Source: Chrysoperla carnea (lineage: Eukaryota; Arthropoda; Insecta; Neuroptera; Chrysopidae). From it: a DNA stretch of 64,000 bases. Below, piece after piece: positions 1-64,000 of this stretch. The notes under the pieces were generated by a model. It was not told where the DNA came from. It searched no databases and worked only from the letters and a program-made list of their open reading frames with translations. The first letter of the stretch is position 1. Each line of letters begins with the position of its first letter. The DNA lies in contig NC_058339.1 in the NCBI RefSeq assembly GCF_905475395.1, forward strand, positions 57,297,172-57,361,171, given 5' to 3'. The translations under genes and the position numbers were made by a program.

Positions 1-1300
1 CCAAAACAAAACAAACAAAAACAACCAAAGAACAATAACCAATTTGAATATTCACTTGATGATTGTTCATTATTGTTCCTCAAGACCTTTGTTCTCCATG
101 GTTTTTCCTTATACTGTCGCCGTGTAGTCTAAGATTGTTTTTTTTCTTTTTTTTGAACAAATGTACAGTTTATTTTTAACGCGAGCGCACAAATGATCGA
201 TATCACTTACCGCGTACTATGTATACCGTGTATACAGGATGCTCTAAAAAGTCTGTACAACGCTCTAACAGTTGTAGTACATCTCAAAATAAGCCGGGGC
301 AATCCTAAAGTTGAAATTTTGAAATAGTTTTTATGACTAATCCATTGGAGTAAAACATGGGATTTTTAAATTTCAATCTCCCCGTACTAACAACGCCCAT
401 GCAAGTTTCAATCTTCAATCCGCGGTAACTTTTTTCAACCATGTAGTGTATATGTGATATATATCGAGGTATACTAAATTTAGCCCCAAGTTTATCTATA
501 AAAAAAAAATAATTAGCTTCAGATTCAGCAATTTCTTACTTTTCTTCATGATTACAAATATTATACATACCAATGGTGAATATACTGCAACGTCATCTTG
601 TTAGAATCGATGTCTCAAGCTTTCGGATCAAATTATCATCAATCTAAGCTTATGTTGCATTTGTATGAAATAGCATGAAAAATCCTAAGCAACACAACTT
701 GCTGCTAAATTTTGTTGAGTCCTTCTTCAATAAAATAACCAAAACAAAAAATAAGAAAAATTACCAAACAATAACCAAATAAAACAAAACACACAAATAA
801 AACAAAACAAACAAAAAAAACCTAAGAACAACAACCAATTTGAATATTCAGTTGACGATTGTTCATTATTGTTGCTCAGAAGACCTCTGTTTTCCATGGT
901 TTTTCCTTATACTGTCGCCGCGTTGTCTGAGATTGTTTTTTTTCTTTTTTGAACAAATGTACAGTTCATTTTTAACGCGAGCGCACAAAGACCGATATCA
1001 CTTACCCTGTGTATACAGGATGCTCTAAAAAGTATGTACAACACTCCGCCAGTTATAGTACAACTCAAAATAAGCCGATTAAGCCAAACTTGCCTTAGTA
1101 CACCCTTTGGGAGGCAATCCTAAATTTTAAATTTTGAAATAGTTTTTTATGACTAATCCATTGGTGTAAAACCTGGAGTTTTTAGATTTCAATATCCTCG
1201 TATTTACAACGCCCATGGAGGTCTCAATCTTCGATTCGAGGTAACCTTTTTACACCCTGCAATGTATATATGTAATATATATGAAGGTAATTTTAGTCTC
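1..1300 (+). repeat. Tandem duplication of a ~790-bp spaced repeat unit (TE-derived)
   Basis: Two copies of one sequence are seen, at about 49-480 and 829-1300, offset by roughly 780-800 bases. Shared landmarks include the A/C-rich lead-in (AACAAAACAAACAAAAA), the stretch around 105 and 895 (CCATGGTTTTTCCTTATACT), the GTATACAGGATGCTCTAAAA stretch at 230 and 1010, and the GACTAATCCATTGG block at 333 and 1151. The second copy carries extra sequence near 1080-1110. It runs into a tail at about 1290-1400 with the phrase CCGTCTGTCTGGC, a type of sequence common in old insect transposon relics. No coding capacity is preserved. The 62-codon frame inside copy two is chance. Confidence 0.8.
560..680 (-). 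pseudogene. Broken duplicate of XPR1 coding exon 8 and its splice donor
   Basis: Bases 603-678 align with the XPR1 exon at 15,005-15,085, with about four in five bases identical. The exact run CAGCTTTCGGATCAAAT/AAGCTTTCGGATCAAAT is shared, and both end with a TATGAA(A)TAGCATGAA stretch. The match weakly continues through the donor region (CATACATACC near 570 against 14,968). Because intron-side sequence is included, this is a DNA-level duplication and not a retrocopied mRNA. A one-base loss near 611 and a one-base gain near 667 break the frame. It lies between the two copies of the flanking repeat unit. No other XPR1 exon was recognised nearby. Confidence 0.7.
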
Positions 1301-1399
1301 ATGCTTACGACCTTAATTTTGGTATAGGTATTCATAAAATCATCTAGTTAGTCCATTTTCATCTGTCCGTCTGTCTGGCAGCACGATAACTCAAGAACG

Positions 1400-3370
1400 A
1401 AAAGAGATATCTATAAAAAAATTAACAAATTAGATAATTTGAAACAAATTAGGTTAGAACATAAGTTTCCATTTTCTCCAAAACTATACAAGATAGAAGG
1501 TTGAAAATGTGTAGATAGCTTCAAATACTTAGTTTTGTGATTCTAATTCCATACCATACTTGTCGGACAATATGAAGGGAGGGGGAATAGCAAATGTTTC
1601 GAAACTTCGAAAGGGCGATCAGAAGGACAAAATTATATTTGATATAGAAGTTATTTTTTTTTTTTTAATTATTGAATTTATAAAACAATACAAGGTCTGC
1701 GTAAAGCGTATTTCAACAATTAACTGAATCAATTGTTTATTTTCCATTTCCTTCTCGTCGATCTCTTGGGCCCTGGTTTATACGTATAAATTCTAATCAA
1801 GGATAATCTAAAATCCCATTTTATTGAAAACAAAGTTGATTTCATCTTTAAAGAAAAATCAGGATATTCTTCACAAATGAGTTTCCCGAAATTAAAACAA
1901 CCTGTATTTTATCTTTTTTTTTATATTCCAATCCGTTATTTGACAAAATTAGCTGAATACTTCACTCTGTATTAATGATTTTTATGATTTTTATGATTTT
2001 TAAAAATTTTGGAGTTTAGGTTTCCGTAAGCGAAACAACTAAAAAATAAGCTATGATCTTCAAAATCGGTTCAGTGCGACTTAAGGGTTCAGTAGCCGAA
2101 ACATTTATGGAGATTTTTTTAAATTTTGTAAATTTCACTTGTGTTAACCAATTGAGTTAGAAGGTACTATATTTGTATATTGAGACATTCGACCAAAATT
2201 ACCTCCAAAAAAAGGCAAAAATGAGGCAATTTTTTTAACATATCTTACTTTTACTCGGAAAAAACAGAAAAAAAAAGAAGATATTCAAGAATTAAGTTTC
2301 TTACCTTCGATTAGCATAGTCACAAAATTGGCACGATGAACTTCATATGAAAATGAAAATTGCTTTAAAAGGTGATAAAATAAAAGTACTCGATTAACAA
2401 AAAATATAACGTTTATATTGTCATAAAATATATTTTTACAATTACAACGCAAACAAATCATAGACTCTCTAACAGGTACATGCAAGGTATAGAAAGAGAT
2501 GCTTTAGCTAGATTCAAAGGAGGCTACGTTTTCACGATATCAATTTTTAAGCAACATATGCATCATTGCTAGATTTCCTCCAGCTATAACTGTAACCTTC
2601 TAGCTAAAAATGTACATCTTTCTACAGATCTAGTTAAAGAAAATCCAACACTCTGTCTATGTACCTGTACAATAAATAAAAGTAACCTTTTAATCTAGCT
2701 AGAGCAATTCCAGCTATAAGTACCCTAACAAATGTTTAAATATTAAACAAACAGTGGGGTCTTACACTCTTTATTAATACTATTTATTTAAGACATAAAT
2801 CGTTAGTACAGTTAAAGATCTTACAAATAATTTGTTGAGAGACATTTGCGCCACTAACTCATGCGTTACTAATGATATTTGACACCTAAGAAACACATTC
2901 CATGAGGTTTCAATCAAAAATGCGAGCGGTTTCTTTTACTGTACTACGTGTCAAATGTCAGAGGCTGACTTATTGTGGATACATCTACCATCCGATTAAA
3001 ATATGCCATTTTATGATATCACACCACCTGATTGTTTGTTTTCAGCTGAGTATAAATAAACAAGATACATAAACATCTCGAATCAATTTCTACTTTACTC
3101 GTGCTTTATAAGTACGATCTTCCGCACAGTGTTCAATACTAAAACATTGTACCTATGCATATACTCAATATACACACACAAGTGCAAATCTATAAGTTGT
3201 TTTTTGCTTATATTTTTCACAAATTGGGCAACAACTTGTCGCAGAAAAATAAAAATTTGAGTCACGATATACTGATTTTTCACGATATACCGATGTATAT
3301 ATGGTATCTATAAATGCCATCCTCAAGGTAATTCACTTTTTATAGTCAAGTCCATAAAAACATACTTCTA
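1400..3370. other. Gene-free AT-rich sequence
   Basis: I see no supported gene here. The few frames of about 60-66 codons are low-complexity and lack splice context. Homopolymer runs occur at 1649-1662 (T) and around 2270. Confidence 0.5.
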
Positions 3371-3379
3371 TTTATTATT

Positions 3380-3740
3380 TCTAACCCACCCTAGAATGTT
3401 CTTTTGATCATTCTGATCAAAAGCTCCTTGGGCCATAAAAATTTTTAACAAATAGTTTTCGAGCTACGGGGGATCAAAGCTTGTGACACTTTTTCAAACC
3501 ACCCCCAACATGTTCTTCAGATCGTTCTAATCAAAAGCTCTCAGGGCAACCAAATTTTTTAAAGGGTAGTTTTCAAGGTACGGGCTATATAACGATAGTG
3601 AGCTATAATTATATATAATGTATGTGTAGCTTTGAAAGCATGTAACTCGAAAACTATCCGATAAAAAATTTTGCTGCCTTGAGAGTTTTTGATCAGAATT
3701 ATCCAAAGAACATTTAGGGGTGGGTTAGAAAAAGTTTCAC
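3380..3740. repeat. Two direct copies plus one inverted copy of a ~95-bp unit
   Basis: Units at about 3380-3470 and 3490-3584 are direct repeats. Each runs CTAACCCACC-like start, ATGTTCTT, GATCAAAAGCTC, then TAGTTTTC and a CTACGGG/GTACGGG end. A third unit at about 3640-3738 is the reverse complement (TCGAAAACTATCCG ... TTTTTGATCAG ... GGGTGGGTTAG). The inverted copy would let the segment fold into a hairpin with a loop of roughly 55 bases. This looks like a fold-back element or a non-autonomous transposon relic. Confidence 0.75.
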
Positions 3741-4383
3741 AGAAAACCATTTTCCTATCTAATATTGCAGGGTCCTTTTTTTAACATGTTATGATCTCTT
3801 TTACTATAAGCGAAATAGCAGTTAACATGAGTAAAATAGCCTTATTTTCCACTAGTAACTATCTCCAGTATTTTGTGTTAATAAAAGCAAAAGTACCTAC
3901 TATCTTGTTAAAAAAATATGTCTGACATGTCTTGACGAATTAAGCAGGACAAACACATCGTGTTTTCCACTTAGTTTGGCATAAATTATCTAGGCCCGTG
4001 AGTAAGAACTACTTATCCACTCATTTTGCGGAGGATATGTAGTTCATTTCCTCAAACATTTTCACTACCACACATATTTTCAACCAATCATATTAGCCAA
4101 ATTACTGTCAAAATCTAAACTAATTTTTAATATATTAGTTATCTCAATAACCCATGACAATTTTTAAATAGGGCTTTTCATTTACAAAATGATTCTTTTT
4201 TGTTTCGGACTGTTTTCAATCAAGTAAAGACATATCTTATATCTTCTATCCTTGTCAAAAAGGACTGCTTGAAAAAGATAAAATATATTTAACTTTCTTA
4301 GCTTGAATAATTTTTTGACAATTGTCCGAAACAAAAGCAAACCGATGAAAAGGTCTATTATAATTATCCTTTAATTTCACATT

Positions 4384-4608
4384 TTAGAGGTGTGTAGGAT
4401 TATTAACGTACTTCTGCAATTTCTAATTCGTGCTACGCACTCGTTGTGCAAATTTCGCATACGTATACTTGATTCCATAAAAATCGCCACAGTTAAAACA
4501 TTCTAAGCGTACTCATTATATGTTATGTTATAATAGTAACACTTAGAATGTTTTAAAACGAGCGTTTTTTTTGACATAGAGTATACGTTAATAATGCTCT
4601 TATCCCCA
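4384..4608 (+). mobile_element. Fold-back MITE, family A copy 1
   Basis: The two ends are inverted copies. TTATTAACGTAC near 4399 faces GTATACGTTAATAATGCTCTTATCC near 4581-4605, and an inner pair AAAACATTCTAAG / CTTAGAATGTTTT lies at 4496-4553. A related copy in the other orientation is at 36,839-36,974. The two share the block CGCACTCGTTGTGCAAA and the terminal TTAATAATGCTxTTATCCC. There is no coding capacity. Confidence 0.75.
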
Positions 4609-5940
4609 CTTGTATCGTAAATATCTGTTAACGCACACAAGTTTTTAAGCACAAGCATGAGGATTAATTAGATAATTTTAAAATCCTTAACTTGAGATAA
4701 AGTAAAAACAATAGCTAATTTTTGTATAAAAGTGCAAGACCCATTAAAGAATTGAAATTTAACATTTTATAATAAGCTTATTGACTTGTCTTTATTTATT
4801 AATAAATGGTATAAGTTTTAAAGGCCTTTATATAATGGCATTAAAAACACATTGGAATTATCCAAACTTAATTACTTTACTTTATGAAGAACATAAAAGT
4901 TTACAAATTTCAACGATTTTTCAAAAATATTTTTTGTGCATATATTAAATATTTAAAGCTGAAAATCTTATGTAATTTCCTTTCTTTGCATTTTACTAAA
5001 TTGTAAGTTTGTTTAAATGTGTATATAATACAAGTGATTCAAACTTTTATACCCAAACTTAAATAATTTACACAGTTATGTCCAAGGTATCAATTTTAAA
5101 TTTATATTCCAGTTCATATTTTCTAAGCTTGAAGAAAACTTGGGATACTTTCAATTGCATTGATATCAGTTACAATTTGTAACGAATTTCATATTCGTTT
5201 GCAAGTCAATATATCTTTGAAACTCAACACTTGATAAATAAAACGGAATTTTCCTCATTAATTGGTTTTTATTCCAAAATATTTATTAGAATTTACAATT
5301 CTATAAAAAAATTGAATTCTAAATCTAATACTTTGTAACTACCAATGATATCTGAAATTTATTTCAATTATCTTTTTAAAGTCAGGCAAGGAGAATTCTA
5401 AAGGATTTTCTAATCGTCGTATATTTTCAGTCATTCGCCTGTCTTTTCTTTGTGGCACCGATCAGGCCTAAATTGTGTGACGTAACTATATCGTTCGAGA
5501 GCCATTACAAATTAATCCGACGGGGATCTCTCCCACACAATATAAAGAAGCTCAAACAACGTAAAAAATTTTTGTTTCAGTACAAAATTTTATTACAATT
5601 CCTTTTTCGAACCTTCTGTTCAGTACCTTCTGTAAGTGTTAATGGGCATCATCAAATTTCGAACCAAGGAATGTTCGATGGATAGAATAGCTAAAATACT
5701 TCGAATGTGCCCACCTAAGGTCTATTATTTTCATAACAGCAAATTATTTTTAAAAAACTTTTGAAGTTGGTTGCCTGAAACGTGTTGAAAAGTTTTAAGA
5801 GCTCCAAGAAATACATGTTTACACAAAAAAGTATATTGCAAGTTAAACACACCGACATAATTTAAAAATGTTAAATAATTTAATTACCTACAACTGTTTA
5901 GTTTTTATGTTTGGATAATGTATTCAATTGATTCACTTTA
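4609..5940. other. Gene-free stretch
   Basis: No supported gene. A 77-codon frame at 5452-5685 has no recognisable family, no flanking exons and no signal sequence, so I leave it unannotated. Confidence 0.45.
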
Positions 5941-5944
5941 CGTA

Positions 5945-6440
5945 TATGGATGACAAAAAGTTCTGACCCACCATCCATACTCTCGCGGAGTACCCTTTCG
6001 CCGAGTATACTCGCCAAAGTTAGCCAAAATGAACTATTAACCACTACATTCTCGTCTTACAGTTTACTTCGCAAGTATCTCATTGCTATGGCTGACATCG
6101 AAGTGACAACAACTGCTGCGGTAGCTATATTATAACTTTTGAACTGAACTCTACAAGTTATCACGAAAACGTGGAAATGATACTCGCGTACACTCTCGTG
6201 GATGCCTCGCGTGGGCTTTGACTCGGGAACAAAAAAACGCGGTAAGTCGGACAAGGCGAAACACCACAAGTATCACCTCCGCATTTTCGTTGCTCACCCG
6301 GCTTCGTGCTTCTTTCCGAGATTGTGGAGGAGGCTTTATAGTGTCTGACAAATCACTTGATGAAGAAATGATTGAATGTTTTATTAAATTGTCAAAAGTT
6401 AGTCTCGCCAGTTACGCCCTCTCCTCCCCTTAATGTGTAG
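5945..6440. other. Relatively GC-rich island of unknown nature
   Basis: Base composition here is clearly higher in G+C than the surroundings, with several CpG dinucleotides (CTCGCGGAG, CTCGCGTACAC, CCTCGCGTGGGC). Four overlapping short frames of 61-71 codons run in both directions. None matches a family I know and none joins to neighbours by clear splice sites. It could be a decayed transposon, a promoter-type island or an exon of an unseen gene. Confidence 0.4.
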
Positions 6441-7200
6441 CGTAATTTATGAACATCCCACTTCAGAATGATATGAACAATTTGGTATAGGAAAAAGAAC
6501 ATGTGTCAAAACTTCGCTCAACATTTTAAATTTTTTTCCGTATTGTTATTTCAGTTTTTTTAAATATTCCAAACAACAGTTAGGTAGTATTTTTATGAAA
6601 AACATCATACGACACAAAGGAACATATAAACTATGCCATCCCTACCTCTAATATGTATGTATGACTTCTAGCCTAGGTTTCTTTAAATTATTTCAAAACT
6701 GTCTTTAACTGTATTTTAGGGATAGTTTCGTGCGGATTTTCTGACACCTTTAGCTCTGAAGGGGTACGTTTCAAAGCACAATATGTTATTAAATCCATAA
6801 ATTTTTTGTTTGTTGGTACCCTATCATCCATCCGATTATTATCATTTGTTCATGGCATCTTGTAGATATACACTTTTCAATAAGTGACATAATAATAAAC
6901 ATAATTTTGCCTTAAATCCATATTTGCCAAGTTTTTTTACATATATTAATTTAAATCACACAATCCTAGTGTTTTTAATACAATTGAAACATTGAATAAA
7001 CACTAATTAAAATACTATTGGAAGACTAAACACCTATACCCCAAATTTATTCAAATGTAATTCTAATAAGCAACAGTTACGATCTCAGAAATGAAAAATC
7101 GTTTTAAATCGAAAGTTACATTTACAGTGTGTACCTAAAACAACGAACCTCCTAGACGATATGAATTTCTTATTATTTTCTAGGAAGGAAAGCCTTTAGG
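6441..7200. other. Gene-free stretch
   Basis: AT-rich sequence with nothing I can assign. Confidence 0.4.
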
Positions 7201-7204
7201 CGTT

Positions 7205-8195
7205 TATCGATCTAATAACAAATTTCTAGTAAATAAGCAAAATTGTAGGAAATAATGTTTACTATAATTTTTCATCAGACCATTTTTTCGGTCTTTTTAA
7301 TATTCAGAGAAAAATTCACATTTAAAGTTCTTGAATAAAAATAAATAATTGATTGAGTCAGTTGTTGAAATACCCTGTATAGACAATGTTGAATATCAGT
7401 ACTTCCTTTATTTTTAATAAATTAGAGAAGTTTAAAATACAAACACATTTATGGCGGCCATCCAGCCTCCATTTCTTCTTGTTTCGAAATTTTTCGAAGT
7501 ATTTTCTAAAATACTTTCTTTTAGTTTTTCGAAAATGAAATCCTTCACAAGATTCGCTGGATTAAGCTCCCTAAAAATTTTCAACTGTCTATTTTTTATA
7601 GTTTTGGAGAAAATGGACACCAAAAGTTTGCCCTAATTTGCTTCCTTACGGAAAAACAATAATATTTACGAATAAATGTTTCTTACAAAAGTTGTTTATT
7701 TTTTTATAAGTAGCATTTTTGTATTTAAACTATTGTTCTATCTCTAACGATTTACAAGATGGGTCCTACGGACCCAAAATCGAATTGAACTATATTGCTC
7801 ATTTTCGAACTCAAACTCATTTTTTACATCCTGAGTACTCTATAAATATCAGCATGGCATCTCTTTTCCTTTTCGAGTTATTATAGTGACGGACGCACAT
7901 CAGACCAACACCTATAAGTTTAAACAAAGTTTCAATTTTTTCTATTTTCAATCTCTGAATACAAATTTCTCTCTTAATTAAACTTAGTGAAAAAATGAAC
8001 TGATGATAAATTATTTTAATTTTTATTTCCTACAACTTTGCTCATTATAAAAACTTAAACTTCCCTGTTACCCAACAAATTCATAAAATTGAAAACCATA
8101 ATTATCGAAACCTTAATAGTCAGATCGCCAAAGGACTTTTTGTTTATGAATTTCATAGTTTCTGAGTGGTCCGGTAATTTAGGAACACCCTGTAT
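7205..8195 (+). repeat. Fold-back repeat family B, copy 1 (two separated arms)
   Basis: The left arm near 7225-7300 (AAATTGTAGGAAATAATG, ATCAGACCATTTTTTCGG) resembles the left arm of the element at 14,350-14,840. The right arm near 7975-8195 (TCCTACAACTTTG, ATTATAAAAACTTAAACTT, GTCAGATCGCCAAAGGACTTTT, GAGTGGTCC) resembles its right arm. The sequence between the arms here is much longer than in the 14-kb copy and includes unrelated AT-rich DNA, so this copy has probably been expanded by insertion. Confidence 0.6.
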
Positions 8196-8199
8196 AAAA

Positions 8200-9340
8200 T
8201 TACTGTACAATATCAACAGATAAGTAAAATTACTTTACAAATAAATTTTTATAAAAACCCTCAACGATAGAATAACGATATGAAGAAATTAAACGTTAAT
8301 AGAAATGTTATGGCGTTAATATGAAGAATTGACTCAAAAATATCTACACGTATTTACAATTTATCGCCCTGTTATGCTCTCCTCCCATGAATTCAATTTA
8401 TGATTCTGTTGAAATTAGTTTGCAAAAAGTCGGTTTCCGTGCAAAAGTTGCCATCATGAGGGTAGGTCCAAGAAAACAACAAATTTTTGTGACCAATATT
8501 TTTAATTTATAAAAAATAAAAATTGATGATGCAAAAGAAATTTTGAGTTGCAATTCGACAAATAAAACATAAGAATCTGTATTACCTTAAACTTCTGGGC
8601 AAAAAGTCCCTATTTTAGAAAATAGAGCGTCAAGAACTAAGATGTTTATAAAAACTGATTTTGGAGGACGAAAACGCATCGAAGATATAAATATATTTTT
8701 TTTAGTATAAACAGACATTTTTCGTTTACAAATTGCCACAATGTTTAAAAAAAGTTTTTTTTAATTATTCCTAAAATGGAAATCTTAACGTTTAAAACAA
8801 CGTTTAACATTAACGTTTAAAATTTCTTCATACATTTATTATACATCAAATTTCGAATAACAAAAGAGTTTTAACAATTAATTTTAAAACATTTTTAATT
8901 TCCTATTTATGAAAAATAATTGTGAAAGCATTGTAGACCGAAATTTTTTAAGTGTTACATTCGAAAAAAAGAAAATTTGTGTTAAATTCGCTTATATAAA
9001 TATTTTGTGCATTTACATACATTGTAAATTTTTAATTTTATTTGGAAATCATAGAAAATATTTTAAGCTTGATGCAGTGGAATGCTTATTGCTAATTCAG
9101 TTTTTTAAAGGCAATTATAGAAGAAAAGATTCACAAATTTTCGTTAGTATTTGTGAAGACTAATTGACAATTTACAAATTTTATTATATTCATACAAGAA
9201 AAGATTTGGAAAAATATTAAGTACCTAGTCCAATTTGAAAGCGTCTAAAGACTAGCAAACCACTAGCTCATTCAGTTTCAACTTTCACGGTGTATAAAAA
9301 AAGAATTAAGAGAAACAGTTCAATGACAAAATCATTAAAT
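8200..9340. other. Gene-free AT-rich stretch
   Basis: An 84-codon frame at 8909-9163 has AT-biased composition and no family or splice support. Nothing else is seen. Confidence 0.4.
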
Positions 9341-9349
9341 AATTTACGA

Positions 9350-9445
9350 TTAAGCTTACATTCCATTATTATGTCAGAATGTAGTTCCAGCACGATTTGA
9401 CAATTTATACCAAGCTTACGTTTCGTTATTGTGTCAGCATTTAAA
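9350..9445 (+). repeat. Short direct repeat (~62-bp spacing)
   Basis: AAGCTTACATTCCATTATTA-TGTCAG at about 9353 recurs as AAGCTTACGTTTCGTTATTG-TGTCAG at about 9413. This is a small local duplication. Confidence 0.6.
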
Positions 9446-9630
9446 AATAAAATTAAATATATGCTAATTTATTTATACCATATATTTAACATTATGTCGA
9501 TGCCGCCAAATAGTAATGGCATTATGATGCCATTAATACTGGAATGCAATTCGTATGAATTCGAAACGCAAGCTAAATTATTAAACATTAAATGGATTTT
9601 TTTTAAACTTTAAAGTCAGGTGAAATTATT

Positions 9631-9998
9631 TAGTACAATAAAAGTGTTGCATCTTTGATATTTTGGCAAAGTTGTTTATTTGATTGTAATAATTTCGTAC
9701 CGAAAAAAAGGTTGAAGTTGGAGTAATTGTGCACATGTTCGTTTTTCTTGCTTCAAAATTGACCGAGATTGAAAGGTTTAAAAACAATTTTAATTTTTTT
9801 TATTGATTGCATAGTTGTTTTGCAAATTGTGGAAAACTGTTTTTTAACCCCCAAAAAATGGATTTAACCCCCCCCCCCCTGAATAGTCGATTTTTTAATA
9901 TGTTTTTACCACCAAATAAACAACTGCAGTTTCAAATATTAAAGACATAACACTTTTTTCTTTATGACCATGATTTTCTTAATTATTTTATTGTACTA
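9631..9998 (+). mobile_element. TIR element, family C copy 1 (368 bp)
   Basis: It begins TAGTACAATAAAA and ends TTTTATTGTACTA, a perfect terminal inverted repeat. It is flanked on both sides by ATTATT, a plausible target duplication. A second copy with the same termini is at 38,166-38,605. The interior carries a C homopolymer near 9868-9878 and the motif GAATAGTCGATTTTT, matching GAGTAGTCGACTTTC in copy 2. There is no coding capacity, so it is a MITE-like element. Confidence 0.8.
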
Positions 9999-9999
9999 A

Positions 10000-12580
10000 T
10001 TATTTAAAGTTGAAAACCTCTCATTCAGAAAGATGTCAGCATCATCATTATTTTTCGAAATTGTAGCTTCGACAAGGAATTGATAAGCTATAAAACTCCA
10101 ATAAATGGTTAAAACAAGTACAAAAAGGGCCAAATATTATCAAATCAAATCAAGAAAAAAAAACAAATTTGAAAAAAAGAGTATTATTATCACAGTTAAT
10201 AATGGATCACAATATTAATGGACTGATAACATATCACACAAGTACGATAACAAAAAGAATGGTGTTTATGGTACTAATTTCCTTGTCGCTAATTACCTAT
10301 GGCCTGAATCTCGTGTTTTGAATTTCAGTTGGATAAGCCTTGAATGGCAATTTGATAATATGTCAGTGAAAATCTAATCTGTATAAATTATGGATTATGC
10401 CTTGGGTCTTTTCAATCCAATTGCTCTATTGTAAACTAAACGTCAGCTGTTTCCAAAAAGTTTAGACTTTAGCGAATGTTTTGGTGATAATTAAACTGTG
10501 TTTATCGCGTTTTTACTACTGAAAAATGTTCGAAGCACGAACATTCATGAGTACCATAACCATCAAATTTTGGCGTATGGGTATGTCAAATTTTTATTTA
10601 TTATTGTTTAAGATAGACTGAAACGTTAGTATATTTTCAAAGAGTGAAACAATCTTGTTGCAGTAGCTGATAGTTTGGACTTTTAACGTTGCAATACTGC
10701 AAAATGAAGGCTGTAATAATATTCAATATACGGTACCAACTCATTAATAACAGAAATATAATATGGATACCATATTTCTTATAGTATAAATATCAAACTA
10801 TATCCGAAATAATTTATACAGTTACATAATTTCATTTGGCATTTTGGTAATAATATCCTATTGTTGAGCCTTCTCTAGCCCATATAAAATAGTATTTGCT
10901 GTTTTTATATAATACTACTAGAAGTTTACAAAATATAATCATAGCCTCGATCGAATCAACACAATCTTAGTACATATTGCAGGTTAGTAGTCTGGAAACA
11001 GGAATCGTAATACTTTTAATCTATAAAACTTAATAGCTAAGACAGCCAGAATATTAATAAAACTCCTAATTTTTATCAGGAACGATTGCCTTGAAATATT
11101 TTTATTATGATATACGATTCTTGATGTTTAATTTGAGTAAATTTCCATTTCTAACACATTATCATCCAAAATCTTGCCAAGAGAACATAGCTAAGAGAAC
11201 AGCTATAAATCAAACTTCAAAAATAAATCATATTGATACTTGTGCTGAAGGTTTAATCAAAAATATGGCTACAATATTTTTCTCAGTTGATTACACCTCT
11301 ACTAAAATAATTGATTGGCCACTTTGCTGATTCTAGAAAAAAAAAAGAATTGACTATAAGAATTATTATGGCTTTGATTGACTTACGTATAGATGTAAAA
11401 ATAGATAAAACTTGTTCTATTCAAATTTTAAAAAATTAGCATATAGAATAGTTAATAATATTTCTAATTATTCTATATTAATTATTAAAATTATTGTCAA
11501 TTAGTCTACAAATAAAAAGGAAAAAATATATAAATTTTTTAGAAAAAATATATCTTCAGAATTAACAGATAGATAAATAAATTTAAATTTTTTTTTTTAT
11601 ATTTAAAATTGAATATTAAACATTTTCCAAAAATAAATTACATTATTGAAATATATAAATATACATATTGTTTTAAATTGGACCTACATTTAAGGCCAGA
11701 TTTCAGACTGTAAAATATCTTTGATAAACATCTTTTACAAAAGATATTTAACGTAAAATTTATTGGATAAGGCAACATCTTTAGTCAAATATGTAACCAG
11801 GATGAAGAGAACGAAGACGATATCGTCGAGTAAAATGAAATGAATAGTTAATATTATTTCATTCTTGCCTTCAGGACCGTAACTAGAGCATATGACAGTG
11901 CATGCATGCGCCACGGATACAACAAAATCTGAGGCGCAAAACAAAAAGGATGTTTTGTATTTAAAACAAAAAGTCCGTGTATTTAGGAAAGAAAATTTAA
12001 GTCGTATAAAATTGAGAGGGTATTTGGAATATAAGCCCAGTCCGTTTATAACAAAAAATTTATAATCCAATGCAAATTTTTCGTATTTTGTTATTTAAAT
12101 TTCGATTATTTAAAAATGTTTATTTGATCCAAAATAATTGTGAAATAATTGGCAGATCATATTACTTAAATTTAAAAAAAAATTAAAATTTGTTCAAATT
12201 AAAAATTCTTAAATTATAGCGAAAAGAACATAGTTTCTACCGAGTGTCTCACTACACGTCTCACTGTTTCCCTTCCACTTCTTCAATTTTCATTTCATTA
12301 AGGGGAGGCGCGAATTAAATGCATGCCACAACAAACGCTGTGTACACTCGTTACGGCTCTGTTTGCTTTATTGTTGGATATTCAAGAATAACTGAGCAAA
12401 TTTGTATTCTCTTAATCTTCATACATTCTTAAAATATTTATACATTAATTGAAATTGAAACTTACAAATCAAAAATTTATTTCATACTACGTTACAATTT
12501 TCCTAACAATAAGAGTGCTGATCATCTATATAATATCAATCTCTAATTGCAACTTTATAAAAGTGATTACTTCAAAGCAT
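10000..12580. other. Gene-free stretch
   Basis: No gene is supported. The longest frame, 111 codons on the minus strand at 11,735-12,070, has no recognisable domain or splice partner. Its position near repeat-like sequence (CATGCATGCGCCACGG) suggests chance or transposon debris. Confidence 0.4.
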
Positions 12581-12589
12581 TTTTATAGC

Positions 12590-13060
12590 ATACTAGCGGC
12601 CCCGACGGACGTTGTCCCGTAAAAACGTAACTCCAATTCATGAATACCTATACTACGTTTAGCCTGTCCGCTAAACCCCAATTTAACTCCTATTTATTGG
12701 AGTGGCCTGACCTTCGACCTTTGGCCTGACCTTTGATAGTAGAGCTCGCTGCGCTCGCATATGGCTCTAGTAAATGCCTATTGACAATACCTGAATACTA
12801 TTAAAAATACATAGTACACATAGTATACATAATGTGATATGATTTATATGCGCTCCCACCATTTAATGAAATTTCATTTTTTTGGTACGTAGCCCTCAAA
12901 AACAGTTGTAGTGGACCGAATGGTAAATCTAAACCATTCTCCAATCCCCTTGAACTCACACAAAAAATTTCATCGAAATCGGTCCAGCCGTCTAGGAGGA
13001 GTTCAGTCACATACACACACACACAAGAAATATATATATTAAGATTTGATAAAAGATCTT
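12590..13060 (+). mobile_element. Degenerate non-autonomous transposon relic
   Basis: The left edge reads TACTAGCGGCCCCGACGGAC and GTTGTCCCGT. The right edge reads AATCGGTCCAGCCGTCTAGG, AGGAGTTCAGTCACATACAC, then a CA run and ATATATATATT. Such edges, with wording like 'aaatcggtccagccgt', are typical of old dispersed elements in many insect genomes. A partial relative of the left edge (CGCCCGTTGTCCCGTGTATG) is at 55,528. No open frame is seen. It lies just downstream of the XPR1 stop codon. Confidence 0.65.
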
Positions 13061-13137
13061 TATCAAACAACTTTTATAGCCTAAATCTGCCCTAAGAAAT
13101 AAAAATAAGTATCTAAAACTGAAAATGAAATGTTAGA

Positions 13138-13149
13138 TTTTTTATTTTA
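13138..13149 (-). terminator. Possible poly(A) signal overlapping the XPR1 stop codon
   Basis: Reading the minus strand, the stop codon is embedded in GGAATAAAATAAAA, so an AATAAA hexamer begins at the stop itself. It may not be the signal actually used, since it would leave almost no 3' UTR. Confidence 0.3.
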
Positions 13150-16100
13150 TTCCAAATCATCTGTAGATTCACCTTCTAAAGTTAAGCGTTGTTCATCTTT
13201 TTTCTTACCATTATTTTTTCCATTTTTACTTCGTCTATTGACAACACCATCAGCTTCGTCCATCATGCGTAATATTTGTGCTTGATCGGAACTATGCATC
13301 GGAGCTACGGATATATCACGTACGGCACGAAACTTACCACAATTGTTTAAATGTTCATTTTCCAAACGAAAAAAATTCCATATAAAGCGTCTACAAATAA
13401 AGATGTACTAACTGATTTTAAATACTAGCTAATTTTGGATGCGTTAAATTCGGTAAATATTTGACACGACAATCTACTTAATTGTTGCGTTTTCTCCAAA
13501 CGACTATTCTAGCCTACTAAAATAATATTATTTTACGCTTATTTCTAGAATAACGATTTTATTATTTATTTTTAGATTCGAACGGCGTAGATTACATCCC
13601 AACGGCGTTTAAAACTTATAAATGGCATTCGGATATGTATATATTTTAGGGCGAGATAGATTATTAAACAAAAAACTACGTAGATAGTAGAACTACGGAT
13701 TTCCGAACTTTTTTAAAACTCGTAAATGGTAAAAAATAGAAGAAAACTTTAAATTATATTAGTCTTCATAAACAAACTAACAAATTTTACTGAAAACATT
13801 TCATAAAAAATCAGTAGACTTCACTAAAGTCAAATATAAAAATAAAAAATATCACGTCTCAGTTATCAGTTAAAAGCTCGAGTTAACGTTTAAAAGACTA
13901 TGAAAGCTTAAATCAAATACAGAGTTTTTAGCAATGTCCCTTTCAGCGAAACCACTATTGTCGTACTCATATTTCTAGAGGACTTATGAATAGATTAAAA
14001 AATTACATTTTTCTTTAATTACCTAAAAACTTCTAAAGGTGCTATTATTGTCACCATCAAATCGGCATGAATATAGCCCATTTCCGTAAGTGACATAGAC
14101 AGTGCCCATGCGAAACGTAATAGAAGATCTTCAACAATTCCAAAATAATAGAAACCCTGCGAAAATACATATATTAAATTATTCCCATTCTTATTTCAAA
14201 AGGAATAAGTTGTTAAGCTTCGAGTATCAAGAATTAACAGGTTTGAATACAATAAAGTGATTAACATGAAGCTACGCAGCTACATATTTGGTAAACCTCA
14301 AGGAAGGCGTTATGCCTAATAAATCACTCGATCACACTGTAAACTATGTACTCATTATGAAATTTTAAAACAAAAAGTCTTTTGATGTTTTTCAAACTGA
14401 CGACGCACCGTTAACGGTTTAAGGCTTTGATAATTATCGTTTTTAATTTTAAGAATTTCTCGACTAATATTAGGAAAACTTAAATATTTATAAATAGCAA
14501 AGTTGCAGGAAATAGAGTTTAATATAACTTTTTTATCAGACCATTTTCCAGCTAAGTCAATTTACTCGAACAATAATATTATTATATATCTTAGACCTCT
14601 GAATTTAAATTTCTCTGTAAATATTAAGCCATTATGAAAAAATGGTCTGATAATATATTAGTAAAATTTATGTCCTACAACTTTGGTTATTATAAAAATT
14701 TAACTTTGCCTGACATTTCTTAACGTCCGAGGCACCAATCGTTAACGTCAGATCGAAAATCACCAAAGTACTTTTCGTTTTAGAATTTTGTTAGGCAAGC
14801 ATAGTTTATGAGTGGTTCAGTGACTAAAAAATATCCAGTACCTATATATCTGCGGTTTACCACTGTTACGTTGATTAATTTGTCTACACTTAAGGAAATA
14901 ATTTACCTATTTCACAAGATCAGAATCAAAAAACGAAAAATATTTAAATAGACATTATAGAAAATCATACATACCGTCGATGAATATACAATTTCTTCTC
15001 GTAAAAATCGATTGTCTCCAGCTTTCGGATCAAATAATCCCCAATCTAATTTGATGTCCCATGTGTATGAATAGCATGAACTGATTATGGAAGCTACTAC
15101 CCACATATGAAAATATGGATTGTCTTCATCCGTAAGATATTTTTTTTCTAGATATAAAATTATTAAAATTAAGATATTAGTTAATATTAATGCAAGATTT
15201 AGATTTTATGGATTTTTAAAAATGAACGCAATTTTTGTATTTTTTGGGTCAAAATTACCTTATTACCTGCCTACTGAGTCTTATCAAAATTGGAGACAAC
15301 AAAAATATTCTCAATTTGTTACGATTTTCTTAAAAATCACAAAACAAGTCTTTTGTTTCGGAATTTGAAAAAATTTGCCCAATTATAGGACATTTGAAGA
15401 GATTTGTGGGGATAGAATATTTTCAAATATACCCAAGTCTGGTATCAAATAAAAGGGCATGATGTGTACATTAAAAAACTGTAAGTTACATGAAAATCAC
15501 TGCAGCCGTTTAAAAATGGTGAGCTCTTTTATCCAGGGGATTCCCAAATTTCATAAAATTTACTAGATACTTGTTTATTTTGATGAAACCATAATGTAAC
15601 ACAACGAAGCGTGACAAGGTACAGCTAGTATCATATAGAAAATAGAACAATTTTTCTCATCCTCAATGCAAAAAGTTAAAAGTGTATGTTTTCGAATGAG
15701 TTTTAAACTATCAAGATCGGATTATTTTTCGCGGATATACAATATCTGAATATCAAAGAAAATAAATGAGAACTCTAGGATATTTTCGGAGAACTCTAGG
15801 ATATTTACTGCAGTCAACCACCAAATTAGCAACGAGTAACATACACAATAAGAGTAATTACGATTAGCTAATTCATACCGACGATGACTACTTGGTAGTC
15901 GAAATACGTATTTATATAATACCAAAAATTGATCTAGGAAATTGGGGCAAAAATCGAAATTTATTACAATATCTGAAATTGAGTCAAATTTTTTTTTTTT
16001 TTCTGATAAGTCTATCTGTATGAAATTCTATGTCGGTGAGAACAGCTACTTGATTCATAGATAATAATAATGTCGTATATATAATTAAAAATATCAAACT

Positions 16101-19100
16101 TAAAAATAAAAATATGTCAATGAATAATGAAATTGTGTTGTGATTATGAGTTTATTTTTAGCATTGTGTTGTTAATTTATGTGCCAAGAAACATCTGGTG
16201 TGTGTATTGTAAAAACATTATTATGATTCATGACTTTAATTTACAAATTTACTTATATAAATAAATGTATCAATTGTTTGAACTTCAATTTATGATTGTT
16301 TAATGTTAAATAAATTTTTTTTCTTAATAGTATGCAGTTGCCGAATGATTTCACTTCTAACTAATTCTATTGATAACTCGGAGTTGCAACTCGCCAACTG
16401 GCGATAATAATTCGTACTAATTAAAACAGGAAGTGGGCCCGTTTTCAGTAATTCCAATTTAGACTACCAGGTTACTTACCAGTTATCAATACCTGGTTTA
16501 AATTTATTAACTGTTATAGAATTAGTTCGAAGATTGAATAGGTTTTAGAAAGCCAGAAAATTTTAGAGCAAGTAATAAAGCAATAAAGACAAAATCAATG
16601 TCTTGTGATCTTGTTGCATTTCATTAACTAATCGTTGCGTTTTGTGAAATAACATAAACGATATATTTGGAATCTGAAAAGGGCAATAAAGGGCTCCATA
16701 GATTTATAATATAATTTGGAGGCTGATCGTTCGGCGAGCAAAATTTAGCAACTAGTTCGCGATCAGTTTTGATGGTGAATATTAAGTAACTAACGAACAA
16801 GTTAAGAGCCAAGCCATGGATGTAAGTTAGCTGTTCGTTACGGACTGACACACATAATACTCAACAACTAGCTAATACTAAATGAGACCGCTAAATAGAG
16901 AGAGACTTAATGTATATCGCTCTTTTTAGCGGTCCTTAAATTTTCTCATTACAGATTTTAACAGAAAAGAACGAATGACAGAATAGTCTGCCCTTTTAAA
17001 CACTCAAAATAGAAGCAGTTTCTAATGGTCTTCAAAATATCTTAATGCAAAATTTTATGCCGTTGTAGGAGTTGTGTAGCGCAGGAGGCTGAATAGCTCA
17101 GGTTCGTGACTAGTAAGAGATAGAGAAAAATTTATATTACGGCGCTATTCATATTAAAATAAGAAACACCTTTTGTTCGAAATGTTTCTCCGTCGAATTT
17201 ATTAAATCAACGGAAAAATGTTTCGAGTAAAAATTATTTGTTATTTTAAAAAGAATTACGTCCTAATATAAATTACTCTTTAGCAGGGAAAAACTCAGCT
17301 ATGCGAACAGCATCTATTTTTTAGCTCTGTGCATTATGTTAAACTCTCCCTCTCTCTATTTTCAGCATTCAAAATAATAGTATGTATTCTGCCATTTTCT
17401 TTGTTTTGTAAAAATTCTTATCTAATATAACTGAGGGATTTGCAGCAACCGTGTCAGTTGAAGTTGGAGGTAGCTATACGAATGAATGCATGCCTTATGC
17501 ATTATTTGCAAACCATATTGTTGATTAAAACGGATTTCCAAAATTATAAATAAAATAATTTAAAACTTTTCCACAATATCCAACAATTAGTTTAATTTAA
17601 AAATTACACAAGATAGAGAAATGTAAAGTAGCCAATAGATAAAGAGGTGGATTTATAAATACATTTTCATTTTTTAGCACAGCTTAATGCCCAGATTTAA
17701 TTGCTCAAGCTTACAAAGCTAACATTTATTTCCTCGTTTTCTTTAAGACATAATAATGTTTCTATTACAAATCGGATATTTTTAATGTTTGCAATACATT
17801 AGAAAGATCCAAATGTTGATGATAACCATATTTATAATAGTTTCAACAATGGCCGCCTTAGTAGTCCTCATTTCAATTTAATGTTTCTTGGCATCAAGTA
17901 TAATTAAAAAAAGCACATAATTGAAATCATTAATCTTCTTGAAATGATCTAAGAAGTCTCCATTGTTATACGAGGGCTGGCAATGTTTCCAAGAGTGAAT
18001 TTTGGGTATTCCTTTCGTATTGTTTGGTTGAGCCAGACACTTGAGAGCGATTGCGTTAGCCAACGTGGGATGTGCGTAAATTAAACAACTTTATTTCTGT
18101 CTGGTTAATTAAAGTTACAGCTTTGATTATAAATCTAATTAAAATTTTATTTTCTAATAAATAATTTTTTGAATGTTCCTAAAATGATTTTAAAATCAAC
18201 AAAGGCAGTGCACACTAGTAAACGCAACCGATCTCAGAAGCCAGGCATACGCCATCCCTACGTAATTTCAATAAGAAAAGAAATATTCAAAATCCAGCCC
18301 ACCTGAAATCAACTTTTTCGGGACTCTTATAATATTGGAAATTTATTTCTGTTCTGAATGTATAAAAATATAAAAATTTGTCATAAGAAACATAAATTTT
18401 AAAAGAGAAAAAAATATGTAAAACTGTGTCACAAGAAACAATAAATTTAAAAGCGTAAAATATAAGTAAAAAGTAAAACTGTGTTTTAAGCACGTCATAA
18501 GAAATATAAATTTAAAAGCGAAAAAGATATGTAAAACTTACATGAAATACACACCGGTTAGCAATAAGGATTAATACATTTAACACATCAGCATGAGTTT
18601 AGAAATTTATTTACACAAATACATATAAAAGAACATATTATATTGGAAATATTTAACTTACCATTATGTGTTAAATTAAGTGATGAAAATAGTACAACAA
18701 AAAATGTGGTCGCATATTTTACGGCATTAGCTAAATGTGGAAATGCTTCACGGGAGTCACGATAACGTCGAAGGCATTGTGCTAAACGAAACCACGCCGG
18801 TAGGCATGCAACAAGCGGTCGTAAATAAAATAGTTTATCAACACACTGATGAGCGTCTGTAATTAAAAATATTAATTTTAAGGTTTTAAGGATAAGTTAA
18901 ATGATATGTAACTAAATTAAATGACTTGTGTGTGAGGTATTATAAAAATTATTTTTTTACTTGAAGGAGTCTTTTATGGCAATTTGTTTGACATAACCGC
19001 ATAGATTCGCATAAATTCGGTTCAGTATCATTGATGGCATTGTTTGTGCTTACTTTTAAAAGCACTGTTTCGCTATTTACTGAATCGATTGATTTAAGTT

Positions 19101-21809
19101 TTCTTCTTTATCAAATGATAAGAAGTCGACTTTGTTTTGTCTATGTCTCTCCTTTTCAACTTTGCGTCGTCTCAAAATGTACCTTAGATCGGCAATGTCT
19201 GAAGATCGATCTAAAGTACATCGCAGTGTAGAGGTCGATGCACACAGAGTTTTGTAAGTTTTTTTCTGAACCAGGCAGAATTAACTTATTGAAATAGTTA
19301 CTAAATATCACATTTTGACATAATAAAATGTTACTCTTACTCGAAAAAAGAGTTTCTTGTTTGTATTGACTTTATGAGCTAATATTGAATGATTCCTTCG
19401 CACAGACTTGACTCTTTCAAATAAAAAATAAATTTTTATCATGTCTCATAACAAGTTGTTTAAGTTTAAAGTTTCGTCATTTAAAATAACAAAACCCTTT
19501 GGTATCACAATACTATTTTAAATTCGAATTTTACTCACCGTTGGCAACATATAAATCTCTATTTGAAATATAAAAACATACGAAATATTGTAAATCTAAA
19601 AATGCGGGTACGAGACTATTTAATTGATCTGCAAACCAAAAGTCAGCAAAACGAACATAACAAAATGGGGCACTTATAACTCGACCCTAAAAACAAAGTG
19701 TGATTTTTCATTTTTGAAGACCAACAAAATAAAAAATAGGAATTTATTTTTTAAACTTATACGATATTCGATTTAATATTTAATTATTAAAAACGATGGC
19801 ATACATTAAAGCTGCTGTTTCAGTAATTCAGTAATTCACAAAGATAATGACTGCATTTTAGTGACAATTATTCAGCAAAAATTTGTAGCCCTCGATACCA
19901 GACTAACTACGAATATAAGCTATTATTTATTCCTGTCCTGCTTCACATTGTAAAAAATGATCCTCTTATTTTAAATGTACATAAAAGTTAAATATTGCAC
20001 TCAAATAGCGTATAAATTAAAAAATCATTTATCTATTAAATGAATCTTACCAGAACACGTAAAGTCCAAAATCGAGCTTCATATCTAAATGTTTTGGTTG
20101 GATTTATTAAAAATGCCAACATTAATGTATACAAAACTAGTGGATTCATATATGGCGGTATTGATAGATTGTAACTATATAGGAAACATAGAACACTTAA
20201 TGACCATATAACACCAAATATGGCCGCCATTTCAATTATATGCTGTTCTGATAAATGATTGCGAGGATCTAATTCGAATATTAAAACATGATTTACACCC
20301 GATGAACGCCAACCGTATACATTTATACCCCATAAAAACATAAATTCAATGATAAGCAATGGACCACGATATAATCGACATACAATTCTCCAATCGTCTC
20401 GTCCTTTGTGGAAAATTGCTAGAATAAAATAAAAATTTTATGAATATCCAATTGCCGAGAACGAATTCAATCCAATTGAAAATCTGACCCAGTTCAATAA
20501 GATTTTTAAATTTCCTTTTCTTTTAAAAAATGTTCGTTCAACTACCATTTAGTCACCATCAGTATGGATTAGCTAATCGTAATTACTCTTATAGTGTATG
20601 GTGATAGTTTATGGTGATAGTCTGCACCGTAATTTAATTTTTTTTAAATCCTCGGGCTCTCGTTTATTAAGTAAAAAATCGAATAGCAGAATTCTTAGTT
20701 TACTTTTTATAATATTCAAGTTATGGTTCAGTACTAAGGCGCTGAGTACCCACTGTATTCGACTTATTGAGACATTTTCATAATTCAAGATAATGAATTT
20801 TTTGACATAATGTGTGCAGAAATATTCAATAAAAGGTCGATTATAAAAAATTACTTTACCAGAAATAAAAACTACGACAAGTAAAATTACTAAGGCTCCA
20901 GAAAAAAGACCAACTTTAAACGTTGTCCAAGGACTTTGTTGTTCACCTAATGGAGGTACACGTAATCGTTTCATTGCACGTTGTCGATCTCCGCCTTCAA
21001 GATCTTGTGTGACAGCGGATTCTGTTTCTCGAATAATTCGATCAATATCTTTATTAACAAAAAAATGTGACGTATCAACATTTTCTTGCCTATATTTTGC
21101 TCCATTATCAACCGACAATAACTAAAACAATATTTTGATTTTAATAAATTTTAAATATAATTATTTCGTTAATATAACTAACCTTATCATGTTTTTTGAG
21201 TATTTTCCTAAAACCTGTGTAGTTAAGATTTTGATAATTTTGTAATAAAATAAGACTGAGATAAAATTCACTAAAAGCCAGTTTAAGTTCTTGTAATTTT
21301 TTAATTGGTACATTTCGCCTTTTTAATAAATTTTTGCGCTTATATTTACTTTCTTTTCCTTTGAATTCAGCATCTAATGCTTCACTTAATTCATTTTGTA
21401 AACCTGCATATTTTCTTGTTGCTTCCGCTAATTTTTCTAAAATAAATATTTTAATTGTGCTTTTTAATTAATATTTCAGCAATAATAGCTTAAATATCCC
21501 ATTTATTACCAGAGTAAAATGTATTTATTTTTGCCAATTCTTTATCACAATAATGAAAAAATTGTTCATCAAATTTTGCAAAATAACGTGTAATTATCTC
21601 TGGTTCAACTGCTTCAGCTGATGGTGCTTGCTCTACGGCAGCATATAACAATGCTTTCATTTCCTAAAAATAATTATATCATTAAATGTAGGTTACCTAT
21701 TTATAAAATTCATTCATTCAATAATGAACCAACAATATACCTCATAACTGATATATTGTTTACGCCATTCAGGTGTTATATGCGCAGTTAAATGTTCAGC
21801 AAATTTCAT
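13147..21809 (-). CDS. XPR1: XPR1-type SPX-EXS phosphate exporter (10 coding exons, 666 aa)
   Basis: Homolog of XPR1, the plasma-membrane inorganic phosphate exporter gated by inositol pyrophosphates (family knowledge). Coding exons on the minus strand: 21741-21809, 21510-21663, 21183-21436, 20860-21121, 20051-20418, 19539-19686, 18662-18856, 14975-15147, 14023-14156, 13147-13390. All junctions are GT/AG and phases agree, giving 2001 nt with stop. Residues 1-160 are the SPX domain: [20 protein letters not shown] start, [12 protein letters not shown], and the lysine-rich [10 protein letters not shown] inositol-phosphate site near 150-159. A linker contains [17 protein letters not shown]. The first membrane helix is near 225-246, and [20 protein letters not shown] opens the membrane core. 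The EXS domain spans about residues 380-600, with [39 protein letters not shown] and [19 protein letters not shown]. The acidic tail ends ESTDDLE. Length matches animal XPR1 (roughly 650-700 aa). Intron 7 is the longest, about 3.5 kb, and repeat-rich. Non-coding 5' exons could not be placed. Confidence 0.97.
14350..14840 (+). mobile_element. Fold-back element, family B copy 2, in XPR1 intron 8
   Basis: The left arm (about 14,360-14,560: AAAACAAAAAGTCTTTTGATG, CGCACCGTTAACGG, AGCAAAGTTGCAGGAAATAG, ATCAGACCATTTT) is the inverted counterpart of the right arm (about 14,636-14,800: AAAATGGTCTGAT, TCCTACAACTTTGG, GGCACCAATCGTTAACGTC, AAGTACTTTTCGTTTT). Relatives are at 7,205-8,195 and a fragment at about 45,405-45,480. 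It is non-coding. Confidence 0.7.
15381..15632 (+). mobile_element. Dispersed repeat, family D copy 1, in XPR1 intron 7
   Basis: The right end reads CGAAGCGTGACAAGGTACAG then CTAGTA, a wording typical of the end of many insect non-autonomous elements. The left half includes GATTTGTGGGGATAGAATATT and AATATACCCAAGTCTGGTATC then AAATAAAAGGGCATG. The reverse complement of that part is recognisable at 40,540-40,612. No open frame is present. Confidence 0.7.
16870..17390. repeat. Possible inverted-repeat element in XPR1 intron 7
   Basis: GACCGCTAAATAGAGAG at about 16,885 pairs with CTCTTTTTAGCGGTC at about 16,920. A weaker outer pairing with CTCTCCCTCTCTCTATTTTC at about 17,345 is visible. Near 17,170-17,240 another local inverted pair surrounds GAAACATTTC-type sequence. 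I read this as a decayed fold-back element, with modest certainty. Confidence 0.35.
17878..18063 (-). other. Coding-like island inside XPR1 intron 7, identity unknown
   Basis: A minus-strand frame of 61 codons has unusually even base composition for this window between about 17,930 and 18,065. It reads like ordinary protein ([20 protein letters not shown], then [19 protein letters not shown]). I do not recognise the family. It is not part of XPR1, whose exons 7 and 8 join cleanly across it. It may be a fragment of a mobile element or a nested gene exon. Confidence 0.3.
18379..18542. repeat. Three imperfect tandem copies, ~50-65 bp each
   Basis: The unit GTCATAAGAAACATAAATTT ... AAAAGAG/AAAAGCG ... 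ATATGTAAAACTGTGT recurs at about 18,379, 18,430 and 18,494 with small length differences. It lies just beyond the donor of XPR1 exon 7, inside intron 7. Confidence 0.7.
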
Positions 21810-23007
21810 TTTTACTTTTTTATTATTTTGTATTCTAAATCATTTGAATATTATAAATTGTGGTGGTTTAAATCGTATAAATTATGCAGATTTATCCTTA
21901 ATATACAATGACATCCATCCTCCGACGCCATAGCGTCGAGTAAAACGACGTTTCTTCTTATTGGTTTATTTACATTTGTGTAATTATATACAGATGTCGA
22001 TAATATCGCTCACTATAAAACGCTTACAACTGACGTATTAAAAAAACTTCAAAATGTGAAAATAGTTTTCCTTTTTAATTAATATTTAATTTTTTGCAGA
22101 AGTAAAATTTGTGGAATATGTAATATATATCTATTACCTGCAATAATTGACGATTTGAATTTTGTATTTTAATTTTCAATATTTCATTATTCACTTGAAT
22201 TCGAAGTACAAAGACTGTTGTAAAAATATTTGTATCTTAAGTTTAGTACGACTCAAAATATAGCGTATTAAACTAAAGTTACTTTGGTAAAATTTGCCAC
22301 ATTTAGATATTATACGATCATAGTTCCTGTTTTAAAATTGTTTATATTTTCAAATAAATTACGCGATACTTTTAGCTCCCTACCCAATAATTCTACGCCT
22401 ATGGAAATAATGTAGAGTATAAAATTATGATTTAAGTTAAAAGAAACCTAATTAAACTAAAGCTCGATTCCTTTCAGAATTTACTTGAAATTCAAAATTT
22501 TAATTATTCGAAGCCATTTCGACACCCAAATTCAATTGTTCATCGAGTATTCTTCAGAAACATCGACAATAGTGTACTTAAAGCTTACTTACCATTATTG
22601 ATCGACCGAAGGTTCGGTTTTGACAAATTTCGACAGAAAATCGAAACCTTCTGCTGCATCGAAACTTTGCGTTCTTGAACTATCGTGCGATTTCATGGCT
22701 TGCCTGTCACTCGCCATAAGCTGAGTTCGCTGTTCGGTCCGTGATTGTTTTATGAATTTATATACCATTTCTTTTAAAATGTAGATATTTATTATTTATA
22801 TATTATTATTCATATATATTCTTATATTACATATATATTATTCATACTACAATTACACTTGACATACTTTGTATCTTTTTAAAAGTATTTTAAAAAGATT
22901 CTTTCTCGCATAGTGATTTTTTTTTTTTTTTTTTGATGATGTACATATGATTTACTGATGGTCATGGTAACCGTCTGCTGAGCCTTAAATATGATGGTAG
23001 GTAATGT
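21810..23007. other. Upstream region of XPR1 and intergenic DNA
   Basis: This should hold the XPR1 promoter and 5' UTR. A relatively GC-rich segment near 22,590-22,740 (CGACCGAAGGTTCGG, TGGCTTGCCTGTCACTCGCC) is the best candidate for a first non-coding exon or promoter. A T run is at 22,920-22,935. No open gene is seen. Confidence 0.4.
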
Positions 23008-23092
23008 CCCAAGTCGCCCTGTAAGGTCCGACTAAGGTCGCTCCCAAGTCGCCCTGTAAGGTCCGACTAAGGTTGCTCCCAAGTCGCCCTCG
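23008..23092 (+). repeat. 35-bp tandem repeat, 2.4 copies
   Basis: CCCAAGTCGCCCTGTAAGGT then CCGACTAAGGTCGCT starts at 23,008 and again at 23,043 almost perfectly. A partial third copy starts at 23,078. It is unusually GC-rich for this window. A G homopolymer of about 17 bases lies not far downstream, at about 23,439-23,455. Confidence 0.9.
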
Positions 23093-23517
23093 AATTTCTA
23101 TGTGTCATATCCCCCCCCTCCCCCAGGGTGAGATTTGAAAAACTGTCACTAAGTTATGGTACTGAAAACTGTCTGCTTGTTTGATAATTCATTAGATGTG
23201 ATTCTGAACATTCATCCTGCAAAGTTTGAGCTCAACAAGTCGTCTCATTCCCGAATTATGCCAAAAAACCGAAAATGTTACGCGGTAAAAAAATTTGAAG
23301 TGATGGTTCTAGAAACTGTGTAAAACTTGTTTGGATGTGTTGAGGATATCAAAAGGATCAGGAAAATATGTCTGGCAGAAAAGTAAGTGGTTTGGGATTT
23401 TTTTTGGCAGCATTTTGAAAAACACGAATTATTCTCTTGGGGGGGGGGGGGGGGATATACGTTGTTATAACAGGACATGCAGACATTAATAAACACACAA
23501 AGTATGAAATATTGAAA

Positions 23518-23523
23518 TTTTAT
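23518..23523 (-). terminator. Candidate poly(A) signal of the TPX2-like gene
   Basis: On the minus strand an AATAAA hexamer lies about 125 bases after the stop codon. Confidence 0.4.
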
Positions 23524-23648
23524 TTAAAAAAATAAGACTTATAACAAAGTTAAATAATAAAAACATATTCCTTAATAAATAAAATAGTAAAGTTATACAA
23601 ATAAAACCCACAATATAGATGAATTGATTCACAATCATTAATCAGGTA

Positions 23649-26081
23649 TTATTTTTTAATTCGAGATGAAAATTTTGGAGTATGAGGTGATGTTAAATCC
23701 ATGGCTGACGGTCTTAAAATAAATTCTTTGAATTTTTTTATCGGTTGCGCTTTAATTATTGCTTCTTGGCGAAGACGATTTAATTCCTCTTTTTCTGCAA
23801 GACGTTTTAATTCTTCTTGCTATAAAAGAAAGAGTAACAAATGTTAATTTTAAATTTTAAGTTGCCCTTGTCAACGCAAGTGTCAGTAATAGTAAATGTC
23901 CAAACATTCACAGGCATCAATTTAAAAGTGGAAACAAAATGAAATTTCGCCTGAAATTCAACTAAGTGGATCCTAACAAGAATTTAATTTTGTTACCTTT
24001 CGAAGCATTTGTTGCTTAATATCTTCTTTTTCTTTCATTTTTTGTTCAAATTCCTCCCTCTTTTTTATCCGTTCATCCAAAGCTAACTGAAATTGTTGTA
24101 CTTCAATTAGCGGGCGTGGTTTTAAAATAGGCACGAATGGTTTCTTCTGTAAAACCGTAGCCGGGCGAGCTTTAAAGGTATTTAGTGTCGAAGTGGAATT
24201 TTCTTCATTTGAATCTTGTGAACTATTGCCGCTTATACTAGTAACATCGCTATTACTATTACTTTTTGGTCGTAGAAATTTGGGAGCTGGCTTCGCATGA
24301 AATTCACGCATCTTTTTCTCTTCGTTTATAATTTGTTTAATTTTTTCCTCCTTCCTTCGTTGACTTTCCTCTCCACGTTTTATAACATTAAATGGTTTAG
24401 CTGTAGTGGGTTTTGGTGATTTATGAAGTTGAATACCATGGTGTGCATCATCTTGATATTCTAATAATCCACTTTTAGAATTAATTCCTAAATGTTTACT
24501 TCGAAGACGTGATTCTTTCATAAATGTTGGTGTTTTGGGAATTGTTGATTTAATTGGCTGTTTTTCCGGTATTCCAATAACACTTTCAAACATTTTCTTT
24601 TGCACTGGATTTGCTTGAAACTTAAATTCTTCTTTAGATGGTGCTACCTGTAATAGTTTAAAAATATTTCAATTAGGATAATTTAATGTCATGGAAAATT
24701 AATAAACATGATTGTAGTGTTAAAAAACTATTTCGATTAAAATGGTATTCACAATCTGTGTGAACTAGCTTTATAATTCGCAGTGGAGAGAAAAACAACA
24801 AATTTTATGCGTTTATTTTACAAACTTGCGATAACCTTTTTATAGAAAAAATTAAGGAAAAATTTGTTTCTCCGTGGAAAAGTTAATCAATTCTGAGCGA
24901 AGCAGACAAAGTCAAATTTTTCCTATCAGTTACCGAAATTTGTTTCTAACATTATTAATTTTTATACATACTTTTTTCTTCACTTCAGTCAAATTAAATG
25001 GCTCAAAATTGGTGATTGGTTTTTTTTCAACAGCTATTGCCGTGCTCTTTGGAACTTTGAAAATGTTCTTATTGACTTCCTGAGCTTTAAATTGATGCCT
25101 AAAAACAAAATATTTAATAGTTAACAAATTAAATTATCTTCATAAAATAAATTTCTACTTTTTGATTTCCTCCATTTCCATTCGTTCTCTTTCTTCAGCC
25201 GTTAAAATATGAGTAGGTCTAGATCTCATTTTGGTGGTAAGATGCGGTGATTGTGGTCTGGTTGTATGTACAGGTTGATATTTAGAAAATTGAAATGGTT
25301 TCGGTTTAGACTTAAATCGATCTGGTGTTTTGAAATGAAATTGTCGTATTTTTTCAGCCAAGCATTCATATTTTTTTGGTTGCATATTGTCCTGTAAAAA
25401 ATCGTAAGATTATTTAAATTAATTATTTAATTAAAACTATTACACCAAGTACGATAATCGAGTACGATAACTGTGGCACCACGATTTGACAAAAGAATAT
25501 TGTCAAACACACAAAAATAAAGCGAAAATGAAGAATAACAATTTTCGAATAAGGGCTCCCCCAAATAAGTTTTACTCACAATTGATATAGGTCTTTGTGG
25601 TTGATTCGTTTTTGAACTGCCATTTAAATTTAAATATTCCAATGAACCCCTAAAACAAGTAGCAAAAAATTACAAATTGAAAAACTAAATAAATTTCATT
25701 TTTTAATACTAACGAGTTTTGGTTGACATTTTTATTTTTTAGTAAATTGATACCATCAACACTCAAAGATCGTCGTAAACTATTTCGTGAAGTATCATCG
25801 GCAGCGGAAGAATTATTTTCAGTACTGTCAGATACTTCTCCATCCTCATCCTCCCTATAATAGTCTGCAATAGAAACAATAGAAATAATATACAATAGAA
25901 ATAATATAATTATAATCATGCATGTTTTTTCCAACTAATTGAACCTGAAAATACTAGCAAACCTTATGAACAATTTTTATTAACACTTACCAAAAAATTC
26001 ATCACCCATTACGTTAAAATCATTTGCATTTTGAAAATCCAAATAAACAGGTGCTTTAAATTGAAATATATTATCATCCAT
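23649..26081 (-). CDS. TPX2-like microtubule/spindle assembly protein (7 exons, 497 aa)
   Basis: Probable insect TPX2 homolog. TPX2 proteins bind microtubules and activate Aurora A kinase at the mitotic spindle (family knowledge). Exons, minus strand: 25991-26081, 25714-25864, 25580-25649, 25159-25391, 24972-25098, 23997-24647, 23649-23819. Phases agree throughout and the total is 1494 nt with stop. The N-terminus MDDNIFQFKAPVYLDF has the short aromatic-A-P-aromatic pattern expected of the Aurora-binding peptide. An acidic/serine segment follows (REDEDGEVSDSTE). The middle holds FHFKTPDRF and the basic, charged helical stretch EEKIKQIINEEKKMREFHAK. The C-terminus has REEFEQKMKEKEDIKQQML, then EAIIKAQPIKKF and a T-S-P-H-T-P-K-F ending, typical of the TPX2 C-terminal domain. 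It is shorter than the vertebrate protein (about 750 aa). Introns are all short (64 to 324 nt), unlike those of XPR1. Family assignment is good; one-to-one orthology is inferred. Confidence 0.85.
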
Positions 26082-27780
26082 TTTACAAATAAAATGTTTT
26101 AATAAAAACAAAAATTGTTTTGTAAACTATTTGTCATCAACTGTCTGTGTAAAGTTTCATATGATTTGATATTTGAAAAAGAATTAACGGTTGGTGAATA
26201 GTTCTTGTTCTGTGATTGGTAGTTACAACTTACGACATGATAATAGAGAGAGAAAACCTAAGTTCTTTTTACTCTTAAATGATTCAAGCTAGTGACATCT
26301 GCTAGCTACACACGAACTAATAGTATACAGAAATCTGTAGTAAATTAATTTTGTCTGCACTTTTGTGTGTATTCTTAATAAAGAAAAAACAAGATTTTTA
26401 TCTTTGGACCTCGACCAGACCTCCAAAGGGCCCCTATTTTGATCTATTATCAAAAACTATATTAAAATGGATTTGTATTCAGCCCGTCTTACAATAACTC
26501 ATGACCGGTTTTTAACACAATATAATCCAGGCAGAATAAAGTTTTCTTTTTAGTACCTTTCAGTAGCCCAAAACACAATTTCTCGGAAACGGTTGGATAA
26601 TTACGAACAATTCGAGAAGATTAGCAGTAAACAAAACTTTAAATTTTCTTATAAAAGTCTGCCATTTAAACAGGACATTTAGTTATTGTAAAAGATGATT
26701 AATAACACTTTATTCCAATTACCAACTTGGATGTTAAGCGCAGGGCCTAAAGCTCATGTTCATAGACTGTTTAAGAGATAGATGTTAATTTCTATCACAG
26801 CGTTAAATAATTTCTATATAGACTGTAATTTCTATAATTTTAAATTAAGCAATTATTAAAACAATCGTTACTGTTACTTTTGAATAGAATTCAATAATAT
26901 TAAAATAAAATACTGTTTAAAAGCCATTTGAATGCAAAACATTCAAGACAAGAGTATATGACTGAAAGTGAAGAATTAAATTTTTATTACTATATTGTAA
27001 AATTTATGCAAACTGTGGTTCTGTATTACAAATAATACAGAATAATTCTTTTTATTATAAAACCACAATGATAATATTCAGCCTATTTAGTGGTGAATTT
27101 AGGTTTAGGTCCGTGATAATCCGATCATCTTAGTCGAAATAAGTGGTCAACCTCGGAATCTAACGGAATAAGCTGAATTTTTGTACAAACCTTTATTTTG
27201 ATAGTACAAATGTTGTCTCAAAAGTCACATATAGTCACGCGTGCGCGTCTTTAGATATTCAAGGTCAAAGAGGTCTCGGAAATCAATTTTTTGTGAATAT
27301 CTCGTTTCTGCCTTCTTGTCTTTAAAAATCGTTATCGGAACCCGTCGATGTGTAACTATGTACCTACTGAGCATAAAGTTTAACGTTAACACATTAATTG
27401 TTTGATACGAGAACTGCGACTTTGGGAGCTCTCAATTATCCAGTCTATCCAGAGTAAACTATGTCATTCATTTCACTTTTTCCTGCAGGTCTCGCTTTTT
27501 TTTTTTTTTGGAGTGCTTGGTAGTATGAAGAATAGTTATTTCATAAATTATAGCCGTAAAAAACCGCAATAAGTATAATCAAAATCAGTCGAGTAGTTTT
27601 TATAACACCTTTTTGTTTACCCCTTTGTTGGAGTATAAAATATTGATTCACGTGATACAAATAATAATTTTTAGCACTTCTTAGAGTAGATAATGCTAGT
27701 GTTATAGGTACGGAATCATTGAAATCACCATAAATATAATTTTCCAAAATTGACCTCAATGAATACTAAAATGTATTACG
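26082..27780. other. Intergenic region between two divergent genes
   Basis: It contains the promoters of the minus-strand TPX2-like gene and the plus-strand W-rich gene. A CCAAT box in minus orientation (GATTGG) sits at about 26,214, some 130 bases upstream of the TPX2-like start. A T run is near 27,489-27,503. No further gene is recognised. Confidence 0.4.
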
Positions 27781-27788
27781 AATTTGGT

Positions 27789-27797
27789 ATATATAGA
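27789..27797 (+). promoter_or_regulatory. Candidate TATA box of the small W-rich gene
   Basis: TATATATAG lies about 100 bases before the start codon. A start site about 30 bases downstream would give a 5' UTR of roughly 70 bases. In such AT-rich DNA this is only suggestive. Confidence 0.3.
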
Positions 27798-27892
27798 AAA
27801 TCAGAAATATTATTTTTTTATTTGTTTGATGCCATTCGGTTTAAAAGACGAAGGATTAGTATTATAGTGTTTCATCGCGAATTCCTTACAAA

Positions 27893-29682
27893 ATGAAAAT
27901 TTCGGTACTTAAAAACTAAAATTATTACGTTTAATCAGTTAATTAATTTCGTTTTTATAATTTGTTTTCAGGTGTGCATTTTAGTTGTTTTGTTTTTTGT
28001 AATATCTCATGTTAATGTGGGCAAGTGTTTGGATCCTGAAATTAAGTGAGTGACTCTTACTTAGCTTGCTGAAAAATTTCCAACTTTAAATAATAGTTTG
28101 TTTTTGATAAATACGTTAATAATAAACAAGTGACGAAATTTAAGCATCAAAATAAACTAGGACAAAATAACTTAATTGCTTAAATTCCTTGAAATAACGA
28201 TATTGAAAGTCAAGGCCAAGTTTAAGGCCATTGTGAAATTTCCAAGAGTAATTTTTACTTGAGTAGTCTTTTTGCAATTTTTCTGCTGGATTTTTGAAAA
28301 TTGGATCACTGATATGCCTACTTATGATTCGTTTAGAGTAACTTTCTTCAAAACTAAAAATTAAATAAATTTATCGAGTAATCTTTATTATCATACAAAA
28401 AAACCATTCTTGAAATTTATTTTTTAAAAGCTTGAAGAAATTTTACTGTTTTCGAAAAAATTTTTGTTTTTTGATTAGACATTTCGGGCTATACGAATAT
28501 GTCAACAAACAACCTGAAGAGATTCAAGAGCTGCTATTACATCTAGACAAAACTACGGTTTGGTGATGATCTCCAGGGCATTTGATACCAACAAGACGGA
28601 GTTTCGGACAACATAAATAATTTTTAAAAATTTCAAGAATGGTTCTTTTGTATGACATTAAATATAATCCGATAGATAAATTCGTTTTTTATTTTTGAAA
28701 AAAGTACTTCTAAATGAATCACCCATTCATTGTACTAATAATATATGTAGGTAATTTTTATTTTAGAGTTTGAGTTGAAATAGTGACAAATAAGCTTACT
28801 AAGAAATATAAATGATAATGAAAAACTTGCAAATTCAGTGTTTACATTCTTTAATTGTTCAAGCATAATGAATTCGTCTTTTATCTGCCCTGTTTTGTCG
28901 GTTGGTAATTCTTTTGCTCTCGAATCGAACTTTCCTTTTACAACACCAAAAACGGATTGCCGCATCATTTCGCAATTTTTTTAGAATTGAGTTTTCTTAA
29001 AGAAGACGTGGTAATTTTCCATTTAGTTTTCGATTTATTTAAGATTAGGATCCGTCATGATATAATTCTACTATTCTATATAAATGAATCACATTTTATA
29101 GACCGTAAAATGAGTTAAAAAAAATTATTTAAGTTTCCAAATTGAAAGGAAATTTCCAAGTGACGCGTGGGTAACAATGAAAAAATAGTATTTCTTTTTC
29201 TTACTTGTACTTTTGCATACCTTATGTCGTTGCGAACCTAGAGATATGTAGGTACTCTTATTGCCAGAATAAGCCTTATAAACTTTTTGACTAAGCTCAG
29301 TTCTACCATAAAATTTCAATGCTCAGTTTTACAATAGAATCTTAGTGAACACTACAGGGCCTTGAAAACTGTTTTACTCTTTCTTTCATTCTGAAAAGTG
29401 GTAAAATGTGTCATATTACAGTCGATAAATTTTGGAGTAATGAATGAAAATAATTTTTCTAGAATTGGGCATATAATTCATACTGAAGCAGCACATGGTG
29501 ATGCTGGTGGAATTTGGAAGAAGAAAATTTTATGGAAAGCAAGATGGATACAAGAATGGAAAACAAAAACAATAACAATACCGTTTTGGAAAAAAGTATG
29601 GTCACCTGTTGAAATAAATGAATGGATACCAAAATTAAATTTACCACCTCCAACACCAAATGTTGATTTAAATGGTGCTTAG
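27893..29682 (+). CDS. Small secreted W/K-rich protein (3 exons, 101 aa)
   Basis: Reconstructed from three exons: 27893-27904, 27972-28045 and 29463-29682, with GT/AG junctions and matching phases (0, then 2). The first exon encodes only M-K-I-S. The second supplies the hydrophobic core of a clear signal peptide (VCILVVLFFVISHVNVG) and the motif GKCLDP. The third encodes the mature protein: His/Gly-rich HTEAAHGDAGG, then IWKKKILWKARWIQEWK, FWKKVWSP, NEWIPK and a proline-rich end. Tryptophans recur every 5-10 residues. The motif WKKKxLWK and the signal-peptide exon layout match the large gene at 46,294-61,864, so I infer a paralog. Function is unknown. A secreted, basic, aromatic-rich protein could be a cuticle, matrix or peritrophic component, but that is inference. 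Intron 2 is 1.4 kb. The 12-nt first exon is the least certain part. Confidence 0.78.
28830..28968 (-). other. Possible nested coding fragment in intron 2 of the small W-rich gene
   Basis: A minus-strand frame starts MMRQSVFGVVKGKFDSRAKE and continues L-P-T-D-K-T-G-Q-I-K-D-E-F before turning low-complexity. The first 45 or so residues look like real protein. I could not name a family or find a joining exon. It could be an exon of an unseen nested gene, a degraded copy, or chance. Confidence 0.25.
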
Positions 29683-29786
29683 ATGGTAAAATGGCAATCA
29701 ATATATCATCCACTTTATGGTTCCATAATTCAAAATCCCATATGATCGATTTCGAATTTAAGAAAAAATAGACCGAAAAAAATAGA

Positions 29787-29956
29787 TCCGGAAAAAATAG
29801 ACCGAAAAAAATTTCTGTTAGTATCCCATTTTTGAACAAGGGCTAAAAATTTTATAACCCAATCAACTTCTTTATAGTCGACAAACTCAATCCCATCAAC
29901 TCGTAATTACAACAATACCCCGGGTCTATAAAATTTTTCTGTCTATTTTTTCCGGA
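29787..29956 (+). mobile_element. TIR element, family E copy 1 (170 bp)
   Basis: The left end TCCGGAAAAAATAGACCG is the inverted match of the right end TGTCTATTTTTTCCGGA. The left arm is partly doubled (a further AAAAAATAGACCG at 29,763). The interior GACAAACTCAATCCCATCAA then CTCGTAATTACAAC recurs inverted at 45,177-45,310. It starts about 100 bases beyond the stop of the small W-rich gene, so it may lie in its 3' UTR. Confidence 0.75.
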
Positions 29957-29959
29957 TTA

Positions 29960-30600
29960 ATTTTTTCCGATTATCGATATGATTACACCATTTTCTCCTG
30001 ATTATTATTTTGAAAGAATGTCTATTAGATAATTCTCATATCTTTTCCAATTTTTTAACAGCATTTCATTCAATTTTCTGCTTATAAAACCGGTAATCGA
30101 CTGACATATTTTCACTACACTAAAAATGATGTTTTTGAAAAATTTGAACGGTAGGATAAAACTGATGTGAAAGAGTCTTTAAAAAAAGTTTGTTCGTCAA
30201 TAACTTTGAAAATGAACAAAAAAGTCAAGTTGAAATTTACAGGACTTTAGCACATGTTTCAGAAAATTTCGGAATCTTAGGTCTTACAGTATTTTGTTGT
30301 AAAATTTTGCAAAAGAGTAATTTTTGATGGTCAATTGTTATTAAATAAACGCACTTAGTAACTTAGTAACTGGTCTAACACCATTTATTAGAAAATTTAG
30401 TCATGAACAAAAAATTTAGCATTTTCAGGAAGTACTCGAATATATTAATCATGACGTGTTTGATTAAATCTGTAAATTATTAAGGATATCTTTCAACAGA
30501 CTGTAATTGTCTGTATTGATTGTTGTTAATTAATATTATTGTTGTTATTATTTTTATTATTGTTAAAATGTTAATAAAATATAAATTATATTTTTTTAAA
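29960..30600. other. Intergenic, no gene seen
   Basis: Convergent space between the plus-strand W-rich gene and the minus-strand G12-like gene. It is AT-rich, with a TTATTGTTGTTATTATTTTTATT tract near 30,535-30,560. Confidence 0.4.
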
Positions 30601-30614
30601 AACCATGTTTAAAT

Positions 30615-30622
30615 AATTTTTA
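30615..30622 (-). terminator. Candidate poly(A) signal of the distal G12-like gene
   Basis: AAATAAAA on the minus strand lies about 70 bases beyond the stop codon. Confidence 0.45.
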
Positions 30623-30692
30623 TTTAGAAATACTGTTAGATAGGCAAAGATTGTTACAGATACATTGTGGGTATAGATAATAATTATTGATT

Positions 30693-31425
30693 TTACCAAC
30701 CCAAATGCTTATTTAAAACTTCTCTAATGTATTGAACATCAATACCACTTTCAACAGCATCATTAACAATTTTTTTAAAATTTGCATTACATCGTACAGC
30801 TCGCACGATAATCAAAAATTTCTCACTTTGTAAATATTCCACCAACTTTTGAAATGGTTCACTTGTTTGTAATTTTTCATCATATAAATTCTGGAATGCA
30901 TTCATATCAATTAAGTTTTTAGCGGTTTCAATGAAACCTTTTAGTCCAGGTGTCTCACATGATGGTAGACAATTTTTTTTATGACTACAATCAATTAAAT
31001 TTTCTTTAACATTTGGAGGTATTATTGTATTTATTACGTCTTGAATCGTATTCATGTCAAAATCGTCCATGTCTTTTAAACCGTTATCTTGAAGAAATTT
31101 CATGAACTGCAAATAATATGGGACAAGAAAATTATTATAAAGTTAACATAAGTAACATTTTTTTCAAGTCGATTTTTTTCGAAATTTTCAAGAAACTTCA
31201 TGAGCTGCAAATAATACGTACACACTTAAATTCAAAACTAAGTCTTTAAGTTTATGACAAAAATAATGTTTTAGGTCAATTTATAATATTTTTCATGATA
31301 CCTATACCCAAATAAGGGAGTCAGTGATGAGTAAAGGACCTTCAAGTATACAGCCCCAAAGGACAGGAAATTACACTGCTCTTGAGAGAAAATTACAATA
31401 GTCTTGCAAGCATTGTATTGCAAGC

Positions 31426-31456
<31 letters not shown>

Positions 31457-32350
31457 ATAATTTGCTGATGGAGTTTAGTGTTTGAAGAGTGTAGTAACTG
31501 TAAAATTGTTCGACTAAGGTTCAGAAAGTTTTGAATTGTCCTATATTTTTCAGTTGTTTGCTATACAATGCTCTAAATTTAATTAAGTTCGTGTGGATAC
31601 AGAATTGTTGGGGAGAGGGACAAATATGCACTTTTTGAGTATATGATAAAACTGTATTCTATAGAGATATCTGGAATAATTTTCATCTGATCATCAAATG
31701 AACTACATTTCTATACTGTCTAAAAACACGAAAAAATACACAGTAAAAGTTCAATTTATTTGTTGGATAAGTCAATAGCCCCGATTGCTACTCTCTAGAT
31801 TCAAGCTTCTTAAGTAATAAAATGACAAAAAATCTTTTATTGCCAAAATATGCGTAGTTTTGAAGTTCTAGAGAGATTTTAATAAAATATCAAAAGCTTG
31901 CATCGGTAAGAGATAGTCTAGGTCCTTTTTATTCGTCACTAGGTGTTGACGAACGGAAGTGAAGCAAAAGCAAATTTAAAAATGTTATTGGAAATACTCT
32001 ATAACAAATTTTCATTATTTGTTTAAATCTTCATCGCAAAAGAATTTTTAATAATTTACCTCTTCAAATTCTGGCATGATAAGAATCATATCCATTAATT
32101 CATACACTTCAGTACCATCGAAAATTTTTTCTATTTCAGTTCTAAATGTTTCATCAAGAGCATAACATTGGCTAAATAATGCAAATAGTGCTTCAATATT
32201 TGACCACAAAACTTTTCCAAATTCGTCCAAGTCATCATTCAAAGTTAGGCTAATTAATTCTCTAAGATAACCTGGGTTTGTTTTGGTAGTCATACCACCA
32301 TATGGTCCATTAAATGAAGCTAATACAAATATTGGCTTAAACGATTGCAT
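30693..32350 (-). CDS. Insect-allergen-repeat / protein G12-like, copy B (2 exons, 234 aa)
   Basis: Single-domain member of the insect allergen related repeat family (Pfam Ins_allergen_rp; relatives are protein G12, cockroach Bla g 1 and Pieris nitrile-specifier proteins). These are helical, usually secreted gut proteins; Bla g 1 binds lipids (family knowledge). Exons, minus strand: 32060-32350 and 30693-31106, phase 0 junction after MPEFEE. The start MQSFKPIFVLASFNG aligns position by position with copy A's signal peptide, which is why I keep it, although its hydrophobic core is weak. Family features are LNDDLDEF, ALDETFRTEIEKIF and the strongly conserved SEPFQKLVEYLQSEKFLIIV followed by RAVR. 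It ends LNKHLGW. Three cysteines cluster near the middle (DCSHKKNCLPSC). A short duplicate of the exon 2 acceptor lies in its intron. It is 2.2 kb downstream of copy A on the same strand. Confidence 0.9.
31184..31217 (-). repeat. Duplicate of the exon 2 acceptor region of the G12-like copy B
   Basis: Minus-strand sequence here, TATTATTTGCAGCTCATGAA then GTTTCTTGA, repeats the true acceptor (TATTATTTGCAGTTCATGAA then ATTTCTTCA) at 31,090-31,117. It sits about 100 bases upstream in the intron. It contains a usable-looking AG and could act as a decoy or alternative acceptor, but the frame after it is short. Confidence 0.7.
31425..31452 (+). repeat. Poly(A) tract of about 28 bases
   Basis: A pure A run lies in the intron of the G12-like copy B gene. 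It could be the tail of an old retroposon on the plus strand, but no element body was recognised upstream. Confidence 0.6.
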
Positions 32351-32399
32351 AAATTATTAATAATAAATTAAAAATTTATCAAAATCCCCAACATAATCA

Positions 32400-32560
32400 G
32401 GTTTGATCGATTCATTTGTGACATTATAGCTCCTAAACGGATGAACCGATTTTGATTTTTGGTTTGTTTGAAATGTAATTTGATCGACCTCTTTTCTAGC
32501 TGTTTCGGGCACGGAACTCTAAACTAGCTCTTGGAACATAGCTAAGATCACTATCGATTA
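32400..32560 (+). mobile_element. Short transposon relic upstream of G12-like copy B
   Basis: The text TAGCTCCTAAACGGATGAAC then CGATTTTGATTTTTGG followed by a TTTGATCGACC block is typical of dispersed insect elements. It is short and non-coding. It lies about 50-200 bases upstream of the copy B start codon, where a promoter would be expected. Confidence 0.45.
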
Positions 32561-34080
32561 AATTACTATTTTTTATATAGAACTACAACAAAGTCATATT
32601 ACAAAAAATACAAAATACTAGTCTGAAAAACTTACCTTTGGAGCTAGCCCCCGAAACTGTGTTTTCTTTTGGCTTAGAACATGGCAAAATGATATGGTGT
32701 TTAGGAAGAACATCGTGATACATAAAAAGGATTTCTCTCGACTATCATTAATAAATTTGTAAATAGTTCTTAGGGATAAGTACAAATAAAATTGGTATTT
32801 GGAGAAATTAAACATTTTTTAATTCTTGTATTACGATTTTATCAGCAACTACAAATTATAAGATTCATATTATGTGGAAATAAACTTAAAATGGTCATTA
32901 AATTTAAAACCGCTGCACCATCATAAACTTGGGACTGCTAACGAGTCCCATCAAAAACTTTTTCTATTAAATATATGTCCTAGCAATGCTGTTAAAGATT
33001 GCCACATTATTATTATTTAAGGGAAGAGTACGATAACTTTGATGCTGCCCTAAAAGTGAATTGAATAGTAACTACATTTTCCCATATTTTTGAATAAAAA
33101 AGGGTTTTCTATTCACCCCCTTGCATCCAATCTTAGATTGTTTTTATTTTTTCCTTTGTGTGGTTTTTTTAAAAGGTAATTTGTATATCTGATTCAGAGT
33201 TAAGATTGGATTCAGTGTTAGCTTTATTGCCTAAAAAATTAGATATTGTTCAAAATTAAAAACTAACCTGTCTAAATTTTTTATTCATAGTTATTAAATA
33301 CTTAAATGAGTGATTTTTTTACATATTGATTTTCGATCAATAATAAATAGGATTAAAAGATTAACGAAAATTAAAATTAAATATATACAAACAAATTTTA
33401 ATGGCAACTTCTTGAATGGGTAACTATGGAAATTGTAGAAATATCTATAAATTATGTCAACTTACCTGGAGCTGGAAGCGCCAAACGTTCCCCAACTCAC
33501 CTTTTAAAATGGTTAGAAGGGTTTTCCGCAATTACTATACATTTTTTATAAACCTATTTATTTTCTACACGATTTACTCTAAGGGGGAAAACAGCCGACG
33601 GCTTCAGAACTTAACTGTAGCTTATTATTTAAGAATGAAGTGACCAATACATTATTAATTAAAATTTGCTGACGAATTTTTACCAAAATTAGATCACCGT
33701 ACCAGGAGGAGATTGGATACTGTCAGTCAACAAATGGTACTATATTACAATTTGTGAAGTCTGTCCTTTGCCTGCGAACTCACTGTATGGTTCAAGAATA
33801 TATTAGTGCACATGGAGTAGAAACAGAATAAAAATATTAATATATTAGCGGATTTAGCGTCATCGACCAAATTTCAAAAAAACTTAGCAGTATCGATGGG
33901 GTTTAAGTGGTGTTTTAGCGGTGGAAACCTGGAGTTTTATGTGCAGTTGCGACACAAGATTCCTACGAGTCATTGGTTTCACGAAATATGAGTATTCTTC
34001 CTGTGTTCTCATGGAGTATGATCACAGTTATACTGGTGTATACAATTATATTAATTTTCTGCTTAGATCACGGCCCATAA
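32560..34080. other. Intergenic, no gene seen
   Basis: A minus-strand frame at 32,618-32,815 ends at a strong-looking donor (CCAAAG|GTAAGT), so a non-coding first exon of copy B is conceivable. I found nothing to confirm it. Confidence 0.35.
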
Positions 34081-34089
34081 ACGATATTT

Positions 34090-34345
34090 AACAAAACTCC
34101 GACGCAACTGTGCAAAAATTCTGTGGACCATCACCGGAATTCTGTGAGAGCATCGACCGGAATTGCCGGAATTTTGTGAGAACCTCGGCAATAATTTACA
34201 GAAACCCTATGGAACACCAGCAAGCTCCAAAATCCCACGAGGACATCGGCAACACTCCGCAAATACTCCGGGTGAATAGCAGCAATACTCCATTGATGCT
34301 AAATGATAACATCGGAAACCCCGACATAACACCGTAGGAATCTCG
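34090..34345 (+). repeat. Degenerate minisatellite-like, GC-richer segment
   Basis: Repeated phrases such as CCGGAATTCTGTGAGAGCATC, CCGGAATTTTGTGAGAACCTC, ACATCGGCAACACTCCGCAA and AGCAGCAATACTCC recur imperfectly every 30-40 bases. The 75-codon plus frame over it is repeat-derived and has no family. Confidence 0.45.
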
Positions 34346-34551
34346 TGTTACAATTGAATATAAAACTCAGCGTTCCCTTAAACCTTAAAACTTCACCTAT
34401 ACATCGTGAAAACTCTACAAGGAGTGTAGTCAGTGTTTTGACAGGGTCATCGAAACCGTTAGGATATATTTATAAATAATAGCGACAAAATTTTAACGTT
34501 TTAATACATTATAATTATATTAACAAGTTCATAACAATTCCATTCAGAATA

Positions 34552-36519
34552 TTACCATCCAAATAGTTTATGTAAAATTTCTGTGATACGATTAACATCA
34601 ATACCAACTGCAATCGCACTTTGAACAATCTTTTGATAGTTTTGATCATTTCGTACAGTACGTACAATAACAAGCATTTTCTCACTTTTTAAATATTCCA
34701 CTAACTTTTGAAATGGCTCACTTGTCTCTAATTTTTGATTATATAAATTCAAGAGCGCTTCGACGTCAATTAACTTTAGAGCATTTTCAAGGAAACCATT
34801 TAATCCTGGTTTGTCAATCGATGGTGGGGCCTCACGTTTAATTTTGTTGCATTTTTTGTTGGTTTTTGGTAAATGCTCTTGGATAAATGGTGGTAGTGGA
34901 ATATTTAATACCTCATGAAGTAAAGCAACGTGAGCATATATTTCATCAACACCGTTGACGTACAGATAATCCACAAACTGAAAGGAATATTTATATTATT
35001 TATCTGGATAATAAAACTTGTTAGATAGGTGGTTTACAGTATAACTAATATTAACGTATCTGCCAGTCAACCCTAGTAGCTCAGTTGGTTAAGGCGCAAC
35101 CAATTCCGTTTGCGTTATGCCTAGGGTAGCTGTTACAACAAAAATTATTTTAATTAATAGTTGTGATGGGCTGATGTAGTGCATGGGATATCCATGAAGG
35201 AGGTGCACTCAGCCTCTCAAAGTAATTGAGGAGCTGATAAATAAAATTAGGTGGTAAAATGATAAATAAAAAAGGTGGTAAAACACATATATGGTATCAC
35301 AATGGGCACTCTATAGTCTAAGTGTGTCCTTTGTGTACAGCCAAAATAACCTAACCTAACCTATGGTGTCTGCGAAAATATTAATTTTTGGGATAATTGG
35401 CCTATCCTATGTTAAGTGGACCATTGCCATGTTTCTAACATTAACTAAATTATTGAAATTAGTTTAGGTGTTCGGCACCCAATAATGGAACAGCAAAAAT
35501 TCAAATATTGTATACATACAAGTCCATATTTTCAGAATATCCATGAAAAAGGCTTTTTCAACTATCAACTATCTTATATCTCGTGGACTTCTCTATTTGT
35601 GAGCAAAGAGAAGGCAAAAGCTAAGAAGCAAGATGACTTTATGCGACTTGAAATTAACACTGTATTAAAGTTAAACGAAACACAAATATGGGAATCATTC
35701 ACAATTATCTTGTTAACGCTGCAAACAGGCGAACACTAAATAACAACAGGAATAGACAACTACCAAACAGTGTATAAAATCACGTGTCATCAAATCCATT
35801 CATTATGCTATGTTATATACCCATTTGATATTTCCCTATTATCCTGGTTATTTAGTGCTCAAATTCGTCAAAAGGAAAGCTTGAAGCTCAATCTAAAGTT
35901 TTTGGGGACACGTCAAAGAAAAATATGATGTATTATATGAAAAGCTTCGCAAGTAAAACATGTTTCAGGTTCGCCAAATCGAGGTCACAAACGACGTTTC
36001 AACTGAATTGATAATGTGAATTAATGAAACGATGATAAGCTGTGCATAATAACAGCAGACAAAAGTATTGTTTCTGATTGATCTACACAATTGTTCTTAA
36101 TTTGTTTAATATATTGTGAATGCAGCCAATTTACAAATATTTTGCTATTTACTTACATTTAAACTAAATAAAAATTTAATAAATAATTTTTTGAAACTAT
36201 AAAGAATTAAATTAATAAAATATAAAAAATATATATATACCTGCTCAAATTCTGGTATTCCATCGATAATTTTAATCAATTGTTTCATTTCTTCGCCATA
36301 GAAAATTTGTATATCTTTTCTAAATTGCTCGTCAACAGCAAAATATTTACCAAACAATTCGATTAATTCATCACTTTTTGCCAATAAAATATTTTTAAAA
36401 TCTTGAATGTCATCATTTAATGTTCCTGCCTTTGCTTGTTTCACGTTCATTCCATTTATACCATAAATCGAATATAGATTTATTATACTTAGTAAGAATA
36501 ATGTTGTAAATAATTTCAT
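34552..36519 (-). CDS. Insect-allergen-repeat / protein G12-like, copy A (2 exons, 234 aa)
   Basis: Paralog of copy B with the same length and the same intron position. Exons, minus strand: 36241-36519 and 34552-34977, phase 0 junction after IPEFEQ. Signal peptide MKLFTTLFLLSIINLYSIYG is clear, so a secreted, probably gut-lumen or microvillar protein is inferred from family habit. Domain landmarks are TLNDDIQDFKNILLAKSDEL, FAVDEQFRKDI, and SEPFQKLVEYLKSEKMLVIV followed by RTVR, ending LHKLFGW. It has one internal repeat unit only, whereas Bla g 1 has several. The basic stretch KTNKKCNKIKREAP between the helical halves could be a processing site. The 1.26-kb intron carries a SINE. Confidence 0.92.
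35071..35364 (+). mobile_element. tRNA-derived SINE in the intron of G12-like copy A
   Basis: The start CCCTAGTAGCTCAGTTGGTT then AAGGCGC matches a tRNA 5' half with a good A box (TAGCTCAGTTGG). No standard B box (GGTTCGANTCC) is present, so it is not a functional tRNA gene. The body has GGATATCCATGAAGGAGGTG and CACTCAGCCTCTC. The 3' end is the repeat AACCTAACCTAACCTA. It lies opposite in orientation to the host gene. Confidence 0.75.
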
Positions 36520-36616
36520 TGTTAATCAATATCTTTTTCTAAAGTGATTAAAAAAATTATAACCAATGACTTTTTTTGTTAGTAGGTATATTAATTAAAA
36601 GTCACTTTGAATGCCT

Positions 36617-36625
36617 TTTTATATA
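36617..36625 (-). promoter_or_regulatory. Candidate TATA box of G12-like copy A
   Basis: TATATAAAA on the minus strand lies about 100 bases upstream of the start codon. It is followed by AGGC, giving a TATA box with a local change of composition. A start about 30 bases downstream would leave a 5' UTR of about 65-70 bases. Confidence 0.45.
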
Positions 36626-36838
36626 TAAATTTTTGTACTTAACAACAGTATCACAGATACCTAAGAAGTCTTTTTTTTTCTATTTATCACAAAATCCTTT
36701 GTAAGTAGCTATTAATAAATCTATATGATCAAAGGAATTTTGATTTGATTAATAATAAACTTGTGAAAATGATTAATTATCCAATGGCGGTTGGTAAGCA
36801 AAAACGTGTTTTTGAATATAATATACTTTACGATACTA

Positions 36839-36974
36839 GTGGGATAACAGCATTATTAACATACGCCTGTGTTTGCACAACGAGTGCGTACACGAGTTTG
36901 GCAATCGCAGAAGTACTTTTATAATGCGTTATCACACTTATATCGTACAAAACTTCTATCTACGCCTCTAAAAT
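36839..36974 (-). mobile_element. MITE family A copy 2
   Basis: The reverse complement shares with 4,384-4,608 the phrases AAGTACTTCTGCGATT, GTACGCACTCGTTGTGCAAA and TTAATAATGCTGTTATCCC, and ATTTTAGAGGCGTAG at the other end. It is shorter than copy 1, which has the extra internal hairpin. Confidence 0.75.
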
Positions 36975-36979
36975 GTATA

Positions 36980-38160
36980 AAATTGGCCATGGCTTATTGA
37001 CAAAAATAGAAAATTAAAAAAATTACTATAGTAACTGAATTCATTACCGCTCTAATGCGAGAATGAATATCACATTAGGGCAAAAATGAACTATTTTTTG
37101 GACGCATGTTAAGTGAGAATAGTAGGTACTTCTTTTATCACGGGCGTAGATTCACTAAAATTTGAGTGTGTGTAACGTAAATGTACATCTAGCGAATAGT
37201 GTTTCAAACCATTTGCAATAAGTTGGAAATTTGTATAGACAAAGTTGAAGTATAGCTATAACACGATGGCAACCAAGGTCTTCAACTGCGGGGCGAAAAA
37301 AGTGACGCCACAAAATTTTAATTGATTTCTGTTGTTTTGATAGAATATCACAGAAAAATAAACACAAAAGTATTTTATCCGACTCTAGACAGAATTATTT
37401 TTGCATTTATTTTTATTCCATCTTTTTTTTTCGGATTTCATTTCAGGCATTTATTTGAAATTGGTGACACAATTAAAAATTTTCTTGGTTCTTCACTTAA
37501 AAAGGGCGACTTTCCCAATAACGTTGTGGTTTGTCCAGTCAGCGCATTGTTATCAATTGTTTTAAGAAGTTGAGTGCATCTTTTTCATGCATATGCCATG
37601 CACTACAGCCTACCACAAGTATTTAAACAACACAAGGATATAAATAGAAATTGAAATTACTAAATCATTTTAACATAAAAAAAAACGCTCATTAATCATA
37701 GGACAAGAGTTCCTAAAGTTGGAACATTTTTTAAAAACTTCATAGTATTAAATAAAAGGTGCTTAACGTTTAGTCCACGATAATTTAAATTTTTTCTCAT
37801 AAATTCAATTCGATACTTGTCAATTAAATCTCCAAGCTTCTGTTTATCTGGTAGAGAAAATTTTTTTGTTTTTGGTAATTTAAAATTTTACTTTAATTAA
37901 AATAATTTATAAATTTCTCCACACGACCACACATAAACCTTTTTAAGTGTTCTTCTTCAATCCTTTTTTTACTCTTCAGCCTCCTTTTCCATTCATTCTG
38001 AAGTGGCTATCAAATATTATCCCTACTTCTAGAGCTTTGTTTTTCAAAATGGTTAAAATTGCTCTGCTTATTTTATATTTTGTACTTGCTGTAGTAAAAT
38101 GGATTATACCATACCCGTCTCAGTTTTTGAATACGTATTTTACACAATAGTTAGGATTTT
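36980..38160. other. Intergenic, no gene seen
   Basis: Several frames of 67-83 codons on the plus strand (37,322-37,573 and 37,947-38,150) lack any family, signal or splice support. Confidence 0.4.
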
Positions 38161-38165
38161 TCAAA

Positions 38166-38605
38166 TAGTACAATAAAATTAAATATCTATAGGAAAAAAG
38201 GTGTTGCATTTTTGAAATTTGGCACAGTTATTATGTTGTAACAATTTTGTAACGAAAAATCGACTACTCAGAGGGGGAAGGCAAAATATAAAAAACTATG
38301 AAACAAATAAAAAATCCAATGGCTGAAGTAATTATGCACATTTTTTACTCATTCAAGCACGCGCAAAATCCTCTTAATTAAGTTTTCTGCAGGGAAATTT
38401 ATATGAAAAATGGTATAGATCCGATACAAATAACTTCGTCATTTTTATCGGATCAAAAACCTCCCAAAAAAGGTTTAGTTCCCCCTCCTCAGAGTAGTCG
38501 ACTTTCGATACGAAGTTGTTACATTCTAATAAGCATTAAATTTCAAAGTCGCAAAACTTTTAAACCTTATTTCCATGTTTTTTTTTTATTTAATTTTATT
38601 GTACT
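38166..38605 (+). mobile_element. TIR element, family C copy 2 (440 bp)
   Basis: It begins TAGTACAATAAAATT and ends AATTTTATTGTACTA, the same termini as 9,631-9,998. The arms are long. AACGAAAAATCGACTACTCA on the left faces AGAGTAGTCGACTTTCGATA on the right, with GAGGGGGAA / TTCCCCCTC inside, so the element can fold back over most of its length. It is non-coding. Confidence 0.82.
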
Positions 38606-38609
38606 AAAA

Positions 38610-40530
38610 AGTTATGCTCAACTTTAAAATTTCAATAAATTTATTTTATATAATATTCACGTTTTGTCAAATCTTTGCAAAAATACGCTACTTTTATTAT
38701 TATTTCTTTAAATAAAATCATCAATATCCAAGTATTTATCATTAAAAAATAATTAAATAATGATATACTTTGTAATAAAAAAGGAATTAATCATATTTAT
38801 TAAATTGTTTTTCGATTACTAGTGGAATGTAAATATTACAGACTAGGTTAAAGCAATTTTATTATCTGTCTTTTAATATTCACATTTTAAAAAAGGTACT
38901 CTGAATCACATAGTCTTTCTTTAATAATAATGTAAATAAGAGATATGGTGTAAGTAACAGTGGCGTAGTTAGCAACGAAGGGGGAAGGGGCCCCATTTCA
39001 AGACTTTCTCTGGATTTTCTTTTTCGTTATACTGTTGAGACACTTCGGCGCCTTATTTGTCAAAAAGATTGGGGATTAAAATAAGTGGACAAATATTCCC
39101 ATTAAATTTAAAAATGGAAAATCGGAGAATTAAAGCGAATCAAAAGAAAATACCACGATACCTTTGATTCATTAGTTTTGTTTTTCATGTATTAGGAATG
39201 GCTTTTAATTTGAAAAAAAATAAAAGTTCTTGAAGTTAATGAAAAGAAATTATGTCAACTTATTTGTTTTAAACTTATTTAAACCATTGCCTCTTTTTTG
39301 TAAAACTACTAAACTAAAACTTACTTGCTTTCCTTTTTCAGATATCGTAATGATGGACAGAAGAACAGATGAGCAGATGTAGACGTACAGCGAAGAAACA
39401 GATCTAATTTAACGATTTTGTTATCACTTATACCAAATTTTACTTGCATCATCAATATTTTTATGCGTTATAAACTTTGGATTTAAATTTAATATACTCC
39501 TGATTTATTACATAATTGAAGGGTATACAAAAATATCATATACACGCATATTGATCTATAAAAAAATTCGTAGCGTAAGAGCTGCGTTAGCTAAGCCAAT
39601 TCCCTGAGAGATTGAAAAAAAAAACACATTTTTTTTTAAATCGAATATTGCAATTTTAGTTATCCAAGATATTTTATTTTGAAAACTAAGCGTCAAGAGA
39701 AAAGATTACAAGAGTAATTTCTTTGCTTAAAACTGATCAAAAAATACAAAAATATTTGTTATTTTGAAAAAAATCAAATTTTGTACTTTGCGCACCCCTC
39801 ACCTTTTGTTTATGTGTCGATTTTTCTGATTAAAAAACCCTTCTTGATACCAAATTTACGTATAGATACATAGGTATATACATATTTATCAATTTTAAAG
39901 ATTTTTTCAAAATTCCATCATCAGTACAAAAAAGCAATAGCTCCATTTCCTTTGGCAATTCGCTAAAAATTCATGTCAACAATGCATTAATTCCATATAA
40001 TCTTTATCAAGTGTAAATTTCCACGTACGGAGTGGAGTTTGCTATACCTACAATAGATGTTCCACCGGGTCTATAAAACATTCTCATCAAGACACAGGTG
40101 ACCATAATTACCATTAATTATCATAATCAAGTAAGTACACGTTAAATGCAATTTGTATAATAAATTCATCATAATTATTATCACGTAATAATGAATAACG
40201 TAAACTAATAATAATAGTGGAGATGTGTAATACCAGGGATCAAAGTTTACATTCCAATTATTCAACTTTTTTTTTGGTTTTTAACTTATCATGATTTTAC
40301 AGTATTTTTTTCGAAAATGTAAATATTAAATGGACATCGATAAAAACATATGATCCATAGTAGTAAGATATGTGATCATAGTGTACTGTTGGTCACACCC
40401 TAATGTACCCAGAATCACCTCCACCTATTATACCTGTAGGTGCCTTTTCAGTTATCTTTACAATTTACTCTAGAGAACATGCTTCTTTTCAAACTTCATT
40501 CAAACTTCTTACTCGACATGGTCTACATTT
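38610..40530. other. Intergenic, no gene seen
   Basis: AT-rich DNA without supportable genes. Confidence 0.4.
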
Positions 40531-40539
40531 TTGTAATGT

Positions 40540-40612
40540 ATACGTCATGCTCTTTTATTTGATACCCCACTTGGATATATTTGAAAGGATTCGATTTTTC
40601 ATCCCCACGTTC
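40540..40612 (-). mobile_element. Family D repeat fragment, copy 2
   Basis: TGTATACGTCATGCTCTTTT then ATTTGATACC, and CACTTGGATATATTTGAAAG with CATCCCCAC, is the inverted match of part of the element at 15,381-15,632. The 87-codon plus frame over this stretch is therefore repeat-derived and not a gene. Confidence 0.65.
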
Positions 40613-40619
40613 TCGCTCC

Positions 40620-42120
40620 ACCTTTCCACTGCCCGAAGATTAAAAATAGATATAAACAATCCTTGAAGGTGCGGTTGTATATCTTGTCAATATTAGAGCT
40701 TAATCGATGCACAACTTTTTGAGTTTTTGAAGCACAACCCCTTACTTTACTATAAAATTCGTTGAGTAGTTTTACAGATCTAAGCATTCTACAAATAAAT
40801 GCGTATGGATAATCATTTCCTACGTTACTTATCAATCTTCTAGTATACAAACTTTGTCTTGATTGCTTGCTGTCTCATAAATAGCAATCAATATCTGCCA
40901 ATAAATTAGAGAATGAATTAAGGTACAATGTATCCTTGGTACTTCATCCTACCCTGCAATTTATTTATTGATGATAGTGAAAGCATTTCTTCGATATCGT
41001 ATATTAAAGGTAGTAAGCAAGTGAAAGTTGATTAACGTTTATGTTAACGTAGGTATTATTATTATTGTTATTATTATTATTATAAATATTACTTGTGATT
41101 GTAGGCGTGTGAAAGTGGTGGTCTCATCATACTAGTCCAAAAATAGCCAATATGACTTCATCGATTAACATAACTACATCATGCATTTCTATATTTATTG
41201 TTAATTGATTTTTGTCTAATATGATAATTATATTACATGAAATATTTTTTCTCATTATGTAAGAGTACATGAAGAAGCATTACAGTTCCGGTTTTACGTT
41301 TTTAATACGATCAGGAACTTGATATTGCCGCCCTTGAGTAAATTGTTAGTAAAAAAATTGTTAAAAAGTCTAAATCGTTTTCCAACCATTTTCTAAATTC
41401 TGTTTTTAGCACTTCCAAATGTCCAAATAAATTCACCTTTTTATGATGATACAGTGATAAGTTATAATAAAATTTATGATTAATCTAATTCCAGTTTGAG
41501 ATTGTTTTGGATAATGCCCTAAATCAATATTTTCTTAAAAAAGATTTAAAAAAAATTATTAATATTGGCACAAAGTTTTAGACATTAAAAATTTAAAATT
41601 TAATGCTGATGAAGAAATTTTTTGTTTTTATTTAAGTACTGTAAAATTTTGTTTAAACTAAATTCATTTACGAGTAAAGGAGGGGTATCGATAAGGTCTA
41701 AATTCTGCTCCAGAATAACGAAAAAAGCCAAGTTATACGATTTGATATTTTCTTTAAACTGTAATTTTTGCTCAAAATGTTACATTTTCAGTAACATTTG
41801 AACTTCAACAGATATCATTAATAGATAATCAACTTTTACTAATCCATAGCAGGTATGGTTAACTCTTCCTTTTAGAAGTGTTTTGATCGCACTTTTTACG
41901 TAACATAAACATGTTTTCATCTTGAAAACACGACTATGAATCCTGGTACACATATTTATTAGATCTTGGAACATGGTATGGTATGGTTTTCTTAAAAACT
42001 AGTCGCACTGAAGAAACGAATGCTTATTTAAAACATTATCATAAAATTTTTTTGTAAAGAACCCTGCGCATTAAGTAATGGATTTGGCTTTTGTTTAAAA
42101 TTTCTTGAAACGGATTTGGT
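40620..42120. other. Intergenic, no gene seen
   Basis: A (TTA)n microsatellite lies at about 41,055-41,083. Nothing else is assignable. Confidence 0.4.
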
Positions 42121-42125
42121 TGAGG

Positions 42126-42139
42126 TATAAAATCTATTA
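42126..42139 (+). repeat. Target-site duplication, left copy
   Basis: TATAAAATCTATTA, identical to 44,275-44,288, directly abuts the TAA-type tail of the retrotransposon. It defines the insertion boundary. Confidence 0.88.
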
Positions 42140-44274
42140 TTATTATTATTTATTTATTTGACTCTAAAACTTATCAATTTACAGCTTTTAATTTAATTAT
42201 ACATTATATTTATAAAAAAAAAATAAACAAATTGTTACTCTAACTTCCCCTTCCTTACGCTTAATATTTTTTTAATAACTCTAGCCATATCTTTTTGCTT
42301 AAGTTCCTCTTTATAGTCCATCATTTCAATTATATTTTTACCACTTTCCAAATTAACCCTTAACTCACTCAATCCTTCACAAAATAACATCAAATGCTCC
42401 TCACTTTCACTTTCACTGCATATTGCACATATTTTATTTCCTTCTACATCCTTTGCACTGTCATAATTCCAAACTCCAAGTCTAAATCTTGCAAATTCCC
42501 TTCTTTCACTAAGCTCCAAATTATTAATATAGTGTGCTCCATCTTTATAGTGGTTTATTCTGGCGAAAAATTGCAATGATTTTTTTACTCTAATATCCGT
42601 AAACATTTTTCCGTAGGCATCATTCTCAATTTTTTCCTCTACTATTTTCATAGTTTTTTGTAGCATAGTTTCTTCATATTCTTCACTTATTTTTATGCCT
42701 AATTCCTCTAACTTTATGTCCATTTTGTCTCCCCAGCTTTTATGCTCACCGTACTGACTATTCGCTACACACGCCCTTTGGATAACTTTTTGTGGGTTAG
42801 ACTTTAACTTTAAGTAGTATTTTATTTCATTTTTTAATATTTCGCACTCTAATGGTAATTTTCCCAATTCAATCAAAACAGCATTATTTACAGTAGCCGC
42901 GCTCACACCTAATATTTCTTTAAATATTTTGTTCCTAGCTTTTTCTAACTTCATTATCCCATTTTTATTGCCCCATATCTGGCATCCATAAGTTAGAATC
43001 GGCTTTATTAGAACCTCAACTATGCGTATTAAGGTGCTGGCTGACATCCATTGGTTACTATACATAAACCTCCTTATGATAAAAAGCCCTCTTTCTGCTT
43101 TCTTTACTGCTTCCTTAAAGTGCATGTCCCATTTTCCATTCCAGTTGAAATGTAGCCCTAGATATTTGAAATTATCGACTGTCTCAATTCTCCTACCATT
43201 GTATGTCCATTTTTCTGCTTGCTTCAGTTTATGCCCGTTCCTGAATACCATTATTTTTGTCTTATTTTCATTTACCACGATTTTATTTTTTTCACTATAT
43301 CTGTGCAACTGATCTATAGCTCTTTGCATACCGATTGCCGTTTGTGATATTATTACCATATCATCTGCGTACATTAACACATTAATTTCGTTGTTCAACA
43401 TCCAAGGTGCATGTGTATCCACCTCCTTTATGTTGTCCGGTAGGTCATTAATAAACAAGGAGAACAATGTAGCAGACATCTGGCATCCCTGCCTTAATCC
43501 CCTAGATGTCATTCCTCGTTCTGTTAAATTATTATCATTGATTTTTATACAAAAATCATAGCTCTGGTAGATAGCTTTTAATAGCTTTATCATTTCTGAC
43601 GACACATTCAATTTCATTAATTTATCCCATAGAAGCTCTCTGTCAATAGAATCAAAAGCCTTTTCCATGTCAACAAAACAGCAGTACAATTTCTTCCTTT
43701 TCCTTCCCAACGTCCTTTCCACTAATTCATTTAAAATTAATAAATTGTCCAGAGTACCATAATTCTTTCTAAATCCTGCTTGTAATGGGGATATAATTTT
43801 CTCCTTTAACGCCCACTTTTGCAGTCTGTCTGCAATTATTTTTAAGAAAACTTTGCTTATAATAGGTAATAATGTTATGCCCCTATAGTTTGTAAAATTT
43901 GCCTTATCTCCTTTATTTTTGTATATATTACAGATAATGCCGGTTTTCCAATCCTGCGGTATTTGTTTGGTTTCTTTTATTATATTAAACATTTCTGTGA
44001 GAATTTCTACTATATTGCCGTCCTTTCCGGCAGCAAATTTTATAAATTCCGCTGGTATCCCATCAATACCAACTGCCTTTCCATTTTTTAAGTTATCTAT
44101 GGCATCATTTACTTCTTCCCAAGTTATTTCTCTATCTAGTATTTCATAACAATTCTCGTTTATGTCTTGATTAATTTCATGCTCCTTTTCCATTTGGTTT
44201 TGTTCACGTCTTTTTCTATATAACTTTTCGTAGTATTCTAGCCATTGCTTTCCCTGGATATTCACTAGTTTTTT
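42140..44274 (-). mobile_element. 5'-truncated non-LTR (LINE) retrotransposon, 2135 bp
   Basis: On the minus strand the element begins within ORF2, upstream of the reverse transcriptase, and ends after a short 3' UTR in an AAATAAATAATAATAATAAT tail. It is bounded by a perfect 14-bp target-site duplication, TATAAAATCTATTA, at 42,126-42,139 and 44,275-44,288. The truncated start with intact 3' end, simple-repeat tail and variable-length duplication are the signature of target-primed reverse transcription. The endonuclease part and ORF1 are absent, so the copy cannot move by itself. The open frame and perfect duplication show recent insertion. Confidence 0.93.
42235..44265 (-). CDS. LINE ORF2 fragment: reverse transcriptase and C-terminal zinc motif
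   Basis: About 676 codons without a stop or frameshift, encoding the C-terminal two thirds of a LINE ORF2. Reverse transcriptase motifs in order: LKNGKAVGIDGIPAEF (near residue 60), NYRGITLLPIISKVF, QAGFRKNYGT, the catalytic FVDMEKAFDSI (motif A), RGLRQGCQMSATLFSLFIND (motif B), and the catalytic MYADDM (motif C), then FKYLGLHF. The thumb region is followed by a C-x2-C-x7-H-x4-C motif (CAICSESESEEHLMLFC) near the end. No RNase H domain is seen after it. The N-terminal AP endonuclease is missing through 5' truncation, so the apparent start is not a real start codon. Clade is not certain. The TAA-type tail and zinc motif are compatible with the I/Jockey side of the LINE tree. Confidence 0.95.
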   Translation of the reverse strand: MNIQGKQWLEYYEKLYRKRREQNQMEKEHEINQDINENCYEILDREITWEEVNDAIDNLKNGKAVGIDGIPAEFIKFAAGKDGNIVEILTEMFNIIKETKQIPQDWKTGIICNIYKNKGDKANFTNYRGITLLPIISKVFLKIIADRLQKWALKEKIISPLQAGFRKNYGTLDNLLILNELVERTLGRKRKKLYCCFVDMEKAFDSIDRELLWDKLMKLNVSSEMIKLLKAIYQSYDFCIKINDNNLTERGMTSRGLRQGCQMSATLFSLFINDLPDNIKEVDTHAPWMLNNEINVLMYADDMVIISQTAIGMQRAIDQLHRYSEKNKIVVNENKTKIMVFRNGHKLKQAEKWTYNGRRIETVDNFKYLGLHFNWNGKWDMHFKEAVKKAERGLFIIRRFMYSNQWMSASTLIRIVEVLIKPILTYGCQIWGNKNGIMKLEKARNKIFKEILGVSAATVNNAVLIELGKLPLECEILKNEIKYYLKLKSNPQKVIQRACVANSQYGEHKSWGDKMDIKLEELGIKISEEYEETMLQKTMKIVEEKIENDAYGKMFTDIRVKKSLQFFARINHYKDGAHYINNLELSERREFARFRLGVWNYDSAKDVEGNKICAICSESESEEHLMLFCEGLSELRVNLESGKNIIEMMDYKEELKQKDMARVIKKILSVRKGKLE

Positions 44275-44288
44275 TATAAAATCTATTA
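44275..44288 (+). repeat. Target-site duplication, right copy
   Basis: TATAAAATCTATTA abuts the truncated 5' end of the LINE. It is identical to the left copy. Confidence 0.88.
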
Positions 44289-44299
44289 CTTTATTTTGA

Positions 44300-45170
44300 A
44301 AACCGTAACTTCAATCAAGGTTTATAAATTTGTTTGGTTAAAATTATCTTGAATGATTATTATCAAAATTTTTGAATTACACGAATTTTCGAAAGGTAGC
44401 TACTACCAGTTAAGAAATTTAGCAAGAAATTTAGCAAAATTTGGCCACTGAATTCGACCAGATTCATTTAAAAAGGTGATTTAAACCGAAGTAAAACAAA
44501 AAGAATTTATATGATTTTTTGGTTAACCCTAAAAAATTGATTATTATCAAAATTGGAGAAAAACATTATTTTTCTATCTACTCAAATTTTGAAAGGGCCC
44601 TTAAGAAAATTCGAAAAAATCGATAAAATTGTTATTCACAACTGATTTATGTAACAAAATTATTATATCGTATTTTAGAAAATTAAAAATGCCAACGATG
44701 GCAATTCTTATATTAAAACAAATACAATTTGTTTTTGTTAATAAATTTAGAAACGTACAATTAAATATTTTTTCGGTGGGAAAACCAGATGGCTAGTTTT
44801 GGCCAGATGTATTTGAAGTGCCGTTACCTCTTAAATTAAGGCAGAAAAAATTAATAAATAAATATGTATATTAAATACTCTAAATAATAATAATTTACAT
44901 ATTAATTAATTTTAAAAAGTTTTGATAAAAATATGATCTTGATATTTGAATAAATACTTCAATTAAATAAACATATTTATTTACCTACCTTCTTGATTAG
45001 AGAAAGTCTTATTTAAATTAATTGTAGGATGTTATTAAAAAGATTAAATATTCTAGTTTGGAAAATTAATTGAATAACAAGCATGTGAATGCGGCCCTTA
45101 TGGTTCACATCATCAACTTTTCAGAGAATAAATAAACACGCGTCCTGGAATATAAGAAGTTCTAGGATCA
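44300..45170. other. Intergenic, no gene seen
   Basis: AT-rich, no supportable gene. Confidence 0.4.
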
Positions 45171-45176
45171 ACATTC

Positions 45177-45310
45177 GGATCTGAAAAAATAGACCGATAA
45201 AATTGTTGTAGTTGTAATAACGAGTTGATTGGGTTGAGTTTGTCAACTGTAGAGCAGATTGAGTTTGGAAGTTTTTAGCCCTTGCGTTCAATTTGGTCAA
45301 TTTTTCCGTT
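45177..45310 (-). mobile_element. TIR element, family E copy 2
   Basis: The reverse complement reads GGGCTAAAAACTTCC, TTGACAAACTCAACCCAATC then AACTCGTTATTACAAC, and TCGGTCTATTTTTTCAGA. This matches the interior and one end of the 29,787-29,956 element. The other end is the weaker TTGGTCAATTTTTCCG. The copy has diverged more than copy 1. Confidence 0.7.
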
Positions 45311-45404
45311 ATATTTTTTGCTAAATCCACATTCGACGCTTGCAAAGGTATTATTTAGTTATACAATTTCATAAAATTCAATATTCTTTCTGTAAATATC
45401 AGTT

Positions 45405-45485
45405 TTATAGAAAAAATGGTCAGGGGATAAATTATTGTTTAATTTATTTTCTACAATATAACTAATTATCAAAATTTCCAGTTTC
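45405..45485 (+). repeat. Family B fold-back fragment
   Basis: TAGAAAAAATGGTCAGGGGATAA then TTTTCTACAATATAACTAATTATCAAAATT resembles the arm of the family B elements (14,636-14,700). It is a fragment only. Confidence 0.5.
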
Positions 45486-45489
45486 CTAA

Positions 45490-46290
45490 TATACATGCAG
45501 ACCAACTTCCAGTTTTATTTTACTCACAAACACCCCAAATTTTAAGCAACACTTTTGACAATCATTTCAGTGCATTTTTATGTTATTTCGTAATGGTTGC
45601 CGCAAATTTGACATTGTTAACATCTTTCATTTGCACACTCAAGAAATCGTGAGCGAAGAAATTCGCCCGAATGAATGCAAACACATGCGTAGACACAGAC
45701 ATCAATTTAAAAGTAGTGATGATACATTGTTCTGATTATGATACGTTAAGATAAGCTGAAATTTTGGATTTGGATTTTCGGACTCATTGTAAGATGTTCG
45801 ATATAGGTACTGGGAAGTTAATAATAAAACATTTGAATTCAAATTAAATAACGTAAAATTATATTTCGAAAATGAAATAAAAAAATCTTAATAATAATAA
45901 AAAATTATTGATATAACAAATATATAACAAGAAGATATAAAAATGTATATAACAATCAGAGTTTTCTTTTTTTTCGCCATTCAAAATATGGCAAAATAAT
46001 TAACACATTATAAAATCGCGTTTATTACGGAAGTGTATAAAAAAAGAAAAGAACTTAAAATAAAACTACTTAAGTTCAGTCGGTAGGGAATTGATTAAAT
46101 AATTAATATTATATAATATATACAAGGTACGTTTAAATATTTAAAATGTTTCGAGCAATCAATAAAAGTTCTAGAAAAAAAATTATTTTTCTAATTAAAC
46201 GGTATTGAAATAAATTATGTTACCTACAATTTTTGAAACTAAATTTTTTTCTAATTTAAATATTGAATCCTCAAAACATTTTTACGTTTT
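45490..46290. other. 3' flank of the large W-rich gene
   Basis: It should contain the 3' UTR of the minus-strand gene starting at 46,294. No unambiguous poly(A) hexamer was chosen among the many AT-rich possibilities. Confidence 0.35.
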
Positions 46291-46293
46291 TTT

Positions 46294-49200
46294 TTATGCT
46301 GGGAAACTCCAACTGGATGTTTGTTGATTTGTTTGTGGTGGTGGGATTAAGGATTGTTGTAGGTTTGAAACTTGTGGGGGTGTTAAAGCTTGTGATACGG
46401 CTACAGTGGCTTGTACACCTTCTTGACTATTACGTTTATATAATCTATTTGTATCTAATTGCTGACTCGCTACAACATCGACCTGAGTATTGGTAACTTG
46501 ATCTTTTCGATCCCATCCATGGTCACTATGGTGGTGATCGTGATGATCAGGTGAAGGGAACCATTCAGATATCCATACTGGTTTCCATATTTTCTTCCAT
46601 GCTGGTACCCAAATTTCTTTCCAATCAGGTACCCATATTTGTTTCCAGGCTTCTTTCCATTCTAATTTTTTATCTGCTACCCAAATTTGTTTTTTAGCTG
46701 GTTTCCAAATTTGTTTCCATTCTTCTTTCCATTCTAATTTCTTGTCAGATACCCAAATTTGTTTTTTCGCTGGTTTCCAAATTTGTTTCCATGCTTCTTT
46801 CCATTCTAATTTTTTGTCGGCTACCCAAATTTGTTTCTTTTCGGTTCTCCATATTTGTTTCCATGCTTCTTTCCATTCTAATTTTTTGTCTGATACCCAG
46901 ATTTGTTTCTTGGCTGGTTTCCAATATTTCTTCCATACTGGTTTCCAAATTAATTTCTTTTTCCATAAATCGTGTGATGTGTATTCCCATCCATGAGCAT
47001 CTTTACCATGATAATGTTCACCTGGAATTCCTACTTTCACCCATTCTGGCACCCATAATTGTTTCCAAGCTGGTACTTGAATTTCTTTCCATGCAGGTAC
47101 TTGAATTTCCTTCCAAACTGGTTTGTATATCTTTTTCCAGTCTGGTACTTGAATTTCTTTCCATGCTGGTACTTGTATCTCTTTCCATACTGGTTTGTAA
47201 ATCTTTTTCCAATCTGGTACTTGAATTTCCTTCCAGGCTGGCACTTTGATTTCCTTCCAGATTGGTTTGTATACTTTTTTCCAAGCAGGTACTTGGATAT
47301 CTTTCCATGCTGGTACTTGAATTTCTTTCCATACTGGTTTATAGTATTTCTTCCAATCTGGTTTCCATATTTGTTTCTTTGCTGGCTTCCAGATCTTCTT
47401 CCATCCAGGTTTCCAGATAAGTTTCTTTTTCCAGTATCCTGGGTCATGGTGTTCGTGATGATGATGATCGTCTACAACATGTTCTTCATGATGTGCTGGT
47501 GTATAATCATATCCAACTCGGCTTTGCGCAGCAGGCCTAAACATAAATGAAAATATTTTAAGTTGGAGTCTCTGCATCTACAAAATGAAACTTTATTGAC
47601 TTTTTTCAGAAAAATATTTGATTTCCGAAATTCTAAAAAATTGTATAAATCAACGATATTCATTGTTTTTTAAAGATATATCCCCGCTTTTCATTATGAA
47701 AAGTCTTTTTACCAAGGATAGAATTTCAGAAACTGTAGGAGGGCTACTCTTCCAGAAAGGTCAGAAAATTTCACAGTACAGCTTTCACTTTTCTTCTGTC
47801 TCTATTAACGCTAAAGTGAAACGAAGTTTAAACTCAGCTCGTTATGTTGATAAAACATTTACGTCGAGGCCGAAAATAAAACAGAGCGTATATTAAATAA
47901 AATTATGAAGAAGATAACGAAAACATATATCGTTAAATATCAATGATTTATGCAATATTTTGCTCAAACTATAATTGTTTAAAAAATAATATAATATGTT
48001 GTTACCTTTTTTGCTCAAAATTAATTATATGCGTCAAATATGTCTGACTCATAAAGATAGTCTTACCTTATGGCTTAAGCACAGTTTTGTCATATTTCAA
48101 TATTGTCATACAGTTTCGAAGTCTATATATATTAAAAAATTTTGCTACAACAGTCAAATAATATTGTAGTAGAGGTCACTAAAAAATATGTGTATTAAAG
48201 TCAATATGTCTTATTATTAATTAATATTTGTTTTATAAACGTCGTGTAATGTAACACGTTTGCATGAAAATAATCTTTTCTATTTCTCTTTCTCGAATAA
48301 CAATTGTCTTATGTCAATTTTCTAAAATGCCCATTATGATACTTCTATCGATTTTCCGTCTTAAAAGAATGTGTGATAAGTAATAGTTTTTTAGCCCCTC
48401 TTAATTTAGAGATGGTTGTTATAATTTTAAAATCCGTTATTTCCAATAATTATTTAACAATTATGTACCATTGTATGAGACAATAACGTTATTTTGTAAG
48501 AGAAACATGAAAATTTATTATCCAGCTAACGTGTGACTAAACACTTCCTTAAATTCGTTTGAATAATTACCAACGTTTGGTGTGGTTTTGGTTTATGTAT
48601 GTAGTAGGATAAGCTATGCAAAAAAAAAGCTGAAAATAATCAATTTTATTTGATCAGTAACTTACTGTTGACTCTGTTGAATTGATAGTTGAGTATTTGG
48701 ATCTAACGCTTTACCAATAACTAAACTTGCGTAGATGATTACGCCGAGGGCAATCTGAAACAAGAAAAAAAAATTTAGTTGAGTTTTCTTATAAACGCTG
48801 GACTTTATATAATTAACAAACACATATAATTAACCTTTTGTTTTGATATAAAAGATAAATTCAAAAAGAAACAAACTAATATGAAATGCAAGTCAAGTGA
48901 TTCTACATAACTATCCGACTCAAAGCTTTGAAGTCTAATTCTAAAGAAAAAGCTTTTAAAATAAATAAAAATTGTATGTATGCAATTTTTATGTTATGTC
49001 ATAACTCACATATTGGGTACAGTAGCAAATCAGATGTATGTACAATTAATTCATACAAAACTAAAAGCAGCTATTAAATTAATTAAAACATTTTTTAATT
49101 GACTTCTAAAATTAATACCTTAAATTTTCAGAAATAATTTTTTGTAAAGTTAGCGCTACATTTATAATGTACCAAGGCACGAAAGGAATATAGTTCCCCA

Positions 49201-52200
49201 TCGGGTATGCCACAACACCTCTCGATTTTTTTTAAATTTTTAAAATTTTATAATTTTCTAACTGAAATTATTAACGTGGATATAAAAACTATTATGAACA
49301 ATCAACAAGCAACAACACACAGTGTTTTCAAGCGGTTTTCTACCCAAGTTCTAACTGTGTTCAATGTTGCTTAACTTCGATGTTCATGTTTTCAACGGAG
49401 TGTGTATGCCACGTGGTTTTCATGGCGTTTTTTCACATGGCGCAGTTTTCACTTCTTAAATCATATTGATATCTTGTACCGTTTTGTTTTTATTTCAAGT
49501 GAAAAATGTATAAATCTAATCTGAAAATCTTTTAAATGAAATAAAACCACCTACGAACGATACTTAAATAAATTCAATAAACAATATACAGTTAATAGAT
49601 CTCAAACAAACAATTCACAATTTTTTTTCATTTACACAAGTAATAAATTATTGTAACATGTCAATCTGTACATACTAATGAGTTATAATAACAACATACA
49701 TACACTTTATATTAATTCATTTCATATCATATATGTTTCATTTTTTACTTTAGTAGTTTATATTTTATGAGTGAAAGTAATTGTATGATGATATACATTG
49801 GACAAACTGAACATCATCGCATCGAAAAGAAAAAAAAAGCTGGTTTGACGCACTCACATTGTCTCTGTGTACAGAAATACCTATATAAAATTTTTAAGTA
49901 TTAATTTGTAGTTATGTGCTTTGATATGCATATTATTTTTAACACGCTTATATTATATATTCACTCATAGGACATGATCAGTTATATACATTTATTATTC
50001 TACCGATAACCATACTATGTATACATACTTAGAACAAGCAACAAGCGTGTTTTTTAGTTTTTTAAACTATATTCTTATTATTTTTAATTTAAAGTAGTTG
50101 TAAATTCTTTAATATGGTGTAAAATGAGCGATGATATTTCCTAAATTTTCATTGATAAACTTAACCGGCGGTCATTGATATATGCTTAATGAAATGCTTA
50201 AAACGAGATATACCTTAAAAAAGGACCAAAGTGGATTTGTTAAAAACGGATTTTGGAATTTGGATTTGATCATATAAGCACGATATATATATTGATTCAG
50301 TTATCTAAAAGGATGGGAAATACTTTGTTTATTTCTTGGATTTGGCAAAATGTATTCCTATCTAGATACCTTGGCGACGAGAAATGTGGTCAAGAATATA
50401 ATGAATTCAATAACACGGATAGTGACTATGAATTTCAAATAAAACAATTGGCATAAGAATCAAGATTAGCCCAAGCTACCAGCAGTGGGAGAAAATGATG
50501 TATGCAAAACAATGGGACTGTTGAAATTTTGCTGTCTGGTATTTGTACTCCTCTGCATTCAAATTGAATGGAAATTTTAAACGGCTATCTTTGGATTTGT
50601 TTTTGAAAAATAAGAAGAGTGTTACTTTTTTGTAGATATCTTAAATTAGTTTGAGGAATTTTTAACGACATTCGACTAAAAGTAAGAAAAATTCCACTTA
50701 GGAATTTATCGCGTAAAACTGTAACAGAAAGGAAGTATTTGTCTTTCACGAGTAAAGAAATTATATTTTAAGCATTAGAAGACATTAAAATGAGAAGAAA
50801 TCAATGCTACCATTTCACATACACGATTTTGGTCTGTACATGGAAGTAGGTGAGATCAAAGAAAATTATGGAAACAATAGATTTATTTTTGAACCAGTAG
50901 TAGATAAATAATATTATAATTTTTACATAGATTCATAGATCATTGTGAGATTATTCATGCTGTGATGTTAATGAAAGTTAAAAAACAATTGATAATAATA
51001 ATTTAGAATTATTGTAATGTATCACTAACATGCATGCATGTTTGTATAATTTCAATCATAAACACCTACTAATAAAAACATTTTTTTAAATATTATTGAA
51101 CTTCATATATACATAGCTTGAACTCTACTGTTCATCAGTTTTATAAAAGTTGCTTTCTTTTTCCAATAATTTCGTTTCAATACAGATTTATTATGAAAAA
51201 GAAAGAAATATAGCAAACAACAGAGTTAATTTGCGAGATTAATTAGTGTTTGAATTTTGTTTTTAAGGATGTACGAGCGACAGAGCATTTTTTGATAAAA
51301 GACTTGATTTTGACTTCAAAAGTAGTTATATTTAACATTGGTTTTATGGGAAAACGGTAGATGGATGGTGTGTTTTGTTAATTAAAGTTAAGTCCTTGAT
51401 AAATTATTGAAAAAGAAAAACCCGTTGGATCCGACTAAATAAGGGTGTATGAGCACGGTAGTGGGGACACAAATTTAAAAAAATATATATTTTCAATTTT
51501 GATGGTGAATTATGTTATAACTTGACAATATACGGTGAAAAGTTTTTAAAATCTGGAGTAATTTTCAAATTATCGAAAATTGAACATTTGGTTTAATTAT
51601 TTAGCTTTCAATATTTCGAAAATCAAGGCAGATATCGAAAAATTTTATTCTTTTTTCGTCTGCATTCATGAGGTTATAACAAAAGTTATCATCAAAGTTG
51701 AAAATAAGGTACAAATAATTTCAACCACAAGCATAAAATTGCTCTGGCACTAATACTACTTTAATTTGATATTGTTGATGAATAGAAAATTTATGAGCAC
51801 CCATACAGTAGCACAGTAAAAGTGTATTATGTAAGACTAGCCTCACATTCTATATATTGAGCTCCTGAGAAGTAGGTATAATGAAATAGTGATATTGTTG
51901 GAAAAAGTATGGAAGAAAATTAAAAAGATTTAATTTTTATTGAAAATCCGTGAATATAATTGACGTAGGCATGGTTATCCTGTGTGTCGAGCAGTTTCAA
52001 AAACTTTTGTTGCTATATGAACCAATAACAGCTACCGAAATACCAGAGGGATAATTATTATTTCAAATTGATAAAATCTTAATTGAAACTTAGTTTTTTT
52101 TAAACTCTTTTTTATAAATTCCTTACGTAAAGATTTATTGTGAGAATAAATTGAAACGAAAGTAACATTCCACATTCAAAAAATTGTGCTTCCGATTTAA

Positions 52201-55200
52201 AAAAAAGATTTCAAAACTAATAGCAGGTAGGGCATTTGCTAAAAATTTACATATTTATTATTGAACTGGTTTTTATAGCTCTTGTTTTGTATAAATTTAT
52301 CATTATGTGTGCCGGAAATAAATATAATAGATATTATACAAAAGACGGAAGTATTTTGATTCATCCTACTAAAAAAAATATTTTTCCAATATATATGTAT
52401 GTACAGGTTTGTTCAACAAGATATGTACAAAAAGTCTCCCACTTACATGGTAACATCCTATTGAACAATCCTGCATTTAATAATTATTTAGATGACTTTC
52501 TTTAATATATATTTAATTTCAAAAAATAGAAATTTATAAAATAGTCAATTTATATACAATAGGTATTCAAAGAAAATAAAGCTATTATTATTGACAATAT
52601 TTTTTTATTACCAGAATGATGTAACTTGAATTTAAATTACCTTCTTTGGTATGGAATTAGGTAAAAATTTTATTTTTGTCCTATAAATTATTTATTAATA
52701 AATAAAAATGAAATTTAATTATTATATTATTATAATTTGTTAATTTTGTGGTTTTAAGATATTTTTGTATATGCAAAAGTGTTAAATGAATAATTTTAAT
52801 TTATTAATTTTTGCTAATTTTACTGTTTTATTGTTCAGTTAAATTTGGAAAATAGTGATGGCCATGTTGACCAGATCAATTATAATAAAACAGCAAAATT
52901 TACAAAATTAGATTTTAAATTATTTTTAATGTACTTTACTGTACAATATAAATTGGAATTTCCCTAAAGATTACGTGCATCATGGAAAATGTGTAGACGA
53001 TATAGAAATACGGCTTTTTAGAACATTTCAGTATTAATATGATATTAGTAAGTTGATGGTTGATATCCCAAGTCGGTTAGAACCACCAATTTGTGTTCAG
53101 TATATTCCCTAAGAACGAATCTTTTCTTTAACCTACAATAGAAGCGTACGCAAGAGGAGTTTTGGAAGTTCAACCCTGCCCTCCTTGAAATGTGAAAAAA
53201 TCGAGATGTTTAGTCTTTCCAGTAAAAGTATTTAAAAGGCAAAAAGATCTACACATAGAATGTATTTTTTGGAATTCAATACGAAAGAAAGTAGGGAAGT
53301 ATAAGACCGAAAATTATCTTGCTGAAAATGACAACGTTTAAGTTTTATCGTTGCTTAGTAAAATTTCTGAGATTAACATTGATGGCCTAATTAATGATTT
53401 CTAGTAACACAAGAGTTAATAATATACAATGCATATAATTTGAGATCTAACGCAATTTTATAATTTTGTGAGCTTCTATTCAATTTCCATGTCATTAATG
53501 TAATATGAGTTGCATACGTTATATGAAAATGAAATGAAAATTAATATCCAACGTGTGAAAATTATGTACAAATTTAGAAGTTAAAATCATAGAAATCGGT
53601 TACCAGTTTAAATAACTGTTATAAATTTAAAAAACAAAATCGGATATAATGATGACACATATTAAAAAATTTAGAATTATTTTAATGAAAACCGTGAATA
53701 TTTACATAATTAATTATTTTCTTACAGAAGCATAAAAAAAAATAATATCATAAAACTTTAACACGAACATGAATAATTGTAATATTGGAAAAGATTTCAC
53801 GCTCATTTAAATTTTAAATTAATGATTATATGTTATCTGTTGTATAATAGTTTTAAATTAATTATTTAAGTTTATAATCACATAAAGACACTAATTGTTA
53901 AATCTAATAATCATTTGTTACTTAATTGAATTATTATGCGAATTAAGAGAAATTTTTTATTTTCTTTAACATAAATTTTATGTAAATTGTTATATGTTCT
54001 ATAATATTATAATATTATAATATGATTAATGAACAAATATTGAATTCCTAATATTTCTAAGGTTTATTTGTTCTAGAGAAAAATTTGTAAAATGTAAAAC
54101 AACAAATGTTATTTTGTAAGGCAGTTTATATCATATGTCAGATTAATCTCATTTTCATTAAACATACCTAAGAACCATTCCGATTTAATGAATCTTTAAA
54201 TATAGTAAATATTTGGGAGCAGGCAGACCCACAAGAACAAGAGAAGCGGAAGTTTAAAATATCCCTGAATTTTTTTTTCAAATAAATTGAGAATTTACAG
54301 TTGCTTACTGGAAACATCCATATAAATGACACATAATGTGATAAACATTTGAAAATTTGAAAAAATCTCTGAAAATTAAATATCTCTTTTTTCAATAATC
54401 ATTAAATATATTATATTTCCTAACAGCGCCATGAAACATCATCTTATTTTATACATTATTGGGACAAAAATTTTTGATTAGTATAAAGTTGGGAGAGCGT
54501 GGCAAAACATTTCATTAATATTAGATTCTGAAAGCCCCGATATTTTATTTTACAAAATATCTGCGATTTCTTTGTCGTAGGTACAAACTATTTTTAATGG
54601 CTATGACTTAATTCAAAATATATTTACATCTTAACCCAACAGTTGGATTTTTTTTATACCATAGTCAAACTTTAAAGCTTTTATACATTACAGGTTTAGA
54701 GAAAAGTTGAATGTAGTGCTTAAGAAACATTTAAGTTGCATGTAGGTCAGTGCTTAAGAAACATTTTAACTGTTACTGCTAAATATTTTTACTATAATAA
54801 CAGCTCAATTTTTCAGTAATAGAACTCATAACAAGTGAAATTTATTTGGAGGGAGAGAGCTAATGATTTGAATATGAAAGATGATTTGATAATTTTTCTC
54901 ACATAAATTTTGATAGAAACAACAAAAAATTAATAAACTGCTAAAAATTGTTGGCATTTATTAATTAGTTACATAAATTGTTTTGTTGACAGATAAAAAT
55001 TAACGTTTTAAAAAAATTTATGGAGAAAGTTTGTAAATGCGGAATCAAGATCGATAACATTCAAAAGATAAAGAAAATGAATCTTATTTAAAAAGAGAAG
55101 AAGAAATATTTCTAAATTATTTGTTATATATTACTGTTTCGTGTTTTAAAATAAAAATAGAATGCAAAACAGACAATGATCTATTGTAGGTTTATTTTAA

Positions 55201-58200
55201 TTTTTATCTAGAAAGTAAAAATTTATCAAGTTATAAACAGTTTTTCAAAAGGAGTACAATATAGTCTTGACGACTAAAAATTATGTACCTATTTCATTGG
55301 GTTTCCGAAAACCAGTTTCTAACCAAAATTGTATTGATAAACCGATCGGATGTGCAAGATGAGTGCAAGATATACACGGTGATAAGTGCAAGATATATAG
55401 ATAAGTAATAAGTGCAAGATGTATACGGACATATTTCCCCCAAATCAAGTAAAAATGGTTTTAGTAACACTCAAAATAAATATTTTTGTTGAAATCTAAA
55501 AACCAAATTATTCCCTATATAAAAGAGAAACCGCCCGTTGTCCCGTGTATGGGAGAGTTGGCTATACCGTACCGTTATTTAAATCGGACCATTTTCCAAA
55601 TTTCACACTATTTAAGTTAGCTACTATTTAAGTATCGATAAAATAGATAACATTAGTTAAACCTCTTAATTTAAGTCAAATTAAAGAAATTAAATCCTGC
55701 ATGTAAGTTGGGTGTAGATTTATGGAAAAATTTGATTTTGATGTAGGTTGTTGAATTATTAAAAATATATTAATTGTGAATATATTTTGCAAGTAAAATA
55801 TTGTAAATTCATTTTGTTAAGCAAAATCAAATGTACTTTTGTTAAATAGTAAAATATATCAAAGTTTCAAAGAAATCACTTGTGAGGGTTTTAATTGTAT
55901 CGAATCTAGGGAAAATCGTTACAATACGATATAGCCTACTTGAACTAAGTAATAAGGGAAAACTGTTTGTGATGCGATGCTTATAACAAGATATAGACAT
56001 AAGTTTATCTTTTAAACTTATAAATTGCTTAATTGCATTATTTAGTGTAAATATTTTTTATGCTAATTAAATTTGATTTACGATGTACAATGATAGTATA
56101 AAAATACCACGATATATATGTATATAGAATAATTCTTTTGTTGTTAAATGATATTTATTATAATTATAAATTATTGCAGTTAACAACAGAATTAATCATA
56201 TGATACATTTGAAAATAACATGTTATTAACATGTATATAATACCTATTATAAATATAATTATGTTATTATATTATTTTATATCATATATTCATTCAATAC
56301 AGTGAACTGATATAATAGATAATTGACTTCAAAGTTTGACACCTAACAAGATTTGTTATTTTAATTACATTTCTTTTAATTCTAATTTTATACAGATGAT
56401 TTCAAAAATTTTAAATCTAACATCCACGTTTCTTTCGAAGAAAGCGTTTTTCGAAAAAGACATTTATGGGACAAAATTATCCGTAGAATTGAGAAAAGAG
56501 AGCGGATATATTCAGTAAAATCATAAAACTTTAGAAAAGTGAAAAATCATAAAATTTATGCAGCACTTTCATTTCTCAGTCCATTAAATCAAGTAAAAAC
56601 ATTAAATGTTAAATAATGACATTTTCATACAAAAGATTTTTCACATAATTTTGCAATAAATTTTTTTTATATTATTGTATGAGTGATTATAGGAAGTACT
56701 TTCATTATTTGTCGGTCTAGTTTTCAAAATGCCATAAAGTTTTATGTTAAAATGGAAAAAATCAAGCGTTATAAATAAGACCCCCACACCGTCGCTAAGC
56801 AAGCCGTATTTCACAAAAACTTCAATACACCTCATTAGATTTTAGACATTTATGTGGTACACAATCGATTATGATTTTATTAAAAAAATTCTTAAATACT
56901 TTTGAATTTTTGTTTCCAAGGAGTCAAATTTGTATTATTATTTTTTCTAAATATTAGTCAAAAAACTTTAAAAATCAAAAAAGCTACGTTGAAAACCTCA
57001 ATAGCAATGAAATGAATTCTATTCTATTTAGGTTAAATTTTGGTTATTGTAGGAATGAATATCTTGATAAATATTGGTGGGAACGCAGATAAATGTATTG
57101 TACACATCTATATGTCAGAAAACTTTACGTTCCCAATGCCTCTACCAAAAATAAATGAAATATTATCGAATTTACTTTTGTGATACTAAAGTTCTCAAAC
57201 AAACATTTAAATTGGTGAAAAATTGAATTTGTATTTTTCGCATATGGTTTAAATGTTCTTTCCACAAATATAATTTTTTAAGCAATCACGTACGCCTTTG
57301 TTTCATTTCGTTTTTACAATGTATAAAAAGTTTTTGGTAGCCAATATTTCTATTATTGAAACACTTTAAAGAAACTATATCAAAATCGGTGGATAAAGGA
57401 TTTGCATAGAAATCCTCCAAATTAAAAGCGAAATAAAGGATAATATTACATAGATATTTTAAGCTTTACAGTAAAAATAGATCTTGAGGCTTCCCTGTCG
57501 GATGGACTCCATTCATCTCTTGCTTATGCCTAACATTGTATGGACATTATCTTATATACCACTGATAAAGGATATAAAAATGCCTTTTATACCGATCAAG
57601 AGAACAGGGGCAAAGAAACATTTGAAATCAACTAAATTTAATAAACTGTGTTATACCATATAAATAATATAATTGATATACGGTCAAACATCGTTAATAG
57701 GATAAATATAATAAAATTATTAGAAATTCACTCATATAATAATAAAATAATCTAAACTAACATCTAAGTTAAATGGGATTAAAACATCATAATTGCATTT
57801 ATTGTAATTTATATAAATACTAATCTTAATATATTGTATGAAATTTCAATAATAATTATATAGAAATTATTTTTAATTTCTCTTCATAATAAAACAGATT
57901 ATTTAATTTTTTTAATATATCACTGTAATGTTCTATTGAAATAAATATATCTCTATTATTGAAGTGTTATTATTATTTAAAATGAAAAACTAACCATATA
58001 TAAACACTTTCTTTCATTTATTAAAAATTATTCTATTTTGTAACGAACTAATCACACAAAAATTTGAAGAAATCGTTTTATTGTGCGGTAAGTATGGAAA
58101 TTTGATTCTTTTTAATTTGAAAAGAACTGTTTAACAAATGCTTTATGAGATTAATTTTATTAATGATTGATTAAATGCTGAAAAATGTGATTAATACTCT

Positions 58201-61200
58201 ACAATATAATTAATTATTTTAGACTTTCGTATTAAAAAGTGCTGCCAAGTTAGATTCCTAAATCTTTTGCATTTGAGATATTTTTTGGTCGTATGGAGGA
58301 CACGACCAATATCATACTATTTTTTACAACATATACATTATCGGGATTTTTTGCTATCAATAACAGAGCACCCTGTATTTCGAGGAAGGAATTAATAAAA
58401 TTACGCTTTTATTATTTATGTAAAAAAATTGAAATAAGCGAGATTTGTAAAAAACTCAACATAAATTAATAGTTCATGTTAGAAGACAGAAAATTAAAAT
58501 AGATTTATGTAAAGTTGATATTTACTGTGAAAATTTGAAGATAATCAATTGAACTATTTTATTATTCCACGCGCTTCCACGTTTATATTATTTATTTATA
58601 CTCATAAAAATTGGAAAAAGATTGTAAGCTTTGACTGATAACTGATTAGATTTTCATTAAATCTAACTAATAATTACTCCAATTAAAATAGATTTCTAAC
58701 AAAAAACCAAACGAAAATAGTCCATCAGTTTGTGAACGAGCGATAAGAAGTTGCTAGAATGAACTACTTGATATAAACTACACATTACTTACAGAGAAAT
58801 AGAGAATTGTTAAAATCATTTATATTTGGGGAATTGATTATATAATTACAAATTTTGATCACGATAAGTAATTAATTTCTATTCTGACGAATTTTGAATT
58901 TTTGAATTAAATTCATAAAAACATTTTTTGTGCAAACATGTATTATGTGCTAAAAATAAAAATGCGTTACGACAATTGAACCAAGAAACGATTAATTTAA
59001 TTTAAATACGAGAAAGATAGATAGAAAAGAACAGTATATTGTTTGTTTGCACCAGTCTGTGAATACTGACTTCATTGAATTGGATAGGATGTAGTCATCA
59101 CAGTAAACAATTCAATTTTAATTAATATGTATATTGACAGTATTGTCTATTATAATTAATTGAAAGTGCAATTAATATGCGTGCAAGAGTAAGTAAGGTA
59201 GTAAAATTAATTATACTGTGAAATACTACTTAATAAGCAATTGAATTTTAAAAAAATGATACAGAACTTTAAAATAATGTAGTTTTTATTTATATAAGTG
59301 ACATCAAACTCTCATTATTAATATTTTTATAACAAAGAAAGCAATATGAATCATATAAATTAATAAATATGCAATTTTTATTGATATCTAGAAGTAATTA
59401 TTTTATCTAAAAGTGTGATTGTTTTTTATCAATCATTTATTAATAAGTCTAGTACATCTAGCGGTATTTAATTGCTCTAAATACATTGTTTTGTGTGCAG
59501 GAATGTAAAGACAACAGATGTATGTATGTATTCAAGATAAATTTGTAGTCGCAGGGGAAAGTTTTCCCATTTAATATTTTTTTTACATTTTCACATTCAA
59601 GATTTTTCTTGAATAAGTATCAAGAGTTTACCGGATGAAAAATTGTTCCAAAATATTCGAATCAATTTCTTTCCCAGCAGTATTGCGGCAAGTTAGTAAT
59701 CGCCGGGGAAAGTTTTTCATTAGCTTTTTTTCTTGCAAATGGAAAATTTTCTCGTTAAAATTCACGTTTAAGAGATGTCTCTGAATAAGACCCGAATTAT
59801 TAACAGTTCGAAATTTTAAAAAAAGCTGCTGAAAATAGCATTAAAAAAAGAGATTGCAAAATTCAAAGAGTAATAATCTTATGAATTTTCCAGAAAGAAT
59901 AAGACCAAAACATAGATTTTTAGTATTACAATAAGTATTTTTTTAAAATTTTTATTGTAAAATGTGCTGACATATATGAACAGTACGTATAAAAAAGGAG
60001 TATATCATTCTTACATAATATTTTAAGTTAAAGTGAATTTATTTTGAAATGATATCGTTTTTCGGATTTTCTCACTCTTACTGAGATTCTTAAGCTAAGG
60101 AGATTTTTGAATCGAATCTTATCTTTATAGATATTAGGGATTTCTCAATACATTGGAAATTTTGTCTAGTTTTTAAATACTCAAAGAAATGCGGTTATAA
60201 CTATCAGTATAGACGCTTGCACACATTATTAATAGATTTATAATGTATTCCACCATTCCGCTTATTCTAATTATTTCTAATATATAATGTAATAAACTTG
60301 GAATTTTTTCCGCTACAATTTTATACGAAAATCTGAGGTAATTGCTATTTATTCGAAAAGTTTTTGTGTAAGAGGCAATGATAAATATGAAATTAAATAT
60401 ATGACAAAATGAAATATCATATTTTTTTAATTTTTAGTTAGTTGTAACTGCAGCCAGGGACAGTATACCAGTTAAGACAGTTATTACTTACAAATTTACA
60501 GAGATAGATATAGAGGCTGATTTTTAAGATTGTAAAATATCAAGGTCGCAAGCGAGTACATCGGAATACTAAAAATTCTAGTAAAACTAACGGAAGTATC
60601 CATTTAAACCATAAATACGTTCATTATTATACATCCATCAAATTTTTATCAGAGCCTCCACCAATTTTTCAGTTTGGATTACGGTATATTGCTACAAATT
60701 CTTTTAGGCTTACAAAACTTAGACGAATGTTTATACAGTATGCCTTTCTTTCCAAGAAGAGAAGCTTTCAAAGAGTTCAATCGATTTTAACGCTCTAGTA
60801 AAGTACAGGAAAGAAGAAAACTTTGCTAGTATATAAGCACATACTAAGCTTCCCTAAATATTTCGGTGGAGACAAAGGAATGCAAATTATATACTAATCT
60901 AAAATAGAAGCTCTGAGTCGTTGAAAATTATTTAAACGAAGGTATAAATATTCTTAAGATAAAAATTAGCCTATATAATTATTCTTGAATAAAAAAATTT
61001 CGCTGATCTTTTGCAACGTTTTAAAACTGTAAAAAGAATTTATTTCTAGTCTAAGCTACATTTATTTTCATTCGATGTTTTAGATATAGTTGCAAATGAA
61101 GGTAAGATTCCAAAGTAATTTATATTGTTGACTTTTTGCAATAAGTCAAAAATTTGTGTGAACATAGTTCTAAAGTAGTGCGACACTCGGGAGCCTTCCC

Positions 61201-61864
61201 TTTTTAAGTTCTGAGTCCGACAAATTTTCCTAATTCTTGGCCTAACAGATTAGAATTGAATTGAATTTTTTTTAGACAGAATTAGAAAATCGACTCTCCG
61301 GTGTGCGATTGATCTTTGCTCGATACTAATAAAAGAAGCGATCAAAATTGACATTATCGGGGAATCGATTATCATCTTGTTCGAATCTGAATGCTTTGGT
61401 CCTACTCATCAATTGTAAGATTCCGAGATAGTTAAAAGACAGGGTCTCTCAAAATCAGAATATGTTCACACAAATTATTGACTTGCAGAGCCCAAGAAAT
61501 GTACGCTATCTTTATACATAATAGGTAAATCCTTTATGTATTTCCCAAAACCAATACCGGGATTGCATAAAGTGCATTGCAATTTTATTTTTTGTGGTTT
61601 AATTTCTCACATTTAAAATTCAATTAAATATTTTGATTTGAACACTTAAGAAAAAAAATCACTTAATTAAAAAAAAAAACCAATTGTAGTAAAAAATAAT
61701 CCAAAAAACTATTTTAATTAGAGCCCATTAAACCACTTTCAAAAATTGCAATACACAAAAGCACAATTTTTTTTCAAAATAACACTTAATTAAATTTCTA
61801 GAAAATAATTAAAATATAATTAAAAATAATTTACACTAACCACTGGAGTCCAGCTGCCACTCAT
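46294..61864 (-). CDS. Large secreted W/K-rich repeat protein (3 exons, 451 aa)
   Basis: Exons, minus strand: 61841-61864, 48666-48754 and 46294-47536, with GT/AG junctions and matching phases (0, then 2); total 1356 nt. Exon 1 encodes M-S-G-S-W-T-P-V. Exon 2 continues IALGVIIYASLVIG, completing a signal peptide of about 22 residues, followed by GKALDP. Exon 3 opens with a His-rich segment (HHEEHVVDDHHHHEHHD), then WKKKLIWKPGWKKIWKP. Block 1 is about four copies of a 24-residue unit made of three 8-residue steps (WKEIQVPA, WKEIQVPD, WKKIYKPV). A spacer holds GEHYHGKDAHGWEY. A second WKKKLIWK opens block 2, four copies of a different 24-residue unit (QIWVSDKKLEWKEAWK core). A second His cluster (HHDHHHSDHGWD) and a Gln-rich tail follow. 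I do not recognise a named family. A structural extracellular or cuticle-associated role is inferred from composition. The far-away first exon is the least certain part. Confidence 0.85.
46600..46980 (-). repeat. Block 2 coding tandem repeat, 72-bp unit, about 4 copies
   Basis: Each copy encodes a 24-residue unit with the KKLEWKEAWKQIW core. At DNA level the units are very similar (CAAATTTGTTTCCATGCTTC then TTTCCATTCTAATTTTTTGTC), more alike than block 1 units. This suggests recent homogenisation or expansion. Confidence 0.9.
47045..47370 (-). repeat. Block 1 coding tandem repeat, 72-bp unit, about 4 copies
   Basis: Each copy encodes three 8-residue steps with Trp at the second position of each step. 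Proline closes each step, giving a strict W-x6-P rhythm. A 24-bp sub-repeat (GGTACTTGAATTTCTTTCCA) is visible on the plus strand. Confidence 0.9.
47537..48665 (-). other. Intron 2 of the large W-rich gene
   Basis: No gene is supported inside. A 92-codon plus-strand frame at 47,618-47,896 has no family and no partner exon. Confidence 0.45.
54715..54775 (+). repeat. Short direct duplication
   Basis: AGTGCTTAAGAAACATTTAA at 54,715 recurs as AGTGCTTAAGAAACATTTTA at 54,748. Confidence 0.7.
55345..55425 (+). repeat. Short tandem repeat around GTGCAAGAT
   Basis: The word GTGCAAGAT occurs four times within about 75 bases (GATGTGCAAGATGAGTGCAA, AAGTGCAAGATATATAG, AAGTGCAAGATGTATACGG). Confidence 0.7.
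55525..55610 (+). mobile_element. Fragment related to the 12.6-kb transposon relic
   Basis: CGCCCGTTGTCCCGTGTATG resembles GGACGTTGTCCCGTAAAAAC at 12,608. It is followed by AAATCGGACCATTTTCC. It is short and degenerate. Confidence 0.4.
59541..59800 (+). repeat. Degenerate tandem duplication, ~150-bp period
   Basis: TTGTAGTCGCAGGGGAAAGTTTT at 59,543 recurs as TTAGTAATCGCCGGGGAAAGTTTTT at 59,691. Later matching blocks are TTTTCACATTCAAGATTTTTCTTGAATAAG and AATTCACGTTTAAGAGATGTCTCTGAATAAG. The copies are old and diverged. Confidence 0.6.
61137..61487. mobile_element. Inverted-repeat element (~350 bp) just inside intron 1
   Basis: The left end TGCAATAAGTCAAAAATTTG then TGTGAACATA is the inverted match of the right end TATGTTCACACAAATTATTG then ACTTGCA. 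Inner blocks also pair weakly (GGGAGCCTTCCCTTTTTAAG with TAGTTAAAAGACAGGGTCTC). It is a non-coding MITE-like element about 350 bases downstream of exon 1 of the large W-rich gene. Confidence 0.7.
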
Positions 61865-61899
61865 GCTTCACACAATTGGCCTTTCTTCAATGAAGAAAA

Positions 61900-61943
61900 A
61901 CTGAATCAATGATATAAAAATTAACGACCTTCCATGTTATATA
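61900..61943 (-). promoter_or_regulatory. Candidate core promoter of the large W-rich gene
   Basis: On the minus strand an arthropod-type initiator TCAGT lies at 61,900-61,904, about 38 bases before the start codon. A TATATAA at 61,937-61,943 sits about 41 bases further upstream, a little more than the usual spacing. A second TATA-like TTTATATC is nearer. This would give a short 5' UTR and supports 61,841-61,864 as the true first exon, but it is suggestive only. Confidence 0.35.
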
Positions 61944-61949
61944 TCATAA

Positions 61950-64000
61950 TCTTAGACCATTATTAATTTGGTGGGGTTTTACTTTCGCTATTGAAGAAAG
62001 AATTCCAACCCCACAAATTTTTTAAAGAAATCATATATGCAATTTAATAATATTATAAATATATCCAAAGTCAAGGCTGGGCCCTATACAACGTTGTATC
62101 TCCAACCAGGCATGTATATAATTCTTTGTCATGGTAAAGGTTTCCCTCCACTTTAGATTAATAATTTCATCACAATGTCTTGGCCCTCCTTCCACAGTAT
62201 ATACCTAGGTATACAACAAACATATTATTGAAGATTATAAAACATTCACTTGTTTATCTGTATCACATTGGCAGTGAAGTTTTATTATTATTACTTTTAA
62301 TTATTAATAATAATTTAATAATTATTATTGAATGTGATTATTATAATTTATTTGTGATTGAAATATTACTAAGTACTATCTATATGTTTTTGTATATTAA
62401 ATAGCGTGACTATTTCCTATGCATCAATAAATTTGGCATAAGATATCCGTGAAGGGAAAAATATGTTAAATACTTTAAATAACTGTTCCGAGATAAGTAC
62501 GTCTATTGAAATGCTAATTTATGATATAACCTTGCGCTTCTTGCTCCATTCTGTTAATTACATACAGTTTATGTAGAATTTCTCGACCAATTCCAAAAAA
62601 AATTTTCTATTTCGAAAATCAAGTAAATTCTTTCACACTTGAATGTGAACTTCAGCCTTGATTCGTGATGGTGTAACGAGAATCTAACCAGCCAGCTTTC
62701 GAATTTAATTGAGAAGAGTTTTTGTAAATTTATATACAAGCCGTTCTAAATTGATTCTGAAAATGGATCATATTTTTGTCAATACTCTCACTATAGGGTT
62801 TAGTACAGGGACTGGATTCACGCTTTAAGGAGGCTTTGAAATCGAGATAGTGGATGTCTTGCAGTCAGAGACATTCAAACAAAATGAATAAGGAATATTG
62901 AATTATGTTTAGTAAACATTAAAGGTGACACCGGCTGGTACAAATCTGGTCAAGTTTGATTAGTTATCTTGGTTGTTCATAGCCCATATCACTTTTCTTC
63001 CATATATTCTGGCCGAGACCTCATTATAAAGTGTCCAGTATAACTCGGCTTGGTTTTCATAGTTCTAACCTAATTCAACCTAATTTATAGTTAGTTCTAT
63101 AGTTAGTTAGAACTAAAGCCCTAACCAGTTTTAGTAAAGGCTTCAAACAGGCAAACCTGTTTTGATAAATCTGGAGTATATTGAGAATAATATCTGGTCT
63201 CCATATGATTATGGAGCTCAGTAGATTTATGGATAAAAATTTTCACAATTGAGAAAAATATCTAGTCTTGATATGATTGTGGAAGTCGGTAGATTCATTG
63301 ATAAAAATTAAAACAATGATAAGAACGAAGTAGACTATCTTTATCATGGTTTTCTGCGGTGACTCTTTTCAAATTCCAAATAAATGTTAAGGAAAAATTT
63401 CAATCAAAAAATTTGCAGTTTTCATCAAAATTGCATTGCCACATTTTCTTAAAAATCAGGTCCTAATTTCAACCTTTTATCAGCTCAAAGCCTTCATTAT
63501 ACATATGGCTATTTAGGCTTCATATAAATGGAAAATAAATAATTTAGTAAGTTTGATATTCTCGAAATTCGGAAAATTTTTTCTTAATCTAATCAAAACT
63601 GTTCGTTTCGTATACTATAGTTTTCAATCGTTTTATATCTATGCGTCTAAAAAGTCACTTTGCCTTCTGAAACGATTCAAATTAAAGCTTTGTGGTCACT
63701 TTTTGACTAAAAAGATATAAAAAATAACCCTCGATATAATTTCTAAAACAAAACGATTTCCACCCATGAACTACTTGTATGAAAGCAAAGCTCTTATATG
63801 TAATTAGTTCAAGAACCGGACCGACGTTTGGACACATTTCGCATCATACATTGCAGGGTTGGAATATCTTACTTATAAATTATCTTAGTTTAAGATAAAA
63901 CGCCTGCCAATTTATAAAAATAAAACAAATTTTCAGATATTCAAATTTTATCATAAAAATCTAGAAATCCGGAGAAGTATGACATTTATTTTGACAAGTG
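61950..64000. other. Upstream intergenic region, no gene seen
   Basis: The 74-codon frame at 62,180-62,404 is composed largely of Ile/Leu/Asn from AT repeats and is not a gene. An AACCTAATT-type stretch at 63,066-63,085 resembles the tail of the SINE but no body was found. Confidence 0.4.
63181..63311 (+). repeat. 68-bp tandem duplication
   Basis: TTGAGAATAATATCTGGTCT then CCATATGATTATGGAGCTCAG at 63,181 recurs as TTGAGAAAAATATCTAGTCT then TGATATGATTGTGGAAGTCGG at 63,249. Both end with GATAAAAATT. Confidence 0.85.

Follow-up and report, generated by a model that had tools for sequence, protein, structure and literature searches.

Two genes of the DUF4816 family with tryptophan- and lysine-rich octad modules in a genomic window of Chrysoperla carnea

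Introduction

Described proteins with which those analyzed here can be compared include the cuticular and chitin-binding proteins of insects and the cornifin/SPRR proteins of vertebrates. The chitin-binding domain of CPAP proteins and peritrophins contains six cysteines, and the SPRR repeat is a proline octad with Lys and Gln. According to a review, AAP(A/V) motifs are carried by some of the hypothetical cuticular proteins (CPH), and CPLCW proteins, reported there only in mosquitoes, have an invariant Trp in their conserved domain (PMC12426002). TcCP30 of Tribolium is reported to be a low-complexity cuticular protein that is cross-linked by quinones with His as the likely site, and it consists of 36% Glu, 21% His and 19% Arg, with a pI of 5.8 (PMC4440208).

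We analyzed a 64,000-nucleotide stretch of the C. carnea genome, hereafter the window, and found in it one long and one short gene of the Pfam family DUF4816 (PF16086). For the joined protein of the long gene, the Pfam listing up to E 10 gives two matches; neither the R&R chitin-binding domain of CPR proteins, nor a Cys-rich chitin-binding domain of CPAP proteins and peritrophins, nor the Tweedle domain is among them, and the protein has no Cys. It shares proline octads with Lys and Gln with the cornifin/SPRR family, but its octads are Trp-rich. AAP(A/V) motifs, a feature of only some CPH members, number zero. By description, CPLCW proteins resemble the long protein in being of low complexity, and they are named for their tryptophan (PMC12426002). 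TcCP30 resembles the long protein in its low complexity, in containing His, in lacking an R&R motif and in carrying a signal peptide, which is predicted for the long protein; it differs in being Glu/His/Arg-rich with an acidic pI, whereas the long protein has a pI of 9.7 with 16% Lys and 11% Trp (PMC4440208).

Results

Exon structure of the long gene

The initial annotation had proposed three exons on the reverse strand, 61864-61841, 48754-48666 and 47536-46294. As had been claimed, these join in frame to a product of 451 aa, which ends at a stop codon. Each intron has GT at its start and AG at its end.

61841..61864, reverse strand: candidate exon 1, encodes MSGSWTPV, phase-0 donor GTTAGT
48666..48754, reverse strand: exon 2, signal-peptide core IALGVIIYASLVIGKA followed by LDPNTQ, phase-2 donor GTAAGT
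46294..47536, reverse strand: exon 3, arrays 1 and 2 with the His-containing linker between them and a His-rich flank on either side, then the C-terminal tail and stop

Exons 2 and 3 are open frames with matching splice phases, and exon 3 contributes 413 whole codons before the stop, inside a longer open frame of 427. They are well supported as the main exons of a real gene. Exon 1 ranks third of 128 among the phase-0 ATG-to-GT candidates from exon 2 to the end of the window, scored with a home-made approximate donor matrix. Its ATG is the only one among 11 short-listed candidates (two of which share it) with both TATATAA (61943-61937) and TCAGTT (61904-61899) within 120 upstream bases. The two elements are separated by 39 bases, which is wider than the usual spacing of about 30 bases. 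In the predicted N-terminus, the hydrophobic core is not preceded by any basic residue, unlike MKIS in the short gene described below. The in-frame join of exon 1 stands, but this exon, 13 kb upstream, is weak and no more than a candidate, and the true first exon could lie elsewhere, inside or beyond the window.

A short sister gene

A second gene, absent from the initial annotation, is located at 27893-29682 on the forward strand and encodes a product of 101 aa.

27893..27904, forward strand: proposed exon 1, MKIS, phase-0 donor GTACTT, read by eye
27972..28045, forward strand: exon 2, signal core and GKCLDPEI, phase-2 donor GTGAGT
29463..29682, forward strand: exon 3, HIIHTEAAHGD, then WKKKILWK through SPVEINEWIP, stop

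Its third exon encodes HIIHTEAAHGDAGGIWKKKILWK...SPVEINEWIP, a His-containing N-terminal flank and one minimal module. The intron phases are 0 and 2 in both genes. In both, exon 2 has GK(A/C)LDP after the signal core, and a six-frame search of the window for G-(K/R)-x-LDP returned these two sites and no others. An (I/L)PPP stretch close to the C-terminus was also seen by eye in both proteins. Judged by eye, both probably carry a signal peptide, and the small-residue rule for signal-peptide cleavage makes GKA or GKC the likely end of it; the signal peptide claimed for the long protein agrees with a signal-peptide-like core recognized there by eye.

Membership in the DUF4816 family

The exon 3 frame of the long gene, queried with 14 residues read upstream of the acceptor, matches DUF4816 in 10 stretches with E 5e-79, and the joined protein matches with E 9.5e-79 and 259.5 bits, above the curated cut-off of 29.4 bits. 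The array 1 part alone (47059-47436) gives E 7.2e-37 and 125.5 bits, and the array 2 part alone (46588-46947) E 1.9e-37 and 127.4 bits. The model has 43 positions; the long gene differs from it in matching 10 times across its two arrays, each of 17 octads. No match to DUF4816 was obtained with four shuffled arrays (two of the three made per array, six in total), with both reversed arrays, or with three antisense open reading frames of the repeat. Reversed array 2 did match TFIIB (E 5.9e-4, 20.3 bits, under the cut-off of 23.6), so compositional matches do arise with such repeats.

The joined sister protein matches DUF4816 as well, and its third exon alone does so with E 2.6e-10 and 40.5 bits against the same cut-off. 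In pairwise searches the sister does not outscore a frame antisense to the repeat, either in phmmer (1.5e-5 against 2.9e-6) or in BLASTP run without composition correction (1.3e-9 against 3.4e-10), and the kinship of the two genes therefore rests on Pfam and on their shared gene structure. Pfam separates the two cases: the antisense frame has no DUF4816 match and the sister has one. The sister gene suggests what a minimal DUF4816 module looks like.

The Pfam match rules out an orphan repeat. The label "uncharacterised" in the initial annotation holds for function, as no paper naming DUF4816 or PF16086 was found in the open-access literature searched, but not for family. From its sequence, we take the long gene to be a further member of a catalogued but functionally undescribed family. 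NCBIfam gave no match for the repeat protein. A comparison with solved structures returned 11 entries up to E 1, the best at 0.003 (6sgo_A, "Secreted protein") and the rest at least 0.056 with unrelated names, and these were taken as compositional. The repeat pattern matched 8 stretches in a collection of viral contigs and 108 in a collection of prokaryotic genome contigs, none of them confirmed; the nature of both collections makes these results little informative.

Two arrays of one octad

The third exon of the long gene contains two arrays, which are preceded, separated and followed by His-containing stretches.

47434..47505, reverse strand: His/acidic stretch 1, residues 49-72, 9 His
47020..47433, reverse strand: array 1, residues 73-210, 17 octads past the first two residues
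46966..47019, reverse strand: His-containing linker separating the arrays; the stretch at residues 209-230 has 4 His
46552..46965, reverse strand: array 2, residues 229-366, 17 octads past the first two residues
46474..46551, reverse strand: His/acidic stretch 3, residues 367-392, 6 His

These three stretches replace the two His/Asp clusters of the initial annotation.

Tandem Repeats Finder reports two arrays of 72-bp period, at 47062-47362 and 46602-46947, in agreement with the 24-residue periodicity claimed for both. Residue identity at lag 24 is 0.72 in array 1 and 0.69 in array 2, far above chance: in 2000 shuffles of each array the highest identity over lags 1-32 was 0.33 and 0.24, respectively. 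The aromatic periodicity that had been noticed stands. Within each array, all Trp but one share a single class modulo 4 (19 of 20 in array 1, 25 of 26 in array 2). The hydrophobic moment peaks at 90 and 135 degrees in array 1 and at 45 and 90 degrees in array 2, but these peaks are harmonics of the 8-residue period and hence uninformative.

The motif WKKKLIWK was correctly placed at the start of each array (residues 73 and 229), and the shared opening is longer than these eight residues, covering 23 positions with 21 identities. The two arrays had been read as built of different 24-residue units, the first made of W-x6-P octads. Each unit in fact consists of one octad repeated three times, the register is shared by the two arrays, both match DUF4816, and the spacing is W-x5-P, as in WKEIQVP. 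Counted from the shared head, the octad of both arrays has the form (W/K)-K-x-I-x-(K/V)-P-x. Array 1 has P at position 7 in all 17 octads and W at position 1 in 15; array 2 has W at position 5 in all 17, Lys at position 2 in 16 and P at position 7 in 8.

An octad period with Pro, Lys and Gln could also point to a transglutaminase-type barrier protein resembling vertebrate cornifin/SPRR, whose proline octads would offer Lys and Gln for isopeptide cross-links. Array 1 does match Cornifin (PF02389) weakly, with E 0.003. The Cornifin scores, however, range from 15 to 18.2 bits, under the curated cut-off of 34.8, and Pro/Lys/Gln periodicity by itself may explain them. Moreover, Gln has no single conserved place: array 1 carries it at position 5 in 7 of its 17 octads, array 2 at position 3 in 8 of 17. 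We regard a barrier protein of this type as improbable.

An ungapped alignment of the arrays over 138 residues has 72 identities. The shared heads and equal length suggest that the whole module may have been duplicated in the long gene. Such a duplication is suggested rather than proved, because displacing the alignment by one or three octads hardly lowers the score: shifts of -3 and +3 give 41 and 43 identities among 96 core residues, against 44 for the unshifted alignment.

The dN/dS ratio between 24-residue units is 0.048 in array 1 (four units) and 0.084 in array 2 (four of the five pattern matches; the first was excluded as part of array 1). The repeat is under purifying selection and is kept at the protein level, beyond mere DNA repetition. 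Synonymous divergence between units is high (pS 0.63 in array 1 and 0.50 in array 2), so the units are not fresh copies.

A long periodic open frame runs antisense to array 1 (47059-47550, forward strand) and has no Pfam match up to E 1. The most plausible reading is that it results from the repeat itself.

Composition of the long protein

The computed pI bears out the basic character claimed for the long protein. Its net charge at pH 7 is about +30 with the first 24 residues left out, His accounts for 4.2% of residues, and 35 of the 50 Trp are followed by Lys. Such a charge and so many Trp-Lys pairs recall Trp/Lys antimicrobial peptides, and among the repeat 6-to-8-mers searched in the literature the repeat-like 7-mer WKKIWKP was found only with an antimicrobial peptide. 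A cationic antimicrobial or otherwise membrane-active secreted protein is nevertheless very improbable in our judgment: long octad arrays in fixed register, many octads with acidic residues, and the low dN/dS better suit a structural repeat.

Proposed role and assembly

A structural or matrix role of the long protein, as had been suggested, is still the best reading of its sequence. It is drawn from the Lys that follows most Trp, from the basic chain without Cys and from the His stretches flanking the arrays. On balance, and with modest confidence, we lean towards the view that both genes encode DUF4816 proteins that are secreted and serve a structural role in an extracellular layer of the insect, most likely the cuticle.

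Both genes would follow one plan, in which exon 1 is short, exon 2 supplies the signal peptide and GK(A/C)LDP, and exon 3 encodes almost the entire mature protein. That protein would begin with a His-containing flank, and one Trp/Lys module or two would come after it. A module may be described as a head WKKK(I/L)(L/I)WK, several octads, and a tail, which is PV-x-I-x-E-W-x-P in two modules out of three. The long protein apparently underwent duplication of the module, and each array would have been expanded by 24-residue steps. We propose that Trp beside Lys could hold chains together by cation-pi and stacking contacts, that Trp could stack onto chitin, and that His and Lys may perhaps be cross-linked by quinones at tanning. 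The cross-linking proposal has a precedent in TcCP30, a low-complexity and His-rich insect protein (PMC4440208). Set against a cuticular role are the difference in His content between the long protein (4.2%) and TcCP30 (21%) and the absence of R&R, chitin-binding and Tweedle domains from the Pfam matches listed for the long protein.

We further speculate, with considerable doubt, that DUF4816 could be a distinct extracellular assembly class, in which an octad-set Trp/Lys lattice provides cation-pi cohesion and chitin stacking and the number of octads tunes the material. If so, the two genes of the window would form a natural series of lengths, with a one-module protein of 101 aa and a two-module protein of 451 aa and 34 octads. 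A Trp/Lys lattice that self-assembles would represent a novel type of structural repeat in insects. The presence of a short and a long gene with common exon structure in one window hints at the minimal unit and its growth, and the two proteins are direct subjects for questions of assembly and chitin binding.

Genomic neighborhood

Several other coding features were found in the window.

30693-31142, 34552-34995 and 36145-36525, reverse strand: exons of the insect-allergen-repeat family (PF06757), between the two DUF4816 genes
42235-44310, reverse strand: reverse-transcriptase open reading frame of 691 residues (PF00078, E 2.1e-37), between the two DUF4816 genes
14912-15205 and 20036-20437, reverse strand: exons with Pfam EXS matches
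23973-24668, reverse strand: TPX2-like exon, just under the Pfam cut-offs (24.9 against 25, and 24 against 29.5)

The insect-allergen-repeat family is midgut-expressed, and the position of its exons (30693-36525), flanked by the two DUF4816 genes, bears on another candidate role. The same secreted Trp/Lys/His scaffold could be made by midgut cells as a protein of the gut lining or peritrophic matrix, with the His clusters binding haem or metals, and the His-containing stretches on either side of the arrays would fit such a function. Neighboring genes, however, need not share expression, no peritrophin domain is among the Pfam matches listed, and the long protein lacks Cys. We consider a gut-lining protein unlikely, and for a secreted structural protein we would place the cuticle first and the peritrophic or gut lining second.

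The PF06757 exon at 36145-36525 is barely over the cut-off (23.4 against 23.2 bits), and the frame 32048-32353 resembles this family by eye, with no Pfam match up to E 1. The reverse-transcriptase frame apparently belongs to a non-LTR retrotransposon. The EXS-family gene at 14912-20437 is presumably XPR1-like; next to its exons, the open frame 20609-21121 has no Pfam match up to E 1. No Rfam family reached its gathering score in the window. A GC-rich 35-bp tandem repeat with 2.4 copies and 97% matches is located at 23007-23090, within the otherwise AT-rich window.
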